Assembly (NCBI GenBank): GCA_900016675.1
Contig: LN483071.1
Coordinates: 248,001-312,000 of the forward strand
Length of the DNA stretch: 64,000 nt
Source: Arthrobacter saudimassiliensis
GTDB taxonomy: Bacteria > Actinomycetota > Actinomycetes > Actinomycetales > Micrococcaceae
Direction of reading: 5' to 3'
This document shows, in pieces, positions 1 through 64,000 of this stretch (its first letter is position 1; the number at the start of each line of letters is the position of its first letter). The translations under genes were made by a program, and so were the position numbers. Under the pieces are notes generated by a model. It was not told where the DNA came from. It did no database searches and saw only the letters and a program-made list of their open reading frames with translations.

Positions 1-547
1 AAACGATGATCGCCGGATCGGTCCGGGGAAAGTGCTGGCTGTTGTCCGCCGGGCAGCGCCGAACCCAGCCGCCCTGCTCGGGAACGGTGGGCTTGCCGCA
101 GCGCGGGCAGTGGGTGTGGACCGCGTGCCAGTTGGCGACGGCGGCTGCCTCCACCAGCAGGCCGCTGTCCAGGCCGCTGAGCGAGACCGCGGCGTCGCGC
201 ACCGAGGCCCACCGCACGCCGTCGCCCGCGAGCTGCTCGTCGGGCTCGGGCAGGGTCACCAGGACGACGTCGGTCCCGGCCGGCGCGCCGCCGTCCACCA
301 GGGTGCGGCCGAGGTAGACCGGCTCGGGCCCGAAGCCCTCCGGCCCGACCGTGGAGAGGACCAGGCCGTCCTCGCCGACCAGGGCCCGGCCGCCGGCCAG
401 GTAGAGCACGCGGGTGGAGGAAGCGTGGAGGATGGATTCAAAGAGGTCCGGTGCCACCCGACGGTCCGATCCGCGGTCCACGGCGGTGCGCGCCAGCGGC
501 AGCAGGCCTAGGGGCGGGACAACGGCTACCGGGGCGGGGCTGGTCAT
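1..547 (-). CDS. nudC: NAD(H) diphosphatase NudC, N-terminal part (runs off window)
   Basis: Hydrolyses NADH/NAD+ (and NAD caps of RNA in characterised members) to NMN(H) and AMP. The 182 visible residues contain the N-terminal domain and a zinc-ribbon start CPRCG (about residues 146-150), then RRCPADN and the HFPRTDPAIIV strand that leads into the Nudix domain. The Nudix box itself lies beyond position 1, so the gene is partial only because of the window edge. The ribbon shows three cysteines; the usual fourth is replaced by Asp/Asn in CPADN, a variation I recall from other actinobacterial NudC proteins. ATG at 547 is chosen because a TACGGT -10 element ends 6 nt upstream. nudC beside adnAB is the usual actinobacterial neighbourhood. 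Confidence 0.9.
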   Translation of the reverse strand, partial: MTSPAPVAVVPPLGLLPLARTAVDRGSDRRVAPDLFESILHASSTRVLYLAGGRALVGEDGLVLSTVGPEGFGPEPVYLGRTLVDGGAPAGTDVVLVTLPEPDEQLAGDGVRWASVRDAAVSLSGLDSGLLVEAAAVANWHAVHTHCPRCGKPTVPEQGGWVRRCPADNSQHFPRTDPAIIV

Positions 548-553
548 GCCTCT

Positions 554-559
554 ACCGTA
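554..559 (-). promoter_or_regulatory. -10 element of leaderless nudC
   Basis: TACGGT on the minus strand, 6 nt before the nudC ATG. It fits the actinobacterial TANNNT -10, and the transcript would begin at or near the start codon. Confidence 0.5.
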
Positions 560-666
560 GTCTCCCCCTCCCCCAACACTGTAGTTCGGGCTGCGGCTGT
601 GAGTTCTCGATCACGCTTGCGGCGACTCGCCGGGCCGGAAACGGTAACTCGCACCACATCTGGCCC

Positions 667-672
667 TACGGT
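667..672 (+). promoter_or_regulatory. -10 element of leaderless phosphotransferase gene
   Basis: TACGGT followed by 7 nt and then GTG at 680. No ribosome binding site is visible before that GTG, which supports leaderless initiation there. Confidence 0.45.
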
Positions 673-679
673 TGAAGAT

Positions 680-2335
680 GTGAAACGGACCCCCATGGAA
701 TTGGCAGCAATGGCCAGCGCCGCTGTTCCCGGCCTGGCTCCGACCGGCGTTGCCGGCTCCCCGGACGATGCCGCGGACTTCGACGCCGCCGTCATCGTCG
801 ACGCCTCCGGCCGGCGCTGGCGGGTGCGCTGCCCCCGGCATGTGGAGGCCAGCATGCGCCTGGAGACCGAGCTGCTGGTCCTGCGCGCGTTCGTCCCGGC
901 CGTGCGTGCCGAGCTGCCGTTCACCGTTCCCTACGTCGCCGGCACGGTGCGCCGCGGCGACCTGTGCACCTGCGTCTACTCCCACCTCTCCGGCACCGCC
1001 CGCGAGATCGATGACCTGGCGGCGGCCGGCGACGCCGTGGCCGCCGACATCGGCAAGGCCATCGCCGCGATCCACACCCTGCCCCAGTCGATCGTGCACA
1101 ACGCCGATCTTCCGAGCTACACGGCCAACGAATTCCGGCAGCGCCGCCTGAACGAGCTGGACGCCGCCGCAGGCACCGGAAAGATCCCGCCGGTGCTGCT
1201 GCGCCGCTGGGAACACGCCCTGGAGGACGTCACGCTGTGGCGGTTCAGCCCGGTGGTGGTCCACGGCGACCTGCACGAGGACAACCTGCTCGTGGCCAAC
1301 GGCCGGGTCTCCGCCGTCACCGGCTGGACCGACCTGCGCGTGGGCGATCCCGCGGACGACTTCGCCTGGCTGATCGCCGCCGCCGACCAGACGTTCACGG
1401 CCAAGGTGCACACCGCCTACATGCAGGCCCGCGGCGACGTCGCCGACCCGCACCTGATCCGCCGCGCGGCGCTCTCCGCCGAGTTCGCCCTGGCCCAGTG
1501 GATGGTCCGCGGCCTTGCCGTCGGCAGCGCGGAAATGGTCTCCGAGGCAACGGACATGCTCGCCACGCTGGAAGCCGATGTGCGCGTGCAGGAGGCCCAG
1601 CAGGCCCGGACCGCCCGGTCCGCATCCGGATGGCGTCCCGCCACCGGCCAGCAGCGCGTCGTCGAGCCCGCTGCAGGGACAGAACCGGCACGGGCCCCGA
1701 AGGTGACCGTCTCCCCCATCGGGCCCGCCGATGCCGAGGGTGCGGCCCCGGCCGGTACTGCGGCAGCCGGTACTGCGGCAGCCGGTACTGCGACGGCCGG
1801 TACTGCGGCGGACTCGACCTCGGCCGACGGCGCCGCTCCTTCAGCCGGGGTGCCCGGCAGCGACGGTGCGGCAGCTCCGGCCGGCGACGCTGCGGCGGCT
1901 CCGGCCGGTGACGCCGATCAGTCGGCCGGACAGCCCGGCGCCGTCCGACCGGACGGGCCCCGCGCGGAGGAACATCCCGCAGGTCCCGGGTCCGGGTCCA
2001 GGGCCAACTCGACGAAGGTCTCCGCGGAACCCATCGATGTCCAGTCCGCGGAGCCCGGCCATGACGGGAATGACATCGAAGGTGCGGTCGCCGCCGATGC
2101 CCGCGACGCGGGCGAACAGCACGATGTCGTCGACGCCGACGGCCACGAGGGATCGAAGAACGGCTGCGGGAACCCCGCTGCCGATGCAGGGGCCGGCGCT
2201 CCAGGCAATGACGACGGCGACGCCGTCGTCATTGCCCTGCCCACGAGGTCCCGGAACACCGCGGACGACGCGGCACCCGAGGACGGCGCAGCAGCCGGGT
2301 CCGCCGATGCGGCCGGCCGCCCCCAGCGTCGGTAA
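680..2335 (+). CDS. APH/macrolide-phosphotransferase-fold protein with long disordered tail
   Basis: 551 aa from GTG 680; an in-frame start at 599 would add 27 residues of non-conserved style. Residues about 1-300 look like the aminoglycoside/macrolide phosphotransferase (choline kinase-like) fold, with the catalytic loop HGDLHEDNLL at about residue 195. Downstream, the segment normally carrying the metal-binding Asp (I-D-W-x-D) reads VTGWTDLRVGDPADD, so that Asp is Gly. Catalytic competence is therefore uncertain, although GWxx variants are common in actinobacterial relatives as I remember them. Residues from about 320 to the end are low-complexity Ala/Gly/Asp/Pro and include a 15-bp tandem repeat coding AGTAA. 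The substrate is unknown and resistance should not be assumed. It is divergent from nudC. Confidence 0.75.
   Translation: MKRTPMELAAMASAAVPGLAPTGVAGSPDDAADFDAAVIVDASGRRWRVRCPRHVEASMRLETELLVLRAFVPAVRAELPFTVPYVAGTVRRGDLCTCVYSHLSGTAREIDDLAAAGDAVAADIGKAIAAIHTLPQSIVHNADLPSYTANEFRQRRLNELDAAAGTGKIPPVLLRRWEHALEDVTLWRFSPVVVHGDLHEDNLLVANGRVSAVTGWTDLRVGDPADDFAWLIAAADQTFTAKVHTAYMQARGDVADPHLIRRAALSAEFALAQWMVRGLAVGSAEMVSEATDMLATLEADVRVQEAQQARTARSASGWRPATGQQRVVEPAAGTEPARAPKVTVSPIGPADAEGAAPAGTAAAGTAAAGTATAGTAADSTSADGAAPSAGVPGSDGAAAPAGDAAAAPAGDADQSAGQPGAVRPDGPRAEEHPAGPGSGSRANSTKVSAEPIDVQSAEPGHDGNDIEGAVAADARDAGEQHDVVDADGHEGSKNGCGNPAADAGAGAPGNDDGDAVVIALPTRSRNTADDAAPEDGAAAGSADAAGRPQRR
1751..1810 (+). repeat. 15-bp tandem repeat, four units, in phosphotransferase tail
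   Basis: Four consecutive in-frame units of GCCGGTACTGCGGCA (units 3 and 4 have one to two changes), encoding Ala-Gly-Thr-Ala-Ala/Thr. The frame is preserved, so copy-number change would only lengthen the disordered tail. Confidence 0.9.
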
Positions 2336-2672
2336 GGACGGACTCCCGGGGGAGCGTCGCCGTTCCCTGCACCGCGCCGGGCAAGGGCTTTTGCCTGCCA
2401 GCTGAGCACACCTCGCCCCTTCCGACGGCGCACATTCAGCCTGCGCCATGACCGGTGTGCGTCGCTTCCACCCCTGCAGACCCGCCGACCCGCCGACCTC
2501 TGGCTGGCGTGCGCCTCAGAGCGCACAGCCCCGCTGCCCGGCGGCACGGAGCTTCCGCAACCCTGCCCCCCTCCAGTTCGGGTTGCCTGTACCTCCTTCC
2601 CCGCCTCCTTTCCGGACTCCGGACTCCTGTCGAAAACTGTTAGTTCTCCTCTTGCCGTCCTCCTGGCTCTAT
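2336..2672. other. Intergenic region before the GntR operon
   Basis: No convincing gene in this stretch. A weak 5-bp stem with T-rich 3' arm (2380-2395) might end the upstream gene. The last 40 bases become relatively AT-rich and hold candidate promoter elements (TATGGT at 2670-2675, or TTGCCG at 2652 with TTAATT at 2675, 17-bp spacer) next to the operator described below. Confidence 0.4.
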
Positions 2673-2696
2673 GGTTAATTGGTTGAGTAATGAACC
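2673..2696 (+). promoter_or_regulatory. Candidate operator of the GntR/YtrA-type regulator
   Basis: Imperfect inverted repeat GGTTAATTG-N6-TAATGAACC (7 of 9 positions pair), overlapping the likely -10 region and lying 41 bp before the regulator start. YtrA-group regulators typically repress their own ABC operon through such a site. The match to this regulator is inferred from position only. Confidence 0.45.
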
Positions 2697-2737
2697 ACCG
2701 CACCGATGAACCTTGGTGCAGACGAGAGGAGCGGCCC

Positions 2738-3118
2738 TTGATCGATGACAGCAGGCCGATCTTCCAGCAGGTGGCGGAGCGGATTGAGGGGGACATCTTG
2801 GACGGAGTGCTGCAGGAGGAGGGCCAGGTCCCCTCCACCAACGAGTTCGCCGCGTTCTACCGCATCAATCCCGCCACAGCCGCCAAGGGCGTGAACCTCC
2901 TGGTGGACGAGGGCCTTCTCTACAAGCGCCGGGGCATCGGCATGTTCGTGGCACCGGGAGCCCGAGCCGCGGTGCTGGAGAAACGCCGTGAGCAGTTCTA
3001 CCGCCAGTATGTGCAGCCCCTGGCCGTGGAGGCCCGCAAGCTGGGCATCTCCCCGGAGGAGCTGACTGACCTCATTCACCGCAGTGCCGCTGAACACGAA
3101 GGGACCCCGGCACCATGA
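2738..3118 (+). CDS. GntR-family (YtrA subfamily) transcriptional regulator
   Basis: 126 aa from TTG 2738, preceded by AGAGGAG 6 nt upstream; an upstream in-frame ATG (2690) lacks a ribosome site and would sit inside the operator. The N-terminal winged helix (about residues 10-75: PIFQQVAERIEGDILDG, then VPSTNEFAAFYRINPATAAK) is typical of GntR. The short C-terminal helical extension of about 50 residues, without an effector domain, defines the YtrA type. Its stop overlaps the ATG of the ABC ATPase gene, the usual YtrA arrangement in which the regulator controls an adjacent ABC transporter. It is likely autoregulated through 2673-2696. Confidence 0.88.
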   Translation: MIDDSRPIFQQVAERIEGDILDGVLQEEGQVPSTNEFAAFYRINPATAAKGVNLLVDEGLLYKRRGIGMFVAPGARAAVLEKRREQFYRQYVQPLAVEARKLGISPEELTDLIHRSAAEHEGTPAP

Positions 3119-4041
3119 ACGTCATAGAAACCCGCAACCTCACCCGCCGCTACCGGGACCAGACGGCCCTGGACAACGTCAGCCTGGACGTCCAGGCGAA
3201 CCGCATCTACGGCCTGCTGGGCCGCAACGGTGCCGGCAAGACCACCCTGATGTCCATCCTGACCGCCCAGGGATTCGCCAGCTCGGGCGAGGTACGGGTC
3301 TTCGGCGAGCATCCGTTTGAAAACGAGCGGGTGCTGTCCCGCCTCTGCTTCGTCCGCGAGTCGCAGAAGTATCCGGACGACTTCACCATCCGCAACGCGC
3401 TCGACGCCGCCGCGCTGTTCTTTCCGAACTGGAGCGCCGACCTGGCGGGGAAGCTGCTGGAGGATTTCCAGCTGCCCCGGCCGACGAAACACCGGATCAA
3501 GAAGCTATCCCGCGGCCAGCTGTCCGCAGTGGGCGTCATCATCGGCCTGGCTTCCCGGGCCGAACTGACGTTCTTCGACGAGCCCTACCTGGGCCTGGAC
3601 GCAGTGGCCCGGCAGCTGTTCTACGACCGGCTGCTGACCGACTTCGCGGACCACCCGCGGACCATCATCCTCTCCTCGCACCTGATCGACGAAGTGGCCA
3701 ATCTCCTGGAGCATGTGATCGTCATCGACCGGGGCCGGATCGTCATGGATGACGAGGTGGAGGCCATCACCGGGTCCGCGTTCGCCGTCGCCGGCAAGGC
3801 CTCCTCCGTCGAGGAGTTCGTGGCCGGCCGTCCGGTGCTGCACCGGGAAGGCCTCGGTGCCCTCGCGTCGGTGACCGTTGACGCTCCCCTGGCCGGCAAC
3901 GACCGGGAGCGGGCCGCCGCCATGGGCCTGGAGCTGGCGCCGGTGTCCCTGCAGCAGCTGATCATCCGCCGCACGCTCAAAGCCAACGAATCCTTCGGCC
4001 ACAGTGCCGAAAGCAACGAGGATCTGGAGGTCCTGCGATGA
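3115..4041 (+). CDS. ABC transporter ATP-binding protein
   Basis: 308 aa. One nucleotide-binding domain: Walker A GRNGAGKTT at about residues 37-45, signature LSRGQLSA near residue 130, Walker B LTFFDEPYLGLD near 150, and the switch His in ILSSHLIDE. The C-terminal 100 residues resemble the extension of drug or antimicrobial-peptide exporters (CcmA/YtrB-like). It starts inside the regulator stop (ATGA) and its own stop overlaps the permease start, so the three genes are translationally coupled. The substrate is unknown; a role in cell-envelope or antibiotic stress is inferred from the YtrA-type regulator. Confidence 0.88.
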   Translation: MNVIETRNLTRRYRDQTALDNVSLDVQANRIYGLLGRNGAGKTTLMSILTAQGFASSGEVRVFGEHPFENERVLSRLCFVRESQKYPDDFTIRNALDAAALFFPNWSADLAGKLLEDFQLPRPTKHRIKKLSRGQLSAVGVIIGLASRAELTFFDEPYLGLDAVARQLFYDRLLTDFADHPRTIILSSHLIDEVANLLEHVIVIDRGRIVMDDEVEAITGSAFAVAGKASSVEEFVAGRPVLHREGLGALASVTVDAPLAGNDRERAAAMGLELAPVSLQQLIIRRTLKANESFGHSAESNEDLEVLR

Positions 4042-4730
4042 ACCGCGCACTCGCCGTCGCCCGCATGCAGATGCTGAACAAATGGGTCTACCTGGGCATC
4101 CCCGGCATCATCCTGGCCAGCTCCACCCTGCTCGCCCTGGCGATCCTGGCCATCATTCCCAACGATGACGGCGAGGTGCGGATGGCCTTCTCGGGCCAAG
4201 CGGTGATGTGGTACTTCCTCGCCATCGGCGTCCAGGCGCTGACCCTGACCTTCCCCTTCTCCCAGGCGATGAGCGTGAGCCGCCGATCGTTCTATGCAGG
4301 CACGCTGGGGCTCTTTTCGGTGATGTCGCTCTGCCTCGGCGTGCTCTACTGGCTGCTGGGCCTGGCGGAGCAGGCCACCAACGGCTGGGGCGTCGAGGGC
4401 CACATCTACGCCCTGCCCTGGATCGCGGAGGCGCCCTGGTACGCCCAGATCCTGCTCTACTTCGCCCTGTCGATGCTGCTGTTCATGTTCGGGTTCTGGT
4501 TCGCCACCGTCTACAAGCGCTGGCGCACCACCGGGCTGGTCCTCGCCCTGGTCGGATTCGGCGTCATCCTGCTCGGCGCCGTGGCCCTGGCCACCTACAC
4601 CGAGTCGTGGCCGGCCGTGGGGGCGTGGTTCGTGCAGCTGACCCCGCTGGCCCTGGCCGGCTGGCTGCTGCTGGCCGGAGTGGTGCTCGCCGTGGGATCC
4701 TACGGCACCCTGCGCCGCGCAGTCCCCTGA
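4038..4730 (+). CDS. ABC transporter membrane subunit
   Basis: 230 aa with about six hydrophobic segments (roughly residues 18-40, 55-75, 90-112, 135-157, 165-187 and 200-222) and short basic loops. No similarity to a named permease family is evident to me. Its identity rests on ATGA coupling to the ATPase gene and on its membrane topology. The operon ends at the hairpin 4751-4784. Confidence 0.75.
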   Translation: MNRALAVARMQMLNKWVYLGIPGIILASSTLLALAILAIIPNDDGEVRMAFSGQAVMWYFLAIGVQALTLTFPFSQAMSVSRRSFYAGTLGLFSVMSLCLGVLYWLLGLAEQATNGWGVEGHIYALPWIAEAPWYAQILLYFALSMLLFMFGFWFATVYKRWRTTGLVLALVGFGVILLGAVALATYTESWPAVGAWFVQLTPLALAGWLLLAGVVLAVGSYGTLRRAVP

Positions 4731-4750
4731 CCCGCATTGACCTGCGCAGA

Positions 4751-4784
4751 GAAGGCCGCCTTTCCGCTCCGGAAGGCGGCCTTC
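4751..4784. terminator. Bidirectional hairpin terminator
   Basis: A 12-bp GC-rich stem (4751-4762 with 4773-4784) and 10-nt loop sit between the convergent permease gene and adnB-like gene. There is no long T tract on the plus strand. Confidence 0.75.
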
Positions 4785-4806
4785 CCCGTGCTCCCGGCGT
4801 GCCGGG

Positions 4807-7800
4807 TCAGCCCGCGGCCGCGTCCAGGATAATCTTCTCCAGCTCCGCTTCTCCCAGCAGGTTGTGCGGGCGCACCAGCTTGTCCGCACCGACGAAGTAG
4901 AACGCGGCCCGCACATCCTTCAGCGGCACGCCCTGCAGCCGGGACCAGGCCAGCCGGTAGACGGCCAGCTGGACCGACCGGACCTCCAGCGACCTGCCCG
5001 TGGGCGGCGCTCCCGTCTTCCAGTCGATCAGGTCCCAGCTGCCGTCGGCGTCGCGGAACACCGCATCGATCCGGCCGCGCACGACGACGGACTGCACCCG
5101 GGTCTCCACGGGCACCTCCACGAAGGCGGGTTCCCGCTGCGCCCAGGACGAGGCCTGGAAGGTGGCCACCATCTGCTCAAGGTCATAGGCCTCGTCGACG
5201 TAGGCGTCCGCCGCGCCGGGATGCTCGTCAATGTCCAGCATTCCGGCCCGCCCGAAGAACTCCTCCACCCAGGCGTGGAACGCGGTGCCCTTGCGGGCCG
5301 CGATGCCCGGCTCCCGGGGCACCGGCCGGCGCAGCTGCCGGGTCACCGCCTCCGGATCCTCGCGCAGGTCGACCAGCATGGAGGCCGAGATATGTTCGGG
5401 CAGCTGCACGGACACCACCGACTCCGGCGGCCGGTGCCGGGCCAGGACGAGTTCGACCTCGCGGCTCCAGCGGCCGGTTTGCGCATCGGCCGCGCCGGCG
5501 GCTCCGGCCGCCGGCGTCGTCTGCCCGTGTGCTGCGGCAAGGACGGCGGCGGCCGCCTGCTCCATCGGGGCCCGGCGGCTGCCCAGCGGGTCGATGGGCC
5601 ACACCGCGGTCTCGGGCCGGGAGGCGGCAGGATTCGCGTCGCCCTCCTCTCCCACGGGAGTCCAGGACAGCACCCGGTAGCCTTCCTCGCCGTCGGCGGC
5701 CAGACCGCGCAGCGCCTCAAGGTAGTCGGACGGTCCGGTGGGTTTGGACCGTCCGCCGCCCCAGGCGCTGGCGGTACAGATGAGCAGGTGCCGGGCCCGG
5801 GTGAAGGCGACGTAGGCCAGCCTCCGTTCCTCCCGCTCGGCGTGGCCCCGGGCGTCGTCGGCGAACAGCTTTTCGCAGTCCAGCCAGGTCTTCTGGTCCT
5901 CCTGCTCCCAGTCCCACTGCGGCAGGTCCGGGGCGTCGCCGCGCAGGTGCCACGGGATCGCCGCGTGCCCGGAGCTCCAGCGGGAGTCCTTGTCGCTGGG
6001 GAACTGGCCCTGGTTCAGGCCGGGCACGGCCACCACGTCCCACTCCAGGCCCTTGGAGGCGTGCACGGTGAGCAGTTGGACTGTTTCCCGGCTGGCTTCC
6101 AGCTGCGTGACCGGCAGGCCGTTTTCCTCTTCGTTGGCCGCCTCCAGCCAGGCGAGGAACGCCACCAGGTCCACCCGGTCGGCGGAGGCGCTGAAGTTCG
6201 CGGCGGCATCGGCAAAGGCGTCGAGGTTCCGCCGGGCTTCGTGGACATTCACGCCGGGCTTGGCCGCCACTTCGATGTCGAGCAGGATCCGCCGTTCGAC
6301 CTCGCCGATCAGCGTGGTGAGATCCTCCCCCACGAAGGTGCGCAGGGCCCGCAGCTCGTCCCGCAGCCGGGCCAGGCGCCGCAGCCCCTCCTCGGAGACC
6401 GAGCGGCCGGCGTTGGAGACCCACTCGGCCCGGGGCAGGGAGTCCACGGCTTCGACGAGGCTGCCGCCCTCGGCCATGTCAGCCTCCAGCACGTCCGCTT
6501 CCCCCGGCTCGTCGGGCACGTGAACGTCGGCGGCCTCTCGGATGGTGGCGGCCCGTTCCCGCACCCGCACCAGGTGTCGTGACCAGTCCGCCAGGGCCAT
6601 CAGGTCCGCCGGCCCGATCCGCCAGCGCGACCCGGCCAGGATGCGCAGCATGGAGTCGGAACGGCCGGGGTCACCCAGCACGCGCAGCACGGCCAGCAGT
6701 TCAACCACCTCGGGGGTCGAAAGCAGCCCGCCCAGTCCCACCACCTGCACGGGCACGCCGCGTGCCTCAAGTTCCTTCTGGAAGGCGGTGAACTGGCGCC
6801 GGCTGCGGCAGAGCACGGCCACGGTGGGCATTTCTCCGGCGTCGAACCGACCGCGGGTGCGCACCTGCGCGATCATGTCCGCGACTTCCTCGGCCTCACC
6901 GGCGATCCGCGGGGCGTCCGGGCCCTCGCCGTCGGCAAAGCCGGTCTCGCTCAGGTACCGGGCCAGCAGCACTTCGCCCACCCCGGCACGCTCGTTCTTC
7001 GCCAGCGGCGGCACCGGCGGCAGCCGCTGCACGCGCAGCCACGGGGCCTTGTCGTTCAGCGGGGCGGCCACGGCGTTGGCGGCGGCGAGGATGGAGGTGT
7101 CGTTCCGCCAGGCGGTGGTCAGGGTCGCCACCGGAGCCAGCGACCGGTCGCCGTCGGCCGCCACCACCGGAAACTTTTCCCGGAACGTGCCCAGCTGGCC
7201 GGCGGACGCGCCGCGGAACCCGTAGATGGACTGGTGCGGGTCGCCGACGGCGGTCACCGCCCGGCCGTCGCCGAACAGCTGGGAGAAGAGCACCATCTGG
7301 GCATGCGAGGTGTCCTGGAACTCGTCCAGCAGCACCACCCGGTACTTGGCGCGCTCCATCTGCACGGCTTCCGGAATGCTGCCGGCGATCCGGGCGGCGA
7401 GTTCCACCAGGTCGCCGAAGTCCAGCTGCCGGCGGTCCGCCTTGGCCTGCTGGTAGGCCTCCACCAGCTCGGTGACGGTGATGCGGGTGCGCAGCCGGTC
7501 CAGCATCTTCTTCACGGCCGCGGTGGGCGCCTTGGTCTTGCCGGACTGGTAGGGCAGCGCCGACGCGCAGGAGAGGTGCTCCTGCAGCTGGGCGCTGACC
7601 TCCGCCGGGGAAACCAGGTGCTCGGAGCACTCCGAGGCCATCTGCAGCACGGCGCTGACCAGGGTGGACTTGGCCGCAATGAAGTGCTCGTACTCGCCGG
7701 CGTAGGCCTCCACCACCTGGCTGGCCAGCTGCCATGACTGGGCGCCGCCGAGCATCACCGAGTCGCGCTCGACGCCGATGCGCAGTCCGTAGTCGCCCAC

Positions 7801-8232
7801 GATGCCGTTGGCGTAGGAGTGGTAGGTGGAGACGGTCGGTTCCATGCGCGCCTCGGCGTCGGCCGAGCCCGGGTCGATCCCGGCCTCGGCGTCCTGGTAG
7901 CGGTACAGCAGCGCCAGCCGCTGCCGGATGCGGGTGGCCAGCTCGCCGGCCGCCTTGCGCGTGAAGGTCACGCCGAGGATCTGCTCGGGCTCGACCAGCC
8001 CGTTGGCGACCAGCCAGACCACCCGGTCCGCCATCGTCTTGGTCTTGCCGGATCCGGCGCCGGCGATGACCAGCAGCGGTTCCAGCGGCGCCTCGATCAC
8101 CCGGACCTGTTCCGGGGTGGGATACAGGACCGTCTCCCCCGGGTCGGCCAGCAGCTCGGCCAGCCGGTGGGCGGAGTAGCGGATGCCTTCCCCGGTGCCG
8201 GAGCCGGCGACGTCGGCCAGGGAGACGCTCAT
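4807..8232 (-). CDS. adnB: AdnB-like UvrD-family helicase-nuclease
   Basis: 1141 aa, the second gene of a translationally coupled pair (4-bp ATGA overlap with the upstream gene). Motor: Walker A AGAGSGKT at residues 57-64, DEFQD box near 303, VGDPHQSIYGFRG near 330, and helicase motif V/VI segments (TVHASKGLEWDVV; VAFTRARHLL). C-terminal PD-(D/E)XK nuclease: GTAFHAWVEEFF, GRIDAVFRD and DLIDWKTG near residues 985-1085. Mycobacterial AdnAB is a heterodimeric motor-nuclease that resects double-strand breaks, and AdnB is the main motor subunit. The intact DEFQD box and its position as second gene fit AdnB. A cytoplasmic DNA-repair role is expected. Confidence 0.88.
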   Translation of the reverse strand: MSVSLADVAGSGTGEGIRYSAHRLAELLADPGETVLYPTPEQVRVIEAPLEPLLVIAGAGSGKTKTMADRVVWLVANGLVEPEQILGVTFTRKAAGELATRIRQRLALLYRYQDAEAGIDPGSADAEARMEPTVSTYHSYANGIVGDYGLRIGVERDSVMLGGAQSWQLASQVVEAYAGEYEHFIAAKSTLVSAVLQMASECSEHLVSPAEVSAQLQEHLSCASALPYQSGKTKAPTAAVKKMLDRLRTRITVTELVEAYQQAKADRRQLDFGDLVELAARIAGSIPEAVQMERAKYRVVLLDEFQDTSHAQMVLFSQLFGDGRAVTAVGDPHQSIYGFRGASAGQLGTFREKFPVVAADGDRSLAPVATLTTAWRNDTSILAAANAVAAPLNDKAPWLRVQRLPPVPPLAKNERAGVGEVLLARYLSETGFADGEGPDAPRIAGEAEEVADMIAQVRTRGRFDAGEMPTVAVLCRSRRQFTAFQKELEARGVPVQVVGLGGLLSTPEVVELLAVLRVLGDPGRSDSMLRILAGSRWRIGPADLMALADWSRHLVRVRERAATIREAADVHVPDEPGEADVLEADMAEGGSLVEAVDSLPRAEWVSNAGRSVSEEGLRRLARLRDELRALRTFVGEDLTTLIGEVERRILLDIEVAAKPGVNVHEARRNLDAFADAAANFSASADRVDLVAFLAWLEAANEEENGLPVTQLEASRETVQLLTVHASKGLEWDVVAVPGLNQGQFPSDKDSRWSSGHAAIPWHLRGDAPDLPQWDWEQEDQKTWLDCEKLFADDARGHAEREERRLAYVAFTRARHLLICTASAWGGGRSKPTGPSDYLEALRGLAADGEEGYRVLSWTPVGEEGDANPAASRPETAVWPIDPLGSRRAPMEQAAAAVLAAAHGQTTPAAGAAGAADAQTGRWSREVELVLARHRPPESVVSVQLPEHISASMLVDLREDPEAVTRQLRRPVPREPGIAARKGTAFHAWVEEFFGRAGMLDIDEHPGAADAYVDEAYDLEQMVATFQASSWAQREPAFVEVPVETRVQSVVVRGRIDAVFRDADGSWDLIDWKTGAPPTGRSLEVRSVQLAVYRLAWSRLQGVPLKDVRAAFYFVGADKLVRPHNLLGEAELEKIILDAAAG

Positions 8233-11200
8233 TCGGTGACCTGCTTTCCTTCGGGGCAGAGCGGGCAGATTTCCGGCAGCCGGCAGCCGTGGCCGCCGTA
8301 GCCGCCGTCGGCTTCGTGCCGGGTTTCGAACTCGGCGGCGGACATCAGCCCGGCGGCCTGTTCGATCATCTCCCGGGCCCAGCCGGCGTCGGGCGCCAGG
8401 GCCGGCTGCTCCTGCACGGCGACCTTGACCGCATCGGTGCCCAGCTGCACCAGCGCGGCGCCGCCGGGCGTCCCGGGGGCACCGCCGGCGTCGTCGAGGG
8501 CACCTTCACGGACGGCTTCCTGGTAGGCGGCGAGCTGGGGGTGCTGCTCAAGGTCCTTCTTCGACGGAGCGGACTTGCCGGTCTTGAGGTCCACAATGTA
8601 GAGCCGGCCCTGGCTGTCACGTTCGAGCCGGTCGATCTGCCCGCGCAGCAGGGCGGTGCGTTCAACGCCGTCCAGCAGCACCGGCAGGGCAACTTCGAAG
8701 TCCTTTTCGACGTCGACGAGGGAGCGTCCTTCCTGCCGCATCGAGATGACGTAGGTCGCCAGTTTGCGGACCATGCGTTCGGCGCGCTCCAGGTCCTTGC
8801 GGCCCTCCCAGTTGTCCTTCATGCCCAGCGAGGGCCAGCGGCGCTGCAGCTCCGCCGCGTACTCGCTGCCCGTGGCGTCGGGCATTTCCTGGGCCAGCTG
8901 GTGGACGAGCGTGCCAAGCGAGCGGGCGAAATCGGTGGCGGCCTCGCCGCCGGCCGCGGAGACGAACCAGCTCAGGGGGGACTTCAGCACCGCATCCACC
9001 TTGGAGGGCGAGACCGGAATGACCGCCTCCGGCGGGATGACGGGGCCACGGGTGGACAGGTCGGCCAGCCCCCACCAGGAGTCCGGATGGGCCCCGGGGA
9101 CCGGCCAGGGATGGTTCACCATGGTCCCCAGGTGGGTGAGCGCCTCGGCGGCGGCACCGGGATCGGCGTCGGGCTGCTGGGCCGCGGCGCGCAGCTCGGC
9201 GACCAGCGAGCGCAGCGTCAGCGGGCGGACCACCTCGGTCCGGGGCCGTCGCTTCGCCTGCGGCGGCAGCGGGTCGACGAGGTCCAGGAACTGGGAGGGC
9301 TGTTCGTCCTCCGACTCCACCGCGGTGCAGATCAGTTCCTCGCCGGCACGGGAAATGGCGGTGGAGAAGCTGCGCAGCTCATCGTGCCGGATGGCGTGCA
9401 TCAGGGACACCGGGCTGCGGTGCCGGCGGAAGTCGTCGCCGTGCTCGACGGCGGAGACCAGGTCTCCGCTGCCCAGCAGCTCGCCGCGCAGCCGCAGGTT
9501 GGGCCAGACCCCCTCCTGGATGCCGGCGACGATCACCACCGGCCACTGGCGACCGGCGGCGCTGGCCGGAGTCAGCAGCTCAACCGCCTCGCTCCGCTGC
9601 GCCCGCGCGGCCAGGGTGTCCATCGGCAGCTCGGAGCTGGTCAGGTAATCGAGGAACTGCGCGGGCGTGGAACCGGGCAGCTGGTCGACGTACCGTTCGG
9701 CGGTCTGGAACAGCGCCATCATCGCGTCGAGGTCCCGGTCGGCGCGTGAACCGTTGGCACCGCCCTCCAGGGCCAGCTCCGCCCATCGGCGGGACAGCCC
9801 GGAGGTGGACCACAGGGCCCAGAGCACCGTCTCGGCGGTGGCGCCGGGCTGTTCGGCGGCGCGGCGCCCGGCCTGCAGCATGGCACTGATCCGCTGGGCC
9901 GAGCGGGCCTCCCAGGTCAGGCCGGCCAGGGCGAGGCCGCTGTCGGAGCCGGGCTCGAGCAGCGCCTCCACCAGCAGCGCATCGCTGGCCCGCCCGCCGC
10001 CGGCACGCCGTTCCTCGCGGCGCAGGGACTGGCGCAGCCGGCGCAGCTCCAGCGGGCTTGCCCCGCCGATCCGGCTGGTCAGCAGGGAGACGGCGGCCTC
10101 GGGCGTCAGGGTCCCGGGATCCAGGACGACGGCGAAGGCTTCCAGCAGGGGCCGGACGGCGGCTTCGTCGCGCACCGCCTTTTCGGCCACGGGGATGGTG
10201 GCTTCGATCCCCTGCGAGGCGAGGTAGCGCTGCAGCCGGGACAGCTGCCCGCCGGTACGCACGATCACGGCGATGTCCGCCAGGGACCGGCCCTCCAGCA
10301 GCTGCGCCTGCAGGATGCGCTGGGCGATGTAGCGCTGTTCGTGCATGGGCGAGTCCACCACGTGGGCGGCGGCCCGCCACCTGCCGGCATCGGCTCGGGG
10401 CGCCCCGGCCGTATCCGTTCCGCCGGCGTCGTCGGAGCCGTCCCCGGGCGGGACGGTGTCGGCGAGCAGCCGGTAGGAGGGCAGCTTGCCGGCGACGGCG
10501 ATACGCGCGGCCGTGCGCTGCCAGGCCTCGGCCACCGTGCCCTTGAGCCGGTGCGAGGTATGCAGCACCAGGGTCTGCGGCTCGGTGCCCAGGGTGTGGG
10601 AGAGCCGGCCGACCAGGTCGGGCCGGGCGCCGCGGAAGCCCTGCACCACGGTATCGGGGCAGGCGGTCAGCACGGCGTCGGAGGCGGCGCCGCCGCCTGC
10701 CCCCACCAGCTCGGCCAGCAGGGCGTGGATCGCGGGGTTGGCCTCCTGCAGATCATCGACCAGGATCAGGCGCAGCCGGGCCCGTTCGGCGGCCAGGAAA
10801 TCCGGGTCCTGCTGCAGGATGTGCAGGGCGCTGGTGATGATGCCGGCGGGGTCGAAGGCCTCGGGCATGCGGATATCGAGCACGTCGCGGTATTCGGCAT
10901 AGAGCGCCGCGGCGGCCGTCCAGTCCGGCCGCCCGTGGCGACGTCCGTGCGCGGCCAGTTCCTCCGGGCTCATGCCCAGTTCGATCACCCGGTCGAAAAG
11001 CTGCCGGATCTCCTGGCGGAAGCCGCGGGTCGGCAGGGCCAGTTCCAGCGATTCAGGCCACGGCAGCTGGGGTACCCCGTGCTGCCCGTGCCCCTCCAGC
11101 AGCTCCTTGATGATGACGTCCTGCTCGGCGCCGGACAGCAGGCGGGGCGGGCGCTGGATGTGCGGCAGCCGCCCCTCGGCCTTGGCCCGGCGGATGAGGT

Positions 11201-11522
11201 CGAAGGCGTAGGAGGCCCAGGTGCGGGCCGGGGAGGTGCTCAGGGTGCCCTGCAGACGTGCGGAGAGCGCGTCGCGGAGGCCGGCCGCGGCGAGCCTGGA
11301 CGGTGCCAGCAGCAGGACACCCGCCGGGTCCAGGCCGTCCCGCCCGATCCGGCGGACCGCGGTTTCCACGAGCACCGTGGACTTGCCCGTGCCCGGGGCG
11401 CCGAGGACCAGCACCGGTCCGCTGCCGGTGGGCAGCTCCGTCACGGCCGCCTGGTCGGGGCTCAGCTGCACGTCGACGGCGTGGGCGGTGTCCGGGGGAA
11501 CCAGCCGAAGTTCAACGCTCAT
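8229..11522 (-). CDS. adnA: AdnA-like helicase-nuclease subunit
   Basis: 1097 aa. Walker A GAPGTGKST lies at residues 41-49. The Walker B segment reads LILVDDLQE instead of DEFQD, in keeping with the divergent motor of AdnA. The C-terminal RecB-type nuclease domain has GQIDRLERD and YIVDLKTGKS (about residues 960-985) and QLAAYQEAV. Three clustered cysteines near the C-terminus (C-x5-C-x2-C, about 1080-1090) could belong to an Fe-S staple, but I do not see the fourth. A GGAG ribosome site precedes ATG 11522. It is the first gene of the adnA-adnB pair and lies 12 bp after the alkyltransferase-like gene on the same strand, so the three may be one transcript. Confidence 0.86.
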   Translation of the reverse strand: MSVELRLVPPDTAHAVDVQLSPDQAAVTELPTGSGPVLVLGAPGTGKSTVLVETAVRRIGRDGLDPAGVLLLAPSRLAAAGLRDALSARLQGTLSTSPARTWASYAFDLIRRAKAEGRLPHIQRPPRLLSGAEQDVIIKELLEGHGQHGVPQLPWPESLELALPTRGFRQEIRQLFDRVIELGMSPEELAAHGRRHGRPDWTAAAALYAEYRDVLDIRMPEAFDPAGIITSALHILQQDPDFLAAERARLRLILVDDLQEANPAIHALLAELVGAGGGAASDAVLTACPDTVVQGFRGARPDLVGRLSHTLGTEPQTLVLHTSHRLKGTVAEAWQRTAARIAVAGKLPSYRLLADTVPPGDGSDDAGGTDTAGAPRADAGRWRAAAHVVDSPMHEQRYIAQRILQAQLLEGRSLADIAVIVRTGGQLSRLQRYLASQGIEATIPVAEKAVRDEAAVRPLLEAFAVVLDPGTLTPEAAVSLLTSRIGGASPLELRRLRQSLRREERRAGGGRASDALLVEALLEPGSDSGLALAGLTWEARSAQRISAMLQAGRRAAEQPGATAETVLWALWSTSGLSRRWAELALEGGANGSRADRDLDAMMALFQTAERYVDQLPGSTPAQFLDYLTSSELPMDTLAARAQRSEAVELLTPASAAGRQWPVVIVAGIQEGVWPNLRLRGELLGSGDLVSAVEHGDDFRRHRSPVSLMHAIRHDELRSFSTAISRAGEELICTAVESEDEQPSQFLDLVDPLPPQAKRRPRTEVVRPLTLRSLVAELRAAAQQPDADPGAAAEALTHLGTMVNHPWPVPGAHPDSWWGLADLSTRGPVIPPEAVIPVSPSKVDAVLKSPLSWFVSAAGGEAATDFARSLGTLVHQLAQEMPDATGSEYAAELQRRWPSLGMKDNWEGRKDLERAERMVRKLATYVISMRQEGRSLVDVEKDFEVALPVLLDGVERTALLRGQIDRLERDSQGRLYIVDLKTGKSAPSKKDLEQHPQLAAYQEAVREGALDDAGGAPGTPGGAALVQLGTDAVKVAVQEQPALAPDAGWAREMIEQAAGLMSAAEFETRHEADGGYGGHGCRLPEICPLCPEGKQVTE

Positions 11523-11534
11523 GCGGATACTCCA

Positions 11535-11954
11535 TCACGGGGCACTGACATTTCCTTCATCGCCGCGGACCGCAGGCGCACTGCCGACGTCGGCTGTTCC
11601 GGCGGCCTGCCGGGCGAGCCGGGCGATTCGATCCCACGCCGCGTCGTCCGGCTGCCAGCGGGCGGCGGCCATCCGCACGCGGCACTCCGCGGCGTCCTCC
11701 CCGCCGCGGTGCAGCGGCGTGTCCTCGGCGAGGTAGTGCTCCCTCGCCCGTCCTTCATGGCAGCGGGGCGGCTGCCCGGAGGCGCGGAGCACCCGCCACC
11801 ACGGCACCGAGGAGCCGTACCGTGACATCACGGCGCCGATCTGGCGGGGGCCGCCGACGCCGAGCAGCTCCGCCAGGTCTCCGTAGGCGAGGACCCGTCC
11901 CGGCGGTATCAGGCGGGCCAGGGCCAGCACCGCCTCCACGTACTCCGTCCGCAT
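11535..11954 (-). CDS. Alkyltransferase-like (ATL/MGMT-fold) DNA-binding protein
   Basis: 139 aa. The MGMT DNA-binding domain is plain: PPGRVLAYGDLAELLG, GGPRQIGAVMSRYG, then VPWWRVLRASG where O6-alkylguanine transferases have PCHRV. The acceptor Cys is thus Trp, the hallmark of ATL proteins, which bind O6-alkylguanine and hand the lesion to nucleotide excision repair without transferring the alkyl group. The tail after about residue 110 looks disordered. The ATG is preceded at 6 nt by TAGGCT, so the gene looks leaderless. Its location upstream of adnAB makes a DNA-repair operon likely. Confidence 0.87.
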   Translation of the reverse strand: MRTEYVEAVLALARLIPPGRVLAYGDLAELLGVGGPRQIGAVMSRYGSSVPWWRVLRASGQPPRCHEGRAREHYLAEDTPLHRGGEDAAECRVRMAAARWQPDDAAWDRIARLARQAAGTADVGSAPAVRGDEGNVSAP

Positions 11955-11960
11955 GCTTCC

Positions 11961-11966
11961 AGCCTA
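11961..11966 (-). promoter_or_regulatory. -10 element of leaderless ATL gene
   Basis: TAGGCT on the minus strand, 6 nt before the ATG at 11954. No ribosome site fits the intervening bases. Confidence 0.45.
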
Positions 11967-12002
11967 GCCGCGCCGAAATCACGGATTGTCGGTGCGGGCC
12001 GG

Positions 12003-12008
12003 TAGCTT
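12003..12008 (+). promoter_or_regulatory. -10 element of leaderless exonuclease gene
   Basis: TAGCTT followed by 8 nt and the ATG at 12017. It faces the ATL promoter; the two -10 elements are about 36 bp apart. Confidence 0.45.
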
Positions 12009-12016
12009 GGGGAATC

Positions 12017-12718
12017 ATGAACACCAGCTGGCACACCCTTCCCCGAGCCGCCTTCGATCTGGAAACGACGGGCCGGGATCCGCAGACCGCCCAGATCGTC
12101 ACCGCGTCGGTGGTCCTGGTCAACGCCCGGAACGAGGTCCTGCAGCAGCACGAATGGCTGGCCGCCCCGGACGTGGAGATTCCCGCCGAGGCCACCGCCA
12201 TCCACGGCGTCAGCACTGAGCAGGCACGGGCCGAGGGTCAGGCGCCCGGTGCCGTCGCGGCCGAACTGGCCGCCGTGCTCTCCGGGCTGTTCGAGGCCGG
12301 CATCCCCGTCCTCGCGTTCAACGCCTGCTATGACTTCACCGTGCTGGACCGCGAATGCGCCCGGCACGGGCTGCAGGCTCCCGAGCCCATGCCGGTGATC
12401 GACCCCTACGTCATGGACAAGCAGGCGGACCGCTACCGCCGCGGCAAGCGCACTCTGAGCGCGTTGTGCGCCCATTACGGGGTGGAGCTGGAGCACGCGC
12501 ACACCTCGGCCGCAGACGTCATGGCGACCCTGGGGGTCGCCGCCGTGCTCGCTGAGCGGTTCGAGGAACTGCGCCTGCCGGCCCCCGAGCTGCACCGCGC
12601 GCAGGTCGCCTGGTGCGCCGGGCAGGCGGAGAGCTTCCAGGAGTACCTGCGCCGCCGGGATCCGGAAGCCGTGGTGGACGGCAGCTGGCCGCTGCGTTCC
12701 GCCCCGCAGCCGGCCTGA
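12017..12718 (+). CDS. DEDDh 3'-5' exonuclease, DnaQ/epsilon-like
   Basis: 233 aa from ATG 12017, supported by the -10 element just upstream; an in-frame extension to 11822 would overlap the opposite gene. The exonuclease motifs are complete: Exo I AFDLETTG (about residue 13), Exo II FNACYDFTVLDRE (about 105), and Exo III H-x4-D in HTSAADVMAT (about 160). Such stand-alone actinobacterial proteins are usually annotated as DNA polymerase III epsilon-like exonucleases; proofreading versus repair or RNA roles cannot be settled from sequence. It is divergent from the ATL-adnAB group. Confidence 0.85.
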   Translation: MNTSWHTLPRAAFDLETTGRDPQTAQIVTASVVLVNARNEVLQQHEWLAAPDVEIPAEATAIHGVSTEQARAEGQAPGAVAAELAAVLSGLFEAGIPVLAFNACYDFTVLDRECARHGLQAPEPMPVIDPYVMDKQADRYRRGKRTLSALCAHYGVELEHAHTSAADVMATLGVAAVLAERFEELRLPAPELHRAQVAWCAGQAESFQEYLRRRDPEAVVDGSWPLRSAPQPA

Positions 12719-12832
12719 GCCCCCCACGGCGCGACGGCGGCTATACCTCCCGGCACCCCGGCAGCCATACCTGCCGCGGCGCCGTCGCGCAAGCATGTTA
12801 CGCCGGATTCCGTTCCGTGGCCGGGCGCATGC

Positions 12833-12987
12833 GATACTGAACCGAGTGTTTGGCGCTGATGGCGCCCCAGGCGCGCGGCTGCGCGCGTCTCGTGCCACGC
12901 GATTGGCAGGCACCCTCTGAACGGCCGGCGCCGCGCGCCTTTTCGGCCGCATTCGTGCTGCGGCAACTCGTAGACCCTGAGGACCCC
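12833..12987 (+). promoter_or_regulatory. Structured 5' leader of metNIQ with terminator-like hairpin
   Basis: A GATACT -10 (12833-12838) would start a transcript with a leader of about 140 nt before metN. The leader contains several nested hairpins: GGCGC/GCGCC at 12850-12864, a GC stem about 12873-12890, and GTGCC/GGCAC at about 12893-12914. It also contains a GGCGC-CGC-GCGCC stem with TTTT at 12927-12943, flanked by paired CGGCCG. The last element resembles an intrinsic terminator 45 nt before the start codon. I could not fit SAM-I or SAM-IV riboswitch consensus, so this is a candidate attenuator of unknown ligand. Confidence 0.4.
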
Positions 12988-13968
12988 ATGATCACAGTTA
13001 AAGACCTGCGCAAGGTCTATCGGCAGGGCGCCCGCGACGTCGTCGCCCTGGACGGCGTCAGCCTGTCGGTGCCCAAGGGCTCCATCCACGGCATCATCGG
13101 CCACTCCGGAGCCGGCAAGTCCACCCTGGTGCGCTGCCTTACGCTGCTGGACCGCCCGACGTCGGGGTCCGTCTCCATCGACGGGCGGGACCTCACCGCG
13201 GTCCGCGAGGCCGAGGTCCGCACCGCCCGGCGGCGCATCGGCATGGTGTTCCAGCACGCGAACCTCATGGACTCCCGCACCACTGCCGCCAACGTCGCCC
13301 ACCCGCTGGAGCTCGCCGGCTGGAAGAAGGCGCAGATCCAGCCGAAGGTCGCCGAGCTGCTGCGCCTGGTGGGCCTGGAGGATTTCGCCCGGGCCTACCC
13401 GGCCCAGCTCTCCGGCGGCCAGCGCCAGCGCGTGGGCATCGCCCGCGCCCTCGCCGCCGACCCGGACGTGCTGCTCTGCGACGAGCCGACGTCGGCCCTG
13501 GATCCCCGGACCACCGACGACATCCTGGATCTGATCTCCGACCTGACCCGCCGGCTGCAGCTGACCGTGCTGATCATCACGCACGAGATGAACGTGGTGA
13601 AGCGGATCTGCGACTCGGTGTCCCTGCTCGAAGGCGGCCGCGTGATCGAAGGCGGCGCCCTGCACGAGGTCGCCGCGGACCCCGCCGGCACCCTGGCCAA
13701 GGCCCTGGTGCCGCTGCCGCCCACCCCGGTGGACGGCGGGGGCCCGGTCCTGGAACTGCTGCTGGCCGGCGACAGTGCCGGCGAGCCGGTGCTCTCCGGC
13801 CTGACCCGCCGCTTCGACACCGACGTGAACGTCCTCGCCGGGAGCATCGAGACCCTGGCCGGACGACGGTTCGGGCGGATGCGGATCCAGCTGGACGGAC
13901 ATACCGACATTGATACCGTCGTCGAGTACCTGGGCAGCCAGGGCGTGGCCGTGGAGGTGGCCGCATGA
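12988..13968 (+). CDS. metN: Methionine ABC transporter ATP-binding protein MetN
   Basis: 326 aa from ATG 12988 with CTGAGGA 4 nt upstream. Walker A GHSGAGKST is near residue 35, the signature LSGGQRQRVGIARAL near 140, and Walker B VLLCDEPTSALDP near 165. The C-terminal 80 residues (about 250-326, GRRFGRMRIQLDGHTDIDTVVEYL) form the NIL/ACT-like domain that senses intracellular methionine in MetN. It drives import of D/L-methionine with MetI and MetQ. Its stop overlaps the metI start (ATGA). Confidence 0.95.
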   Translation: MITVKDLRKVYRQGARDVVALDGVSLSVPKGSIHGIIGHSGAGKSTLVRCLTLLDRPTSGSVSIDGRDLTAVREAEVRTARRRIGMVFQHANLMDSRTTAANVAHPLELAGWKKAQIQPKVAELLRLVGLEDFARAYPAQLSGGQRQRVGIARALAADPDVLLCDEPTSALDPRTTDDILDLISDLTRRLQLTVLIITHEMNVVKRICDSVSLLEGGRVIEGGALHEVAADPAGTLAKALVPLPPTPVDGGGPVLELLLAGDSAGEPVLSGLTRRFDTDVNVLAGSIETLAGRRFGRMRIQLDGHTDIDTVVEYLGSQGVAVEVAA

Positions 13969-14759
13969 ACTTCTTCGAGGAACTGGCCGCCAACCGCGGC
14001 GTCACCGAAGCCCTGCCGACCGCCGTCCTGGAGACGCTGCAGATGGTGGGCCTGTCCGGTCTCGCCACGCTGCTCGTCGGCCTGCCGCTGGGCGTTTTCC
14101 TGCACACCAGCGCACCGGGCGGGCTCCGCCCCCTGCGCGTCACCAACCGGATCGTGTCCGACATCATCGTCAACATCACCCGGTCGGTGCCGTTCGCCAT
14201 CCTCATGGTGACGCTGATTCCGCTCGCCCGGTTCATCACCGGCACCTCGATCGGACCGGTGGCCGCCTCCGTGTCGCTGAGCATCGCCACCATTCCGTTC
14301 TTCGCCCGGCTGGTGGAAACCTCGCTGCGCGACGTAGCCGGCGGCAAGATCGACGCCGCGCTGGTCATGGGCTCCACCAAGATGCAGGTGGTCCGCAAGG
14401 TCCTGCTGCCGGAGGCCATGCCCGGCCTGGTCGCCGCGCTGACCACCACCCTGGTGACCCTGGTCGGCTACTCCGCGATGGCCGGCATCATCGGCGGCGG
14501 CGGGCTGGGCCGGCTGGCCTACAACTACGGCGTCCAGCGCTTCGACAGCACCGTGATGATCGTGACCATCGTCGTCATCGTGGCCATTGTGCAGATCATC
14601 CAGCTCCTCGGCGACTTCGCCGCCCGCCGCGTGGACCACCGGTCCGCCGCCGGCAGCCGACTGCGGCGCCGCACCGCGCCGGCCGAGCCGGCCGCCGTCG
14701 TCACCCCCGCTGCGGACGCTGCCCCCGGCAGCGACCGCCGGGACGACGCGCGGGTCTGA
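13965..14759 (+). CDS. metI: Methionine ABC transporter permease MetI
   Basis: 264 aa with five to six membrane segments and the EAA-type coupling loop GGKIDAALVMGSTKMQVVRKVLLPEAMPG split around residues 125-150. Family length is about 220; the extra 45 residues form a basic, Ala/Pro-rich cytoplasmic C-terminus that looks disordered. Coupled by a 4-bp overlap to metN. Confidence 0.93.
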   Translation: MNFFEELAANRGVTEALPTAVLETLQMVGLSGLATLLVGLPLGVFLHTSAPGGLRPLRVTNRIVSDIIVNITRSVPFAILMVTLIPLARFITGTSIGPVAASVSLSIATIPFFARLVETSLRDVAGGKIDAALVMGSTKMQVVRKVLLPEAMPGLVAALTTTLVTLVGYSAMAGIIGGGGLGRLAYNYGVQRFDSTVMIVTIVVIVAIVQIIQLLGDFAARRVDHRSAAGSRLRRRTAPAEPAAVVTPAADAAPGSDRRDDARV

Positions 14760-14775
14760 CCAAGATTTCCGGCCT

Positions 14776-14802
14776 CCGCCGGAGGACTCGTGCCTCCGGC
14801 GG
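14776..14802 (+). other. Strong hairpin between metI and metQ
   Basis: A perfect 10-bp GC stem (14776-14785 with 14793-14802) with 7-nt loop, 16 nt after metI. There is no T tract, so it more likely protects the 3' end of metNI mRNA, or sets the ratio of metNI to metQ transcript, than terminates fully. Confidence 0.5.
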
Positions 14803-14886
14803 CGGGCCGGCCTGCAGCCAGTAGCCGCTAGCTGCACATCATCCGTGTCCCGTCCGGACCCGGATCGCCTGAAAGGAACGCATCCG

Positions 14887-15726
14887 ATGCGTAAGACATT
14901 CACCTTCGCCGCTGCTGCGGCGGCCACGGCTTTGGCGCTGACGGCTTGCGGAGGCTCTTCGGCCTCCTCCAGCGCCGTGGAAAGCCTGGACCCTGCAGAC
15001 CCGGTGACGCTGACCGTGGGCGCGAGCCCGCAGCCGCACGCCCGCATCCTGGAGTTCGTCGACGAGAACCTGGCGGCCGACGCCGGCCTCGACCTGGAGA
15101 TCAAGGAGTTCGACGACTACACGACGCCGAACATCGCCCTCGAGGACGGCTCCATCGACGCCAACTACTTCCAGCACCTGCCCTACCTGGAGGCGCAGAT
15201 GCAGGACCAGGGCTACACGTTCGAACACGGTGAGGGCGTGCACATCGAGCCCTACGCCGCTTTCTCGGACAAGCACGACGACATCTCCAAGATCGGCGAA
15301 GGCGCCCGCGTCGCGATCACCAACGATCCCAGCAACCAGGCCCGTGCGCTGATGCTCCTCGAGGAGGCCGGCCTGCTGCAGGACGTCTCCGACGACGCCT
15401 CGGTGCTGGACCTGACCGACGAGCAGAACCCGAAGAACCTGGAGTTCGTGGAGAACCAGGCCGAGCTGCTGGTCAACGACCTCTCGGACCCGACGGTGGA
15501 CCTGGCCATCATCAACGGCAACTACATCCTGCAGGCCGGCCTGAAGACCGAGGACGCGCTGCTGGTCGAGTCGGTGGACGGCAACCCGTACGCCAACTTC
15601 CTGGTCTGGAACGAGGGCGGGGCGGACGCCCGGGTGGAGAAGCTCGAGGAGCTGCTGCACTCCGACGAGGTCCGGGACTTCATCAAGGAGCAGTGGCCCA
15701 ACGGTGACGTGAGCCCGGCCTTCTAG
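14887..15726 (+). CDS. metQ: Methionine-binding lipoprotein MetQ
   Basis: 279 aa. The start ATG 14887 has GAAAGGAA about 8 nt upstream. The signal peptide ends in lipobox LTAC with Cys 21, followed by a Ser-rich linker, so it should be an extracellular lipid-anchored protein. The body matches the NlpA/MetQ family: VTLTVGASPQPHARILEFV, FDDYTTPNIALEDGSIDANYFQHLPYL, IINGNYILQAGL. It binds methionine and delivers it to MetNI. Confidence 0.94.
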   Translation: MRKTFTFAAAAAATALALTACGGSSASSSAVESLDPADPVTLTVGASPQPHARILEFVDENLAADAGLDLEIKEFDDYTTPNIALEDGSIDANYFQHLPYLEAQMQDQGYTFEHGEGVHIEPYAAFSDKHDDISKIGEGARVAITNDPSNQARALMLLEEAGLLQDVSDDASVLDLTDEQNPKNLEFVENQAELLVNDLSDPTVDLAIINGNYILQAGLKTEDALLVESVDGNPYANFLVWNEGGADARVEKLEELLHSDEVRDFIKEQWPNGDVSPAF

Positions 15727-15760
15727 GCTCCGGAGCCCGCGCACGGCAGAGCCTGGCTGA

Positions 15761-15802
15761 CGACAGAGCCCGCCTTCCCCGAGGGGAAGGCGGGCTCTGT
15801 CG
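15761..15802. terminator. Bidirectional terminator between metQ and hemL
   Basis: Perfect 19-bp stem (15761-15779 with 15784-15802) and CGAG tetraloop between convergent genes. Confidence 0.9.
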
Positions 15803-15813
15803 TGCTGCGCTGC

Positions 15814-17127
15814 CTACGGCTGGGCTGTCGCCGCCGCAGCGGCCTTCGCGGCTGCGGGCAGGGCCGCGTAGATGCGCTCCATGGCGGCGTCGTCGTGGGC
15901 TGCGGAGAGGAACCAGGCCTCGAAGACCGACGGCGGCAGGTAGACGCCGGCGTCGAGCATGGCGTGGAAGAACGGACGGTAGCGGAAGGCCTCCTGGGCC
16001 TGGGCCTGCTCGTAGTTGTGCACGCCGGCGGCGGAGGTGCCGAAGGCGATGCTGAACAGGTTGCCGGCGCGCTGGATGCTGTGGTCCACGCCGGCCTTGC
16101 CCAGCTCGGCGGACACGGCGGCGGACAGCTCGGCGGAGCGGGCATCCACGTGCGCGTAGACCTCGTCCGTCGCGGCGGTCAGCGTCGCCACACCGGCGGC
16201 CATGGCGATCGGGTTTCCGGACAGGGTGCCGGCCTGGTAGACGGGGCCGAGCGGGGCCAGGTAGTCCATGACCTCGGCGCGGCCGCCCAGGGCGGCGACC
16301 GGCATGCCGCCGCCGATGACCTTGCCGAAGGTGAACAGGTCCGGCGTCCAGCCCTCGTGCGCTCCGGTGAGGCCCCAGTAGCCGGCCGGGCCGGTGCGGA
16401 AGCCGGTGAGCACCTCGTCGAGGATCAGCAGCGCGCCGTGGGCGGTGGTAATCCGGGACAGTGCGGCGTTGAAGCCCTCCGCAGGGGTCACGACGCCCAT
16501 GTTGGCGGGGGCGGCCTCGGTGATGACGGCGGCGATCCGCTCGCCGTGCTCGGCGAAGGCGGCCTCGACGGCGGCGATGTCGTTGTAGGGCAGCACCAGC
16601 GTCTCGGCGGCTGCCGCTTCGGTGACACCGGCCGAGCCGGGCAGCGCGAGGGTGGCCAGGCCGGAGCCGGCGGAGGCCAGCAGCGCGTCCAGGTGCCCGT
16701 GGTAGCAGCCGGCGAACTTGATGATCAGGTTCCGGCCGGTGAAGCCGCGGGCCAGCCGGACGGCGGTCATGGTCGCTTCGGTGCCGGTGGAGACCATGCG
16801 CAGGCGTTCGACGCCGGGCACGCGGTCCATCACGAGCCGGGCCAGCTGTGCCTCGGCCGGCGTGGAGGCGCCGAAGGACAGCCCGCGGTCCACCGCCTCG
16901 TGCACGGCGGCCAGCACGGCCGGGTGGGAATGGCCCAGCAGGGCCGGGCCCCACGAGCAGACCAGGTCTACGTACTCACGGCCGTCGGCGTCGGTGATGT
17001 ACGGCCCCTGCGCGGAGACCATGAAGCGCGGGGTGCCGCCGACCGAGCCGAAGGCGCGGACCGGGGAGTTCACGCCGCCGGGCATCAGGGCCCGGGCCGA
17101 CTCGAACAGTTCTTCGGAGGTGCTCAT
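15814..17127 (-). CDS. hemL: Glutamate-1-semialdehyde 2,1-aminomutase
   Basis: 437 aa, usual length. Converts glutamate-1-semialdehyde to 5-aminolevulinate with PLP. Landmarks: [19 protein letters not shown] at residues 17-35, the [15 protein letters not shown] phosphate-binding segment, [11 protein letters not shown], and the PLP lysine in [12 protein letters not shown] near residue 270. The ATG directly abuts the hemB stop (TAAATG), so it is the last gene of the heme operon. An Ala-rich tail ends the protein. Confidence 0.97.
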
Positions 17128-18111
17128 TTACTTGCTTTCCTTCAGCCAGGTTGCCAGCTCAGTGGCCCAGTAGGTCAGAATCATGTTCGCGCCGGCGCGC
17201 TTGATGCCCAGCACGGACTCTTCGATGGCGCGGCGCCGGTCGATCCAGCCGTTCGCGGCGGCGGCCTCGATCATCGCGTACTCGCCGGAGATCTGGTACG
17301 CCCCCACCGGCACCGGGGACATCGCGGCGACGTCGGCCAGGACGTCCAGGTAGCTCATGGCCGGCTTGACCATGACCATGTCGGCGCCCTCCTCGAGGTC
17401 GAGCTCGACCTCCAGGATCGCCTCGCGGCGGTTGGCGGCGTCCATCTGGTAGGTGCGGCGGTCGCCCTTGAGCTGGGAGTCGACGGCCTCGCGGAAGGGG
17501 CCGTAGAAGGCGGAGGCGTACTTCGCGGCGTAGGCGAACAGGGACACGTCCTGGAAGCCTGCCTCGTCCAGGGCCTGGCGGATGACGGCGATCTGCCCGT
17601 CCATCATGCCGGAGGGGCCGAGCACGTGCGCGCCGGCCCGGGCCTGCTCGACGGCCATCCGGCCGTAGATCTCCAGGGTGGTGTCGTTGTCGACGACGCC
17701 GTTGGCATCCAGCACGCCGCAGTGGCCGTGGTCGGTGAACTCGTCCAGGCAGACATCGCTCATGACCACCAGTTCGTCGCCCACTTCGGCACGGACGGCG
17801 GCGATGCCGCGGTTGAGGATGCCCTCGGGGTCGGTGCCGGCGCTGCCGACGGCGTCGCGCTCAGCCGGGATGCCGAAGAGCATGATGCCGCCCACGCCCA
17901 GGTCCGCGGCTTCGGCTGCGGCCCGCTTCAGGGAGTCCATGGTGTGCTGCACGACGCCGGGCATGGAGGTCAGCGGGTTCGGCTCGGCAATGCCTTCCCG
18001 GACAAACGCGGGCAGGATCAGCTCGGCCGGATCCAGCCGGTACTCGGCGGTCAGCCGCCGCATGGCGGGGGTGGTGCGCAGCCGGCGGGGACGGTGCTGG
18101 GGGAAGCTCAT
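17128..18111 (-). CDS. hemB: Delta-aminolevulinic acid dehydratase (porphobilinogen synthase)
   Basis: 327 aa. Condenses two 5-aminolevulinates to porphobilinogen. The Schiff-base lysines are in [18 protein letters not shown] and [12 protein letters not shown]. The segment [14 protein letters not shown] holds the first two ligands of the metal site, although the third Cys of the zinc type is not obvious (LDANG follows), so a mixed or Mg-type site is possible. [17 protein letters not shown] marks the N-terminus. It lies 57 bp after hemD and abuts hemL. Confidence 0.96.
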
Positions 18112-18168
18112 GGACGCGGTTTCTGCCTTCCGGTCGGAGGAAACGTGGGATGGATATTCAGGGAAAGG

Positions 18169-19047
18169 TCACGGGCCGGCGGGGCCGGCGCCGCGCTCCC
18201 CAGGCATAGCGGAAATCAGGGCCTGGACTATTCCCGCCGGCGTGGGCGCGGCCGCCACGGCGTCCGCGGGCCGGCCCAGGGCGGCGAGTTCCCCCGCCGT
18301 GCTCTCTCCGATGGCCGCCAGCAGCAGGCCTTCGGGCAGCGGGGCGCAGCGGGCCAGGAAGCGGCGGGCGGTGCTGGGCGAGCTGAGCACGACGGCGCGG
18401 GCGCGTCCCTCGGCGGGTTCGGCCGCCAGCTGCTCCGGGGCATCCAGCGGTGCGGGCGGGGCAGCGGCGGATTCCTCCAGCGCATCCTCCCCCGCCGGCC
18501 AGTCCACGGTGTCGTACGCGCTCACCTGCTCGACGCTGCAGCCTCGGGCCAGCAGGCCCTCATACAGGGCCGGGCGGGCGATCGAGGACTGCGGCAGCAG
18601 CACCGCGGCGCCGTCGGCGGGCCATTCCGCCAGCAGGCCGACGGCGGACTGCAGCTCCGGCACCAGGTGCACCGGCACGCCGCGCGCGGCCAGCGCGGCC
18701 CGGGTCCCCTCCCCCACGGCGGCCACGCGGGCGGCTCCGACGACGGCGGCCAGGCCGGCGGCGCGGACGGCCCCGCACCGCTCCAGGGCCAGGACGGTGG
18801 TGACGCTGGTGAACACGATCCAGTCGAAGTCGCCGCGGGAGAGCCGGTCGACGGCCCGGGCCAGCGGCGCCGGGTCGGCCACCGGCCGGAAGCCGATCAG
18901 CGGCATCAGCCGCACCTCGGCTCCGGCGGCTTCAAGGGCGGTGACGGCTGCAGCGGCCCGGTCGGGGCTCCGGCCCAGCCAGGCCCGGAGTCCGGCCAGC
19001 GGCCGGGCTCCGGGTACGGGCCCGGTGCGGGGATCCGGTCCGGGCAT
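18169..19047 (-). CDS. hemD: Uroporphyrinogen-III synthase
   Basis: 292 aa. Closes hydroxymethylbilane with ring D inversion. Low conservation is normal for the family. Supporting segments are LRAWLGRSPDRAAAAVTALEAAGAEV at the start, FDWIVFTSVTTVLALE near residue 75, VGAARVAAVGEGTRAALAARG, VLLPQSSIARPALYEGLLARG and VVLSSPSTARRFLA near 215. The stand-alone form is not fused to hemC or a methyltransferase. It begins 21 bp after hemC. Confidence 0.9.
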   Translation of the reverse strand: MPGPDPRTGPVPGARPLAGLRAWLGRSPDRAAAAVTALEAAGAEVRLMPLIGFRPVADPAPLARAVDRLSRGDFDWIVFTSVTTVLALERCGAVRAAGLAAVVGAARVAAVGEGTRAALAARGVPVHLVPELQSAVGLLAEWPADGAAVLLPQSSIARPALYEGLLARGCSVEQVSAYDTVDWPAGEDALEESAAAPPAPLDAPEQLAAEPAEGRARAVVLSSPSTARRFLARCAPLPEGLLLAAIGESTAGELAALGRPADAVAAAPTPAGIVQALISAMPGERGAGPAGP

Positions 19048-19068
19048 GTCAGCGCCTCCGCGCCGGCC

Positions 19069-20022
19069 TCAAGCCGGCAGGTCCGTCAGCTCGGCGGCTC
19101 CGGCGGCCAGCAGGTCCTCCGCGAGCCGCACGCCCAGGGCCCGGGCGCCGTCCTCGTCGATGCGGGCTGTCGAGGCGTGGCGGCGCATGACCCGCGAGCC
19201 GTCGTCGCTGCAGACCACGGCCTCCAGGGTCAGGCCGCGCTCGCCCAGCTGGGCCAGGGCGCCGATCGGCGCGGTGCACCCGGCTTCGAGCCGGTTCAGC
19301 AGGGACCGCTCGGCGGTGACGGCGAGGCGGGTGGCCTCGTCGTCGTAGCTGGCCAGGGCCCGGCTGAGCCGGCCTTCGGCGGCGTCGGCCTGGCGGCTTT
19401 CCACGGCCAGGGCGCCCTGTCCGGGCGCCGGGAGCATGACGGCGGGATCGATGTACTCGGTGACCACGCCGAGCCGGCCGAGCCGGGCCAGGCCGGCCGC
19501 CGCCAGGATGACGGCGTCCAGGTCGCCCGGGCCGCCGTCGACCAGCCCGCTGACCCGGCCCAGGCGGGTGTCCACGTTGCCGCGGATGTCCACCACCTCA
19601 AGGTCGGGGCGGGCGGCGCGCAGCTGCGCGGCGCGGCGCGGGGAGCCGGTGCCGACCTTGGCGCCGGCGGGCAGCTGGGCCAGGGTCAGTCCGTCCCGGG
19701 CGCAGAGCACGTCGCGGACGTCCACGCGCGGCGGCACAGCGGCCACGGTGAGGCCGTCGGCGTCGGCGGTGGGCAGGTCCTTCAGCGAATGGACGGCCAC
19801 GTCGCAGTCCCCGCGCAGCAGGGCGTCGCGCAGCGCGGCGACGAACACGCCGGTGCCGCCGATCTGGGACAGCGCGGCGCGGTTCACGTCGCCTTCGGTG
19901 CGGACCCGCACCAGCTCAACCTCGAACCCGCCGAGGTCGGCGAGGGCCTCGGCCACGGTGGTGGTCTGCGTGACCGCCAGGGCGCTGCCGCGGGTGCCGA
20001 CCAGCACGGGCGAATGTGCCAC
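19069..20022 (-). CDS. hemC: Hydroxymethylbilane synthase (porphobilinogen deaminase)
   Basis: 317 aa from GTG 20022, whose G is also the last base of the cpfC stop (TAGTG). Polymerises four porphobilinogens. GTRGSALAVTQT lies at the N-terminus, then HSLKDLPT, VGTGSPRRAAQLRAARPDLEVVDIRGNVDTRL, and the dipyrromethane cofactor Cys in RLEAGCTAPIGA near residue 240. A much longer open frame upstream (to 20397) is antisense-like spill inside cpfC and is rejected. Confidence 0.96.
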   Translation of the reverse strand: MAHSPVLVGTRGSALAVTQTTTVAEALADLGGFEVELVRVRTEGDVNRAALSQIGGTGVFVAALRDALLRGDCDVAVHSLKDLPTADADGLTVAAVPPRVDVRDVLCARDGLTLAQLPAGAKVGTGSPRRAAQLRAARPDLEVVDIRGNVDTRLGRVSGLVDGGPGDLDAVILAAAGLARLGRLGVVTEYIDPAVMLPAPGQGALAVESRQADAAEGRLSRALASYDDEATRLAVTAERSLLNRLEAGCTAPIGALAQLGERGLTLEAVVCSDDGSRVMRRHASTARIDEDGARALGVRLAEDLLAAGAAELTDLPA

Positions 20023-21206
20023 TAGCCTGCTCCCACGGTGGAGTCCTTGCCGGCGATGGTCGGTTTTTCGCCGCGCCGGTTCACGCAGCAGCCCGCCGGG
20101 CAGACGTCGTACCAGGGGCCCAGCTTGGTGACGGCCGGGCGGTCGGCGATGTTGTTCGCCTCGGTGCGTTCGCAGATCAGGTCGACCAGGCCGGTGACGA
20201 ATGTGTCGTGGATGCCCGGGGTGGGCGTCCGGTCGGCGGCCAGGCCCAGCTCGGCGCAGGTGGCCAGGGCCTCGGTGTCGAGGTCCCAAATCACCTCCAT
20301 GTGGTCGCTGATGAAGCCCAGCGGCACAATGACGGTGCCCTTGATGCCGCGGGCCGGCAGTTCGGCCAGGGCGTCGTTGATGTCCGGCTCCAGCCACGGG
20401 ATGTGCGGTGCGCCGGAGCGGGACTGGTAGACCAGCTGCCAGGGCAGGTCCTTCGCCTCGGGAACGCGGTCCATGATGGCTTGGGCGTTGGCCAGGTGCT
20501 GCGCGACGTAGGCGCTGCCGCCTTCGAAGTCGACGCCGCGCGGGCCGGAGGCCTCGGCGTCGCCGGTGGGGATGGAGTGCGTCGCGAACAATACCTCGAT
20601 CGGGGCGTCGGCCTCGCCCCGTTCGGCCAGCTGTTCGCGGACCTTGCGCAGGCTCTCGGCCAGGCCCTCGACGAACGGTTCGACGAATCCGGGGTGGTCG
20701 AAGTACTGGCGCACCTTGTCCAGTTCCAGCTTGCCGTCCAGGCCGGTCTCCATCAGGGCCATGCCCAGGTCCTCTCGGTACTGGCGGCAGCTGGAGTAGG
20801 AGGAGTAGACGCTGGTGGTCAGGGTCAGGATCCGGCGGTGGCCGGCGTCGTAGGCCTCCTGCAGCACGTCCTTGATGTAGGGCGCCCAGTTCCGGTTGCC
20901 CCAGAGGACGGGAAGGTCGATGCCGCGGCGCTCCAGTTCCGCCTCGAGGGCGGCCTTCAGCGCGCGGTTCTGCGCGTTGATCGGGCTGATGCCGCCGTTG
21001 GCGCGGTAGTGCGTGGCCACTTCCTCAAGCCGCTCATCGGGGATGCCGCGCCCGTGGGTGACGTTGCGGAGGAACGGGATGACGTCCTCCTGCCCCTCGG
21101 GGCCGCCGAAGGAGGCCAGCAGGACGGCGTCGTACGGCTTCGGGGCCATCCGGCCGTCGGCCTTGGCCGCCTCCAGGATCGCCTGGGATTCGGTGTCACG
21201 TGTCAT
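20022..21206 (-). CDS. cpfC: Coproporphyrin III ferrochelatase (HemH/CpfC)
   Basis: 394 aa from ATG 21206 (4-bp ATGA overlap with chdC). Inserts Fe(II) into coproporphyrin III. AVLLASFGGPEGQEDV starts the domain, ATHSIPTGD carries the catalytic His, and WLEPDINDAL follows. Actinobacterial ferrochelatases hold a [2Fe-2S] cluster; the likely ligands are Cys in SSCRQYRED and the C-terminal CPAGCC. The coproporphyrin rather than protoporphyrin substrate is inferred from the neighbouring chdC and from phylum-level knowledge. Confidence 0.95.
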   Translation of the reverse strand: MTRDTESQAILEAAKADGRMAPKPYDAVLLASFGGPEGQEDVIPFLRNVTHGRGIPDERLEEVATHYRANGGISPINAQNRALKAALEAELERRGIDLPVLWGNRNWAPYIKDVLQEAYDAGHRRILTLTTSVYSSYSSCRQYREDLGMALMETGLDGKLELDKVRQYFDHPGFVEPFVEGLAESLRKVREQLAERGEADAPIEVLFATHSIPTGDAEASGPRGVDFEGGSAYVAQHLANAQAIMDRVPEAKDLPWQLVYQSRSGAPHIPWLEPDINDALAELPARGIKGTVIVPLGFISDHMEVIWDLDTEALATCAELGLAADRTPTPGIHDTFVTGLVDLICERTEANNIADRPAVTKLGPWYDVCPAGCCVNRRGEKPTIAGKDSTVGAG

Positions 21207-21904
21207 TTCAGTACCTCGGCAACTTCGGCCGCGGCGATGCGCCGGCCGGTGTAGAAGGGGATTTCCTCGCGGACGTGGTTGCGGGCCTCGGTGGTGCGCA
21301 GGTGGCGCATCAGGTCCACCAGGTCCACGAGCTCGGGGGCCTCCAGGGCCAGGATCCATTCCCAGTCGCCCAGGGCGAAGGAGGCGACGGTGTTGGAGAG
21401 CACCTGCGGGAAGTCGCGTCCCAGCAGCCCGTGGTCGCGGAGCATCTTGCCGCGCTCTTCAGCGGGAAGGATGTACCACTCGTAGGAGCGGACGAAGGGG
21501 TACACGCACAGCCAGTCGCTGGCCGGCACGCCGCGGCTGAAGGCGGGGCTGTGGCTCTTGGCGAACTCGGCCTGGCGGTGCACGCCCATGGCGGACCAGG
21601 CGATGTCGGTGCCGCTGAACAGGGCGCTGCGGCGGATCCGGCGGATGGCCTCCTGCAGGGCCTCCGGGCGGGGTCCGTGCACCCACACCATGACATCGGC
21701 GTCGGACCGCATAGCGGAGACGTCGTACAGGCCGCGCAGGGTGACCTGCCCGGCTTCGAGTTCGGCCGCCAGGGCCTCGAACTCAGCGACCGCTCCCTCG
21801 GATGCGGCGGCGGAAACCGCCGACCGTTTGAAGACGGTCCACAGGGTGTAGAAGAGTTCCTCTTCCGCGGTCTCGGGGGTGCTCTGGCCCAGGGTCTCAC
21901 TCAT
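21203..21904 (-). CDS. chdC: Coproheme decarboxylase ChdC (HemQ)
   Basis: 233 aa, chlorite-dismutase superfamily. Removes two carboxyls from coproheme with H2O2 to give heme b, the last step of the coproporphyrin-dependent pathway. The segments FYTLWTVFKR, VMVWVHGPRPEALQEAIRR, WLCVYPFVRSYEWYILP (with the radical-forming Tyr region), MLRDHGLLGRDFPQV and FALGDWEWILALEAPEL match actinobacterial HemQ. It lies between cgoX and cpfC. Confidence 0.95.
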   Translation of the reverse strand: MSETLGQSTPETAEEELFYTLWTVFKRSAVSAAASEGAVAEFEALAAELEAGQVTLRGLYDVSAMRSDADVMVWVHGPRPEALQEAIRRIRRSALFSGTDIAWSAMGVHRQAEFAKSHSPAFSRGVPASDWLCVYPFVRSYEWYILPAEERGKMLRDHGLLGRDFPQVLSNTVASFALGDWEWILALEAPELVDLVDLMRHLRTTEARNHVREEIPFYTGRRIAAAEVAEVLK

Positions 21905-21979
21905 ATTTAACAGTCTGCCGTTTCGTCAGGTTGAAAGTCGAAATACAGGTTTTCTACGTCCCGTAGAAGCTATTGGCCA

Positions 21980-23512
21980 TCATATCGTGCCCAGCTGCGC
22001 CAGCAGCCCGGCTGCCCGGCGGCGGGTATCGGCGGTGACCGCGGCCAGCCCGGTGCCGGCCAGCCAGGCACCCACCACCTCAAGGCCGGGAACGGCGCCC
22101 ACCGCGTCGCGCACCGCCGCCACGCGGGCCTTGTGCCCGACGGCGGCCGACGGCAGCGCGCCGGTCCAGCGCACCACGTCCCAGCCCACCACGTCGTCGG
22201 CGCCGACCGGCACCTGCAGCAGCGCCGACGCATCGGCCAGGGCCTGGGCAAACAGCTCGTCGTCCGGCAGGAAGGCTGCGCGGTCCGCGGAGCTGGCCAG
22301 GTCGTCGGGCCCCAGCGCCCGCCCGTAGGACAGGCGCAGCACATGGGTGCCGGGGCCGGCCTCGTCGGCCAGCCACTGCCACTTGGCGGTGGCGTGCGTG
22401 AGGGCCTTGGCGGCGACCTGCTCCACCTCGCGCGCCACCAGCATCCCGGTGCCGCGGGGCGCCGCGTCGAGCGCGGGCTGGTCGAGGACCAGGGTCACCA
22501 GGGCGACGCCGGGCCCGGGCGCCGGGCGCGCGTCGTCGGGCAGCGCGGGCAGTCCCGGCAGCGGCGAGAGGAGGTCGACGGCGGTCGGCCCGTCGGTGGC
22601 GAGGACGACGGCGTCCGCGCTCCATCGGCGCCCTTCCGCTCCCACCTCCCAGGACTGTTCAGTACGTACCAGGGAGTCGACGCGGATTCCGGTCTCCAGC
22701 ACGGCCCCGGCCGAGCGCAGCTGATCCTCCAGCGCCCGGCTGAGCCGGCCCATGCCCCCGCGCAGCGAGGCGACGGTGGACCCGGCCGGGGCGGCGCTGC
22801 GCAGCGACGCGGCGGCCGCGGCCAGGGAGCCCTCCCGGCCGAGGGCTTCACGCAACCCGGGGGCCACGGAGTCGACGTCGAGGACGTCGGGGTCTGCGGA
22901 GTAGACGCCGGAGACCACCGGGGACACCAGCCGGCGCAGCACCTGCTCACCCATCCGGGTGCGCACCAGCTCCCCCAGGCTCATGCCCGGCCTGCGGGCG
23001 GCGGCGCCGGCGGGCAGCACCCGGTCCAGCGCGGCGCGGGCGGCCAGGTCCCGGCCGATGGCGCGGACGATCTCGGGGGCGGACGGATCGGCCGGGATGC
23101 CGACGATGCCGCCGGCGGGCATCGGCTGTGCGGCGGCGGCCAGGTCCTCGCCGGGCAGCTGGAGCCAGGCTCCCGCCGCCGCGGGCTGGACGATGTCCGC
23201 CGCGAGGCCCAGCTCCTCCAGCAGCGCGGCGACCGCCGGGGAACGGGTGGCGAAGGACTCCGCCCCGCTGTCCAGGTCCAGCCCGGCCACCCGGTGCGTG
23301 CCCACGCTTCCGCCGAAGCGGGTTCCCGCTTCCAGCACCGTGACGGCCAGGCCGCCCAGGGCGAGTTCCCGGGCCGCCAGCAGGCCGGAGATGCCTCCGC
23401 CGACGACGACGGCGCGTCGGGGTCCGGCGGGGTCAGCGCCTCCGGTGGCCGCGGTTCCGGCGGCGTCCGGCGCCCCGCCGTCCCGGCCCGGGCGCAGCGA
23501 CCGGGGCGCCAT
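21980..23512 (-). CDS. cgoX: Coproporphyrinogen III oxidase (HemY/CgoX type)
   Basis: 510 aa. FAD-dependent oxidation of coproporphyrinogen III to coproporphyrin III. The dinucleotide fold VVVGGGISGLLAARELALGG starts near residue 35 after a disordered Gly/Ala/Pro-rich extension of about 30 residues; DLDSGAESFATR and a VVSGVYSADPDVLDVDS segment are typical of HemY/PPO proteins. ATG 23512 follows directly on the hemE stop (TAAATG). A 75-bp gap separates it from chdC. Confidence 0.93.
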   Translation of the reverse strand: MAPRSLRPGRDGGAPDAAGTAATGGADPAGPRRAVVVGGGISGLLAARELALGGLAVTVLEAGTRFGGSVGTHRVAGLDLDSGAESFATRSPAVAALLEELGLAADIVQPAAAGAWLQLPGEDLAAAAQPMPAGGIVGIPADPSAPEIVRAIGRDLAARAALDRVLPAGAAARRPGMSLGELVRTRMGEQVLRRLVSPVVSGVYSADPDVLDVDSVAPGLREALGREGSLAAAAASLRSAAPAGSTVASLRGGMGRLSRALEDQLRSAGAVLETGIRVDSLVRTEQSWEVGAEGRRWSADAVVLATDGPTAVDLLSPLPGLPALPDDARPAPGPGVALVTLVLDQPALDAAPRGTGMLVAREVEQVAAKALTHATAKWQWLADEAGPGTHVLRLSYGRALGPDDLASSADRAAFLPDDELFAQALADASALLQVPVGADDVVGWDVVRWTGALPSAAVGHKARVAAVRDAVGAVPGLEVVGAWLAGTGLAAVTADTRRRAAGLLAQLGTI

Positions 23513-24574
23513 TTACGGCTCCACCGAGTGGATGAGCTCCACCACGCGGGTGAGGACTTCGGGGTCCGTTTCCGGCGGCACGCCGTGGCCCAGGTTGACC
23601 ACGTGGCCGGGCGCGGACTCCCCCGCTGCGAGGACGGTGCGGACGTGCGCCTCCAGGACCTCCCAGGGGGCGCTGAGCAGCGCCGGGTCGATGTTGCCCT
23701 GCAGCGCCACGGAATGGCCGAGCCGTCGGTCCGCTTCATCGAGCGGCAGCCGGTAGTCCACGCCCACCACGTCGACGCCGACGTCGCGCATGGCCGGCAG
23801 CAGTTCGGAGGTTCCGGTGCCGAAGTGCACCAGCGGTGCGCCGAGCCCGCGCACGTGGTCCAGGGCGCGGGTCGAGGCGGGGGCCGCGTAGGCGCGGTAG
23901 TCCGCCTCGGAAAGGGACCCGGCCCAGGAGTCGAAGAGCTGGGCGGCGCTGGCGCCGGCCTCGACCTGGGCGCGCAGGAACCGTCCGGAGGCGTCGGCGG
24001 CCCAATCGGTGAGGGCGGCCCAGGCTTCGGGGTCGGCGTGCATCATGGTCCGCGGGCCGAGGTGGTCGCGGGAAGGCCGTCCTTCGACCATGTAGGCGGC
24101 AAGGGTGAAGGGAGCGCCGGCGAAGCCGATCAGCGGGGTGCCGCCGAGTTCGTCGACGGTCAGCCGCACGGCCTCCCGGATCGGCTCGAGCGCGGCGTCG
24201 TCCAGCTCCGGCAGCGCCTGCACATCGGCGAGCGTGCGCACCGGAGTGCCGAGCACCGGCCCGACGCCGGGCACGATGTCGACGTCGACACCGGCCAGGC
24301 GGAGCGGAATGACGATATCGGAGAAGAAGATGCCGGCGTCGACGTCGTGCCGCCGCACCGGCTGCAGGGTGATCTCGGCGGCCAGCTTGGGATCCAGGCA
24401 GGAATCCAGCATGGAGATGCCTTCACGGACCCGCCGGTACTCCGGCAGCGACCGCCCGGCCTGGCGCATGAACCAGACGGGCCGGCGCGACGGGCGCCCG
24501 CCGCGGTAGGCGGTGATCAGGGGCGAATCGGCGGTACGGCCATCCATGAGCGGATGAGTGGCGCTAAGAGTCAT
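23513..24574 (-). CDS. hemE: Uroporphyrinogen decarboxylase
   Basis: 353 aa. Decarboxylates uroporphyrinogen III to coproporphyrinogen III. RPVWFMRQAGRSLPEYR, SDIVIPLRLAGVDVDIVPGVGP, GFAGAPFTLAAYMVEG and GHGVPPETDPEVLTRVVE are classic. ATG 24574 has GGAGAG about 9 nt upstream. It is the first gene of the eight-gene heme run, and steroid genes begin immediately behind its promoter. Confidence 0.96.
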   Translation of the reverse strand: MTLSATHPLMDGRTADSPLITAYRGGRPSRRPVWFMRQAGRSLPEYRRVREGISMLDSCLDPKLAAEITLQPVRRHDVDAGIFFSDIVIPLRLAGVDVDIVPGVGPVLGTPVRTLADVQALPELDDAALEPIREAVRLTVDELGGTPLIGFAGAPFTLAAYMVEGRPSRDHLGPRTMMHADPEAWAALTDWAADASGRFLRAQVEAGASAAQLFDSWAGSLSEADYRAYAAPASTRALDHVRGLGAPLVHFGTGTSELLPAMRDVGVDVVGVDYRLPLDEADRRLGHSVALQGNIDPALLSAPWEVLEAHVRTVLAAGESAPGHVVNLGHGVPPETDPEVLTRVVELIHSVEP

Positions 24575-24621
24575 ACTCCGATTCTCTCCAAATTTCACGC
24601 CGATGGATAACCGGCCCGCTC

Positions 24622-24671
24622 CCGGTCCCGTGTGACGCTGGGCGCATCGGCGCCGCGCCCCACGGGACCGG
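24622..24671 (-). terminator. Hairpin terminator of kstD
   Basis: An 11-bp GC stem (24622-24632 with 24661-24671) stacked on an inner 6-bp GGGCGC/GCGCCC stem with a one-sided bulge, directly after the kstD stop. No clear T tract. Confidence 0.55.
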
Positions 24672-24677
24672 CCCCGG

Positions 24678-26222
24678 TCAGGCGGCGTGCGCGGCCATGT
24701 CCTGCACGGCACGGTAGGCGAAGACCATCGCCGAGCCGAGCGGAATCCCCGGGCCCGGATAGGCCCGGCCCGAGAACGAGGCACTGGTGTTGCCCACCGC
24801 GTAAAGGCCCGGGATGGGTCCCCCGGCCGCCGTCAGGACCCGCCCGTCGGCGTCGGTGCGCAGCCCGCCCTTGGTCCCGAGGTCGCTGAGGACCAGCCGC
24901 GCGGCGAAATAGGGCGGCTGTTCCAGGGCCACCAGCGCGGGATTGGGTCCGTGGGCGGGATCGGCGAAGAACAGGTCGTAGGGGTCCTCGCCGCGGTGGA
25001 AGTCCTCGTCGACGCCGGTCTCGGCGAATCCGTTGAACCGGGCGACGGTGTCCCGGAGCGCCGGCGCCGGCAGCCCGGTCCGCTCCGCGAGCTCCTCCAG
25101 CGTGTCCGCCTGCAGCCAGGTTCCCGCAGCCAGGTGCTCGTGCGGTTCGGTGTTGTCCGGGCGCATGATCGCCGGCAGCTGGCCGCCGAAGCGCGAATCG
25201 AAGATCACCCAGGACGGAATTCGTTCCTCGGGCGCGGCCGCCATCACCCGGCCCATCCGGTCGTAGGGCAGCGACTCGTTGGCGAACCGCCGCCCCGCGG
25301 CGTCCACGATGATTCCGCCGCGGAAGCCCAGGGTGAAGGCCGCGCCTCCGCCCGGCTGCACGGCGCCCGGGCACCACCAGGCTTCGTCGAGCAGATCGGT
25401 GGCCGCGCCGGCCCGTTCGGCGGCCAGGATGGCGGTGCCGACGTTCGCCCCGGCCGGGGCCATGGTCCACTGATCCGACCCCGGCGTTCCGTGCTCCCGG
25501 CGCATGTCGGCGTTGGCTTCGAAGCCGCCTGCTCCGAGGAGCACCCCGTGCCGGGCCCGGATCCGCTCCGTGCCCTCTGCGGTCTCGACGACCACGCCGA
25601 TTACGGCGTCGCCCTCGGTCAGCAGATCGGTCATGGACGTGCGGGTCCGCACCGTGCCGTTCCCGGTGCGGGTAAGGGCCAGCAGCAGCCGGCCGATCAG
25701 GGCCTGGCCGGCGGTCAGCGGGCCTTCCGGATGGGGCTTCCGGTAGCGGTCGCTCTCGACGCGCGGACGCACCAGCTCCGCGAGCCGGCCGATCTCCTCC
25801 CGCGGCAGGTCCACCGGCATCATCGACCGGCCCAGCTCCCGGCGTCCGGGGCCGGGGAAATAGTCGGGGAACGCGGTCCAGTAAAACTCCAGCGCCGGGT
25901 CCGCTTCGAGTGCCTTCACCAGCTCCGGCGCGGTCGCCAGGAACGCCTCGCGCCGTTCGGCCTGCTCCGACCCCAGGACCGAGACCAGATAGGCCTCCGC
26001 GTCCTGGCGCGAGTCCTGGACTCCGGCCCGTTCCTGCACCTGACTTCCCGGCAGCCAGCACGAGGCGCCGGAGTAGGCCGAGGCCCCGCCCAGCAGGTCC
26101 GTCTTCTCGACCACGAGGGTCTTCAGCCCGCGGGCCGCGGCGGTGAAGGCGCCGGCCATCGCACCGGCACCGGACCCGACCACCACCACGTCATAGCTGC
26201 TGTCCCAAACCTGTCCGCCCAT
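24678..26222 (-). CDS. kstD: 3-Ketosteroid delta1-dehydrogenase
   Basis: 514 aa from ATG 26222, with GGGGAG about 8 nt upstream. Flavoprotein that introduces the C1-C2 double bond in 3-ketosteroid ring A. DVVVVGSGAGAMAGAFTAAARG is the FAD-binding N-terminus (about residues 10-31). GGASAYSGASCWLPGS carries a Tyr in the active-site region. The C-terminal YPGPGIPLGSAMVFAYRA has the Tyr-x3-Gly pair expected of KstD (Y487/G491 in the Rhodococcus enzyme). Together with KshAB it opens ring B. Broader 3-oxosteroid specificity (4- versus 5alpha-) cannot be told. It is transcribed away from kshA. Confidence 0.88.
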   Translation of the reverse strand: MGGQVWDSSYDVVVVGSGAGAMAGAFTAAARGLKTLVVEKTDLLGGASAYSGASCWLPGSQVQERAGVQDSRQDAEAYLVSVLGSEQAERREAFLATAPELVKALEADPALEFYWTAFPDYFPGPGRRELGRSMMPVDLPREEIGRLAELVRPRVESDRYRKPHPEGPLTAGQALIGRLLLALTRTGNGTVRTRTSMTDLLTEGDAVIGVVVETAEGTERIRARHGVLLGAGGFEANADMRREHGTPGSDQWTMAPAGANVGTAILAAERAGAATDLLDEAWWCPGAVQPGGGAAFTLGFRGGIIVDAAGRRFANESLPYDRMGRVMAAAPEERIPSWVIFDSRFGGQLPAIMRPDNTEPHEHLAAGTWLQADTLEELAERTGLPAPALRDTVARFNGFAETGVDEDFHRGEDPYDLFFADPAHGPNPALVALEQPPYFAARLVLSDLGTKGGLRTDADGRVLTAAGGPIPGLYAVGNTSASFSGRAYPGPGIPLGSAMVFAYRAVQDMAAHAA

Positions 26223-26365
26223 CGCGCTTTCTCCCCTGTTCCGCTCCCGGCCGTTCCGCCGTTGACGCGCCCCACCCAAGCAGAGGCGGCCCGCTCCCCG
26301 GGCCGCCCGTCCCACCCAGCAGGATCCGGGCCGGCCGTCCGCAGGCGGCCGGGTTCCAGGGCGGG

Positions 26366-26380
26366 TCCCGGCCATTGGGA
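26366..26380 (+). promoter_or_regulatory. Steroid-cluster operator, site A
   Basis: TCCCGGCCATTGGGA, a TCCCG-N5-TGGGA palindrome centred 38 bp before the first base of TACATT, the likely -10 of kshA. See the matching sites at 30183, 30230 and 33549. Confidence 0.6.
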
Positions 26381-26410
26381 CTGGCCGTACCGCGGCCTGC
26401 CCTGCCCGCC

Positions 26411-26416
26411 TACATT
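26411..26416 (+). promoter_or_regulatory. Candidate -10 of kshA
   Basis: TACATT, 51 bp before the kshA ATG. No TTGACA-like -35 lies 17 bp upstream, which suits an activator-dependent promoter. Confidence 0.45.
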
Positions 26417-26467
26417 TCAGGCTCAGGACGTTCCAGTCCGCATAGGCGCACCTGAAGGGACGATTAC

Positions 26468-27661
26468 ATGGCCATTGTTGAGCCGGAGCAGGAAGAAATC
26501 AGGAAGATCGAGAACAACGGGCTGCCGACCCGGTTCGCCCGGGGCTGGCACTGCCTGGGCCTTTCCGAAAAGTTCAAGGACGGCAAGCCGCACACGGTCA
26601 AGGCGTTTGGCCAGAAGCTGGTGGTCTTCACCGGCCAGGACGGCGTGATCAACGTCCTTGATGCCTACTGCCGGCACATGGGCGCCGACCTTTCGACCGG
26701 CACCGTCAAGGGCAACGAGATCGCCTGCCCCTTCCACGACTGGCGCTGGGGCGGCGACGGCCGCTGCAAGGACATCCCGTACGCCCGCCGGGTTCCGCTG
26801 CGGGCGCGCACCAGCACCTGGCCGACCCTGGACCAGGACGGGCTGCTGTTCGTCTGGAACGACCCGGAGGGCAACCCTCCGCCGGAGAACGTCACGATCC
26901 CGAAGATCCGCGGCGCGATGACCGACGGGTGGACCAAGTGGTTCTGGAACGAGATCGTCGTCGACACCTCCACCAGGGAAGTCGTCGACAACGTGGTCGA
27001 CATGGCGCACTTCTTCTACGTGCACGGCAACTTCCCCACGTACTTCAAGAACGTTTTTGAGGGCCACGTCGCCACCCAGTACTTCGACGGCGACATCCGG
27101 GAGGACATGGCCCCGGAGAGCGTCGACCCGAATGCCCCGAAGATGCTGAAGACCATCTCCGAGGCGTCCTACTACGGGCCGTCCTTCATGATCGACGAGC
27201 TGAAGTATGTCTACGACCGCTTCGAAATGGACACCATCTTCATCAACTGCCACTACCCCATCGATGAGAACTCGCTGGTGCTGATGTCGGGCATCATCGT
27301 CGAGAAGAGCCCGGACCTCGAAGAGGACGCCGAGCAGATCGCCGCCGACCAGGCCAAGTGGGTGCTGCGCGGCTTCGCCCAGGACGTGGAGATCTGGAAG
27401 AGCAAGACCCGCATCGACAACCCGCTGCTCTGCGAGGAGGACGGGCCGGTCTACCAGCTCCGCCGGTGGTACGAGCAGTTCTTTGTCGACGTCGCCGACG
27501 TCCAGCCCGAGATGACCGACCGCTTCGAATACGAGCTGGACACCGAGCGGCCGATGGAAAGCTGGCACAAGGAGGTCGCCCATCAGCTGGCCCTCCGGAA
27601 GGCGGCCGCCGAACAGGCGGCGCAGCAGGCGGCGCAGCAGCCCGCGGAGCAGCTGGTCTGA
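26468..27661 (+). CDS. kshA: 3-Ketosteroid 9alpha-hydroxylase oxygenase KshA
   Basis: 397 aa Rieske non-heme iron monooxygenase that, with reductase KshB, hydroxylates C9 so that ring B opens. The Rieske [2Fe-2S] ligands are C68-x-H70 and C87-x2-H90 (YCRHMGADL and CPFHDWRWG). The mononuclear iron site is in NVVDMAHFFYVHGNFP (D178, H181, H186). The end is a Gln/Ala-rich helix (about 370-397) likely outside the fold. ATG 26468 is preceded by AAGGGA 9 nt away. Its TGA overlaps the next ATG by one base. Confidence 0.93.
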   Translation: MAIVEPEQEEIRKIENNGLPTRFARGWHCLGLSEKFKDGKPHTVKAFGQKLVVFTGQDGVINVLDAYCRHMGADLSTGTVKGNEIACPFHDWRWGGDGRCKDIPYARRVPLRARTSTWPTLDQDGLLFVWNDPEGNPPPENVTIPKIRGAMTDGWTKWFWNEIVVDTSTREVVDNVVDMAHFFYVHGNFPTYFKNVFEGHVATQYFDGDIREDMAPESVDPNAPKMLKTISEASYYGPSFMIDELKYVYDRFEMDTIFINCHYPIDENSLVLMSGIIVEKSPDLEEDAEQIAADQAKWVLRGFAQDVEIWKSKTRIDNPLLCEEDGPVYQLRRWYEQFFVDVADVQPEMTDRFEYELDTERPMESWHKEVAHQLALRKAAAEQAAQQAAQQPAEQLV

Positions 27662-27942
27662 TGGCAGCGGCAACCGACACCAGGCTCCTCGACACCCCCA
27701 TGCAGCCGCTGGCGTGCCGGGAGTGCATCGCCGTCGTGCAGGTCCGCAAGTCCAGCTGGCAGCAGACCAGCATCCAGTGGGACGCCGATGCGCTGAAGGC
27801 CTGCCGCGAGCGGCCCGGCTTCTGCGCCGGCGGGGAGCCTGCCGAACGGTTCGCGGGCTGCGAGACGCTGGCCGCCAGCATCCGGCAGGCCTCGACCGAG
27901 GGGCGGCTTCCGGTCATCCACCGGGATGAGCCCGAGCAGTAG
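27661..27942 (+). CDS. Small Cys-rich protein coupled to kshA
   Basis: 93 aa, starting at the ATG that shares a base with the kshA stop (TGATG). I do not recognise a named family. Visible features are CRECIAVVQVRKSSWQQTSIQW with Cys 19 and 22, then Cys 48, 55 and 67, and the segment CETLAASIRQASTEGRLPV. Five cysteines including a CxxC suggest metal or Fe-S binding. It has no signal peptide or membrane segment. Tight coupling to the oxygenase makes an accessory or assembly role for the Rieske enzyme plausible, but that is inference. A strong terminator follows. Confidence 0.75.
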   Translation: MAAATDTRLLDTPMQPLACRECIAVVQVRKSSWQQTSIQWDADALKACRERPGFCAGGEPAERFAGCETLAASIRQASTEGRLPVIHRDEPEQ

Positions 27943-27955
27943 TTCCTTTTCCCGG

Positions 27956-27999
27956 GAAGGGGTGGAAGGACCGGTTCCAACCGGTTCCTCCACCCCTTC
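27956..27999 (+). terminator. Terminator of the kshA operon
   Basis: Long hairpin, 21-nt arms with two mismatches (27956-27976 and 27979-27999), followed by TCTCTGT; starts 13 nt after the stop codon. Confidence 0.85.
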
Positions 28000-28105
28000 T
28001 CTCTGTATTGCGTCCACTCTGCGTTGCTTCCCTGGACCGCCGGCGCGCGGTACCTCATGGCGCAGTACCTCAGAGGTGCCGCGCGGCATGCGGCGCACCC
28101 GGCAC

Positions 28106-28145
28106 AGCCAAAAGGCGCGGACCCCGGGGTCCGCGCCTTTTGGCT
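28106..28145 (-). terminator. Terminator of the hsaD-kshB operon
   Basis: Perfect 20-bp inverted repeat (28106-28125 with 28126-28145). On the minus strand the right-hand arm enters a TTTTGG run, 16 bp after the kshB stop. Confidence 0.85.
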
Positions 28146-28161
28146 GCTCCGTCGCCTGTTC

Positions 28162-29202
28162 CTAGGCCTCGTAGGTGATGCGGACCTTGTCGCTGACCGG
28201 CACGGCCTGGCAGGCCAGGATGAAGCCGTCACGGATGTCGGCCGCGTCCAGCACCTCGTTCCGTTCCATCCGCACCTCTCCTTCCAGGACCAGGCAGGTG
28301 CAGGCGCTGCAGGCGCCTTCGCGGCAGGAGTACGGCGCTTCCAGCCCTGAGCCGAGCAGGACGTCCAGCAGCTTGGCGCCCTGCGGCCAGTTCACGGTCC
28401 GCTGTTCGCCGTCGAGGTCCACCTCCACCACGGAGCTGCCCGGCCCGGCTTCGGGAACCACGGTTTCCACGGGCGCGAAGGGATCGGCGGCCAGGGAGAC
28501 GAAGCGCTCGATGTGGATCCGTTCCGGGGGCATGCCCAGGGCCTGCAGGGACCGCTCCACGCAGTCCATGAAGGGCCCGGGCCCGCAGATGAACACCTCG
28601 CGGTCGCGGTAGGGGGCGGCGAGCGCGCCGATGGCGGCCTGGTCGGGAATGCCCTGCACGGTTTCCAGCCAGTGGATGACGTTCAGCCGGCCCGGATAGG
28701 CGCGGCCCAGGGCGATGAGCTCCTCACGGAAGATCACCGAGGATTCGTCCCGGTTCGCGTAGACCATGGTGACCGAGCCGGTCCCGGCGGCGAGCGCGGA
28801 CTTGAGGATGGACATCACCGGGGTGACTCCGCTGCCGCCGGCAAACAGCAGGAAGTCGGCCTCCAGCGAGTGCGGGGTGAAGGTGCCCGCCGGCCGCAGC
28901 ACGTCCAGGACGTGCCCCTCCACCACGTTGTCGCAGATCCAGTTCGAGCCGTAGCCGTCACGGGTGCGCTTGATGGTGACCTTCAGCTTTTCGTCCTGCA
29001 GGGGCGAGCTGCACAGCGAATAGCAGCGTGCGGCGCCGCCCGGTCGGTCGCTGGGGATGCGGATGGTGAGGAACTGGCCCGGCTTGTAGCTGAAGCTGTC
29101 CTCCCGCCCGCCGGCGGGTTCGAGCACCAGGGTGTGGGCATCCGCCGTCTCGCGGATCACTTCGACCACCCGGGCCTGCAGGGGCGCGGCGGCGGCGCTC
29201 AC
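28162..29202 (-). CDS. kshB: 3-Ketosteroid 9alpha-hydroxylase reductase KshB
   Basis: 346 aa from GTG 29202, which overlaps the hsaD stop (GTGA). It passes electrons from NAD(P)H through FAD and a plant-type [2Fe-2S] centre to KshA. Order: FAD domain (RCYSLCSSP, about residue 60), NAD domain (FAGGSGVTPVMSILKSAL; VFICGPGPFMDCVERSL), and C-terminal ferredoxin domain with YSCREGACSACTC and the last ligand in ILACQA. The longer in-frame start at 29286 would lie inside hsaD and is less likely. Confidence 0.92.
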   Translation of the reverse strand: MSAAAAPLQARVVEVIRETADAHTLVLEPAGGREDSFSYKPGQFLTIRIPSDRPGGAARCYSLCSSPLQDEKLKVTIKRTRDGYGSNWICDNVVEGHVLDVLRPAGTFTPHSLEADFLLFAGGSGVTPVMSILKSALAAGTGSVTMVYANRDESSVIFREELIALGRAYPGRLNVIHWLETVQGIPDQAAIGALAAPYRDREVFICGPGPFMDCVERSLQALGMPPERIHIERFVSLAADPFAPVETVVPEAGPGSSVVEVDLDGEQRTVNWPQGAKLLDVLLGSGLEAPYSCREGACSACTCLVLEGEVRMERNEVLDAADIRDGFILACQAVPVSDKVRITYEA

Positions 29203-30104
29203 AGCGCAGCCTCCGGCCGGCGCAGGAAGGCCAGGACGGTGCTTTCGAAGGCGTCCTTCTGTTCGATCATCGCCCAGTGGCCGCACCGGGGGAACACATG
29301 CAGTTCCACATCCGGAATGGTCCGCAGCGGCACCAGCGCGCCGTCCAGGGGGGTCACGCGGTCATCACGTCCCCACAGCAGCAGGGTACGGGCCTGGATC
29401 CTGTGCAGCTGCGCCCAGGCCGGCTGCGCCTCGGCGGCGGCGCCGGCGGCGGCCGTGGCGGCCATGGCCTCACGGCTGTACATCCTGCGGGCGCTTTCCA
29501 GCGTCAGCGGTTCCGTCGCCTGCTCCCAGCGCTCATTGATGAGCTCCTCGGTGACCATGTCCTGGTCGAAGACCATCGACCTCAGCCACTGCACCAGCCG
29601 CTCGCGGGTGGGGTCCTCGGTGAACTCCACCAGCAGGTTGATGCCCTCGGCCGGGAAGGGGCTGAAGATTCCCAGCCCCATCCCGCCCAGGGTCACCAGC
29701 CGGCGCACCCGTTCCGGATGGGCGATGGCGAACTGCGTGGCGACCATGCCGCCCATGGAGTTGCCGATGATGTCCACCCGGTCGAGGCCCAGGGCGTCGA
29801 GCAGGTCGGTTACCGCACGGCCGGCGGCCTGCATGGGGTGCACGTCCACGGGGTCGCTGACCCCGAAGCCGGGGAACTCCAGCACGAGGCACTGGAAGTG
29901 CTCGGCGAAGGCCGGCAGGACCGCCCCGAAGTTCCGCAGGCCCGTGACGCCCGGGCCCGAGCCGTGCAGGAACAGCAGCGGCGGGCCTTCCCCGACCTGG
30001 TGCCAGCGAAGCGTCCCCTGCGCGGTCTGCAGCTCGTGCAGCGTCGGTTTGGCGTTGCCAACGGCCGTGGGGCTGCCTGGTTCAAGGCCAAGATCGGTGG
30101 TCAT
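29199..30104 (-). CDS. hsaD: 4,9-DSHA hydrolase HsaD (meta-cleavage product hydrolase)
   Basis: 301 aa alpha/beta hydrolase. It hydrolyses the C-C bond of the HsaC ring-cleavage product to give 2-hydroxyhexa-2,4-dienoate and the C/D-ring acid (DOHNAA). FLHGSGPGVTGLRNF is the oxyanion region; the triad is S116 in GNSMGGM, Asp in LLWGRDDRVTPLD, and His in RCGHWAMIEQ. It is the first gene of a two-gene operon with kshB, transcribed from the promoter with operator site B. BphD-type aromatic hydrolases are the alternative, but the steroid context decides. Confidence 0.9.
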   Translation of the reverse strand: MTTDLGLEPGSPTAVGNAKPTLHELQTAQGTLRWHQVGEGPPLLFLHGSGPGVTGLRNFGAVLPAFAEHFQCLVLEFPGFGVSDPVDVHPMQAAGRAVTDLLDALGLDRVDIIGNSMGGMVATQFAIAHPERVRRLVTLGGMGLGIFSPFPAEGINLLVEFTEDPTRERLVQWLRSMVFDQDMVTEELINERWEQATEPLTLESARRMYSREAMAATAAAGAAAEAQPAWAQLHRIQARTLLLWGRDDRVTPLDGALVPLRTIPDVELHVFPRCGHWAMIEQKDAFESTVLAFLRRPEAAL

Positions 30105-30146
30105 TTCCTGGGCTCCTCGTGGTACGCGTTCGTCTGTCTACGCGGA

Positions 30147-30152
30147 ACCCTA
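30147..30152 (-). promoter_or_regulatory. Candidate -10 of hsaD-kshB
   Basis: TAGGGT on the minus strand, 42 bp before the hsaD ATG. Its first base lies 38 bp from the centre of site B, the same geometry as the plus-strand promoters of the cluster. Confidence 0.45.
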
Positions 30153-30182
30153 ATTGCCCCGGCAGCGGAGGCGTCCGGCGGG

Positions 30183-30197
30183 TCCCGATCACCGGGA
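30183..30197 (-). promoter_or_regulatory. Steroid-cluster operator, site B (hsaD side)
   Basis: TCCCGATCACCGGGA, a perfect TCCCG/CGGGA palindrome with 5-bp spacer. Sites B and C, with their flanking GGG/CCC, also form a 20-bp inverted repeat with each other (2 mismatches), one site per divergent promoter. Confidence 0.65.
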
Positions 30198-30229
30198 TGC
30201 AGCTGCCGTCGATGCTCCGGGCGGCCCGA

Positions 30230-30244
30230 TCCCGGTGAACGGGA
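30230..30244 (+). promoter_or_regulatory. Steroid-cluster operator, site C (hsaA side)
   Basis: TCCCGGTGAACGGGA, centred 37 bp before the first base of the hsaA -10 TAGATT. Its reverse complement differs from site B at one base of 15. Confidence 0.65.
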
Positions 30245-30273
30245 CCCTGGCCGCCCGCCGTCGGGAAGCCGCC

Positions 30274-30279
30274 TAGATT
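30274..30279 (+). promoter_or_regulatory. Candidate -10 of hsaA-hsaC
   Basis: TAGATT, 50 bp before the hsaA ATG, with no recognisable -35 hexamer at 17 bp. Confidence 0.5.
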
Positions 30280-30329
30280 TTCCCCAGCGGCCGAGCCGAG
30301 GCCCCGAATGAGGAAGCGAGAAGCGATCA

Positions 30330-31514
30330 ATGACTATCACTGCAGGTTCCGACGTGCTCTCCGAGCGCGCTGAAGAGCTTCGCTCCTACGGCCAGGTCAA
30401 TGAAGACCTCGGCAAGCTCAACGACGCCACCGTCGACATCCTGCGCGCCTCCGGCGTCATGAAGCTGCTGGCGCCGGTGGAATACGGCGGAACGCGCGCC
30501 CACCCGGTGGAGTTCGCGGAGACGGTCATGAAGATCGCCTCCCTGGACGGGGCCGCCGGCTGGGTGGCCGGCGTCGTGGGCGTGCACCCCTGGGAGCTGG
30601 AGCTGATGCCGCCGAAGCTGCAGGAGGAAATCTGGGGCGCCGACGAGGACACCTGGATCTCCTCCCCCTACGCGCCGATGGGCGTCGCGACCCCTGTCGA
30701 GGGCGGTTACCGGTTCAGCGGGCACTGGCAGTTCTCCTCCGGCACCGACCACGCCCAGTGGGTCATCCTGGGCGCCTTCCTCGGCGACGCCGAGGGCAAG
30801 CCGGTGACCCCGTTCCGTTCCCTGCACGTGGTCGTGCCCCGCGCCGACTACACGATCGTCGAGGATTCGTGGGACGTGGTCGGCCTGCGCGGCACCGGCA
30901 GCAAGGACATCATCATCAAGGATGTCTTCGTGCCGGACTACCGGGTGGTCGACCAGACGGATCTCTTCGAGGGCCGGGTGGCCCGCGAGGCCGGCAAGGA
31001 CGAGCCGATCCACCGCATGCCCTTCTACTGCCTGTTTCCGCTGGGGCTGACCAGCGCGGTCATCGGCATCGCCGAGGGCGCCCTGGATGCCTACCTGAAC
31101 TACCAGCGCGACCGCATCCAGATCAACGGCTTCAAGGGCGCCGAGGACCCGTACAACATGTACGTGGTCAGCGAGGCCGCCGGCGAGATCCGGGCCTCCC
31201 GCGCCGCCCTGCTCGACAACATCAGCCGGATCTACGACACCGTCGGCTCCGGGCGCGAGGTCAGCCTTGAGCAGCGCGCCGTCGGCCGCCGGACCCAGAT
31301 CCAGGCCGCCTGGCGGGCGACGGCGGCGGTGGACACCATCCTGTCCCGCTCCGGCGGCAACGGGCTGCGCATGAACAATCCGGTGCAGCGGTTCTGGCGC
31401 GACGCCCATATGGGCCTGGCCCACGCCATCCACGTGCCGGGGCCCACCTACCACGCGGCGATCATGACCCAGCTGGGCATCGATCCCCCGGCCAACCTGG
31501 CCGCGGCCGTCTAG
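30330..31514 (+). CDS. hsaA: 3-HSA hydroxylase HsaA (flavin-dependent monooxygenase)
   Basis: 394 aa, acyl-CoA-dehydrogenase fold, group D flavin monooxygenase oxygenase component. It hydroxylates 3-HSA to the catechol 3,4-DHSA using reduced flavin supplied by a separate reductase. SLDGAAGWVAGVVGVHPWELELMPP, FSGHWQFSSGTDHAQWVILGAF, LRGTGSKDIIIKDVFVPDYRV and the C-terminal HIPGP-like segment (HVPGPTYHAAIMTQLGI) are typical of HsaA-type proteins. An AGGAAG-like ribosome site lies before ATG 30330. It shares a transcript with hsaC (40-bp gap). The reductase partner is probably the gene at 36453. Confidence 0.9.
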   Translation: MTITAGSDVLSERAEELRSYGQVNEDLGKLNDATVDILRASGVMKLLAPVEYGGTRAHPVEFAETVMKIASLDGAAGWVAGVVGVHPWELELMPPKLQEEIWGADEDTWISSPYAPMGVATPVEGGYRFSGHWQFSSGTDHAQWVILGAFLGDAEGKPVTPFRSLHVVVPRADYTIVEDSWDVVGLRGTGSKDIIIKDVFVPDYRVVDQTDLFEGRVAREAGKDEPIHRMPFYCLFPLGLTSAVIGIAEGALDAYLNYQRDRIQINGFKGAEDPYNMYVVSEAAGEIRASRAALLDNISRIYDTVGSGREVSLEQRAVGRRTQIQAAWRATAAVDTILSRSGGNGLRMNNPVQRFWRDAHMGLAHAIHVPGPTYHAAIMTQLGIDPPANLAAAV

Positions 31515-31554
31515 CTCCATCTCCTGCCATCCCCTACAGCAAAGCGAGGAAACC

Positions 31555-32487
31555 ATGACACATATCCGCGGACTGGGCTATCTGAAGGTCCAGACCCAGC
31601 ACATTGCCCGCTGGCGGGAACTCACCGTCGAGGGTCTCGGCTTCGCCGAAACCGTGGGCCCGGACCCGGACGGGCTGTACCTGCGGATGGACGAACGGGA
31701 AGCGCGGCTGATCGTGCTGCCGGGAGACTCCGACCGGGTCCTGGCCGTCGGCTGGGAGGTCCGTGACCAGTTCGCGCTGGCCGCGGTGGCCAAGGACGTG
31801 GAAGCCGCCGGCATCTCCGTCACCTGGCTCGATGAGGAGGCCAACGACGAGCGCGGGCTCGAGCAGGTCATTTCGTTCACCGATCCCGGGGGCACTCCCG
31901 TGGAGGTCTTCTTCGGACCGCGGCTGGACCACAGCCCGCTGAAGACCGGATACGCCCAGAAGTTCGTCACCGGCGCCCAGGGCATGGGGCACGTCGTGCT
32001 GCCGACCACCCTGATGGAGGAGACCACGGCCTTCTACACCGACGTGCTCGGCTTTCTGCCGCGCGGCGCCGTCCGCCTGGGCCCGCAGCGCCCCGCGGTG
32101 CGGTTCCGTTTCTTCGGCATCAACCAGCGCCACCACAGCCTGGCCATCGGCCCGGCCCCGCACGGCGAAGAGCCGGGCCTGGTGCACCTGATGGTGGAGG
32201 TCGAGGAGCTGGACACCGTCGGCCAGGCGCTGGACAAGGTCCGCGGCATGGGCTTCAACATCACCGCCTCGCTGGGCCGGCACACGAACGACAAGATGGT
32301 TTCCTTCTACGTCCGGGCTCCGGGCGGCTGGGACATCGAGTACGGCACGCAGGGCATGCTGGTGGACGAGTCCTACTACACCGCCGAGGAAATCACGGCG
32401 GAAAGCTACTGGGGCCACGACCACACCGGCGCCGAGCCGCTCGCGGCCTTCGTGCCGAAGGAGGCCGCGGCCGTCCCGGCCGGCTGA
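31555..32487 (+). CDS. hsaC: 3,4-DHSA extradiol dioxygenase HsaC
   Basis: 310 aa type I (vicinal oxygen chelate) extradiol dioxygenase that meta-cleaves 3,4-DHSA to 4,9-DSHA. The Fe(II) ligands are visible: H146 in GMGHVVLP, H211 in GLVHLMVEVEEL and E262 in GGWDIEYG. There are two VOC modules (about 1-130 and 140-285). ATG 31555 follows an AGCGAGGAAACC ribosome region. Operon ends at the perfect hairpin 32498-32543. Confidence 0.92.
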   Translation: MTHIRGLGYLKVQTQHIARWRELTVEGLGFAETVGPDPDGLYLRMDEREARLIVLPGDSDRVLAVGWEVRDQFALAAVAKDVEAAGISVTWLDEEANDERGLEQVISFTDPGGTPVEVFFGPRLDHSPLKTGYAQKFVTGAQGMGHVVLPTTLMEETTAFYTDVLGFLPRGAVRLGPQRPAVRFRFFGINQRHHSLAIGPAPHGEEPGLVHLMVEVEELDTVGQALDKVRGMGFNITASLGRHTNDKMVSFYVRAPGGWDIEYGTQGMLVDESYYTAEEITAESYWGHDHTGAEPLAAFVPKEAAAVPAG

Positions 32488-32497
32488 CGCCGCAGCA

Positions 32498-32543
32498 AAG
32501 CAAAGGGGGGGTGCAGCCTGCAGGCTGCACCCCCCCTTTGCTT
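32498..32543. terminator. Bidirectional terminator hsaC / iclR
   Basis: Perfect 23-bp inverted repeat (32498-32520 with 32521-32543) containing a G7/C7 block, between convergent hsaC and the IclR gene. Confidence 0.9.
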
Positions 32544-32549
32544 GTCGGC

Positions 32550-33365
32550 TCACCCTGCGGCAGACACCAGCGGCGCGGTGTTCTCCCGCGGATTCAGCGC
32601 GGCGGAGACCTGCCGGGCTGCGCCCAGGACCAGCGGCGCCAGCCGTTCCAGCGGATCCGTGGCCCGGCCCACCAGGGAAATGCTCGCCGCCGGGCCCCCG
32701 CGGCCCCGGATGGCCGCCGCCACGCAGCCGATGCCGTCGAAGCTTTCCCCGCTCTCATAGGCCACGCCGCCGCGCTGCCGGATGCGGTTCAGCTCGGCGT
32801 AGAGCCCGCTGAGGTCTCCGATGGTGCGGGAGGTGACGGCGGGCAGCCCGGCGGAGAACAGGGCGTCCACCTTCTCCGGGTTCAGCCACGCCAGGATGGC
32901 CTTGCCCAGGGCCGTGGCGTGCGCCGGAGCGCTTCCGCCGACACGCGAGGGGATGTTCACGGCGGAGGGACCGCCGATCTTGTCCAGGTAGTGGACGTTG
33001 GTGCCGTCCAGCACGGCCAGGTGCACGACCATGCCGGTGCGCACCTGCAGGCTGTGCAGCACCGGGGCCGCTTCGGCACGGATCTGGCTGTTGCCGTTGT
33101 CCAGCCCGGTGTAGCGCAGCGAGCGCCAGCCCATGCAGTAGCCGTCCGGGGTGTGCTCAAGCCAGCCCATCTGGACCAGCTGGTCCAGGATCCGGTGCGT
33201 GGTGGAGCGGGGAAGGTGCGCCCTGGCCGCTATTTCGTCCAGCATCAGGGCCACCGACCGGGGCTGGAAGGCCTCCATGATCAGGGTCATGCGGGCGACC
33301 ATCGACGGCGGCGGCCCGCCGGCCGGAGCCAGGGAACGGACGGCGGGGGCGGCGACGGCGCTCAT
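32550..33365 (-). CDS. IclR-family transcriptional regulator
   Basis: 271 aa from ATG 33365, which has AAGGG 9 nt upstream; the ATG three codons earlier touches that ribosome site. The N-terminal winged helix (about 15-85: SMVARMTLIMEAF, MLDEIAARAHLPRSTTHRILDQLVQMGWL) and the C-terminal GAF-like effector domain (about 95-260: VLHSLQVRTGMVVHLAVLDG, PAHATALGKAILAWL) are complete. It sits inside the steroid cluster, divergent from hsaE and convergent with hsaC, and is the best candidate to bind the 15-bp TCCCG palindromes. IclR proteins often use 15-bp palindromes and can activate or repress. The effector is unknown; a ring A/B metabolite is likely. Confidence 0.9.
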   Translation of the reverse strand: MSAVAAPAVRSLAPAGGPPPSMVARMTLIMEAFQPRSVALMLDEIAARAHLPRSTTHRILDQLVQMGWLEHTPDGYCMGWRSLRYTGLDNGNSQIRAEAAPVLHSLQVRTGMVVHLAVLDGTNVHYLDKIGGPSAVNIPSRVGGSAPAHATALGKAILAWLNPEKVDALFSAGLPAVTSRTIGDLSGLYAELNRIRQRGGVAYESGESFDGIGCVAAAIRGRGGPAASISLVGRATDPLERLAPLVLGAARQVSAALNPRENTAPLVSAAG

Positions 33366-33500
33366 CGGCGCCATCCCTTGGGATCGCTTCCGGTACGCGG
33401 CAGCGTCGGAAAGGAGATATTCACCGTTGAACCTCCAGGTACTTCTTACGACTTCAGCAGGGGGGAACGCGGCGTGTGATCTGTGCCACGTTGGGCTTCA

Positions 33501-33518
33501 CTGTACACATCGCTACAG
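33501..33518 (-). promoter_or_regulatory. Candidate iclR promoter/operator
   Basis: Inverted repeat CTGTA-N8-TACAG. Its left arm overlaps TACAGT on the minus strand (33500-33505), a TANNNT -10 pointing to iclR, so it could be an autoregulatory site. It is unlike the TCCCG sites. Confidence 0.3.
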
Positions 33519-33548
33519 CGCTGCGCCAGAGGCACGCGCCGGACGGCA

Positions 33549-33563
33549 TCCCGCTCTGCGGGA
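33549..33563 (+). promoter_or_regulatory. Steroid-cluster operator, site D (hsaE)
   Basis: TCCCGCTCTGCGGGA, a perfect TCCCG-N5-CGGGA palindrome centred 37 bp before the first base of CATACT, the likely -10 of the hsaEGF operon. Confidence 0.65.
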
Positions 33564-33592
33564 CTGCCGCCCCGGGCCGCTTCCGGCCGGGA

Positions 33593-33598
33593 CATACT
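33593..33598 (+). promoter_or_regulatory. Candidate -10 of hsaE-hsaG-hsaF
   Basis: CATACT, one mismatch to TATACT, 23 bp before the hsaE ATG, leaving room for GGGAGGA as ribosome site in a short leader. Confidence 0.45.
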
Positions 33599-33621
33599 GA
33601 AGCCTCAAATCGGGAGGATCC

Positions 33622-34437
33622 ATGACAGCAACCGCCGAGAGGGCGCCGGCCGGCGCCCCCGATATCCCTCAGCTTGCCGAACGGCTGCGCCGCGCCGAGC
33701 GTGAGGGCATGCCCATCGAGCCCATCCGGGCCGAGCTGGCCGACGGCGGCATCGCCGCCGCCTATGAGGTCCAGCGGGTGAACGAAGACGCGTGGATCGC
33801 CGAAGGACGGCGCGTCGTCGGGCGGAAGATCGGCCTGACCTCCAAGGCCGTGCAGGCGCAGATGGGTGTGGACCAGCCGGACTTCGGAGTCCTGTTCGCC
33901 GACATGTGCCTGAGCGACGGCGACACCATGGCCGTCGGGGACGTCCTGCAGCCGCGGATCGAGGCCGAGGTGGCCCTGGTCCTGAAGAAGGACCTGCCGC
34001 GGGCGGACACCACGCTCCCCGAGCTGATGGCGGCGGTGGACTGCCTGCTGCCGGCCATCGAGATCGTCGGTTCCCGGATCCGCAACTGGGACATTTCGAT
34101 CCTGGACACCATTGCCGACAACGCGTCCTGCGGGCGCATCGTCACGGGCACCCGCCCGGTCCTGCCCTCGGCCGTGGACCTGGCGTCGGCCGGCATGGTC
34201 GTCGAGGTTGACGGCCGGGTCGTGTCGGTCGGCTCCGGGGCGGCCTGCCTGGGCCACCCCTACCGCGCCGGCCTGTGGCTGGTGAGGCGCATGGCGGAGC
34301 TGGAAAGGCCCCTGCGCGCCGGGGAAATCCTGATGACCGGGGCCCTCGGCCCCATGGTCGACTTCCGGCCCGGCTCGAGCGCAGCCGCGACCATCCAGGG
34401 ACTCGGCCAGGTTCGTATCAATCTAGAGGAGAAGTAG
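33622..34437 (+). CDS. hsaE: 2-Hydroxyhexa-2,4-dienoate hydratase HsaE
   Basis: 271 aa, 2-keto-4-pentenoate hydratase family. Hydrates the C6 HsaD product to 4-hydroxy-2-oxohexanoate. [26 protein letters not shown] near residue 70, metal ligands in [40 protein letters not shown], and the end segment [21 protein letters not shown] all match the family. GGGAGGA lies 7 nt before ATG 33622. Its TAG shares a base with the hsaG GTG. Confidence 0.92.
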
Positions 34438-35411
34438 TGGAAACGGATGCACGCTGGCCGGTGGCCATTATCGGCCCGGGCAACATCGGGACAGACCTGA
34501 TGATCAAGGTCCTGCGCGGATCCGGCCGCCTGGAAATGGGCGCCATGGTGGGCATCGAGCCGGATTCCGAAGGGCTCCGGCGCGCCGCCGGGATGGGCAT
34601 TGCCACCACCGCCGAGGGCGTGCAGGGGCTGCTCGCGCTGCCGAACTTCAAGGACATCAAGGTCGTCTTCGACGCGACCAGCGCCTCGGCGCACCTGGCC
34701 AACTGGGAACTGCTCAAGGACACCGGCGTCCGGGTCCTGGACCTGACGCCCGCCGCCGTGGGCCCGTACTGCATTCCGGTGGTCAACCTGGAGGACCACC
34801 TCGGGGAGCGGAACCTGAACATGGTCACCTGCGGCGGCCAGGCCACGGTTCCCATGGTCGCGGCCGTGTCCCAGGTGGCTCCCGTCCGGTACGCGGAGAT
34901 CGTCTCCTCCGTGTCCTCCCGGTCGGCGGGACCCGGCACGCGGGCCAACATCGACGAGTTCACGGAAACCACGTCGGAGGCCCTGGTCCATGTGGGCGGT
35001 GCCGCCGAGGGCAAGGCCATCATCATCATGAACCCGGCGGAACCGCCCATGCTGATGCGCAACACCGTCTATGCGCTGGTGGAGGGAACGCCGGACCACT
35101 CGGCCATCGAGGCCTCCATCCTGGCGATGGCCGAGAAGGTGCAGCAGTACGTCCCCGGCTACAAGCTCAAGCAGGCCGTCCAGTTCGAGACCTTCGACGC
35201 AGCGAATCCGCTGCACATGCCCGGCTCCGGCAGCTTCAGCGGCACCCGCGTGACCGTGATGCTGGAGGTCACCGGCGCCGCGCACTACCTCCCCGCCTAC
35301 GCGGGAAACCTGGACATCATGACCTCCGCCGCCATGGCCACGGCCGAGCGGTGGGCCGAAGAGGCCGGGGTCCCCGACTTTTCCGCCGCACCGGCGATGC
35401 AGGAGGCATAA
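34437..35411 (+). CDS. hsaG: Acylating aldehyde dehydrogenase HsaG (propanal to propionyl-CoA)
   Basis: 324 aa from GTG 34437 with AGAGGAGAA upstream. Rossmann start [19 protein letters not shown], catalytic Cys 132 in [14 protein letters not shown] (same number as DmpF), [17 protein letters not shown], and the C-terminal [18 protein letters not shown]. It works as a channelling complex with HsaF, turning propanal (or acetaldehyde) plus CoA and NAD+ into the acyl-CoA. Coupled by one base to hsaE; hsaF starts 2 bp after its stop. Confidence 0.93.
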
Positions 35412-35413
35412 GC

Positions 35414-36421
35414 GTGGACAAGCTCTACATCTCGGACGTCACCCTGCGGGACGGCATGCACGCCATCCGGCACCAGTACACCGTCGACCAGGCCGTGCAG
35501 ATCGCCACGGCGCTCGACGCCGCCGGCGTCGCCTCGATCGAGGTGGCCCACGGCGACGGCATCAACGGCTCGTCCTGTGTCTACGGCTTCGGTGCGCACA
35601 CGGACCTTGAGTGGATCTCCGCCGTCGCCGGCGCCGTCAAGCAGGCCCGGGTCGCCACCCTGGCCCTGCCCGGCATCGCCACCATCTCCCACCTGAAGGA
35701 CGCCCACAGCGCGGGGGCCTCCGTGGTGCGCGTGGCAACGCACTGCACCGAAGCCGACGTCTCCGCCCAGCACATCGCCGCGGCCCGTGAACTGGGCATG
35801 GACACGGTGGGCTTCCTGATGATGTCGCACATGAATCCGCCGGCCGAGCTGGCGCGGCAGGCGAAGCTGATGGAGTCCTACGGCGCGACCTGCGTGTACG
35901 TGGTCGACTCGGGCGGGGCGCTGACCATGCCCGGCGTCGCCGAGCGGATCGACGCCTTCCGGCAGGTCCTGGAGCCCGAAACCCAGATCGGCATCCACGC
36001 CCACGAGAACCTCTCGCTCAGCGTCGCGAACTCGATCACCGCCGTCGAGCACGGCGCCGTGCGGGTCGATGCCTCGCTGGCCGGCATGGGCGCCGGCGCA
36101 GGCAATGCTCCGCTGGAGGCCTTCATCGCCGCCGCCGACAAGTTCGGCTTCGAGCACGGGTGCAGCCTGCCGGCCCTGATGGACGCGGCGGACGACCTGG
36201 TCCGACCCCTGCAGGACCGCCCGGTCCGCGTGGACCGCGAGACCCTCTCGCTGGGTTATGCGGGGGTCTATTCGAGCTTCCTCCGCCACGCGGAGAAGGC
36301 CAGCAGCCGCTACGGCGTCCCCACCACCGACATCCTCATGGAGCTGGGCAAACGGCGGATGGTCGGCGGCCAGGAGGACATGATCGTCGACGTGGCGCTG
36401 GACCTGGCCGCCCGGCGCTGA
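35414..36421 (+). CDS. hsaF: 4-Hydroxy-2-oxohexanoate aldolase HsaF
   Basis: 335 aa from GTG 35414 with AGGAGG 7 nt upstream (inside hsaG); an in-frame ATG at 35351 would overlap hsaG by 60 bp. HMG-CoA-lyase-like TIM barrel: [18 protein letters not shown] with catalytic Arg/Asp, [28 protein letters not shown] with metal-binding His pair, and [18 protein letters not shown]. The C-terminal helical domain binds the dehydrogenase partner HsaG. Splits 4-hydroxy-2-oxohexanoate into pyruvate and propanal. Confidence 0.93.
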
Positions 36422-36452
36422 GCGCACCGAAATGCAGGCGAAAGGAAACGCA

Positions 36453-37649
36453 ATGACCGCAGTCAGCGCCGAGGGGCTCACCGCAGGCAGCAGCGACCCG
36501 ATGGTGTTCCGCAACGTGCTCGGGCACTTCCCCACCGGGGTGGTCCTGATCACCGGCATCGCCGACGACGGCGCGCCCGTCGGGATGATCGTCGGCTCCT
36601 TCACGTCCGTGTCCCTGGATCCGCCCCTGGTGGCCTTCCTCCCCACGGTCTCCTCCCGGACGTTCGCCAAGCTGCGGACGGCGCGCTCCTTCTGCGTCAA
36701 CGTCCTCGCCGCGGACCAGGAGGATGTCTGCCGGCGGTTCGCCGGCCGGGAGGAGGACAAGTTCGCCGGGGTGTCCTGGCGGCCTTCCCCGTCGGGCGCG
36801 CCGGTGCTCGAGGACAGCGTCGCCTTCATCGACTGCACCTTCGAGTCGATCAACGACGCGGGCGACCACCACATCGTCATCGGCGCGGTGCACGAGCTGC
36901 AGGTCTGCCGCCCCGTGGCGCCCCTGCTGTTCTTCCAGGGCGGCTACGGCCGGTTCGCTCCGATGTCGCTGAGCGCTCCGTTCGACGCCGACCTGATCTC
37001 GGGCGTCCGGCTGGCCGAGCGCAGCCGCACCGAGATGGACCGCCTGGCCGGGGAGCTGGGAGTGGAGTGCACCGCGATGGCGATGATCGGCGACCAGATG
37101 GCGGTGATCGTGGCTGCAACCGGGGCCGCGGCCGAGGCCCGCCTGGGCGAGCGGATTCCCCTGATGCCGCCCATGGGCGAGCTGTGCCTGGCCTGGGAGG
37201 AACCGGAGGCCATCGAACGGTGGCTGGCCCGGGCCATGCCGAGCGACGAATGCACGCCCGGGGAGTACCGCGAGCGCCTGGCCGCGGTCCGTGCGCGCGG
37301 CTGGTCGATGACCATGCGCGGCGGCTACCCGGACGAGGAGGTCTACGAGGCGCTGCGTGAGTATTCCTCGGGCTGCTACACGCCCGCCCAGGAACGGCGC
37401 ATCCGGGAGATCATCTCCCGCACCTCGTCCAGCTACGCGCCGGTGTCCCTGGAGGAGGGGCGCAGCTACGACGCGGACTCGATCCTCGCGCCGGTGCGCG
37501 ACGCGGACGGGAAGGTGCGGCTCGTGCTGCGCATCTCGGACCTTCCCGCCGGCGCTCCGGCGGACCGGGTGCGGCAATGGGCCGACCGCCTCCTGCAGGC
37601 CGCAGCGGCGGTCGAGCAGCTCACCGGCAGCGGAGCGCAGCCGGGCTAG
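36453..37649 (+). CDS. Flavin reductase fused to IclR effector-like domain (HsaB role)
   Basis: 398 aa from ATG 36453 with AAAGGAAA 5 nt upstream. Residues about 8-165 are an FMN-binding split-barrel flavin reductase (NVLGHFPTGVVLITGI, VGSFTSVSLDPPLVAFLP, FCVNVLAADQ, HHIVIGAVHELQV), the type that feeds FMNH2 to HsaA. Residues about 170-395 are extra: GVRLAERSRTEMDRLAGELGVECTAM then RIPLMPPMGELCLAWEEPEAIERWL and YRERLAAVRARGWSM resemble the effector domain of IclR regulators, without any helix-turn-helix. Normal HsaB is about 190 aa. It is last in hsaEGF and ends convergently, overlapping the TetR gene by 4 bp. Confidence 0.85.
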   Translation: MTAVSAEGLTAGSSDPMVFRNVLGHFPTGVVLITGIADDGAPVGMIVGSFTSVSLDPPLVAFLPTVSSRTFAKLRTARSFCVNVLAADQEDVCRRFAGREEDKFAGVSWRPSPSGAPVLEDSVAFIDCTFESINDAGDHHIVIGAVHELQVCRPVAPLLFFQGGYGRFAPMSLSAPFDADLISGVRLAERSRTEMDRLAGELGVECTAMAMIGDQMAVIVAATGAAAEARLGERIPLMPPMGELCLAWEEPEAIERWLARAMPSDECTPGEYRERLAAVRARGWSMTMRGGYPDEEVYEALREYSSGCYTPAQERRIREIISRTSSSYAPVSLEEGRSYDADSILAPVRDADGKVRLVLRISDLPAGAPADRVRQWADRLLQAAAAVEQLTGSGAQPG

Positions 37650-39022
37650 GCTGCTCCGCCGTCCGGGACCGCCGTCCCCGCCGCAGCCCCGCTGCCGGCC
37701 GGGACGGCGCAGTCCTGTTCAGCCTGCAGCGCGGCCCCGTGGAGGGCCGCGCCCATCAGGTCGGCCAGCAGCTCCGGATCCCACTGGCGTTCACCGATCT
37801 GGCGGCTCAGCAGCAGGCCCTCCAGCAGGATGAACAGGCATTCGGCAAGGTAGTCGGCCAGCTCGGCGCGCTCGTCGTCGGCCAGGGCCGGGGACAGCAC
37901 GGTCCGGAACCACTGGGCGGTCATGGCCTGCATGTCCTGCAGGACCGCCTCAAGGTTCCGCCGGTCGGCCTCGGCCACGGCGGCCCGCTGCAGCAGGAGC
38001 AGCAGGCCCAGCCGCATGACCCCGGATTCCGCGGCCAGGTTGTCCATGGTGCGCAGCAGCTGGACGGCCAGCACCCTGGACCAGTTCCCGTCCTCCGGGC
38101 GGGGCGCCAGCGGCGGGCGGGCCGCATCCCAGCGCCGGCAGGCCCCCGCGACGACCGTGCTGATCAGCTCGTCCTTGTCCTTGAAGGACCAGTACAGGGA
38201 GCTGGGCGGCAGGCCGGCCTTCTCGCAGACCCGGGCGACGGTGACGCCCCCGTACCCGTATTCGGCGACGGCTTCCTCGGCGGCCCGCAGGAACACCTCC
38301 CGCGGCCCCTGGCCCTCCCCCGCGTCCACCTGTGCCGGCGCGGCGGGCGGGAGCCGGTCAAGCCGCTCGGTCCGGGCCAGTTCCGCCAGGCGGATCTCCG
38401 CCGCGTCGAGGCAGCAGGCGAGCAGCCACATCACCCTGCGCTGGTCGAGGGGCCGCTGCCCGTGCCGCCGGATGAGCGCACCGTCCCGAATGATCGCACC
38501 GTCCCGGAGCGCGACGGTGAAATGTCCCATGAGCAGTGCGGCGTCCCGGCTCTGGTCCATGTCCTCATCGAATCCCCGCTCCCACCACCGGCCGAGCCAG
38601 TCGACGCTCTGCCTGCGGATGTCCAGGAAACGCGCCCTGGCCGGTGACTCCTCCGGCGGGCGGACGACGACCAGCTGCAGGCCGAAGCGCCAGTAGTCCA
38701 TCTCGCTGTCCGTGGAGGGGAAGGCCAGGAGCTTCTCGTACAGGTCCTCACGCCGCGGCTGCCGGGCGGGCGAGTCGAGCCAGTTGGGCGTGGACGCGGA
38801 CTGGACGCGGAAGGCATGCTCCAGGGCGGCGGCAAGGAGCTGGTCCTTATCGGAAAAGTGCCAGTAGATGGAACTGGCGGACAGTCCGGTCGCCCGCCGC
38901 ACCATGGACAGCTTGGTGCCCTCGTATCCGTGGCCGGCGGCCAGGCGCATGGTCTCCTCCAGGAGCCGCGTACGGGTCTGCTCGCCCTGCCGGTTCCTGC
39001 GGTCGGTCTTGCGTTGCGCCAC
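37646..39022 (-). CDS. Tandem double TetR-family regulator
   Basis: 458 aa, twice the family length. Two complete TetR units: helix-turn-helix 1 at about residues 15-60 (LLEETMRLAAGHGYEGTKLS, LSASSIYWHFSDKDQLLAAAL) and helix-turn-helix 2 at about 240-290 (FLRAAEEAVAEYGYGGVTVA, LPPSSLYWSFKDKDELISTVV). Each is followed by a C-terminal ligand/dimer domain. The two halves resemble each other, so an intragenic duplication is likely. It could bind DNA as an internal pseudo-dimer. It closes the steroid island and faces hemA divergently; the target is unknown. Confidence 0.88.
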   Translation of the reverse strand: MAQRKTDRRNRQGEQTRTRLLEETMRLAAGHGYEGTKLSMVRRATGLSASSIYWHFSDKDQLLAAALEHAFRVQSASTPNWLDSPARQPRREDLYEKLLAFPSTDSEMDYWRFGLQLVVVRPPEESPARARFLDIRRQSVDWLGRWWERGFDEDMDQSRDAALLMGHFTVALRDGAIIRDGALIRRHGQRPLDQRRVMWLLACCLDAAEIRLAELARTERLDRLPPAAPAQVDAGEGQGPREVFLRAAEEAVAEYGYGGVTVARVCEKAGLPPSSLYWSFKDKDELISTVVAGACRRWDAARPPLAPRPEDGNWSRVLAVQLLRTMDNLAAESGVMRLGLLLLLQRAAVAEADRRNLEAVLQDMQAMTAQWFRTVLSPALADDERAELADYLAECLFILLEGLLLSRQIGERQWDPELLADLMGAALHGAALQAEQDCAVPAGSGAAAGTAVPDGGAA

Positions 39023-39187
39023 TGGGGGCCACCTGGTGCTCTCGGGTCGGTTCCGTCACTTCCGCCCACAGCCTACTTCGGCGCAGCGCCGCCGGCTGCC
39101 GCCCTCCTGCTGGCCGGGACGGCACGGATGCGTCCCAAATCACCCGTCGACGAGACCCCCGATGCCGTCGATGGGCGCTTCGATGGC

Positions 39188-39193
39188 TAGTAT
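39188..39193 (+). promoter_or_regulatory. -10 element of leaderless hemA
   Basis: TAGTAT, 9 nt before the hemA GTG. The intervening bases contain no ribosome site. Confidence 0.5.
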
Positions 39194-39202
39194 TAAGCCA
39201 TT

Positions 39203-40540
39203 GTGGCTCTTCTTTCCCTGACTGCGACTCATTCCGACGTCGACCTGGAAACCGTTGCCCGGCTCAGCGCGGGCGCCTCCGAGGTCCCGGCTGCGCTGCT
39301 CGATTCCAGCGGCCAGCTGGTGTCCGGGGCAGTCGTCCTGGCCACGTGCAACCGCTACGAGATCTACTGCGAGACCCGCTCGGACGAAGACGCCGAGGCG
39401 GCGCGCGCGGCCGTGGTGGGCGAAATCAGCGCCCGCTCCGGGCTGCCCAAGGAGACGGTCTCCCGCTGCTTCTCCACCAACACGGGCGAGGACGTGCCCA
39501 AGCACCTGTTCGCCGTCGGCGCGGGCCTGGATTCCGCCGTCGTCGGTGAGCGTGAGATCGCCGGGCAGGTCCGCCGGGCGCTGATCGAGGCGCAGGAGAA
39601 GGGCACCGCCAGCGGCACCCTGACCCGCCTGTTCCAGACCGCCTCGCGCACCGCCAAGGACGTGGGCGCCCTGACGTCGCTCGGCAGCCGCGGCCTGTCC
39701 ATCGTGTCGGTGGCGCTGGACCTGGCCACCGACCTGTCCCTGGAGCCTGACTGGTCCGCCAAGAAGGTCGTGGTCTTCGGCACCGGCGCCTACGCCGGCG
39801 CCACCATGGCCCTGCTCAAGGAGCGCGGCTGCACCGATGTGTCGGTGTGGTCCTCCTCCGGACGGGCGGAGTCCTTCACGGCCACCCGCGGCGGAACCCC
39901 GCTGTCCCGTGCCGGCCTGGGCGCCGCCCTCGCCGCCGCGGACGTCGTGGTGGGCTGCAGCGGCAGCGACGCCCCCGTCGGCGTGGACGACGTGCGCCGG
40001 GTCCGGGCAGGAGCCGACCGCCCGCTGGTCATCATCGACCTCGCCCTGACGCACGACTTCGATCCCGCGGTCCGCGAGCTGGACGGCGTCGACCTCATCA
40101 CCCTGGAGTCCGTGCGGCTGGCCGCGCCGGCCGAGCAGGCCGAGTCCCTGAAGCAGGCCGGCGAGATCGTGACCGAGGCGGCCCGCAACTTCAACCAGGT
40201 CCAGCTCAGCCGCGAGCTGAGCGGCGCGATCGTCGCCCTGCGCCGGCATACCCTGGATGTCCTCGAGTCGGAGCTGGAGAAGGTCCGTGCGCAGCACGGG
40301 TGCACCGGCGCCGCGCAGGAAGTCGAATTCGCGATGCGCCGCATGGTGAAGCAGCTGCTGCACGTGCCGGCCGTCCGGGCACGCGAACTGGCCGCCGAAG
40401 GCCGCCAGGACGACTACGTCCGCGCCCTGGAGGCCCTGTACGGCATCACGGTGGGCGAGGAAGCCCCGGCCCCTGCCCGCGGCGTGGTCGGACACGGCCC
40501 GGCCGCCGAGGACCCGGACGCGGAGCCGCGCACGGCCTAG
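39203..40540 (+). CDS. hemA: Glutamyl-tRNA reductase
   Basis: 445 aa from GTG 39203. Reduces glutamyl-tRNA to glutamate-1-semialdehyde, the first committed step of heme synthesis. Catalytic Cys 49 in [24 protein letters not shown] segment ([18 protein letters not shown]), NADPH-binding [21 protein letters not shown] near residue 190, and the C-terminal dimer helix. Normally it adjoins the divergent hem genes in relatives as I remember; here the steroid island separates it from hemE. Ends 6 bp from the convergent moeZ-like gene. Confidence 0.95.
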
Positions 40541-40546
40541 CCCCGG

Positions 40547-41722
40547 CTAGTAGGCCGGCTTTTCAGGTTCGATCCGCCGCACCCAGTCCAGGATGCCCCC
40601 GCTGACGTTCCACACCTGTGCGTAGCCCTGTTCCAACAGGTGCCGCACCACCTCCGCGGAGCGTGCCCCCGACTTGCAGTGCACGTAGATGCGGCGGTCC
40701 CTGGCCGGCTGGAACTGCCCAGCGAGGACCGTGCCGCGGGGCGCCGGCGTCGCCCCGTCGATGCTGACGATGGCGCGTTCGTCCGGTTCCCGCACATCCA
40801 GCAGGTCGAAGTCCGCGCGCCCGGCGGCCCGCTCGGCCAGCAGCGCGTTCAGCTGCTCCACGGTCACTTCCGGCAGGTCCGCTCCCGGCTGCGGCGCGAT
40901 GCCGCAGAAGGCCTCGTAGTCCGCGAGTTCGGTGACCCGGGTCCTGGCCGGATCCCGCCGCACCCGGATTTCCCGCCAGCTCATCTCCAGCGCATCGAAC
41001 ACCAGCAGCCGGCCCAGCAGGGTGGTGCCGGTGCCGGTGATCAGCTTGATCGCCTCGTTGGCCATGACCGAGCCGATCTGGGCGCAGAGCACCCCGAGCA
41101 CCCCGCCCTCGGCGCAGGAGGGCACCTCGCCCGGCGGCGGTGCCTGCGGGTACAGGTCCCGGTAGGTGGGGCCGTGCCCGGACCAGAAGACGCTGACCTG
41201 TCCGTCGAACCGCAGGATCGAGCCCCAGACGCACGGCATGCCCAGGATTTCCGCGGCGTCGCTGACCAGGTATCGGGTGGCGAAGTTGTCGGCGCCGTCC
41301 AGGACCAGATCGTACCCGGCGAGGATGTCCAGGGCGTTGTCCGCATCGAGGCGCACCGGGTGCAGGTCGACCTGGACCAGCGGATTCAGGTCCAGGACGG
41401 CGGCGCGGGCGGACTCCGCCTTGGTCCGCCCCACGTCCGCCATGCCGTGCACCACCTGGCGCTGCAGGTTCGACTCCTCCACCGTGTCGTCGTCGACAAT
41501 GCCGATCCGGCCGACCCCGGCCGCGGCCAGGTAGAGCAGGATCGGCGAGCCCAGCCCGCCGGCGCCCACCACCAGGACCCGGGCGTTCTTCAGCCGGCGC
41601 TGCGCCTGCACCCCGAACCCCGGCAGGATCAGGTGCCGGGAGTAGCGGACGGTCTCCTCACGGGTGAGCTCGGGCCCGGGGGCGACCAGGGCGGGCAGGT
41701 CCTGCGCGGCGAGGGTAGTCAT
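40547..41722 (-). CDS. moeZ: MoeZ/MoeB-like adenylyltransferase-sulfurtransferase
   Basis: 391 aa from ATG 41722, chosen because TAGATT ends 7 nt upstream; an ATG 36 bp earlier would lie before that -10. The N-terminal ThiF/E1-like domain has VLVVGAGGLGSPILLYLAAAGVG (ATP site), DDDTVEESNLQRQ, DGADNFATRYLVSDA and Cys in PSCAEGGVLGVLC. The C-terminal rhodanese domain (about 290-391) has the persulfide Cys in IYVHCKSGARSAEVVRHL. Such proteins activate and thiolate MoaD/ThiS/CysO-like carriers for molybdopterin, thiazole or Cys synthesis; which carrier is served cannot be told. Confidence 0.9.
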   Translation of the reverse strand: MTTLAAQDLPALVAPGPELTREETVRYSRHLILPGFGVQAQRRLKNARVLVVGAGGLGSPILLYLAAAGVGRIGIVDDDTVEESNLQRQVVHGMADVGRTKAESARAAVLDLNPLVQVDLHPVRLDADNALDILAGYDLVLDGADNFATRYLVSDAAEILGMPCVWGSILRFDGQVSVFWSGHGPTYRDLYPQAPPPGEVPSCAEGGVLGVLCAQIGSVMANEAIKLITGTGTTLLGRLLVFDALEMSWREIRVRRDPARTRVTELADYEAFCGIAPQPGADLPEVTVEQLNALLAERAAGRADFDLLDVREPDERAIVSIDGATPAPRGTVLAGQFQPARDRRIYVHCKSGARSAEVVRHLLEQGYAQVWNVSGGILDWVRRIEPEKPAY

Positions 41723-41729
41723 GGGAACA

Positions 41730-41735
41730 AATCTA
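41730..41735 (-). promoter_or_regulatory. -10 element of leaderless moeZ-like gene
   Basis: TAGATT on the minus strand, 7 nt before ATG 41722. Confidence 0.5.
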
Positions 41736-41845
41736 GGCGCTGCCGCCGTGTCGGGCACGCTGTCCGGAAAAGCCGCCGCAGGTAGACTGGTCTTTCATGC
41801 CGCGGGCGCCGGGCGCCCGCACCAGGAGACGAGGTAGCACCACCC

Positions 41846-42460
41846 GTGAGCAACCAGCCAGCCGGCAGGACGACGCGCCTGCCCCGCGAGGAGCGGCGCC
41901 GGCAGCTGATGCGCGCCGCCCAGGAGGTCTTCGTCAGCAACGGCTTCCACGGAGCGGCGATGGACGACATTGCCGACACCGCCCGGGTCAGCAAGCCGGT
42001 GCTGTACCAGCATTTCCCCGGCAAGCGCGAGCTTTACCTCGCCCTGCTGGAGGACCACCTCGAGACGCTGACGCAGTTCCTCACCACGGCCCTGACCTCC
42101 ACCACCGACAACCGGGAGCGGGTGCGCGAGACCATGCGCGCCTACTTCCGCTTCGTCGCCCAGGACAGCCAGGGCCACCGGCTGGTGTTCGAATCCGACC
42201 TGACCAGCGACCAGGAGGTCAGCGCCAGGATCGAGGCCTTCAACGCGCGCTTCGCGAACAGCATCGCCGGCGTCATCGCCGAGGACACCAAGCTTCCGCC
42301 GGTCGAGGCCAAGCTGCTCGGGCGCGCCCTGGCCGGCATGGCCCAGGTCAGCGCCCGCTACTGGCTGGAAACCGACGGGGACCTCGACATCGAGGCCGCC
42401 AGCGAGCTGGTCTACCGTTTAGCTTGGCGCGGAATCAGCCGTTTCCCCAAGGAAACCTAG
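41846..42460 (+). CDS. TetR-family transcriptional regulator
   Basis: 204 aa from GTG 41846. Helix-turn-helix at about residues 17-62 (LMRAAQEVFVSNGFHGAAMDDIADTARVSKPVLYQHFPGKRELYLALL), then a helical effector domain (DUF-type C-terminus with YFRFVAQDSQGHRLVFESDLT). A likely -10 TAGACT lies at 41783-41788, giving a leader of about 50 nt. It is 51 bp upstream of the DUF3107 gene, a pairing conserved in actinobacteria as I recall. Target unknown. Confidence 0.88.
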   Translation: MSNQPAGRTTRLPREERRRQLMRAAQEVFVSNGFHGAAMDDIADTARVSKPVLYQHFPGKRELYLALLEDHLETLTQFLTTALTSTTDNRERVRETMRAYFRFVAQDSQGHRLVFESDLTSDQEVSARIEAFNARFANSIAGVIAEDTKLPPVEAKLLGRALAGMAQVSARYWLETDGDLDIEAASELVYRLAWRGISRFPKET

Positions 42461-42511
42461 GGTAGATTTCGAACCAGCATCTGCTTTGTCAGCATTACTA
42501 GGAGGCACCAC

Positions 42512-42736
42512 GTGGAAGTAAAGATCGGCATCCAGAACGTCGGCCGCGAAATTGCGTTCGAGTCCGGGCAGAGCGCCGACGAGGTCGCCGACCTCGTGGC
42601 CGCGGCCATGAACAATTCCACCGAGCTTCGCCTCAAGGACGAGAAGGGCCGGCTGATCCTGGTGCCCGCCGGCGTCATCGGCTACGTAGAAATCGGTGCC
42701 GAGGAAGTCCGCCGCGTCGGCTTCGGGGCCCTCTGA
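42512..42736 (+). CDS. DUF3107 small protein
   Basis: 74 aa from GTG 42512 with AGGAGGC 5 nt upstream. MEVKIGIQNVGREIAFESGQ and the end IPAGVIGYVEIG-like segment (VPAGVIGYVEIGAEEVRRVGFG) match the actinobacterial DUF3107 family. Small alpha/beta protein, no signal or membrane segment, function unknown. Confidence 0.9.
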   Translation: MEVKIGIQNVGREIAFESGQSADEVADLVAAAMNNSTELRLKDEKGRLILVPAGVIGYVEIGAEEVRRVGFGAL

Positions 42737-42749
42737 ACGGACGACAGCC

Positions 42750-43061
42750 TTGAACGGTGTGGTTGAACTCATCGTGATGGTGCCCGCCGCGCTTGCGGCG
42801 GGCTTCGCCGTTTGGGGCGCGGACCGGCGCCGCAGCCGCTACGGCGTCCTCCTGGCCCCCGGCGTTTCCCTGTCCGCCTGCTGCCTGTGCTGGGTCGGGC
42901 TCCGGATCGCCGGGCTGGGCTCGCATCCCGAGCTGCACTGGCTCACCTGGGCGGTGTCCATAGCGGTGGGCGCCCTCGCCGCCGTGGCCGCCGCCGCCGT
43001 TGCCGGTCCCCGCCGTGCCCGCCGCGACGCGGCCGACCTCGACCGGGCACTGCGCCTCTAG
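42750..43061 (+). CDS. Small membrane protein
   Basis: 103 aa from TTG 42750, 13 bp after DUF3107; GTG 42759 is an alternative. Three hydrophobic helices (about 5-22, 33-52 and 64-85), then a basic/acidic tail. No family recognised. Position suggests co-transcription with DUF3107. Confidence 0.6.
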   Translation: MNGVVELIVMVPAALAAGFAVWGADRRRSRYGVLLAPGVSLSACCLCWVGLRIAGLGSHPELHWLTWAVSIAVGALAAVAAAAVAGPRRARRDAADLDRALRL

Positions 43062-43108
43062 CTCCGGCCCCTGCCCCGTTCCCTCCCCCGCCGGCCCCGG
43101 CCGCCGGT

Positions 43109-44200
43109 TCAGCGCCCCAGCACGGCCGAGAGTTCCCGGGCGAACACCGGAGCCGCGGCCGCATGGCCCGCATCGCTCAGGTGCCGTCCGTCCTCCAGCT
43201 TGAGCTTGTGGCGCTTCCACCAGTCCTGCGGGCTGATGAACGGTACGCCCTCCTCCGCGGCGACGCGGGACAGCAGCCGGTCCACCGTGGCCCGGCGCCC
43301 CTTGCCGTCGCCGATGACCCCCACCATCACCAGCGTCGACGACGGGTAGATCTGCCGCAGGTCCCGGACCATGGTGCGGGCGGCCTGGGCGATGGCAGTG
43401 TCCGGGTAGGCGGTGTCGTTCCCGCCGCCTTCGAGGACCACCACCGGCGGGTTGCCGGCGGGCAGCAGCCACTGCCCGCTGTCGAGGGCCGTTTCATACC
43501 GGTCGACGCCGGCATAGGAGTTCAGGTAGCCGGTTCCGCCGGCGCCGCGCACCACCGGGGTGTAGCCCAGCTGCGAAAGCCCCCGCCCGATCCAGGTCCG
43601 GTCGCCGGCCTGCGAGTCTCCCACCACGACGGCGGCCTGTTCCACCCCGGGGTTGAACTCCATGACCCGCTGCAGCCGCGGCACCCACACCAGCGACCCG
43701 CGCTGGAAGTCCGTGCGCCGGTCCTCTCCCGCCGCATACTCGCTCGAGACCGGGTAGCCGAGCTTCCCGACACCCCGGCGGCTCCACAGCTCGAACACTT
43801 CCGGCCGCAGCGCCCGCGCCCCGGTGGGGCCGTGCCAGAGCACCACCTTTCCCCGGAACCGCTGGTAGCAGGCCCCCAGCGAGGCGGGGCAGGAGATGTC
43901 CGACGTCGGCTGGCCCAGCGGATGTCCGGCCGCCGCCTGGACCCGGCGGAAATCCATCAGGGCGTTCCATGCCTGCGGGTCGGTCCCCTCCGGCGGAGCG
44001 GCGACGATCGGCCGCGACGTCACGGGCTGGTCCGCAGGCAGGACGGTGCGCAGCACGGGCTGCGGCGGTGTCGGAGGCACGGGCGGCTGCCACGGGGAGA
44101 GCGGCGCCAGCACCGGTGCGGCGAGCACCGCGGCCGCCATCAGCGGCAGGCGGCGGCGTCGGGCACCGCGGCGGACACGGCGGCGGGCGCCTGCTGCCAT
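43109..44200 (-). CDS. Secreted SGNH-type hydrolase with LGFP-like repeat
   Basis: 363 aa from ATG 44200, with GGGGAG 7 nt upstream; an ATG 12 codons earlier lacks such a site. An Arg-rich N-terminus followed by a hydrophobic segment (about 19-36) is a signal peptide or anchor, then a Pro-rich linker. Residues about 80-170 look like LGFP-type repeats (LWHGPTGARALRPEVFELW, RRGVGKLGYPVSSE) that attach proteins to the mycolate/peptidoglycan layer. The SGNH blocks follow: VVVGDSQAGD (nucleophile Ser), EGGGNDTAYPD, and DGRHLSDAGH with the Asp-His pair. Substrate unknown; cell-envelope ester hydrolysis is likely. Confidence 0.82.
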   Translation of the reverse strand: MAAGARRRVRRGARRRRLPLMAAAVLAAPVLAPLSPWQPPVPPTPPQPVLRTVLPADQPVTSRPIVAAPPEGTDPQAWNALMDFRRVQAAAGHPLGQPTSDISCPASLGACYQRFRGKVVLWHGPTGARALRPEVFELWSRRGVGKLGYPVSSEYAAGEDRRTDFQRGSLVWVPRLQRVMEFNPGVEQAAVVVGDSQAGDRTWIGRGLSQLGYTPVVRGAGGTGYLNSYAGVDRYETALDSGQWLLPAGNPPVVVLEGGGNDTAYPDTAIAQAARTMVRDLRQIYPSSTLVMVGVIGDGKGRRATVDRLLSRVAAEEGVPFISPQDWWKRHKLKLEDGRHLSDAGHAAAAPVFARELSAVLGR

Positions 44201-44305
44201 CAAAAATCTCCCCGTAACGCTCGACTGCACCGGCATCCCACCCTACCGATTCGGCCCGGGCGCGCCCAAGAACGGCTGCTTTTCGCGGGCCGGGAGGGCA
44301 CCGGG

Positions 44306-44591
44306 TAGACTGGCGGATGTAGTACACGGATGCCCGGTCGTCAGATTCTTTAATCCCCATGGATAAGGAACGGCGGCGGCTTACGGTGCCGGCCCATGCC
44401 GGCACGGACACCGCCCCGACCCGCAATACCTACGCGATCTTGATTTTCCGGCCGCCGCCACCGGCGCGCGGCCCGCAGTTGTTAGCCCGCGATCGGCTTC
44501 CACTGGATGCGCCCGCGCGTTGTCCGCTCTGACCCGGCCCCCGGCCGTCGGCCCAGCGTGAGACCCCGGCGCCTTACGGAACGGTATGTAA
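44306..44591 (+). promoter_or_regulatory. Promoter and long structured leader of the DEAD-box helicase gene
   Basis: TAGACT at 44306-44311 is a good -10, giving a leader of about 275 nt. It can fold a two-tier hairpin (GGCGG 44375-44379 with CCGCC 44411-44415 around an 8-bp perfect stem 44386-44393/44398-44405) and a 6-bp GGCCGC/GCGGCC stem (44450-44473). No open frame of note is seen. Long 5' leaders that mediate autoregulation or cold induction are known for DEAD-box helicase genes in other bacteria; no known Rfam element is recognised here. Confidence 0.45.
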
Positions 44592-46211
44592 TTGAACACT
44601 GAAATTTCCCAGCTTGAAGGTGACGGCCTCCTGCACGCCGAGGACAGCGACGACCAGGTTGACGTCACGGAGACCCTCGCCGCGGCCGAAGAGGCCGTCG
44701 CCCCCGAGGCAACGTTCGCGGACTACGGGGTCCGGGACGACATCGTCGGTTCGCTGGCGGACGCAGGCATCCTGCACCCCTTCCCGATCCAGGCCATGAC
44801 GCTTCCCGTCGCACTGGACGGCCACGACATCATCGGCCAGGCCAAGACCGGCACCGGCAAGACCCTCGGCTTCGGCATCCCCGCCCTGCAGCGGGTCATC
44901 TCCCCCGGCGAGGACGGCTGGGACCAGCTGCCGGCGCCGGGCGCTCCGCAGGCCCTGATCGTGGCCCCCACCCGTGAGCTTGCCGTCCAGGTCGCCGGAG
45001 ACCTCGAGACCGCGTCGCGCCGCAAGGGCACCCGCATCGCCACCATCTACGGCGGCCGCGCCTACGAACCGCAGATCGAGGCCCTGCAGGCCGGCGTCGA
45101 GATCGTCGTCGGCACCCCGGGCCGGCTCATCGACCTTTACCAGAAGCGCCACCTGAGCCTGAAGAACGTGCGCATCGTGGTCCTCGACGAGGCCGACGAG
45201 ATGCTCGACCTCGGCTTCCTGCCCGACGTCGAAACCCTGATGGGCGCGGTGCCCGCGATCCGGCAGACCCTGCTCTTCTCCGCCACCATGCCCGGCCCGG
45301 TCGTCGCCATGGCACGCCGCTACATGTCCAAGCCCACCCACATCCGGGCAGCCGATCCGGCGGACGAGGGCCTGACGAAGAAGGACATCCGCCAGGTCGT
45401 CTACCGGGCGCACCACCTGGACAAGATCGAAGTGGTGGCCCGCCTGCTGCAGGCCAACGGCCGCGGCCGGACGATCATCTTCACCAAGACCAAGCGCACC
45501 GCCGCCAAGGTCACCGAGGAGCTCGTGGACCGCGGCTTCGCGGCCGCGGCCCTGCACGGCGACCTGGGCCAGGGTGCCCGCGAGCAGGCCATGCGCGCGT
45601 TCCGCAACGAGAAGGTCGACGTGCTGGTCGCCACCGACGTGGCCGCCCGCGGCATCGACGTCGACGACGTGACCCACGTGATCAACTACCAGTGCCCCGA
45701 GGACGAAAAGACCTACCTGCACCGCGTGGGCCGCACCGGCCGCGCCGGCAACAAGGGCACCGCCGTCACCTTCGTCGACTGGGAAGACGTCCCCCGCTGG
45801 GGCCTGATCAACAAGGCCCTGGGCATGGACCAGCCCGAGCCGGTGGAGACCTACTCCTCCTCGCCGCACCTGTTCACCGACCTGGACATCCCGGCCGGCA
45901 CCAAGGGCCGGCTGCCCCGCGCCAAGCGCAAGCTGGCCGGCATCGACGCCGAGCGCATCGAGGACCTGGGCGAGACCGGCAAGTCCCGGTCGCGCGGCGG
46001 TGACCGCGGCGGACGCGGCGGTGACCGTGACCGCGGCGGCCGCCGCAGCGAGCGGACCGAGCGTGCCCCGCGCGCCGCAGCCGCCGAGGGCGCTCCCGCC
46101 GAGGCACCCGCGGCCTCCGACGAGGCCCGCTCCGAGCGTCCCCGCCGCCGCCGCAGCCGCACCCGCCGCCGCAACGGCGAAGTGGTGCAGCAGCGCCCCG
46201 CGGGCGAGTAG
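44592..46211 (+). CDS. DEAD-box ATP-dependent RNA helicase
   Basis: 539 aa from TTG 44592. An acidic N-terminal 35 residues precede the Q motif (FPIQAMTLPVAL). Motif I AKTGTGKT at about 82-89, PTRELAVQV, DEAD at 199-202, SAT near 231, and C-terminal motifs VLVATDVAARGIDVDDV and HRVGRTGRAG. The tail from about residue 465 is Arg/Gly-rich (RSRGGDRGGRGGDRDRGG), an RNA-binding low-complexity region. Likely acts in ribosome assembly or mRNA turnover, with cold-shock relevance. A methyltransferase gene starts 12 bp later. Confidence 0.93.
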   Translation: MNTEISQLEGDGLLHAEDSDDQVDVTETLAAAEEAVAPEATFADYGVRDDIVGSLADAGILHPFPIQAMTLPVALDGHDIIGQAKTGTGKTLGFGIPALQRVISPGEDGWDQLPAPGAPQALIVAPTRELAVQVAGDLETASRRKGTRIATIYGGRAYEPQIEALQAGVEIVVGTPGRLIDLYQKRHLSLKNVRIVVLDEADEMLDLGFLPDVETLMGAVPAIRQTLLFSATMPGPVVAMARRYMSKPTHIRAADPADEGLTKKDIRQVVYRAHHLDKIEVVARLLQANGRGRTIIFTKTKRTAAKVTEELVDRGFAAAALHGDLGQGAREQAMRAFRNEKVDVLVATDVAARGIDVDDVTHVINYQCPEDEKTYLHRVGRTGRAGNKGTAVTFVDWEDVPRWGLINKALGMDQPEPVETYSSSPHLFTDLDIPAGTKGRLPRAKRKLAGIDAERIEDLGETGKSRSRGGDRGGRGGDRDRGGRRSERTERAPRAAAAEGAPAEAPAASDEARSERPRRRRSRTRRRNGEVVQQRPAGE

Positions 46212-46223
46212 CCGCTCCGGCCC

Positions 46224-47126
46224 ATGGGCGGAACGCTCTTCGATCCCGACGGCGGCTCGCTCGTGGTCCACGCCGACAACGCGGACTTCCTGCCGAGCCT
46301 GCCCGACGGTGCCTTCACGATGATCTACGTGGACCCGCCCTTCAACACGGGGCGGGTCCAGCGGCGCCAGCAGACCACCATGGTCCGCAGCGTCGACGGC
46401 ACCGGCGACCGGACCGGCTTCAAGGGCCGCAGCTATTCCACGGTCAAGGGCCTGCTCACCAAGTACGACGACGCCTTCGAGGACTACTGGGCCTTCCTGG
46501 AGCCCCGGCTCGCCGAGGCGTGGCGGCTGCTCGCCGACGACGGCACCCTGTACGTGCACCTGGACTACCGGGAGGTGCACTACGTCAAGGTGATGCTTGA
46601 TGCCCTCTTCGGCCGGGACTGCTTCCTCAACGAGATCATCTGGGCCTACGACTACGGCGGCCGGGCCAAGAACCGGTGGCCGGCGAAGCACGACAACATC
46701 CTCGTGTACGTCAAGAACCCGGACCGCTACCACTTCGACAGCGCCGAGGTGGACCGGGAGCCCTACATGGCCCCGGGCCTGGTGACCCCGGAGAAGGCCG
46801 CCCTCGGCAAGCTGCCCACCGACGTCTGGTGGCACACCATCGTCTCCCCCACCGGGCGGGAAAAGACCGGCTACCCGACCCAGAAGCCCGAGGGCCTGAT
46901 CCGCCGTGCCGTCGCCGCCAGCAGCCGCCCCGGTGACTGGGTGCTGGACTTCTTCGCCGGCTCCGGCACCCTGGGCGCCGTGGCGGCCAAGATGGGCCGC
47001 CGCTTCGTGCTGGTCGACTCCAACCCGGCGGCCGTGGAAGTCATGGCCGCCCGGCTGGCCGGCCGGGCCGACGTCGTGGACTGGCAGGCCCGCCCGCCGC
47101 TGCCGGAAGAGCTGCCCGCCGGCTAG
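46224..47126 (+). CDS. Solitary site-specific DNA methyltransferase (beta class)
   Basis: 300 aa. Order of motifs defines the beta class: catalytic DPPF (D37-PPFNTG) first, the AdoMet motif VLDFFAGSGTLGAVAAKMG near residue 239 last; the D-P-P-F form indicates amino-methylation of adenine (N6) or cytosine (N4). TQKPEGLIRR just before the AdoMet motif is typical. No restriction endonuclease or specificity gene is adjacent, so it is an orphan, perhaps regulatory, methylase. ATG 46224 lies 12 bp after the helicase stop with no terminator between, so co-transcription is likely. The recognition site cannot be predicted. Confidence 0.88.
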   Translation: MGGTLFDPDGGSLVVHADNADFLPSLPDGAFTMIYVDPPFNTGRVQRRQQTTMVRSVDGTGDRTGFKGRSYSTVKGLLTKYDDAFEDYWAFLEPRLAEAWRLLADDGTLYVHLDYREVHYVKVMLDALFGRDCFLNEIIWAYDYGGRAKNRWPAKHDNILVYVKNPDRYHFDSAEVDREPYMAPGLVTPEKAALGKLPTDVWWHTIVSPTGREKTGYPTQKPEGLIRRAVAASSRPGDWVLDFFAGSGTLGAVAAKMGRRFVLVDSNPAAVEVMAARLAGRADVVDWQARPPLPEELPAG

Positions 47127-47136
47127 GCAGGTCGTC

Positions 47137-47985
47137 CTACGGCAGGACGGGGCGGCTGCCCGTGCCCAGTTCCAGCATCCGCTCCAGGACGGCCGGGGCC
47201 GTGGTGTTCTCGCCCAGGCGGTTCGGCTTTCCGGTGCCGTGGTAGTCGCTTGAGCCCGTGACCAGCAGCGAATGCTCGCGGGCCAGGGTGCGGAGGAAGG
47301 CCCGGCCCTCCTCCGGATTGTCGCGGTGGTCCACCTCGACGCCGAGCAGGCCGGCGTCGATCATGTCCCGGTAGGTGCGCTCACCGACCACCCGGCCGCG
47401 CGCCGTCGCCACCGGGTGGGCGAAGACGGGCACGCCGCCCGCGGCGCGCACCAGTTCCACCGCCCGCGCGGGGTCCGGGGCATAGTGGGCGACGAAGTAC
47501 CGGGAGCGGGCGGTGAGGATCCCTGCGAACGCCGCCGAGCGGCTCGGCACCACTCCTGCGCTGACCAGCGCGTCGGCGATGTGCGGCCGTCCGATCGTGG
47601 CTCCGGGAGCCACATGCTCCTGCACCAGCTCCCAGTCGATGGGAAAGTCCTCGGCGAGCCGGCGGACCATGACCTCGGCCCGGGTCTCGCGGGCGGCACG
47701 GGACCGGTCGATCTCCTCGAGCAGTCCGGGGTGCTCCGGATCATGCAGGTAGGAGAGCAGGTGCACGCTGATGCCCTCGGCGGTGCGGCAGGAGATCTCC
47801 ATGCCGGGTATGAGGGTGAGCCCTTCCCGCCCGGCCGCGTCGGCGGCCTCGGCCCAGCCGGCGGTGGAGTCGTGGTCCGTCAGCGCCAGTGCGGACAGGC
47901 CCGCCCGCGCAGCTGCCCGGACGACGTCGGCCGGGGATTCAGTGCCGTCGGACACCGTGGAATGCGTGTGCAAATCGATGTTCAC
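47137..47985 (-). CDS. PHP-domain phosphoesterase (RNase AM/YciV-like)
   Basis: 282 aa from GTG 47985. Metal-binding motifs of the PHP fold: DLHTHSTVSDGT at the N-terminus, LTDHDSTAGW near 36, GMEISC near 60, FAHPV, and GSSDYHG near 245. The family includes 3',5'-nucleoside bisphosphate phosphatases and 5'-3' exoribonucleases acting on short RNAs. TAGATT ends 6 nt before the GTG, so it looks leaderless despite a GGGAGG directly abutting the start codon. Convergent with the methyltransferase (10-bp gap). Confidence 0.87.
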   Translation of the reverse strand: MNIDLHTHSTVSDGTESPADVVRAAARAGLSALALTDHDSTAGWAEAADAAGREGLTLIPGMEISCRTAEGISVHLLSYLHDPEHPGLLEEIDRSRAARETRAEVMVRRLAEDFPIDWELVQEHVAPGATIGRPHIADALVSAGVVPSRSAAFAGILTARSRYFVAHYAPDPARAVELVRAAGGVPVFAHPVATARGRVVGERTYRDMIDAGLLGVEVDHRDNPEEGRAFLRTLAREHSLLVTGSSDYHGTGKPNRLGENTTAPAVLERMLELGTGSRPVLP

Positions 47986-47991
47986 CCTCCC

Positions 47992-47997
47992 AATCTA
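47992..47997 (-). promoter_or_regulatory. -10 element of leaderless PHP gene
   Basis: TAGATT on the minus strand, 6 nt before GTG 47985. Confidence 0.5.
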
Positions 47998-48057
47998 CGC
48001 GTCCGCCGGGCCCGGGGGTGTTTGTCCGCGCCGCAGGCCGGTGAGAGCATGGGAGGC

Positions 48058-49656
<1,599 letters not shown>

Positions 49657-49721
49657 GGGCCCGGGCAGCGTCATACAGGCCCGCTGAACCGGGCCGTCTG
49701 CACCGGACAACACCAGACAAA

Positions 49722-49754
49722 AGGAGGGCCGCACCCGTTGGGTGCGGCCCTCCT
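49722..49754. terminator. Bidirectional terminator
   Basis: Perfect 15-bp stem (49722-49736 with 49740-49754) between convergent pepP and the GSP17M-like gene; preceded by AAAA and followed on the plus strand by CGTGT. Confidence 0.88.
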
Positions 49755-49799
49755 CGTGTGTCGGCTCCGGGAACCGGGCGCTCGGCGTTCCGGCCCCGG

Positions 49800-50915
49800 T
49801 CAGCGCTGCTGCGCGCCGCTGTCCTCCTGGGATCCGGCCTCGGGCGCCTGCCGCGCTCCCTGGCTGTCCTGCCGGGAGTCCGGTGTGGAAACCCCGCCGG
49901 CCTGGCTCTGCGCGTTGCCGGCAGCGTCGTTGTCCCGGGACGCCCCCGCGGCGACATCGCCCGCGGCGGGATCTTCGACAGCTCCCTGCGGAGCGTCTGC
50001 GGCAGACTGCCGGCTGTTCGGCTCGATGGGCCGGCCCTGCGCGTCGAGGCGCACCCCGTAGCGCGGGCGGCCGTCGGGAAGGTCGGGGAAACGGCCCCGG
50101 CGGGTTTCACCGGCCGCAGGTGCGGCGGCGTCGGCAGGGCCCGCTGCGTGTGCGCCCTGCCCGGAGGCGGCGTAGGGGTCCTGCCATCCCGCGGGCCGTT
50201 CCGGCGCCTGCGGCTGGCCCTGCGGCGGGAACCCGGGCTGTCCCGGCTGGCCCTGGCCATTCCCGGGCTGGCCGTAGGGCGGCTGCTGGCCCGGCTGACC
50301 CTGCCCGTACCCGGGCTGCCCGTAGGGCGGCTGCTGGCCCGGCTGGCCCGGCCCATACCCCGGCTGACCCTGCCTGTAGGGCGGCTGGCCCGCCTGGCCC
50401 TGCGGTGCGGGGTGGCCGGCCTGCCCCACCATCGGCAGCTGCGCCAGCAGGCGGCGGGCTTCCCCGGCGACTTCGGGGGCAACGATGACGTCGTAGCTGG
50501 TGGCGATCACCTGGCTGGTGGAGGTGAAGTCCCGGCGTCCGCGCTGCAGGGCATAGCCGATCACTCCGAACAGCAGCCAGAACACCGCGCCGAGCGCGAT
50601 GGTCGGGCCCAGCGATCCGAGGGCGGGGGCACCGCCGAAGAGGGAAAGGACCAGGCCCACGAACAGGCCGAACCAGGCGCCGGTGAGCGCGCTCGACAGC
50701 GCCACCCGGGGATAGCTGAGCCGGCCGGTCACCCGTTCCACGGTCTTCAGGTCGTTGCCGACGATGGAGACGTTCTGCACGGCGAACTTGCTGTCCGCGA
50801 GGTAGTCCACCGCCTTTTGGGCGTCCAAGTAGGCGGTGTAGCGGCCGACAACCTCTCCGCGCGGCAGGCTGCGGCCCTGGTCGCGGGGACTTCCGGCGGC
50901 AAATAGGTTCGACAT
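49800..50915 (-). CDS. GSP17M-like membrane protein with PYGQPG repeats
   Basis: 371 aa from ATG 50915. Residues about 20-65 (EVVGRYTAYLDAQKAVDYLADSKFAVQNVSIVG) match the general-stress-protein 17M-like domain. Two membrane helices follow (about 75-95 and 102-122). Residues about 155-225 are Gly/Pro/Gln/Tyr repeats of roughly 16 residues (GQPGQQPPYGQPGYGQ). The last 140 residues are disordered and acidic with QSAADAPQG-like low complexity. Function unknown; stress-related membrane protein by domain. A longer start (50933) lacks support. Divergent from the MgtE-N/CBS gene. Confidence 0.78.
   Translation of the reverse strand: MSNLFAAGSPRDQGRSLPRGEVVGRYTAYLDAQKAVDYLADSKFAVQNVSIVGNDLKTVERVTGRLSYPRVALSSALTGAWFGLFVGLVLSLFGGAPALGSLGPTIALGAVFWLLFGVIGYALQRGRRDFTSTSQVIATSYDVIVAPEVAGEARRLLAQLPMVGQAGHPAPQGQAGQPPYRQGQPGYGPGQPGQQPPYGQPGYGQGQPGQQPPYGQPGNGQGQPGQPGFPPQGQPQAPERPAGWQDPYAASGQGAHAAGPADAAAPAAGETRRGRFPDLPDGRPRYGVRLDAQGRPIEPNSRQSAADAPQGAVEDPAAGDVAAGASRDNDAAGNAQSQAGGVSTPDSRQDSQGARQAPEAGSQEDSGAQQR
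50262..50405 (-). repeat. 48-bp in-frame tandem repeat, three units
   Basis: Units begin at about 50262, 50310 and 50358; the first two are nearly identical and the third degenerate. They encode 16-residue PGQ/PYG-rich units. Confidence 0.8.
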
Positions 50916-51023
50916 TTGTCCATTCTTTCGCACTTCGGCCCCGGGCGGGGGCCGCGATCGCTGGCAGTGAACGCGCGCCCGGTGCCCGGGGACCGTGATA
51001 CGGCGTTGGAGGTGCCTGCAAAG

Positions 51024-51029
51024 TAGCCT
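51024..51029 (+). promoter_or_regulatory. -10 element of leaderless MgtE-N/CBS gene
   Basis: TAGCCT followed by 6 nt and GTG 51036. Confidence 0.45.
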
Positions 51030-51035
51030 AATAGG

Positions 51036-52319
51036 GTGAGCTCAAATCCGACCCGCGTCTTCGTTGCCCGCCTGCTGGGCCTGGACGTCTTCGACCCGCT
51101 CGGAGACCGCCTGGGCCGGCTGCGCGACGCCGTGGTGCTGGACCGCGGCCCCGGCCGCCGTCCGCAGGCGGTGGGAATCGTCGTCGAGGTTCCGGGCCGC
51201 AAACGGGTCTTCGTGCCCATCACCCGGATCACCAGCATGGATCCCGGGCAGATCATCTGCACCGGGCTGGTCAACCTGCGCCGGTTCGAGCAGCGCGGCG
51301 CGGAGACCCTCGTCGTCGCCGAGCTCTTTGACCGCAGGGTCGTGCTCAAGGACGGCAGCGGCGAGGCGGCGATCGAGGACATTGCCATTGAGCAGAACCG
51401 TGCCGGCGACTGGCAGGTCTCCGCGCTCTTCGTGCGCCGGCTGCAGGACGGGCCCCGGCTGCTGCGCGGCCGCCGCCGCGGCGAGGAGCTGATCATTGAT
51501 TGGGAGGACGCCTGGCACTGGGACCTCACCGGTCCCCAGGCGGCCACCGCCTTCGTCGCCCAGCACGACGACCTCAAGCCCGCCGACTTCGCCGAGGCGC
51601 TGCACGAGATGAGCGGCAAGCGCCGCATCGAAGTCGCCGCCGAGCTGCAGGATGAACGCCTGGCCGATGTGCTCCAGGAGCTGCCCGACGACGACCAGGT
51701 GCAGATCCTGCAGGCCCTCGACGTCGAGCGCGCCGCCGACGTGCTCGAGGAAATGGACCCTGACGACGCCGCGGACCTGCTCAACGAACTGCCAGAGGAG
51801 CAGAAGGAGGAGCTGCTCCAGCTGATGGAGCCGGAGGACGCCCGCGACGTCCGCCGCCTGCTCTCCTACGAAGAGGACACCGCCGGCTCGCTGATGACTC
51901 CCGTGCCGGTGATCCTGCCTCCCGAGGCGACCGTTGCGGAAGCGCTGGCCCACGTGCGCCGCGAGGAGCTGACTCCGGCCCTGGCCTCCTCCATCTTTGT
52001 CTGCCGCCCTCCGCTGGAGACGCCCACCGGCCGCTACCTCGGCGTGGTGCATATCCAGCAGCTGCTGCGCGCCGCTCCCCCGGAGGCCCTGGGCAACATG
52101 CTCGACACCGACCTCGAGGCAGTGAACGACAAGGCCAGCATCAGCGAGGTTTCGCGCATGCTGGCCACCTACAACCTCAATTCGCTCCCGGTGGTGAACG
52201 ACGGCGGCCGCCTGGTCGGCGCGGTGACCGTCGACGACGTCCTGGACCACCTGCTGCCCGATGACTGGCGGGCCGCCGATGATGCTCCGGCGGGACCGCA
52301 GGGAAGGACCAATGGCTGA
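51036..52319 (+). CDS. PRC-barrel / MgtE-N / CBS protein without transporter domain
   Basis: 427 aa. N-terminal PRC-barrel-like region (about 5-75, GLDVFDPLGDRLGRLRDAVVLDR), a second barrel-like segment, then the MgtE N-terminal helical superhelix (about 180-275, repeats of ADVLQELPDDDQ, ADVLEEMDPDDA, ADLLNELPEEQ) and two CBS motifs (about 285-415, SLMTPVPVILPPEATVAEAL, NSLPVVNDGGRLVGAVTVDDVLDHLL). The five-helix Mg2+ channel of MgtE is absent, so it is a cytoplasmic Mg2+-sensing module rather than a transporter. Its stop overlaps the DUF1003 start by 8 bp. Confidence 0.87.
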   Translation: MSSNPTRVFVARLLGLDVFDPLGDRLGRLRDAVVLDRGPGRRPQAVGIVVEVPGRKRVFVPITRITSMDPGQIICTGLVNLRRFEQRGAETLVVAELFDRRVVLKDGSGEAAIEDIAIEQNRAGDWQVSALFVRRLQDGPRLLRGRRRGEELIIDWEDAWHWDLTGPQAATAFVAQHDDLKPADFAEALHEMSGKRRIEVAAELQDERLADVLQELPDDDQVQILQALDVERAADVLEEMDPDDAADLLNELPEEQKEELLQLMEPEDARDVRRLLSYEEDTAGSLMTPVPVILPPEATVAEALAHVRREELTPALASSIFVCRPPLETPTGRYLGVVHIQQLLRAAPPEALGNMLDTDLEAVNDKASISEVSRMLATYNLNSLPVVNDGGRLVGAVTVDDVLDHLLPDDWRAADDAPAGPQGRTNG

Positions 52320-52857
52320 GAAGAGAAAGTCCGTCGCGCGGGGCCTGGACACGCCCCGCACCGCCCGCACCCGCTGGATGCCGAGGCTTTCCCCCAACCC
52401 GGACGCCTTCGGACAGGCGACGGAGAAGTTCGCCCGCTTCATGGGCACCCCGCAGTTCCTGGTCTGGATGACCGTGTTCTGCGTGGTCTGGCTGCTCTGG
52501 AACACGTGGGGCCCCGAACCCCTGCGCTTCGACTCGGTGGCCCTCGGCTTCACGCTGCTGACCCTCATGCTCTCGCTGCAGGCCTCCTACGCGGCGCCGC
52601 TGCTGCTGCTGGCCCAGAACCGGCAGGACGACCGCGACCGGGTCGCCATGCGCCAGGACCGCGAGCGGGCCGAGCGGAACCTGCTGGACACGGAATACCT
52701 GACCCGGGAGATCGCCGAGCTGCGGATCGCGCTGCGCGAGGTCGCCACCCGCGACTACGTACGCTCCGAAATCCGCGGCCTGCTGGAGGAACTGCTCGAG
52801 GCCGAGGGGCGCGACGACGGCGGCCGGCGATCCCGCGGCCGGGAAGGCAGCCGATGA
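52312..52857 (+). CDS. DUF1003 membrane protein
   Basis: 181 aa from ATG 52312 with GGAAGGACC just upstream. Two adjacent membrane helices (about residues 52-70 FLVWMTVFCVVWLLWNTW and 80-102) followed by DDRDRVAMRQDRERAERN, the DUF1003 signature, and a charged coiled-coil tail. Function not established; the sandwich between MgtE-N/CBS and Mrp genes is seen in other actinobacteria as I recall. Overlaps the mrp start (ATGA). Confidence 0.88.
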   Translation: MAEKRKSVARGLDTPRTARTRWMPRLSPNPDAFGQATEKFARFMGTPQFLVWMTVFCVVWLLWNTWGPEPLRFDSVALGFTLLTLMLSLQASYAAPLLLLAQNRQDDRDRVAMRQDRERAERNLLDTEYLTREIAELRIALREVATRDYVRSEIRGLLEELLEAEGRDDGGRRSRGREGSR

Positions 52858-53975
52858 GCGCGGCCGAGGACGCCGTCCTCCGGGCGCTCGGCGCAGTGCT
52901 GGATCCGGAGCTGCGCCGGCCGATCACCGACCTGGGCATGGTCCGGGAGGTCGCCGTCGAAGCCGACGGCACCGCCGTCGTCGGCGTGCTGCTCACCGTG
53001 GCGGGATGTCCGCTGCGCGGCACCATCACCGGTGACGTCGAAGCCGCCGTCGCCGGGGTTCCCGGCATCACGGGCGTACGGGTGGAGATGGACGTCATGA
53101 CGCCCGAGCAGCGGAACCGGCTCAAGGAGCAGCTGCGCGGGCCGGGCGCCGAGCGCGGCGTGCCGTTCAACCGGCCCGGTTCACTCACCCGCGTCTACGC
53201 GGTGGCCAGCGGCAAGGGCGGCGTCGGCAAGTCCAGCGTGACCGTGAACCTGGCGGTGGCGCTGTCCCGGAGGGGGCTGCGCGTGGGCATCGTGGACGCG
53301 GACGTGCACGGTTTCTCCGTGCCCGGCCTGATGGGCATCACGCAGCCCCCCACCCGGGTGGACGAGATGATCCTGCCCCCGGTGGCCTACGGGGTCAAGA
53401 CCATTTCCATCGGCATGTTCCTGCCCGAGAACCAGCCGGTCGCCTGGCGCGGGCCGATGCTGCACCGGGCGCTGGAGCAGTTCCTCACCGACGTGTTCTT
53501 CGGCGACCTCGACGTGCTGTTCCTGGACCTGCCCCCGGGCACCGGCGACATCGCGATTTCCGTGGCGCAGCTGCTGCCGGGGTCGGAGATCCTTGTCGTC
53601 ACCACCCCGCAGGCCGCGGCCGCCGAAGTGGCCGAGCGGGCCGGCACCGTGGCCGCGCAGACCGGGCAGAAGGTCTCCGGCGTCATCGAGAACATGTCCT
53701 GGCTGCAGCTGCCCGACGGGCAGCGGATGGAGCTGTTCGGTTCCGGCGGCGGCGAACAGGTGGCGGCCCGCCTGACGTCCGCGCTGGGCACCGAGGTGCC
53801 CCTGCTGGGCAGCATTCCGCTGGATGTGCGGCTGCGGGAGGGCGGCGACGCCGGCTCCCCCGCAGTGCTGGAGGAGGATTCCGCCGCGGGGGCGGAGCTG
53901 CGGCGGATCGCCGGTCAGCTGGCGCGCCGTCCGCGTGGCCTCGCGGGCCTGAACCTGGGCGTCACGCCCAGTTGA
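52854..53975 (+). CDS. mrp: Mrp/ApbC Fe-S carrier P-loop ATPase
   Basis: 373 aa from ATG 52854. The N-terminal MIP18/DUF59 domain (about 1-90, VLDPELRRPITDLGMVREV, TVAGCPLRGTI) precedes the deviant Walker A ASGKGGVGKSSVTVNLA at about 117-133, DADVHGFSVPGLMG, and LDLPPGTGDIAIS. Family members carry and transfer [4Fe-4S] clusters; the usual C-terminal CxxC is not obvious (segment IENMSWLQLPDGQ lacks it), as in several actinobacterial Mrp proteins. Overlaps the convergent HAD gene by 14 bp. Confidence 0.9.
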   Translation: MSAAEDAVLRALGAVLDPELRRPITDLGMVREVAVEADGTAVVGVLLTVAGCPLRGTITGDVEAAVAGVPGITGVRVEMDVMTPEQRNRLKEQLRGPGAERGVPFNRPGSLTRVYAVASGKGGVGKSSVTVNLAVALSRRGLRVGIVDADVHGFSVPGLMGITQPPTRVDEMILPPVAYGVKTISIGMFLPENQPVAWRGPMLHRALEQFLTDVFFGDLDVLFLDLPPGTGDIAISVAQLLPGSEILVVTTPQAAAAEVAERAGTVAAQTGQKVSGVIENMSWLQLPDGQRMELFGSGGGEQVAARLTSALGTEVPLLGSIPLDVRLREGGDAGSPAVLEEDSAAGAELRRIAGQLARRPRGLAGLNLGVTPS

Positions 53976-54630
53976 CCGGACGGACGGTTCCGGCCTGCCG
54001 GAGATGGACCCCATCCTCCTGTAGCTGGAACCGCATCTGGGCCAGGGAAGCGCAGACCAGGTCCGCGGCCGCCAGCTCGTCCGCCGGGACGGTGCCGGCC
54101 ACGGCCAGCACCGTGCACTCCGCGGCGGCCGCCGCGGCGACGCCCACGGGAGTGTCCTCGACAGCCAGGCACCGGGCCGGGTCGAGGCCCATCCGCCGGG
54201 CCGCGAGGCGGTAGCCGTCCGGCGCCGGCTTGCCCGCCCCCACGTCGTCGGCCGTCACCAGCACCGCAGGTGCCGACAGCCCTGCCGCGGCGAGCCGGGC
54301 CAAGGCCAGCCGGCGGCTGCAGGAGGTCACGATGGCCCACCTGCCGGCAGGCAGCTCCTCGAGCCGCGCAGGCGCACCCTCCTTCGGCGAGATGCCGTCG
54401 GTCATGGCGACCTCCAGCTCGTCGATGCGGGCCAGCGCCGCCGCCGTACGGTCGGCGGGTAGGGCGGCCCGGACAACGTCCCGGGCGGCAAGGCCGTGCC
54501 CGGCATGCCGGTAGCCGCCGCCAAGGCCCTCCTCCTCCGCCCAGCGGGCCCAGGCCTGTTCCGTCGCCGGTGTCGAGTCGATCAGGGTGCCGTCCAGGTC
54601 GAACAGGACGGCGTCATAGCCAGGACGCAT
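53962..54630 (-). CDS. HAD-family sugar/polyol phosphatase
   Basis: 222 aa from ATG 54630, sharing a base with the kinase stop (TGATG). HAD subfamily IA: motif I FDLDGTLIDSTP, motif II IVTSCS, motif III Lys in GAGKPAPDGY, motif IV AVEDTPVG, with an alpha-helical cap at about 15-85. Likely dephosphorylates a sugar or polyol phosphate; coupling to an FGGY kinase suggests detoxifying an unwanted phosphate ester or moving flux, by inference. Confidence 0.88.
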   Translation of the reverse strand: MRPGYDAVLFDLDGTLIDSTPATEQAWARWAEEEGLGGGYRHAGHGLAARDVVRAALPADRTAAALARIDELEVAMTDGISPKEGAPARLEELPAGRWAIVTSCSRRLALARLAAAGLSAPAVLVTADDVGAGKPAPDGYRLAARRMGLDPARCLAVEDTPVGVAAAAAAECTVLAVAGTVPADELAAADLVCASLAQMRFQLQEDGVHLRQAGTVRPVNWA

Positions 54631-56027
54631 CAGGCTCCGTAGAACCCGGCGCGGGCAGCACGGTAGTCGGCACGGACCTGCTGCGCCCAATCCGCCGATG
54701 GGTCCGGCGCGAAGGCCGACTCCACCCTGCGCTGCCAGGTGGGCGGAGCATCGGTGCCGGCCAGCGCCCAGGCGGCCTGCCGGGCCGCGCCCAGGGCGAC
54801 ATACTCGCCCGGCACCGGCACCACGACCTCGGTCTGGAAGATGTCGGCGGCGGCCGATCGCAGGGTCAGGGAACGCGCCCCGCCGCCGATCAGCAGCACC
54901 CGGCGGGTGGGAATGCCCTGCGCCCGAAGCACGTCGAGGGCCTCGGCCAGGTGGCACAGCAGCCCCAGCACCGCTGCCCGGGCCATGTTCGCCCGGCTCA
55001 TGTTGGCCCGCGACATGCCGGTGAGGCTGGCCCTGGCGTGGGGCAGGTTCGGCGTACGTTCGCCGTCGAAGTACGGAATCATCGTCAGCCCGCCCGCGTC
55101 AGGCTCCGCCGCGGCCGCCAGCCGGTCCAGCTCGTCCAGGTCCACGCCCAGCAGCTCAGCGGTCGAGGCGAGGATCCGGGCCCCGTTGATGGTTGCCAGC
55201 AGGGGCAGGTTGCGTCCGCTGGCATCGGCGAATCCTGCAACCATGCCGGAGGGATCCGTGACCGTGCGGTCCGTGGAGGCAAAGACGGTGCCGCTGGTGC
55301 CGATCGACACCGCCACCTCCCCCGGCTGCAGCCCCAGGCCCAGCGCCGCTCCGGCGTTGTCGCCGCAGCCGGCGGCCACCAGCGCGCCGGCCCGGGTGCG
55401 CCCGGCCGCCGCGGCGGAGTCCAGCACCACCGGAAGCTCCGGCACCCTGCCGAAGGCATGCGCCAGGAGGTCCTCGCGGTAGCGGCCTTCCGGTACCGAC
55501 CAGTACCCGGTGCCCGAGGCGTCGCTGCGATCGGTCACCGGAGTGTCGGCACGGCCGGTCAGCCGCCACGTCAGCCAGTCATGCGGCAGCAGGACCTGCC
55601 GCACCCGTGCGGCGAGTTCCGGCCGGGCCTCGGCCAGCCAGGCCAGCTTGGTGATGGTAAACGAGGACACCGGGACGACGCCGACCTCGCGGGCCCAGTT
55701 GTCGGGACCGATCTCCCTGCGGAGGCGTTCGGCCTGCGCGGCGCTGCGCACGTCGTTCCACAGCAGGGCCTCGTGCACGGGCACCCCGGCCCCGTCGAGG
55801 GCGACCATGCCGTGCTGCTGTGCCGAGACCGAGACGGCCGCCGCGTCGTCGAGGTCTTGGCCGCCGGCCTGCCTGAAGGCGTCCCACCAGCGCTCCGGGT
55901 CCACGGCGGTGCCGTCGGGGTGCGGCGCGACGGTCTTGGACAGGACTTCGCCGGTTTCGGCGTCGACGCGGACGATTTTGCAGCTCTGGGTCGACGAGTC
56001 GACCCCGGCCACCACGGTACGGGTCAT
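54630..56027 (-). CDS. xylB: FGGY-family carbohydrate kinase, xylulokinase-like
   Basis: 465 aa from ATG 56027 (ATGA overlap with the SorC gene). VVAGVDSSTQSCKIVRVDAETG is the N-terminal phosphate-1 loop; SVSAQQHGMVALDGAG and LWNDVRSAAQAERL match xylulokinases, and GTSGTVFASTDR and IGGGARSLTLRSAAADIF are the ATP-binding segments. Probably phosphorylates D-xylulose made by the divergent polyol dehydrogenase. D-ribulose or another ketose cannot be excluded. Confidence 0.85.
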   Translation of the reverse strand: MTRTVVAGVDSSTQSCKIVRVDAETGEVLSKTVAPHPDGTAVDPERWWDAFRQAGGQDLDDAAAVSVSAQQHGMVALDGAGVPVHEALLWNDVRSAAQAERLRREIGPDNWAREVGVVPVSSFTITKLAWLAEARPELAARVRQVLLPHDWLTWRLTGRADTPVTDRSDASGTGYWSVPEGRYREDLLAHAFGRVPELPVVLDSAAAAGRTRAGALVAAGCGDNAGAALGLGLQPGEVAVSIGTSGTVFASTDRTVTDPSGMVAGFADASGRNLPLLATINGARILASTAELLGVDLDELDRLAAAAEPDAGGLTMIPYFDGERTPNLPHARASLTGMSRANMSRANMARAAVLGLLCHLAEALDVLRAQGIPTRRVLLIGGGARSLTLRSAAADIFQTEVVVPVPGEYVALGAARQAAWALAGTDAPPTWQRRVESAFAPDPSADWAQQVRADYRAARAGFYGA

Positions 56028-56974
56028 TCGGAGGCTCCAAGGAGTCGGCGGGCAAGTGCGGCGTCGGTCACCAGCGAGGTGACCAGCCCTGACGCGAGGG
56101 CGGCGCGGACGGCGGCGGTCTTCTTCGAGCCGCCGGCCACGGCAATGACTTCGGGGATCTTCCTCAGCTGCTCGGTGCTGACGGCAATGCAGCGGTCCTC
56201 GATGTCCGGCAGGACGCGGCCGTCGGCGTCGAGCACGGTCGAGCACACCTCCGCGACGGCCCCGGAGGCCAGCAGCCGGCTGCGCGCTTCAGGGGTGATG
56301 GCGGCGTTGTCGTACATCTGCGAGTCCGGTGGGTTCCAGCTGCCGACCGCCACCAGCGCCAGGGTCACCCGGCCGAACTGCTCATAGGTGCGCTGGACGT
56401 CGTTCTGCCGGCGCAGGGCGCGTGCGGTGGCGGCGTCGGACACGACCAGCGGCGCGTAGATCGACCAGGGCGTGCCTCCGGCCACGGTGCTCACGCGGCG
56501 GATGACTTCGACGCCGGTTTCCTGGATGGGACCGGCCACCCCTGCCAGCTGGACGACTTCGCACCCCGGCAGCTGCCGCAGGGAGCGGGCGACCGCCGTC
56601 AGCGTCCGCCCGGCGGTGAGGCCGACGACGTCGTCCTCGGTCGCGATCTCCTCCAGCAGTTCAGCCGCGCTGCGGCCCAGGTGTTCCTGCACCGTCTCCG
56701 GGTTTTCGGTGGGCGTGCGGACCGCCAGGGCGCGGCGCAGCCCGAACCTGCGCCGCAGCTCGAGGGACAGTTCCAGGTCCAGGGGGCCGGGGGTGGAGAT
56801 CACGAACCGGACCACGCCGGCCCGCGCCGCTTCGTCGAGCAGCCGGCCCACCTTGAACCGGCTGACGCCCAGCTCCTCCGCGATCTCGATGCGGGTCCGC
56901 CCCTCAACGTAGTGGCGGTGCGCCACATGCGCCATCTGGACCAGGCCGTCCGGCCCGATCGTGCCTTCCCCCAC
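56024..56974 (-). CDS. SorC-family sugar-binding transcriptional regulator
   Basis: 316 aa from GTG 56974 with GGAGGAGGA upstream. Helix-turn-helix at about 15-55 (VAHRHYVEGRTRIEIAEELGVSRFKVGRLLDEA), then the sugar-phosphate-binding SorC domain with DDVVGLTAGRTLTAVARSL (about 110) and VAGGSKKTAAVRAALASGLVTSLVTDAALA. Controls the divergent polyol operon and its own operon through the intergenic palindromes. The inducer is probably a phosphorylated pentulose or polyol. Confidence 0.92.
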   Translation of the reverse strand: MGEGTIGPDGLVQMAHVAHRHYVEGRTRIEIAEELGVSRFKVGRLLDEAARAGVVRFVISTPGPLDLELSLELRRRFGLRRALAVRTPTENPETVQEHLGRSAAELLEEIATEDDVVGLTAGRTLTAVARSLRQLPGCEVVQLAGVAGPIQETGVEVIRRVSTVAGGTPWSIYAPLVVSDAATARALRRQNDVQRTYEQFGRVTLALVAVGSWNPPDSQMYDNAAITPEARSRLLASGAVAEVCSTVLDADGRVLPDIEDRCIAVSTEQLRKIPEVIAVAGGSKKTAAVRAALASGLVTSLVTDAALARRLLGASE

Positions 56975-57028
56975 TGCCGTCCTCCTCCATGCCGATTTCC
57001 ACCGGATGGAAGTCTACCGGTTCGTTGC

Positions 57029-57040
57029 GCTCATGTGAGC
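57029..57040. promoter_or_regulatory. Palindromic operator, upstream site
   Basis: GCTCATGTGAGC, a perfect palindrome embedded in GTTGC...CAAC, just upstream of the -35 of the polyol operon and about 55 bp before the sorC start. Likely SorC site. Confidence 0.5.
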
Positions 57041-57047
57041 AACAGTT

Positions 57048-57076
57048 TTGCACACATGTTGTGTCTTGGGTAATAC
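57048..57076 (+). promoter_or_regulatory. Polyol-operon promoter with operator in spacer
   Basis: TTGCAC, 17-bp spacer, TAATAC, the most consensus-like promoter in the window. The spacer contains the inverted repeat ACACA-TGT-TGTGT (57052-57064), so a bound repressor would block RNA polymerase. Confidence 0.65.
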
Positions 57077-57142
57077 TCGGACAGGCCCGACGGCACGGCG
57101 CGCACACAGAGGTGCCGCCGCCGCGGGCCAGCGAGGGAGTCG

Positions 57143-58183
57143 ATGACAATGACGACAGGATTACCCGCCGTGATGCGGGCCAGCGTCCTGCTGGAGAAGC
57201 GCAAGCTGGCGATCGAGGAACGGCCCGTTCCGGAGCTCGAGCCCGATGAGGTACTGATCAAGGTCGCCTCCGTGGGCGTCTGCGGTTCGGACGTGCACTA
57301 CTTTGCGGAGGGGCGGATCGGCGACTTCGTCGTGGAGCAGCCCCTGATCCTCGGCCACGAGGCCGGCGGCACCATCGTCGCCGTCGGTGACCGGGTGAGC
57401 CCGGACCGCGTGGGCCAGCGGGTCTCGATCGAGCCGCAGCACCCGGACCCCACCTCCGCCGAGAGCCTTTCGGGCCGGTACAACCTGGATCCGCACATGC
57501 GCTTCTATGCGACTCCGCCGGTCGACGGCGCCTTCGCCGAGTACGTGAAGATCCAGTCGCACTTCGCCTTCGCCGTGCCCGATGAGGTCAGCGACGACGC
57601 CGCGGCCCTGATGGAGCCGCTCTCGGTCGGCATCGCCGCCGCGCAGAAGGGCGGCATCACCGCCGGGTCCAGGGTCCTGATCGCGGGCGCGGGCCCCATC
57701 GGCATCATCGCCGCCCAGGTGGCCCGGGCCTTCGGCGCCACCGAGATCATCGTCTCCGACGTCGACGACGCGCGGCTGAAGCAGTCCGTCCGCTTCGGCG
57801 CCACCCGCACGGTCAACCCGATCCGGGAGGACCCGGCCGCCCTGGACCTCGGCGTCGACTGCTTCATCGACGCTTCCGGCGCCACCCCGGCCGTGCTCTC
57901 CGGACTGCGCTCGGTGCGTCCCGGCGGCACCGTGGTGCTGGTCGGCATGGGCGCCGACGAGATCGCCCTGCCCATCCCGGTGATCCAGAACAACGAGATC
58001 ACCCTCACCGGGGTCTTCCGCTATGCCAACACCTGGCCCACCGCGATCGAGCTGGTCCGCACCGGCCGGGTGGACCTGGATTCGCTGGTGACCGGCCGCT
58101 ACGGCCTGGCGGACGTGGAGGAGGCGCTGATCGCGTCCACCCGCTCCACCAGCCTCAAGACCATCGTGACGCCGGGGTCCTGA
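57143..58183 (+). CDS. Zinc-dependent polyol dehydrogenase (MDR family)
   Basis: 346 aa from ATG 57143. Sorbitol/xylitol/L-iditol dehydrogenase type: catalytic Zn ligands C47 (GVCGSDVHYF), H72-E73 (LGHEAGG) and the Glu in LMEPLSVG; NAD fold VLIAGAGPIGIIAAQVARAFG. The lobe that normally holds a structural zinc with four Cys reads PQHPDPTSAESLSGRYNLDPHM and has none of them. First gene of the operon with the sugar ABC transporter, divergent from sorC. Likely oxidises a polyol such as xylitol, D-arabitol or sorbitol to the ketose used by the xylulokinase-like enzyme. Confidence 0.9.
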   Translation: MTMTTGLPAVMRASVLLEKRKLAIEERPVPELEPDEVLIKVASVGVCGSDVHYFAEGRIGDFVVEQPLILGHEAGGTIVAVGDRVSPDRVGQRVSIEPQHPDPTSAESLSGRYNLDPHMRFYATPPVDGAFAEYVKIQSHFAFAVPDEVSDDAAALMEPLSVGIAAAQKGGITAGSRVLIAGAGPIGIIAAQVARAFGATEIIVSDVDDARLKQSVRFGATRTVNPIREDPAALDLGVDCFIDASGATPAVLSGLRSVRPGGTVVLVGMGADEIALPIPVIQNNEITLTGVFRYANTWPTAIELVRTGRVDLDSLVTGRYGLADVEEALIASTRSTSLKTIVTPGS

Positions 58184-58184
58184 C

Positions 58185-59741
58185 ATGGGACAGTTCGAAA
58201 CCACCCCGGCGGGCTCCGGCGTCCTGGCCTGCTCCGGCATCAGCAAGGCCTTCGGCGGGGTGCCGGTGCTGCGGGACATCAGCCTGGTCCTCGAACCGGG
58301 AACCGTCACCGCGCTGGCCGGCGAAAACGGTGCCGGCAAGTCCACCATGATGAAGATCGCCGCCGGCCAGTACCGCCCCGACCGGGGGACGGTCAGTGTC
58401 GACGGCGAGGAGCTGCCCGCCGGCAACACCGCCGCGGCACATCGTCACGGCGTGGCGATCGTGCCCCAGGAACTCGCCTCCATTCCGGAGATGACGGTCT
58501 ACGAGAACCTGTTCCTGGGCCGGGAGCTGCGCCACCCGTTCGGCCTGCTCAACCGCCGGGCGATGGCCGCCGAGGCCAGGGCACGGCTGCAGGGCTTCGG
58601 CCTGGACATCGATCCGTCCACCCGCATGGGCCTGCTGCCGGTCGGCATCAGGCAGATCATCGAGATCATCAAGGCCACCAGCCGCGGCGCCCGGGTCCTG
58701 CTGCTGGACGAGCCGACCAGCGCGATCGCCGAGCGCGAGGTCGCCCGGCTCGCGGACGTCATCCGGTCCCTGCGCGGGCAGGGCGTGGCGATCCTCTTCA
58801 CCACCCACAAGATGGAGGAGATCCGGGCCATGGCGGACCGGGTCATCGTCCTGCGCGACGGATCCCTGGTCGAGGACCGGCACATTTCGGACATTACCGA
58901 CGACGGCATCGTGCACGCCATGATCGGCCGTGAGCTCGAGGACCTGTTCCCCGACCTGCCCGACGCCGGCACCGCCCCCGTGCTTGAGCTCCGCGACCTG
59001 GTGGTCCAGGACCGGCCGCCGCTGAGCCTGACCGTGCACCGGGGGGAAATCCTGGGCCTGGCCGGGCTGGTCGGCGCCGGACGCACCGAGCTGCTGGAAG
59101 GCATCTTCGGTATGCGCCGGACGAACGGCGGGGACATCCTCTTGAACGGACGCCGGGTCCGACGCAACGAACCCGCCGCGGCCATTGCCGGAGGCATGGC
59201 GCTGGTGCCGGAGGACCGCAAGGGCGCCGGCGGCGTGCTGTCCATGAGCATCCTGGACAACGCCACCCTCCCCCGCCTGCGTGCCTTCAGCTCCGGCGGC
59301 TGGGTCAGCGGCGGACGCACCCAGGCCGTGGAGAAGGTCATGGCCTCCCTGCGGCTGCGCAGCCGGAACCTGAACCAGTCCATGGAGACCCTTTCCGGCG
59401 GCAACCAGCAGAAGGTCGTCCTTGGCCGCTGGCTGACCGGTCCCGTCGACGTGCTGCTGCTCGATGAGCCCACCCGCGGCGTCGACGTCGGCGCCCGCAA
59501 CGAGATCTACCGGATCATCGTCGAACTGGCCGGGCAGGGCATGGCCGTGATCATGGCATCGAGCGACATGCCGGAAATCCTCTCCCTGTCCCACCGTGCG
59601 CTGGTGATGCGCGAAGGCACGGTCGCCGCCGAACTCTCACGCGCCGAGCTGATGGACCCCTCCGTACAGGACCGGATCTTCCGACATGCATCCGGCCAAG
59701 AAACCACCTCCGTGAAGGAACAGAGCAATGCCCACTCCTAA
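58185..59741 (+). CDS. Sugar ABC transporter, double ATP-binding protein (RbsA-type)
   Basis: 518 aa, two nucleotide-binding domains. NBD1: Walker A GENGAGKST near 45, LLLDEPTSAIAEREV near 170. NBD2: degenerate Walker A GLVGAGRTELLEG near 295 and signature LSGGNQQKVVLGRWL near 400, LLLDEPTRGVDVGARNEIY. Typical of the CUT2 (ribose/xylose/polyol) class. ATG is 2 bp after the dehydrogenase stop; its own stop overlaps the permease start by 14 bp. Confidence 0.93.
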   Translation: MGQFETTPAGSGVLACSGISKAFGGVPVLRDISLVLEPGTVTALAGENGAGKSTMMKIAAGQYRPDRGTVSVDGEELPAGNTAAAHRHGVAIVPQELASIPEMTVYENLFLGRELRHPFGLLNRRAMAAEARARLQGFGLDIDPSTRMGLLPVGIRQIIEIIKATSRGARVLLLDEPTSAIAEREVARLADVIRSLRGQGVAILFTTHKMEEIRAMADRVIVLRDGSLVEDRHISDITDDGIVHAMIGRELEDLFPDLPDAGTAPVLELRDLVVQDRPPLSLTVHRGEILGLAGLVGAGRTELLEGIFGMRRTNGGDILLNGRRVRRNEPAAAIAGGMALVPEDRKGAGGVLSMSILDNATLPRLRAFSSGGWVSGGRTQAVEKVMASLRLRSRNLNQSMETLSGGNQQKVVLGRWLTGPVDVLLLDEPTRGVDVGARNEIYRIIVELAGQGMAVIMASSDMPEILSLSHRALVMREGTVAAELSRAELMDPSVQDRIFRHASGQETTSVKEQSNAHS

Positions 59742-60744
59742 TTCAACCCGGACGGCCCCGGCGGCGACGGCCGAAGCCTCCCCCCGCGCCGGCCTGAGCT
59801 GGCCCTGGGTGCAGAACCTGCTGATCCGCAACGCGATGGTGGTGGTGATGCTGTTCGTCATCGCCTTCTTCCTCTACCGCAGCGCCCGCTTCGGCACCAC
59901 GGACAATATGGTCACCATCCTCATTGCCGCCGCGCCCTTCGCGCTCATCGCCCTGGGCCAGACCCTGGTGATCCTCACCGGCGGCATCGACCTCTCCGTG
60001 GGTTCGGTCATCGCCGCCAGCGCCATGGCCTCCGCCCTCACCGCGAAGAACTACCCGGACCAGCTCTGGCTGGCCCTGGTGGTCGCCGTGCTCGTCGGCT
60101 TCGTGGCCGGAGCCATCAACGGCATCGTGGTCAGCTGGATCAACGTCCCGCCCTTCATCGCCACCCTGGGCATGCTGACCCTCGCCTCCGGCGCTGCCTA
60201 CGTCATCGGCGACGGTGCGCCCATCAACGGCCTGCCCGCCGGATTCGGCTCCTTTGCGAACACCGAGGTCCTCGGCCTGAAGATTCCGGTGCTGCTGATG
60301 ATCATCTGCATCATCGGCTTCGCCGTCCTCATGAAGCGCACCGCCTACGGCATGCGCGTCTACGCGGTCGGCGGCAACCGGCTGGCGGCGGAAATCGCCG
60401 GCATCAAGACCCGCCGAACCCTGTTCAGCGTCTACACCATCAGCGGTGTCCTCGCCGGCATCTCCGGCCTGATGCTGGCCTCCCGCGTCATCTCCGGCGC
60501 CCCCAACCTCGGTGCCGGCTACGAACTCGACGCAATTGCCGCCGTCGTGATCGGCGGGGCCAGCCTCCTCGGCGGACGCGGCACCGTCTGGGGAACCGCG
60601 CTCGGCCTGCTGCTCATCCAGACCCTCAACAACGGCCTCGACCTGCTGATCGTCCCCGCCTACTGGCAGGACGTCATCAAGGGCGTGCTGATCGTCGCCG
60701 CGGTGGCGGTCGATGTCTGGGCCAACAAGCGGCGGGAAAAATAG
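59728..60744 (+). CDS. Sugar ABC transporter permease (RbsC-type)
   Basis: 338 aa, about nine membrane helices. LGQTLVILTGGIDLSVGSVIA, INVPPFIATLGMLTLASGAAYV, GMRVYAVGGNRLAAEIAGIKTRR (cytoplasmic coupling loop) and LDAIAAVVIGGASLLGGRGTVWGT are hallmarks of CUT2 permeases. Substrate inferred from operon: a polyol. Confidence 0.93.
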   Translation: MPTPNSTRTAPAATAEASPRAGLSWPWVQNLLIRNAMVVVMLFVIAFFLYRSARFGTTDNMVTILIAAAPFALIALGQTLVILTGGIDLSVGSVIAASAMASALTAKNYPDQLWLALVVAVLVGFVAGAINGIVVSWINVPPFIATLGMLTLASGAAYVIGDGAPINGLPAGFGSFANTEVLGLKIPVLLMIICIIGFAVLMKRTAYGMRVYAVGGNRLAAEIAGIKTRRTLFSVYTISGVLAGISGLMLASRVISGAPNLGAGYELDAIAAVVIGGASLLGGRGTVWGTALGLLLIQTLNNGLDLLIVPAYWQDVIKGVLIVAAVAVDVWANKRREK

Positions 60745-60795
60745 CCGCGCCCGGCCGCGTCGCACCACCAAACCCCCCACTAAGGAGAATCAAAG

Positions 60796-61854
60796 ATGAC
60801 TCGAATCAGCTCCCGGTTCCTTTCCGCCGCCGCCATGGCCGCCGTCGGCGCCCTGGCCCTCAGCGGCTGCGGCGCCGGCGACCCCGCGGCGACCGGCGAC
60901 GGCGACACCATCACCATCGGCGTCAGCGTCTACGACATGTCCTCGTTCGTCACCCAGGGCAAGGAAGGCATTGACGCCTACGCCGAAGCCAACAACATCG
61001 AGGTGCTGTGGAACTCCGCCTCGCTGGACGTGAACACGCAGGCCAACCAGGTCGACCAGTTCATCAACCAGGGCGTGGACGCCATCCTGGTGAACCCGGT
61101 CCAGGCCGGATCGCTGGAACCGCAGGTCGCCGCCGCCCAGGCCGCCGGCATTCCCTTCGTGGACGTCAACGCCTCGCTGAAGAACGAGGCCCTGGACGGC
61201 AGCGTCCAGCCCGACGACGTCGCGGCCGGCGCCCAGGAGGCGCAGATGATGGTCGACGCGCTCGGCGGCGAAGGCAACGTCGTCATCCTGCAGGGTCCGC
61301 TCGGCGGCTCCGGCGAGATCGACCGCGGCGCCGGGATCGACCAGGTCCTCGCCGAGAACCCGGGCATCACCGTCCTGGCCAAAGACACCGCCAACTGGAA
61401 GCGCGATGAAGCGGTGAACAAGATGAAGAACTGGATCTCCGCCTTCGGCAGCGAGATCGACGGCGTCATCTCCCAGAACGACGACATGGGCCTCGGCGCC
61501 CTGCAGGCGCTGAAGGAAGCCGGCATCACCGACGTGCCGATCGTCGGCATCGATGGCATCGAAGACGGCCTGCGCGCCGTCGAAAACGGTGACTTTATCG
61601 GCACCTCCCTGCAGCACGGGACCGTGCAGATGGCCGCCGGCCTGGCCGTCGCCGCCCGGCTCGCCCGGGGCGAGGACGTTGACCCGGACCAGACGTACAT
61701 CATGCCGGCCATCACCTCCGAGAACGTCGGCGACGCACTTAAGAACGTGGTGACCGACCGCGAGGCCTTCCTCGAGCGCCTGCCGGAACTGGTCGATGAA
61801 AACCTGGACAGCGGCAACGTCGCATATGAGGGCCTGCCGGGCCAGGAGCAGTAG
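60796..61854 (+). CDS. Sugar/polyol-binding lipoprotein (RbsB-type)
   Basis: 352 aa. AAGGAGA lies before ATG 60796. The signal peptide has lipobox LSGC at Cys 25. The type I periplasmic-binding fold is recognisable: [113 protein letters not shown]. Delivers substrate to the RbsA/RbsC-type components. Terminator at 61881-61924. Confidence 0.92.
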
Positions 61855-61880
61855 CCCACGGGTCCCGCAGCCTGGAAAAG

Positions 61881-61924
61881 GCAAAGGAGCGGTCCTCCAT
61901 CTCGGTGGAGGACCGCTCCTTTGC
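61881..61924. terminator. Terminator of the polyol operon
   Basis: Perfect 19-bp stem (61881-61899 with 61906-61924), 6-nt loop, right arm contains CTCCTTT. Probably bidirectional with convergent tatB. Confidence 0.9.
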
Positions 61925-61992
61925 GTGATCGGCGGCTATGTCGTCCACGACCTGTCGGCTTCGGCAGGTCTCGGGCGGGGCCGAACGGAAAA

Positions 61993-62427
61993 TCAGGTGG
62001 CCTCGGTGTCGAACGGGGCCGGTGTGCCGGGTTCCAGGCGCTCGATGCGCCGCGCCGGCGCCATGGCTGCCGACGACGCAGTCGCTGCGGCGGCCGGTGC
62101 GGCGGCAGCACCGGCAACGGCGGTCCGGGTGGCCGGGCGCAGCGGAGACGCAGCCGGCCGGATGGCGTCTTCGACGTCGTCCAGCAGGGCTTCCTTGATG
62201 ATGCGTCGGGGATCGTACTGCCGCGGGTCGAGCTTGCGCCAGTCGACCTCGTCGATTTCCGGGCCGACCTGTTCGCGCAGCTGCTCGCGCGCGCCTGTGG
62301 CCATCCGGCGCAGTTCACGCACCAGGCGCGCCAGCTGGGAGGCGTACTCCGGCAGGCGTTCGGGGCCGAGGATCGCCACCGCCAGCACGGCAAGGATGAG
62401 GAACTCCCCGGGGTTGATTCCTAACAC
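61993..62427 (-). CDS. tatB: Twin-arginine translocase subunit TatB
   Basis: 144 aa from GTG 62427. One N-terminal membrane helix (FLILAVLAVAILGPERLP, about residues 9-26, with the conserved Glu-Pro hinge region GPERLP), then an amphipathic helix (EYASQLARLVRELRRMATGAREQLREQVGPE) and an Ala/Pro-rich tail. TatB recognises folded twin-arginine precursors with TatC. Placement near sigE and its anti-sigma gene is the classic actinobacterial order, but the htrA gene often found between them is absent. Confidence 0.9.
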   Translation of the reverse strand: MLGINPGEFLILAVLAVAILGPERLPEYASQLARLVRELRRMATGAREQLREQVGPEIDEVDWRKLDPRQYDPRRIIKEALLDDVEDAIRPAASPLRPATRTAVAGAAAAPAAAATASSAAMAPARRIERLEPGTPAPFDTEAT

Positions 62428-62433
62428 TGTTGC

Positions 62434-62439
62434 AGGTTA
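62434..62439 (-). promoter_or_regulatory. -10 element of leaderless tatB
   Basis: TAACCT on the minus strand, 6 nt before GTG 62427. Confidence 0.45.
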
Positions 62440-62489
62440 TCGCTTTCTTCCGCGGCGCTGCCAGTTGCCCGCCGGTGCGGCGCCGGTAC

Positions 62490-63380
62490 TCACGGAGCGC
62501 CCGGTTCGCTGAACAGGCGCAGCCCCCGCAGGATCCGGACCAGGGCGTCCTGGTCCGCCCCGCTCGCCGGGACCAGCCGTGCCGATTCGGTGAGGGACAG
62601 TTCCTGCACGGCCTCGGGCAGGCTGCGGACCGGGAGGGACGATTTCAGGGTGTAGGTGACGTTGGATGAGGCCAGGACCACCAGCCCCGGCTGTTCGGGA
62701 TGCTCCCAGACCTGGGCCCCGACCGAGTCGGGATCAGGCACGAACCCGTCCTCTCCCACGGCACGTCCGCTGACCGCGTTGACGGCGGCTTCGTCGCCTG
62801 CTCCGCGGGCCCCGGGCCGCTGCTCATAGACCGTGATCCGTTCGCCCCGGCCCTCCAGCTCCAGTTCGACGGCGGGCTGGCCGGCCACCTCCACAGCCTT
62901 CGCGGAAACGAGTTCCAGGTCCAGTCCCTCCAGCTCCGGGCAGGTCCAGCCGCTGGCCCGCAGCGCCTGCAGCCCCTCCGGGCCCAGTTCGTCCTGGGTG
63001 CTGGCCTGCGCCCAGCCTGCCGTCAGTCCGGCCCGCTGGCCTTCGGCGACGTCGCCCACGTTGTTGCCCACCGCGTAGGCCCCGCCGATCACCGCCGCTC
63101 CGGCGAGCCCCAGGCCCGCTGCGACGACGAGGGCTCCGCGCGCGGTGACCGCAGCCTGGCGGGGCTGGGCCTCGGGGGCGGCGAGGGGAAGTCCTTCCGA
63201 CAATCCCGCGGCCGGGGACGGGACCTTCAGGGCACGCAGCCTGCTGCGCAGCCGTCGTTCCTCGGCGACCTCGGCGCGGCAGGACGGGCACTGCTCCAAG
63301 TGCCGGGAGACGGCTCGCCGGCGTCCGTCCGGAAGCCCGTCGTCCACGAACGCGCGAAGGTCTCGCGTGGGATGGCGCAT
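62490..63380 (-). CDS. ZAS-type anti-sigma factor, RseA/RsiE-like
   Basis: 296 aa. Zinc-binding anti-sigma motif H27-x3-C31-x2-C34 (RHLEQCPSC) at the N-terminus, one membrane helix at about residues 76-105 (ALVVAAGLGLAGAAVIGGAYAVG), then an extracytoplasmic domain of about 190 residues that could sense envelope stress. It begins 4 bp after the sigE stop, so sigma and anti-sigma are co-expressed. The cytoplasmic domain should bind SigE; redox or proteolytic release is known for relatives. Confidence 0.88.
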   Translation of the reverse strand: MRHPTRDLRAFVDDGLPDGRRRAVSRHLEQCPSCRAEVAEERRLRSRLRALKVPSPAAGLSEGLPLAAPEAQPRQAAVTARGALVVAAGLGLAGAAVIGGAYAVGNNVGDVAEGQRAGLTAGWAQASTQDELGPEGLQALRASGWTCPELEGLDLELVSAKAVEVAGQPAVELELEGRGERITVYEQRPGARGAGDEAAVNAVSGRAVGEDGFVPDPDSVGAQVWEHPEQPGLVVLASSNVTYTLKSSLPVRSLPEAVQELSLTESARLVPASGADQDALVRILRGLRLFSEPGAP

Positions 63381-63384
63381 GGGG

Positions 63385-63993
63385 TCAGTTCGCTCCCGCG
63401 ATCCGGGGCAGGGCCAGCCGGGTCCCCGCGGAGCGCCGCTGCGGGTCCCGGTGTGCCAGCTTGTCCTTGAGCATGCTCCGGCCGCGGTGGATGCGTGAAC
63501 GGACGGTGCCCAGCTTCACGCCGAGGGCGCGGGCCACCTCGTCATAGGACAGGCCTTCAAGGTCGCAGAGCACGACGGCGGCGCGGAAGTCCGGGGGCAG
63601 TTCCTCCAGCGCACGCTGGATGTCGACGTCGAGATTGTTGAATTCGAAGCTGCGCTCCGGGCCGGGGCCCTGGCTGGGCAGCCGCGCTTCGGCATCTTCG
63701 CTCATGCCGTCGAAGCGGATCCGGCTGCGGCGCCGGGCCTGGTCCAGGAAGAGGTTGGTGGTGATGCGGTGCAGCCAGCCGTCGAGGGTCCCGGGCTGGA
63801 ACCGGTCCAGCGAGCGGAACACCCGCACGAAGACCTCCTGGGTCAGGTCCTCCGCGTCCTGGCGATTGCCGGTGAGGCGGTAGGCAAGCCGGTAGACCTT
63901 GGAGCTGTGCCTCTGGACGACTTCCTCCCAGGTAGGGCGCACCCAGTCCGGGTCCGTGCCCGGCACGGCTCCCGCTGAAGGCGTGACAGTCAC
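63385..63993 (-). CDS. sigE: ECF sigma factor SigE-like
   Basis: 202 aa from GTG 63993. Region 2 [35 protein letters not shown] with [22 protein letters not shown] (2.3-2.4), region 4 [47 protein letters not shown]. Matches the SigE/RpoE-type ECF group of actinobacteria, which controls envelope and heat stress genes. Only 7 bases remain upstream in the window, so the promoter, and a possible earlier start, are out of view. Confidence 0.9.
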
Positions 63994-64000
63994 AATCGTC

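Follow-up and report, generated by a model that had tools for sequence, protein, structure and literature searches.

Organization of the steroid cluster and its palindromes

The window, by which we mean the whole 64-kb stretch analysed, carries a steroid cluster whose first gene considered here is kshA, for the oxygenase of 3-ketosteroid 9alpha-hydroxylase (26468–27661, plus strand; Pfam KshA_C 1.4e-85, Rieske 2.6e-23). Its end is convergent with that of a kshB-like reductase gene (28162–29286, minus strand, start codon approximate; Fer2 and NAD_binding_1), a name that reflects position and family with no curated equivalog. The latter lies downstream of hsaD, for the meta-cleavage product hydrolase (29199–30104, minus strand; NF045632 HsaD 4.2e-85, below the curated cut-off). 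Divergent from hsaD are hsaA, for a flavin-dependent monooxygenase oxygenase (30330–31514, plus strand; NF045629 HsaA 2.8e-113, below cut-off), and hsaC, for an extradiol dioxygenase (31555–32487, plus strand; TIGR03213 8.6e-104 and NF045631 HsaC 9.4e-96, both below cut-off). A gene for an IclR-family regulator (32550–33374, minus strand) is followed on the plus strand by hsaE, of the 2-keto-4-pentenoate hydratase type (33622–34437; PRK11342 6.3e-98, below cut-off), hsaG, for an acylating acetaldehyde dehydrogenase (34275–35411; TIGR03215 5.5e-136, above cut-off) and an open reading frame at 35351–36421 (TIGR03217 4.5e-168, above cut-off). The match in hsaG begins at residue 61; the listed frame begins too early, and its true start is probably near 34434. 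Adjoining the cluster is a gene for a protein with two TetR_N stretches (double-TetR; 37646–39022, minus strand); orf37577 on the plus strand is a shadow frame of this gene.

Four copies of the palindrome TCCCG-N5-YGGGA, reported in the earlier note, were all found at the coordinates given there, between genes of the cluster, and most read TCCCG-NTSAN-CGGGA. TCCCGGCCATTGGGA lies upstream of kshA (26366–26380) and has a counterpart in 5/5 same-genus genomes, this one included. Across five genomes, 12 of 15 columns are invariant in TCCCGATCACCGGGA, the putative operator serving hsaD-kshB (30183–30197), 11 of 15 in TCCCGGTGAACGGGA, which would serve hsaA-hsaC (30230–30244), and 14 of 15 in TCCCGCTCTGCGGGA, between iclR and hsaE (33549–33563). 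A search of the window returned 9 matches at 5 places, a palindrome with both arms perfect being counted on both strands, compared with a mean of 1.04 over 100 shuffles, the highest of which gave 7. The fifth of these places, at 34917, is inside the hsaE-hsaG coding region; it was rejected as a functional site, as the palindrome is not kept in the aligned stretch of any of four relatives and no -10 accompanies it. Control of kstD from the 26366 site was likewise rejected, since on reading the sequence the minus strand offers no -10 that would fit the spacing.

In the whole genome, TCCCGN5CGGGA occurs at 21 places (8 for the backwards control) and TCCCGNTSANCGGGA with one mismatch at 19 (control, 3); neither pattern covers the kshA site. 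Among 24 places scoring at least 12 in the genome stretches examined, 3 are the cluster operators with TAGGGT, TAGATT and CATACT as -10 elements. One more is 34917, and the other 20, off-cluster, include 3 with a weak [AC]ANNNT at 36–37 bp and none with TANNNT at 36–40 bp. Long stop-free frames cover these 20 places and the true sites as well (322–405 codons), so that this feature does not discriminate for coding.

Spacing, conservation and promoter sequence

Distances from each operator centre to the first base of the predicted -10 exactly reproduce those given in the earlier note. They are 38 bp for kshA (TACATT, 26411–26416, plus strand) and hsaD-kshB (TAGGGT, 30147–30152, minus strand), and 37 bp for hsaA-hsaC (TAGATT, 30274–30279, plus strand) and hsaE-hsaG-hsaF (CATACT, 33593–33598, plus strand). 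Four other genomes of the genus have the sites, with their spacing, at the orthologous promoters; the absence from close relatives that the earlier note named as a refutation was thus not seen. The hsaE site is also present in three further Arthrobacter/Paeniglutamicibacter loci. Spacing of 36–38 bp is kept in 5/5 genomes at kshA, 5/5 at hsaD (TAGGGT or TATGGT at 37–38), 8/8 at hsaE (NATACT at 37–38) and 4/5 at hsaA, where TAGATT is retained in 5/5 and the fifth operator, that of G021, is degraded (TCCCAGTGAATGAGA). Each promoter of the divergent hsaD/hsaA region has a site of its own, and this arrangement is kept.

Over a broader set of loci, TANNNT clusters at 36–40 bp from the operator centre, with 38 hits in these 5 positions compared with 27 in 80 others; the count took in six loci of three training genomes (L071, L073, L074, L081–L083; 2 of 38 promoters) and the mycobacterial-type loci L180–L191 (4 of 38). 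In these 38 promoters, the positions from -23 to -18 ahead of the -10 hold at most 0.14 bits, so little sequence preference as to fit the view that no clear -35 is present. A two-hexamer promoter scan of 20000–39999 found none, and since shuffles average just 0.6 it adds little to this point. Such an arrangement, in which the site precedes a -10 by a set number of base pairs and no -35 is seen, is class II-like.

A second conserved block, TTCACTGTACACATCGCTACAG (33497–33518), is present in 8/8 aligned genomes, with 15/15 columns invariant from 33497, and its 20-bp core was found with one mismatch in a further locus, L130. We propose that it may be the iclR core promoter, the operator of another regulator, or both. 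Also conserved in 8/8 aligned genomes is TGTGA-N6-SCAC (33475–33489), which we take to be a Crp/GlxR-like element.

Co-occurrence of the sites with an IclR subfamily

The 274-aa regulator belongs to the IclR family, with HTH_IclR (PF09339, 2.4e-12) and IclR_C (PF01614, 7.1e-34) both above gathering score. It falls below the cut-offs of the PcaR/PcaU/PobR subfamily TIGR02431 (99 bits vs 284.75) and of BhcR NF045644 (105.3 vs 350 bits), and comparison with the IclR_C domain of HsaB gave no meaningful similarity (best E 0.012). Its recognition helix is LPRSTTHRIL, and the form LPRS[ST]xHR occurs in 32 of 34 IclR loci (exceptions L133 and L135) and in none of 13 paralogues.

With a site matrix trained on 8 Micrococcaceae genomes, a threshold of at least 15 bits gave 60 sites in 34 other IclR neighbourhoods (648,601 bp; shuffles average 4.2) and 0 in 13 paralogue neighbourhoods (251,000 bp). 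At 13 bits or more the corresponding numbers are 90 sites, 11.4 in shuffles and 4 in the paralogue neighbourhoods. Seven IclR-bearing loci (L053, L114, L120, L121, L125, L127 and L131) have no site of 14 bits or more. Counting only first genes (kshA, hsaA, hsaD or hsaE) in 27 IclR-positive genomes, a site of at least 13 bits precedes 44 of 66 deduplicated cases and is lacking in the other 22; 30 of the 44 have [TC]ANNNT at 36–40 bp, and 14 have no -10 at the set distance. Inner genes (hsaC, hsaF, hsaG and kshB) have a site in 1 of 23 cases. In 8 genomes without the helix, first genes have a site in 0/15 cases (Fisher p 1.1e-6 against 44/66), a p-value that overstates independence because the genomes are related and near-duplicate loci remain (L111/L112, L073/L074). 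The split into IclR-positive and IclR-negative genomes is partly post hoc: sites of at least 15 bits were found in 6 of an initial 20 'IclR-negative' kshA loci, and 12 genomes of that set, which carry an LPRS[ST]xHR IclR, were set aside after this result was seen, leaving 8 loci with 0 sites. Upstream of iclR itself, a site of at least 13 bits is present in 11/34 loci and 0/13 paralogues, with the set -10 distance in only 1/10.

In geometry the operator also resembles those of known IclR proteins. As given in a survey of the family (PMC8222616), the group-1 motif is GTNCG-N5-6-CGNAC and the operator GKTYCRYW3-4RYGRAMC. The 5-5-5 geometry is that of these motifs, and the arms agree with the group-1 operator save for C in place of T at +/-6; +/-2 is not fixed, and the outer G/C at +/-8 flanks the 26366 site on both sides but each of the remaining three on one side. 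The survey reports for His32 a weak preference for C at motif position 10, which by our own mapping would correspond to the base where the cluster operator departs from the group-1 consensus. The sites track both the IclR subfamily and the LPRS[ST]xHR helix, which favours the earlier note's best candidate as the likely binder.

Interpretation and relation to known systems

We consider it probable that the palindrome is the operator of the IclR protein, which would activate -35-less promoters from near -50. Bound to the palindrome, near -50 as counted from the expected start, an IclR dimer would contact RNA polymerase at promoters having a -10 and no recognizable -35; kshA, hsaD-kshB, hsaA-hsaC and hsaE-hsaG-hsaF would be activated once a steroid-derived ligand fills the C-terminal domain. 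The sequences show the sites, their spacing and conservation, their co-occurrence with the IclR subfamily and the scant preference at -35; IclR binding, activation over repression, the transcription start and the ligand are inferred. The activator position near -50 put forward in the earlier note is supported by spacing that holds in other families.

Repression by the same protein, with release on ligand binding, would fit the sites upstream of iclR, which mostly stand without the set -10 distance, and the IclR family has repressors and dual regulators among its members (PMC8222616). It nevertheless appears unlikely, as the sites lie upstream of where a -35 would stand, at one distance over several families and with little -35 information, and the divergent region retains one site per promoter. 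A repressor site as a rule overlaps its promoter and can do without fixed spacing. That some other common steroid regulator binds the palindrome, with IclR merely co-occurring, draws on the fact that IclR and the steroid genes share one cluster, so that co-occurrence is partly built in. Against this, helix-less genomes (after the post hoc reclassification) lack sites at their first genes, sites precede iclR itself and the geometry fits IclR motifs, and we judge this reading very improbable.

Equally small is the chance that the double-TetR protein, the alternative binder, recognizes the palindrome. It adjoins the cluster and is found at 48–61% identity in each of the 8 further Micrococcaceae genomes in which it was sought, but 18 of 30 IclR-positive genomes have no match at E<=1e-12, although weak matches may be missed in large genomes, where 55 candidates were scored. 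Among these 18, genomes G703, G776, G487, G614, G510, G699, G042 and G043 have loci with sites of at least 18 bits. We rejected double-TetR as palindrome binder on this distribution, which matches the second conserved block instead of the TCCCG sites. Chance GC-rich palindromes, RNA hairpins or terminators have a negligible probability: the window has a GC content of 71%, and isolated matches like that at 34917 do occur by chance, but shuffle controls, fixed spacing and footprint conservation contradict this explanation, and sites upstream of the predicted -10 elements would be outside the transcripts they precede.

The proposed IclR activator shares its two-domain build, a palindrome whose 5-bp arms enclose an N5-6 centre, and control of adjacent ring-catabolic genes (there aromatic) with the group-1 regulators PcaR, PcaU, PobR, GenR, CatR and MhpR, as described in the survey (PMC8222616). 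It differs in its operator arms (TCCCG instead of GTNCG), in its targets, which are steroid ring-cleavage operons, and in a fixed site near -50 before -35-less promoters across families. For MhpR, which acts on a meta-cleavage operon, the position is near -58. KstR and KstR2, which are TetR-family repressors, regulate ksh/hsa-type genes, as is proposed for IclR here. The operator consensuses we searched with are those we presume for KstR and KstR2. With one mismatch allowed, the 64 kb gave 3 matches for KstR, which is chance level (shuffle mean 2.56); one, at 27976, falls where kshA and kshB converge, and none is at a cluster promoter. For KstR2 the 2 matches, at 20863 and 60676, exceed the shuffle mean of 0.30 and are outside the cluster. 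Both were rejected as regulators of the cluster promoters, in keeping with the earlier remark that the palindrome is unlike their operators.

Published accounts describe control of actinobacterial steroid catabolism mostly through KstR/KstR2 repressors (PMC7807495). A transcriptome study considers it probable that a cluster which is induced by phytosterol and lacks KstR sites is under separate, unreported control; one part of this cluster has since been assigned to the TetR protein SRTF1. In Pimelobacter (Nocardioides) simplex, one report (PMC7062782) describes an IclR-family protein, SRTF2, that adjoins a kstD and is steroid-induced, and may be comparable in these respects. The report assigns kstD2 to SRTF1 and tentatively extends SRTF1 control to the two kstD genes together with SRTF2, so that a TetR protein would share or head control in some relatives. 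SRTF1 responds to steroids, belongs to a gene island comparable to this one and, unlike the protein proposed here, binds a 22-bp palindrome (PMC7062782).

With somewhat less assurance than for the operator assignment, we favour KstR-independent, IclR-driven activation of steroid-ring genes, through a palindrome near -50 and a -10 only, as a system extending over several actinobacterial orders. Part of the unexplained steroid induction in clusters that have no KstR (for example, cluster D of Nocardioides simplex) would be traced to the IclR system, which would work there beside SRTF1; here a second, Micrococcaceae-only input would come through double-TetR at TTCACTGTACACMTCRCTACAG. The proposed operator, spacing rule and regulator make the remaining regulation of the KstR-free cluster directly testable. 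Steroid regulons can be sought by site plus spacing, and the IclR protein is a candidate activator, responsive to steroids, for use in biosensors and in strains that convert steroids.

Operator copies in the steroid cluster and beyond the genus

The four palindromes TCCCG-N5-YGGGA that the earlier note had placed at 26366 (upstream of kshA), 30183 (hsaD-kshB), 30230 (hsaA-hsaC) and 33549 (hsaE-hsaG-hsaF) were confirmed on the sequence, as were the distances of 38, 38, 37 and 37 bp from their centres to the corresponding -10 elements. The pattern has 9 matches at five places in the window, compared with a mean of 1.04 and a maximum of 7 in 100 shuffles. The fifth place, 34917, was rejected as an operator: it lies within coding sequence, and the palindrome of the aligned stretch is lost in 4/4 relatives. 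Among ten proteins scanned, only hsaG and hsaF passed a curated NCBIfam cut-off; the remaining gene names are best-model or Pfam assignments backed by cluster context.

Orthologues of the cluster's IclR protein (32550-33374, minus strand) with 68–73% identity were found in 4 of 24 same-genus genomes drawn (G001, G004, G013 and G021). The identical set carries KshA at 73–78%, and cluster gene order is collinear in all four. In alignments of the three intergenic regions, palindromes and -10 hexamers form conserved islands. Over five genomes, 10, 12, 11 and 14 of 15 columns are invariant at 26366, 30183, 30230 and 33549, respectively, against a background of 25–42% for the intergenic regions overall. 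A spacing of 36–38 bp is kept at kshA (5/5), hsaD (5/5), hsaA (4/5; the G021 site is degraded) and hsaE (8/8). The hsaE count takes in Arthrobacter sp. MYb227, AQ5-05 and Paeniglutamicibacter gangotriensis, where kshA is more divergent (best 55–58%). In these three genomes, sites with a -10-like hexamer at 37–38 bp occur inside the 1.5-kb flanks of kshA matches (L071, L073 and L074). The palindrome, whose absence from close relatives was to count against the proposal, is present with its spacing at orthologous promoters. The operator copies are real and conserved.

A symmetrised matrix built from 23 sites of 8 genomes was used to scan 34 IclR neighbourhoods (L050-L056 and L111-L137) whose IclR proteins share 42–64% identity with that of the window. 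At ≥15 bits, 60 sites were found, versus 4.2 in shuffles and 0 in 13 paralogous IclR neighbourhoods; at ≥13 bits the corresponding figures were 90, 11.4 and 4. Across 164 deduplicated oriented contexts, TANNNT occurs 38 times at 36–40 bp from the site centre, against 27 times over the other 80 positions of the 10–94 bp range. A binomial test of this clustering gives p 5e-30, a figure to be taken as a guide only, since it presumes independence and a flat background. The 38 promoters have a TASCGT-like consensus -10, and base preference in their would-be -35 region is low: no position from -23 to -18 relative to the -10 exceeds 0.14 bits, and C is slightly preferred at -24. The Actinoallomurus locus L050 has a pair of sites, 48 bp apart, in the interval between genes that look divergent by eye. 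Each site has a separate -10 at 37 bp (TATCGT and TAACGT), a layout that reproduces the hsaD/hsaA arrangement. The IclR protein is rare: counting the present genome, a sample of 396 genomes of the order contains 3 with a match at E≤1e-45, and a sample of 394 genomes of the class contains 20 at E≤1e-50. The named hosts include Arthrobacter, Actinomadura, Actinoallomurus and Gordonia.

The candidate binding protein

Sites of ≥13 bits lie within about 300 bp of 44 of 66 deduplicated first genes (kshA, hsaA, hsaD or hsaE heading operons) in 27 IclR-positive genomes, versus 0/15 in 8 genomes without the helix LPRS[ST]xHR (Fisher p 1.1e-6), a helix-negative set that was defined after the results were known. 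Sites precede 1 of 23 inner genes (hsaC, hsaF, hsaG, kshB) and 5 of 26 kstD genes, and are found upstream of iclR itself in 11/34 loci versus 0/13 paralogues. The helix is present in 32/34 IclR loci and 0/13 paralogues; the exceptions are L133, with F for H, and L135, which begins IPRSS. Matches to the double-TetR protein (37646-39022, minus strand) at E≤1e-12 occur in 12 of 30 IclR-positive genomes, and identity above 45% over its length in 8 Micrococcaceae genomes only. In geometry the operator matches the group-1 IclR motifs, GTNCG-N5-6-CGNAC, with C in place of T at ±6. A weak His32-C preference is reported for the equivalent motif position (PMC8222616), and the window's IclR would have His at position 32 by our own mapping of PRSTTHR onto that numbering.

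Several results cut against the proposed IclR regulon. The initial IclR-negative set was impure: 6 of its 20 loci have sites ≥15 bits, and 15 of its 20 genomes encode IclRs at E≤1e-30, 12 with LPRS[ST]xHR and 3 with another helix (LPKSTVHRL, VPKSTTHRL, LHKATAHRL). The final negatives are 8 loci, split post hoc, from 5 genomes without an IclR match and 3 with a different helix. The matrix scan found no site ≥14 bits in seven IclR-bearing loci (L053, L114, L120, L121, L125, L127 and L131), one third of first genes in the 27 IclR-positive genomes have no site ≥13 bits, and 14 of the 44 first genes with a site have no -10 at the set distance. In Pimelobacter simplex, binding of the TetR protein SRTF1 within the steroid island has been demonstrated, also in front of SRTF2, the IclR gene (PMC7062782). 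Judged from sequence, the operator copies are well explained by a predicted IclR regulon.

In L149 and L150, sister IclRs with 38–39% identity to that of the window have the helix [P/A]RSTTFRLL, with F for H, and related but weaker palindromes upstream (scores 7.8 and 10.3; L150 example TCCCGCTGGGCGGAA); operator and helix are possibly drifting together. Four of the loci without a site ≥14 bits (L120, L121, L125 and L127) encode IclRs of the subfamily with the helix LPRSTVHRIL, which may use a shifted operator.

None of the open-access matches listed has a title or abstract that reports steroid genes under an IclR operator, and the word "steroid" is absent from the main text of PMC8222616. SRTF2, a steroid-induced IclR adjoining a kstD, is named without an operator in the available text of PMC7062782. 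Cluster D of Nocardioides simplex is reported to be induced though without KstR/KstR2 sites, its regulation being probably of an unreported kind, and kstD2 is placed under SRTF1 (PMC7807495). A steroid cluster of Rhodococcus ruber includes an iclR (PMC6498646).

Other elements around the cluster

Between iclR and hsaE, a second block at 33497-33518, TTCACTGTACACATCGCTACAG, is conserved still more than the operator. Its distance upstream of the TCCCG site differs between genomes, 48–49 bp in some and 39–40 bp in others (hand count). The block is present in 9/9 Micrococcaceae loci examined, and has at least 4 mismatches in all 33 other loci scanned, a distribution that equals that of strong double-TetR matches. 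Upstream of this block, TGTGA-N6-SCAC at 33475-33489, which we take to be a Crp/GlxR-like element, is kept in 8/8 genomes.

At its C-terminus, the HsaB-like flavin reductase (36432-37649) has an IclR_C-type domain (Pfam 1.8e-06) but no HTH; BLAST shows no similarity to the cluster's IclR. Reductase components under ligand control exist, and by analogy this protein may sense steroid substrate.

The steroid cluster (20022-40540) is flanked by heme genes, with ferrochelatase, chlorite-dismutase-like hemQ, hemY and hemE on one side and hemA on the other. Because hemE, hemY and hemA were unmatched in the short flanks (about 1–5 kb) of four same-genus relatives, this location may be peculiar to the present genome.

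Promoter layout and predicted regulation

The IclR protein would bind its palindrome at about -50, upstream of a -10 that has no partner -35, and each promoter in divergent regions has a copy of its own. This layout is the one required by an activator that stands in for -35 contacts. Regulators of this IclR type include activators, repressors and proteins that do both (PMC8222616); given IclR binding, activation is quite probably the mode here. The predicted targets cover A/B ring cleavage and, with hsaE-G-F, the small-fragment tail; this set suggests a steroid or secosteroid intermediate as candidate ligand. The promoter rule of the predicted IclR regulon is unusually clear.
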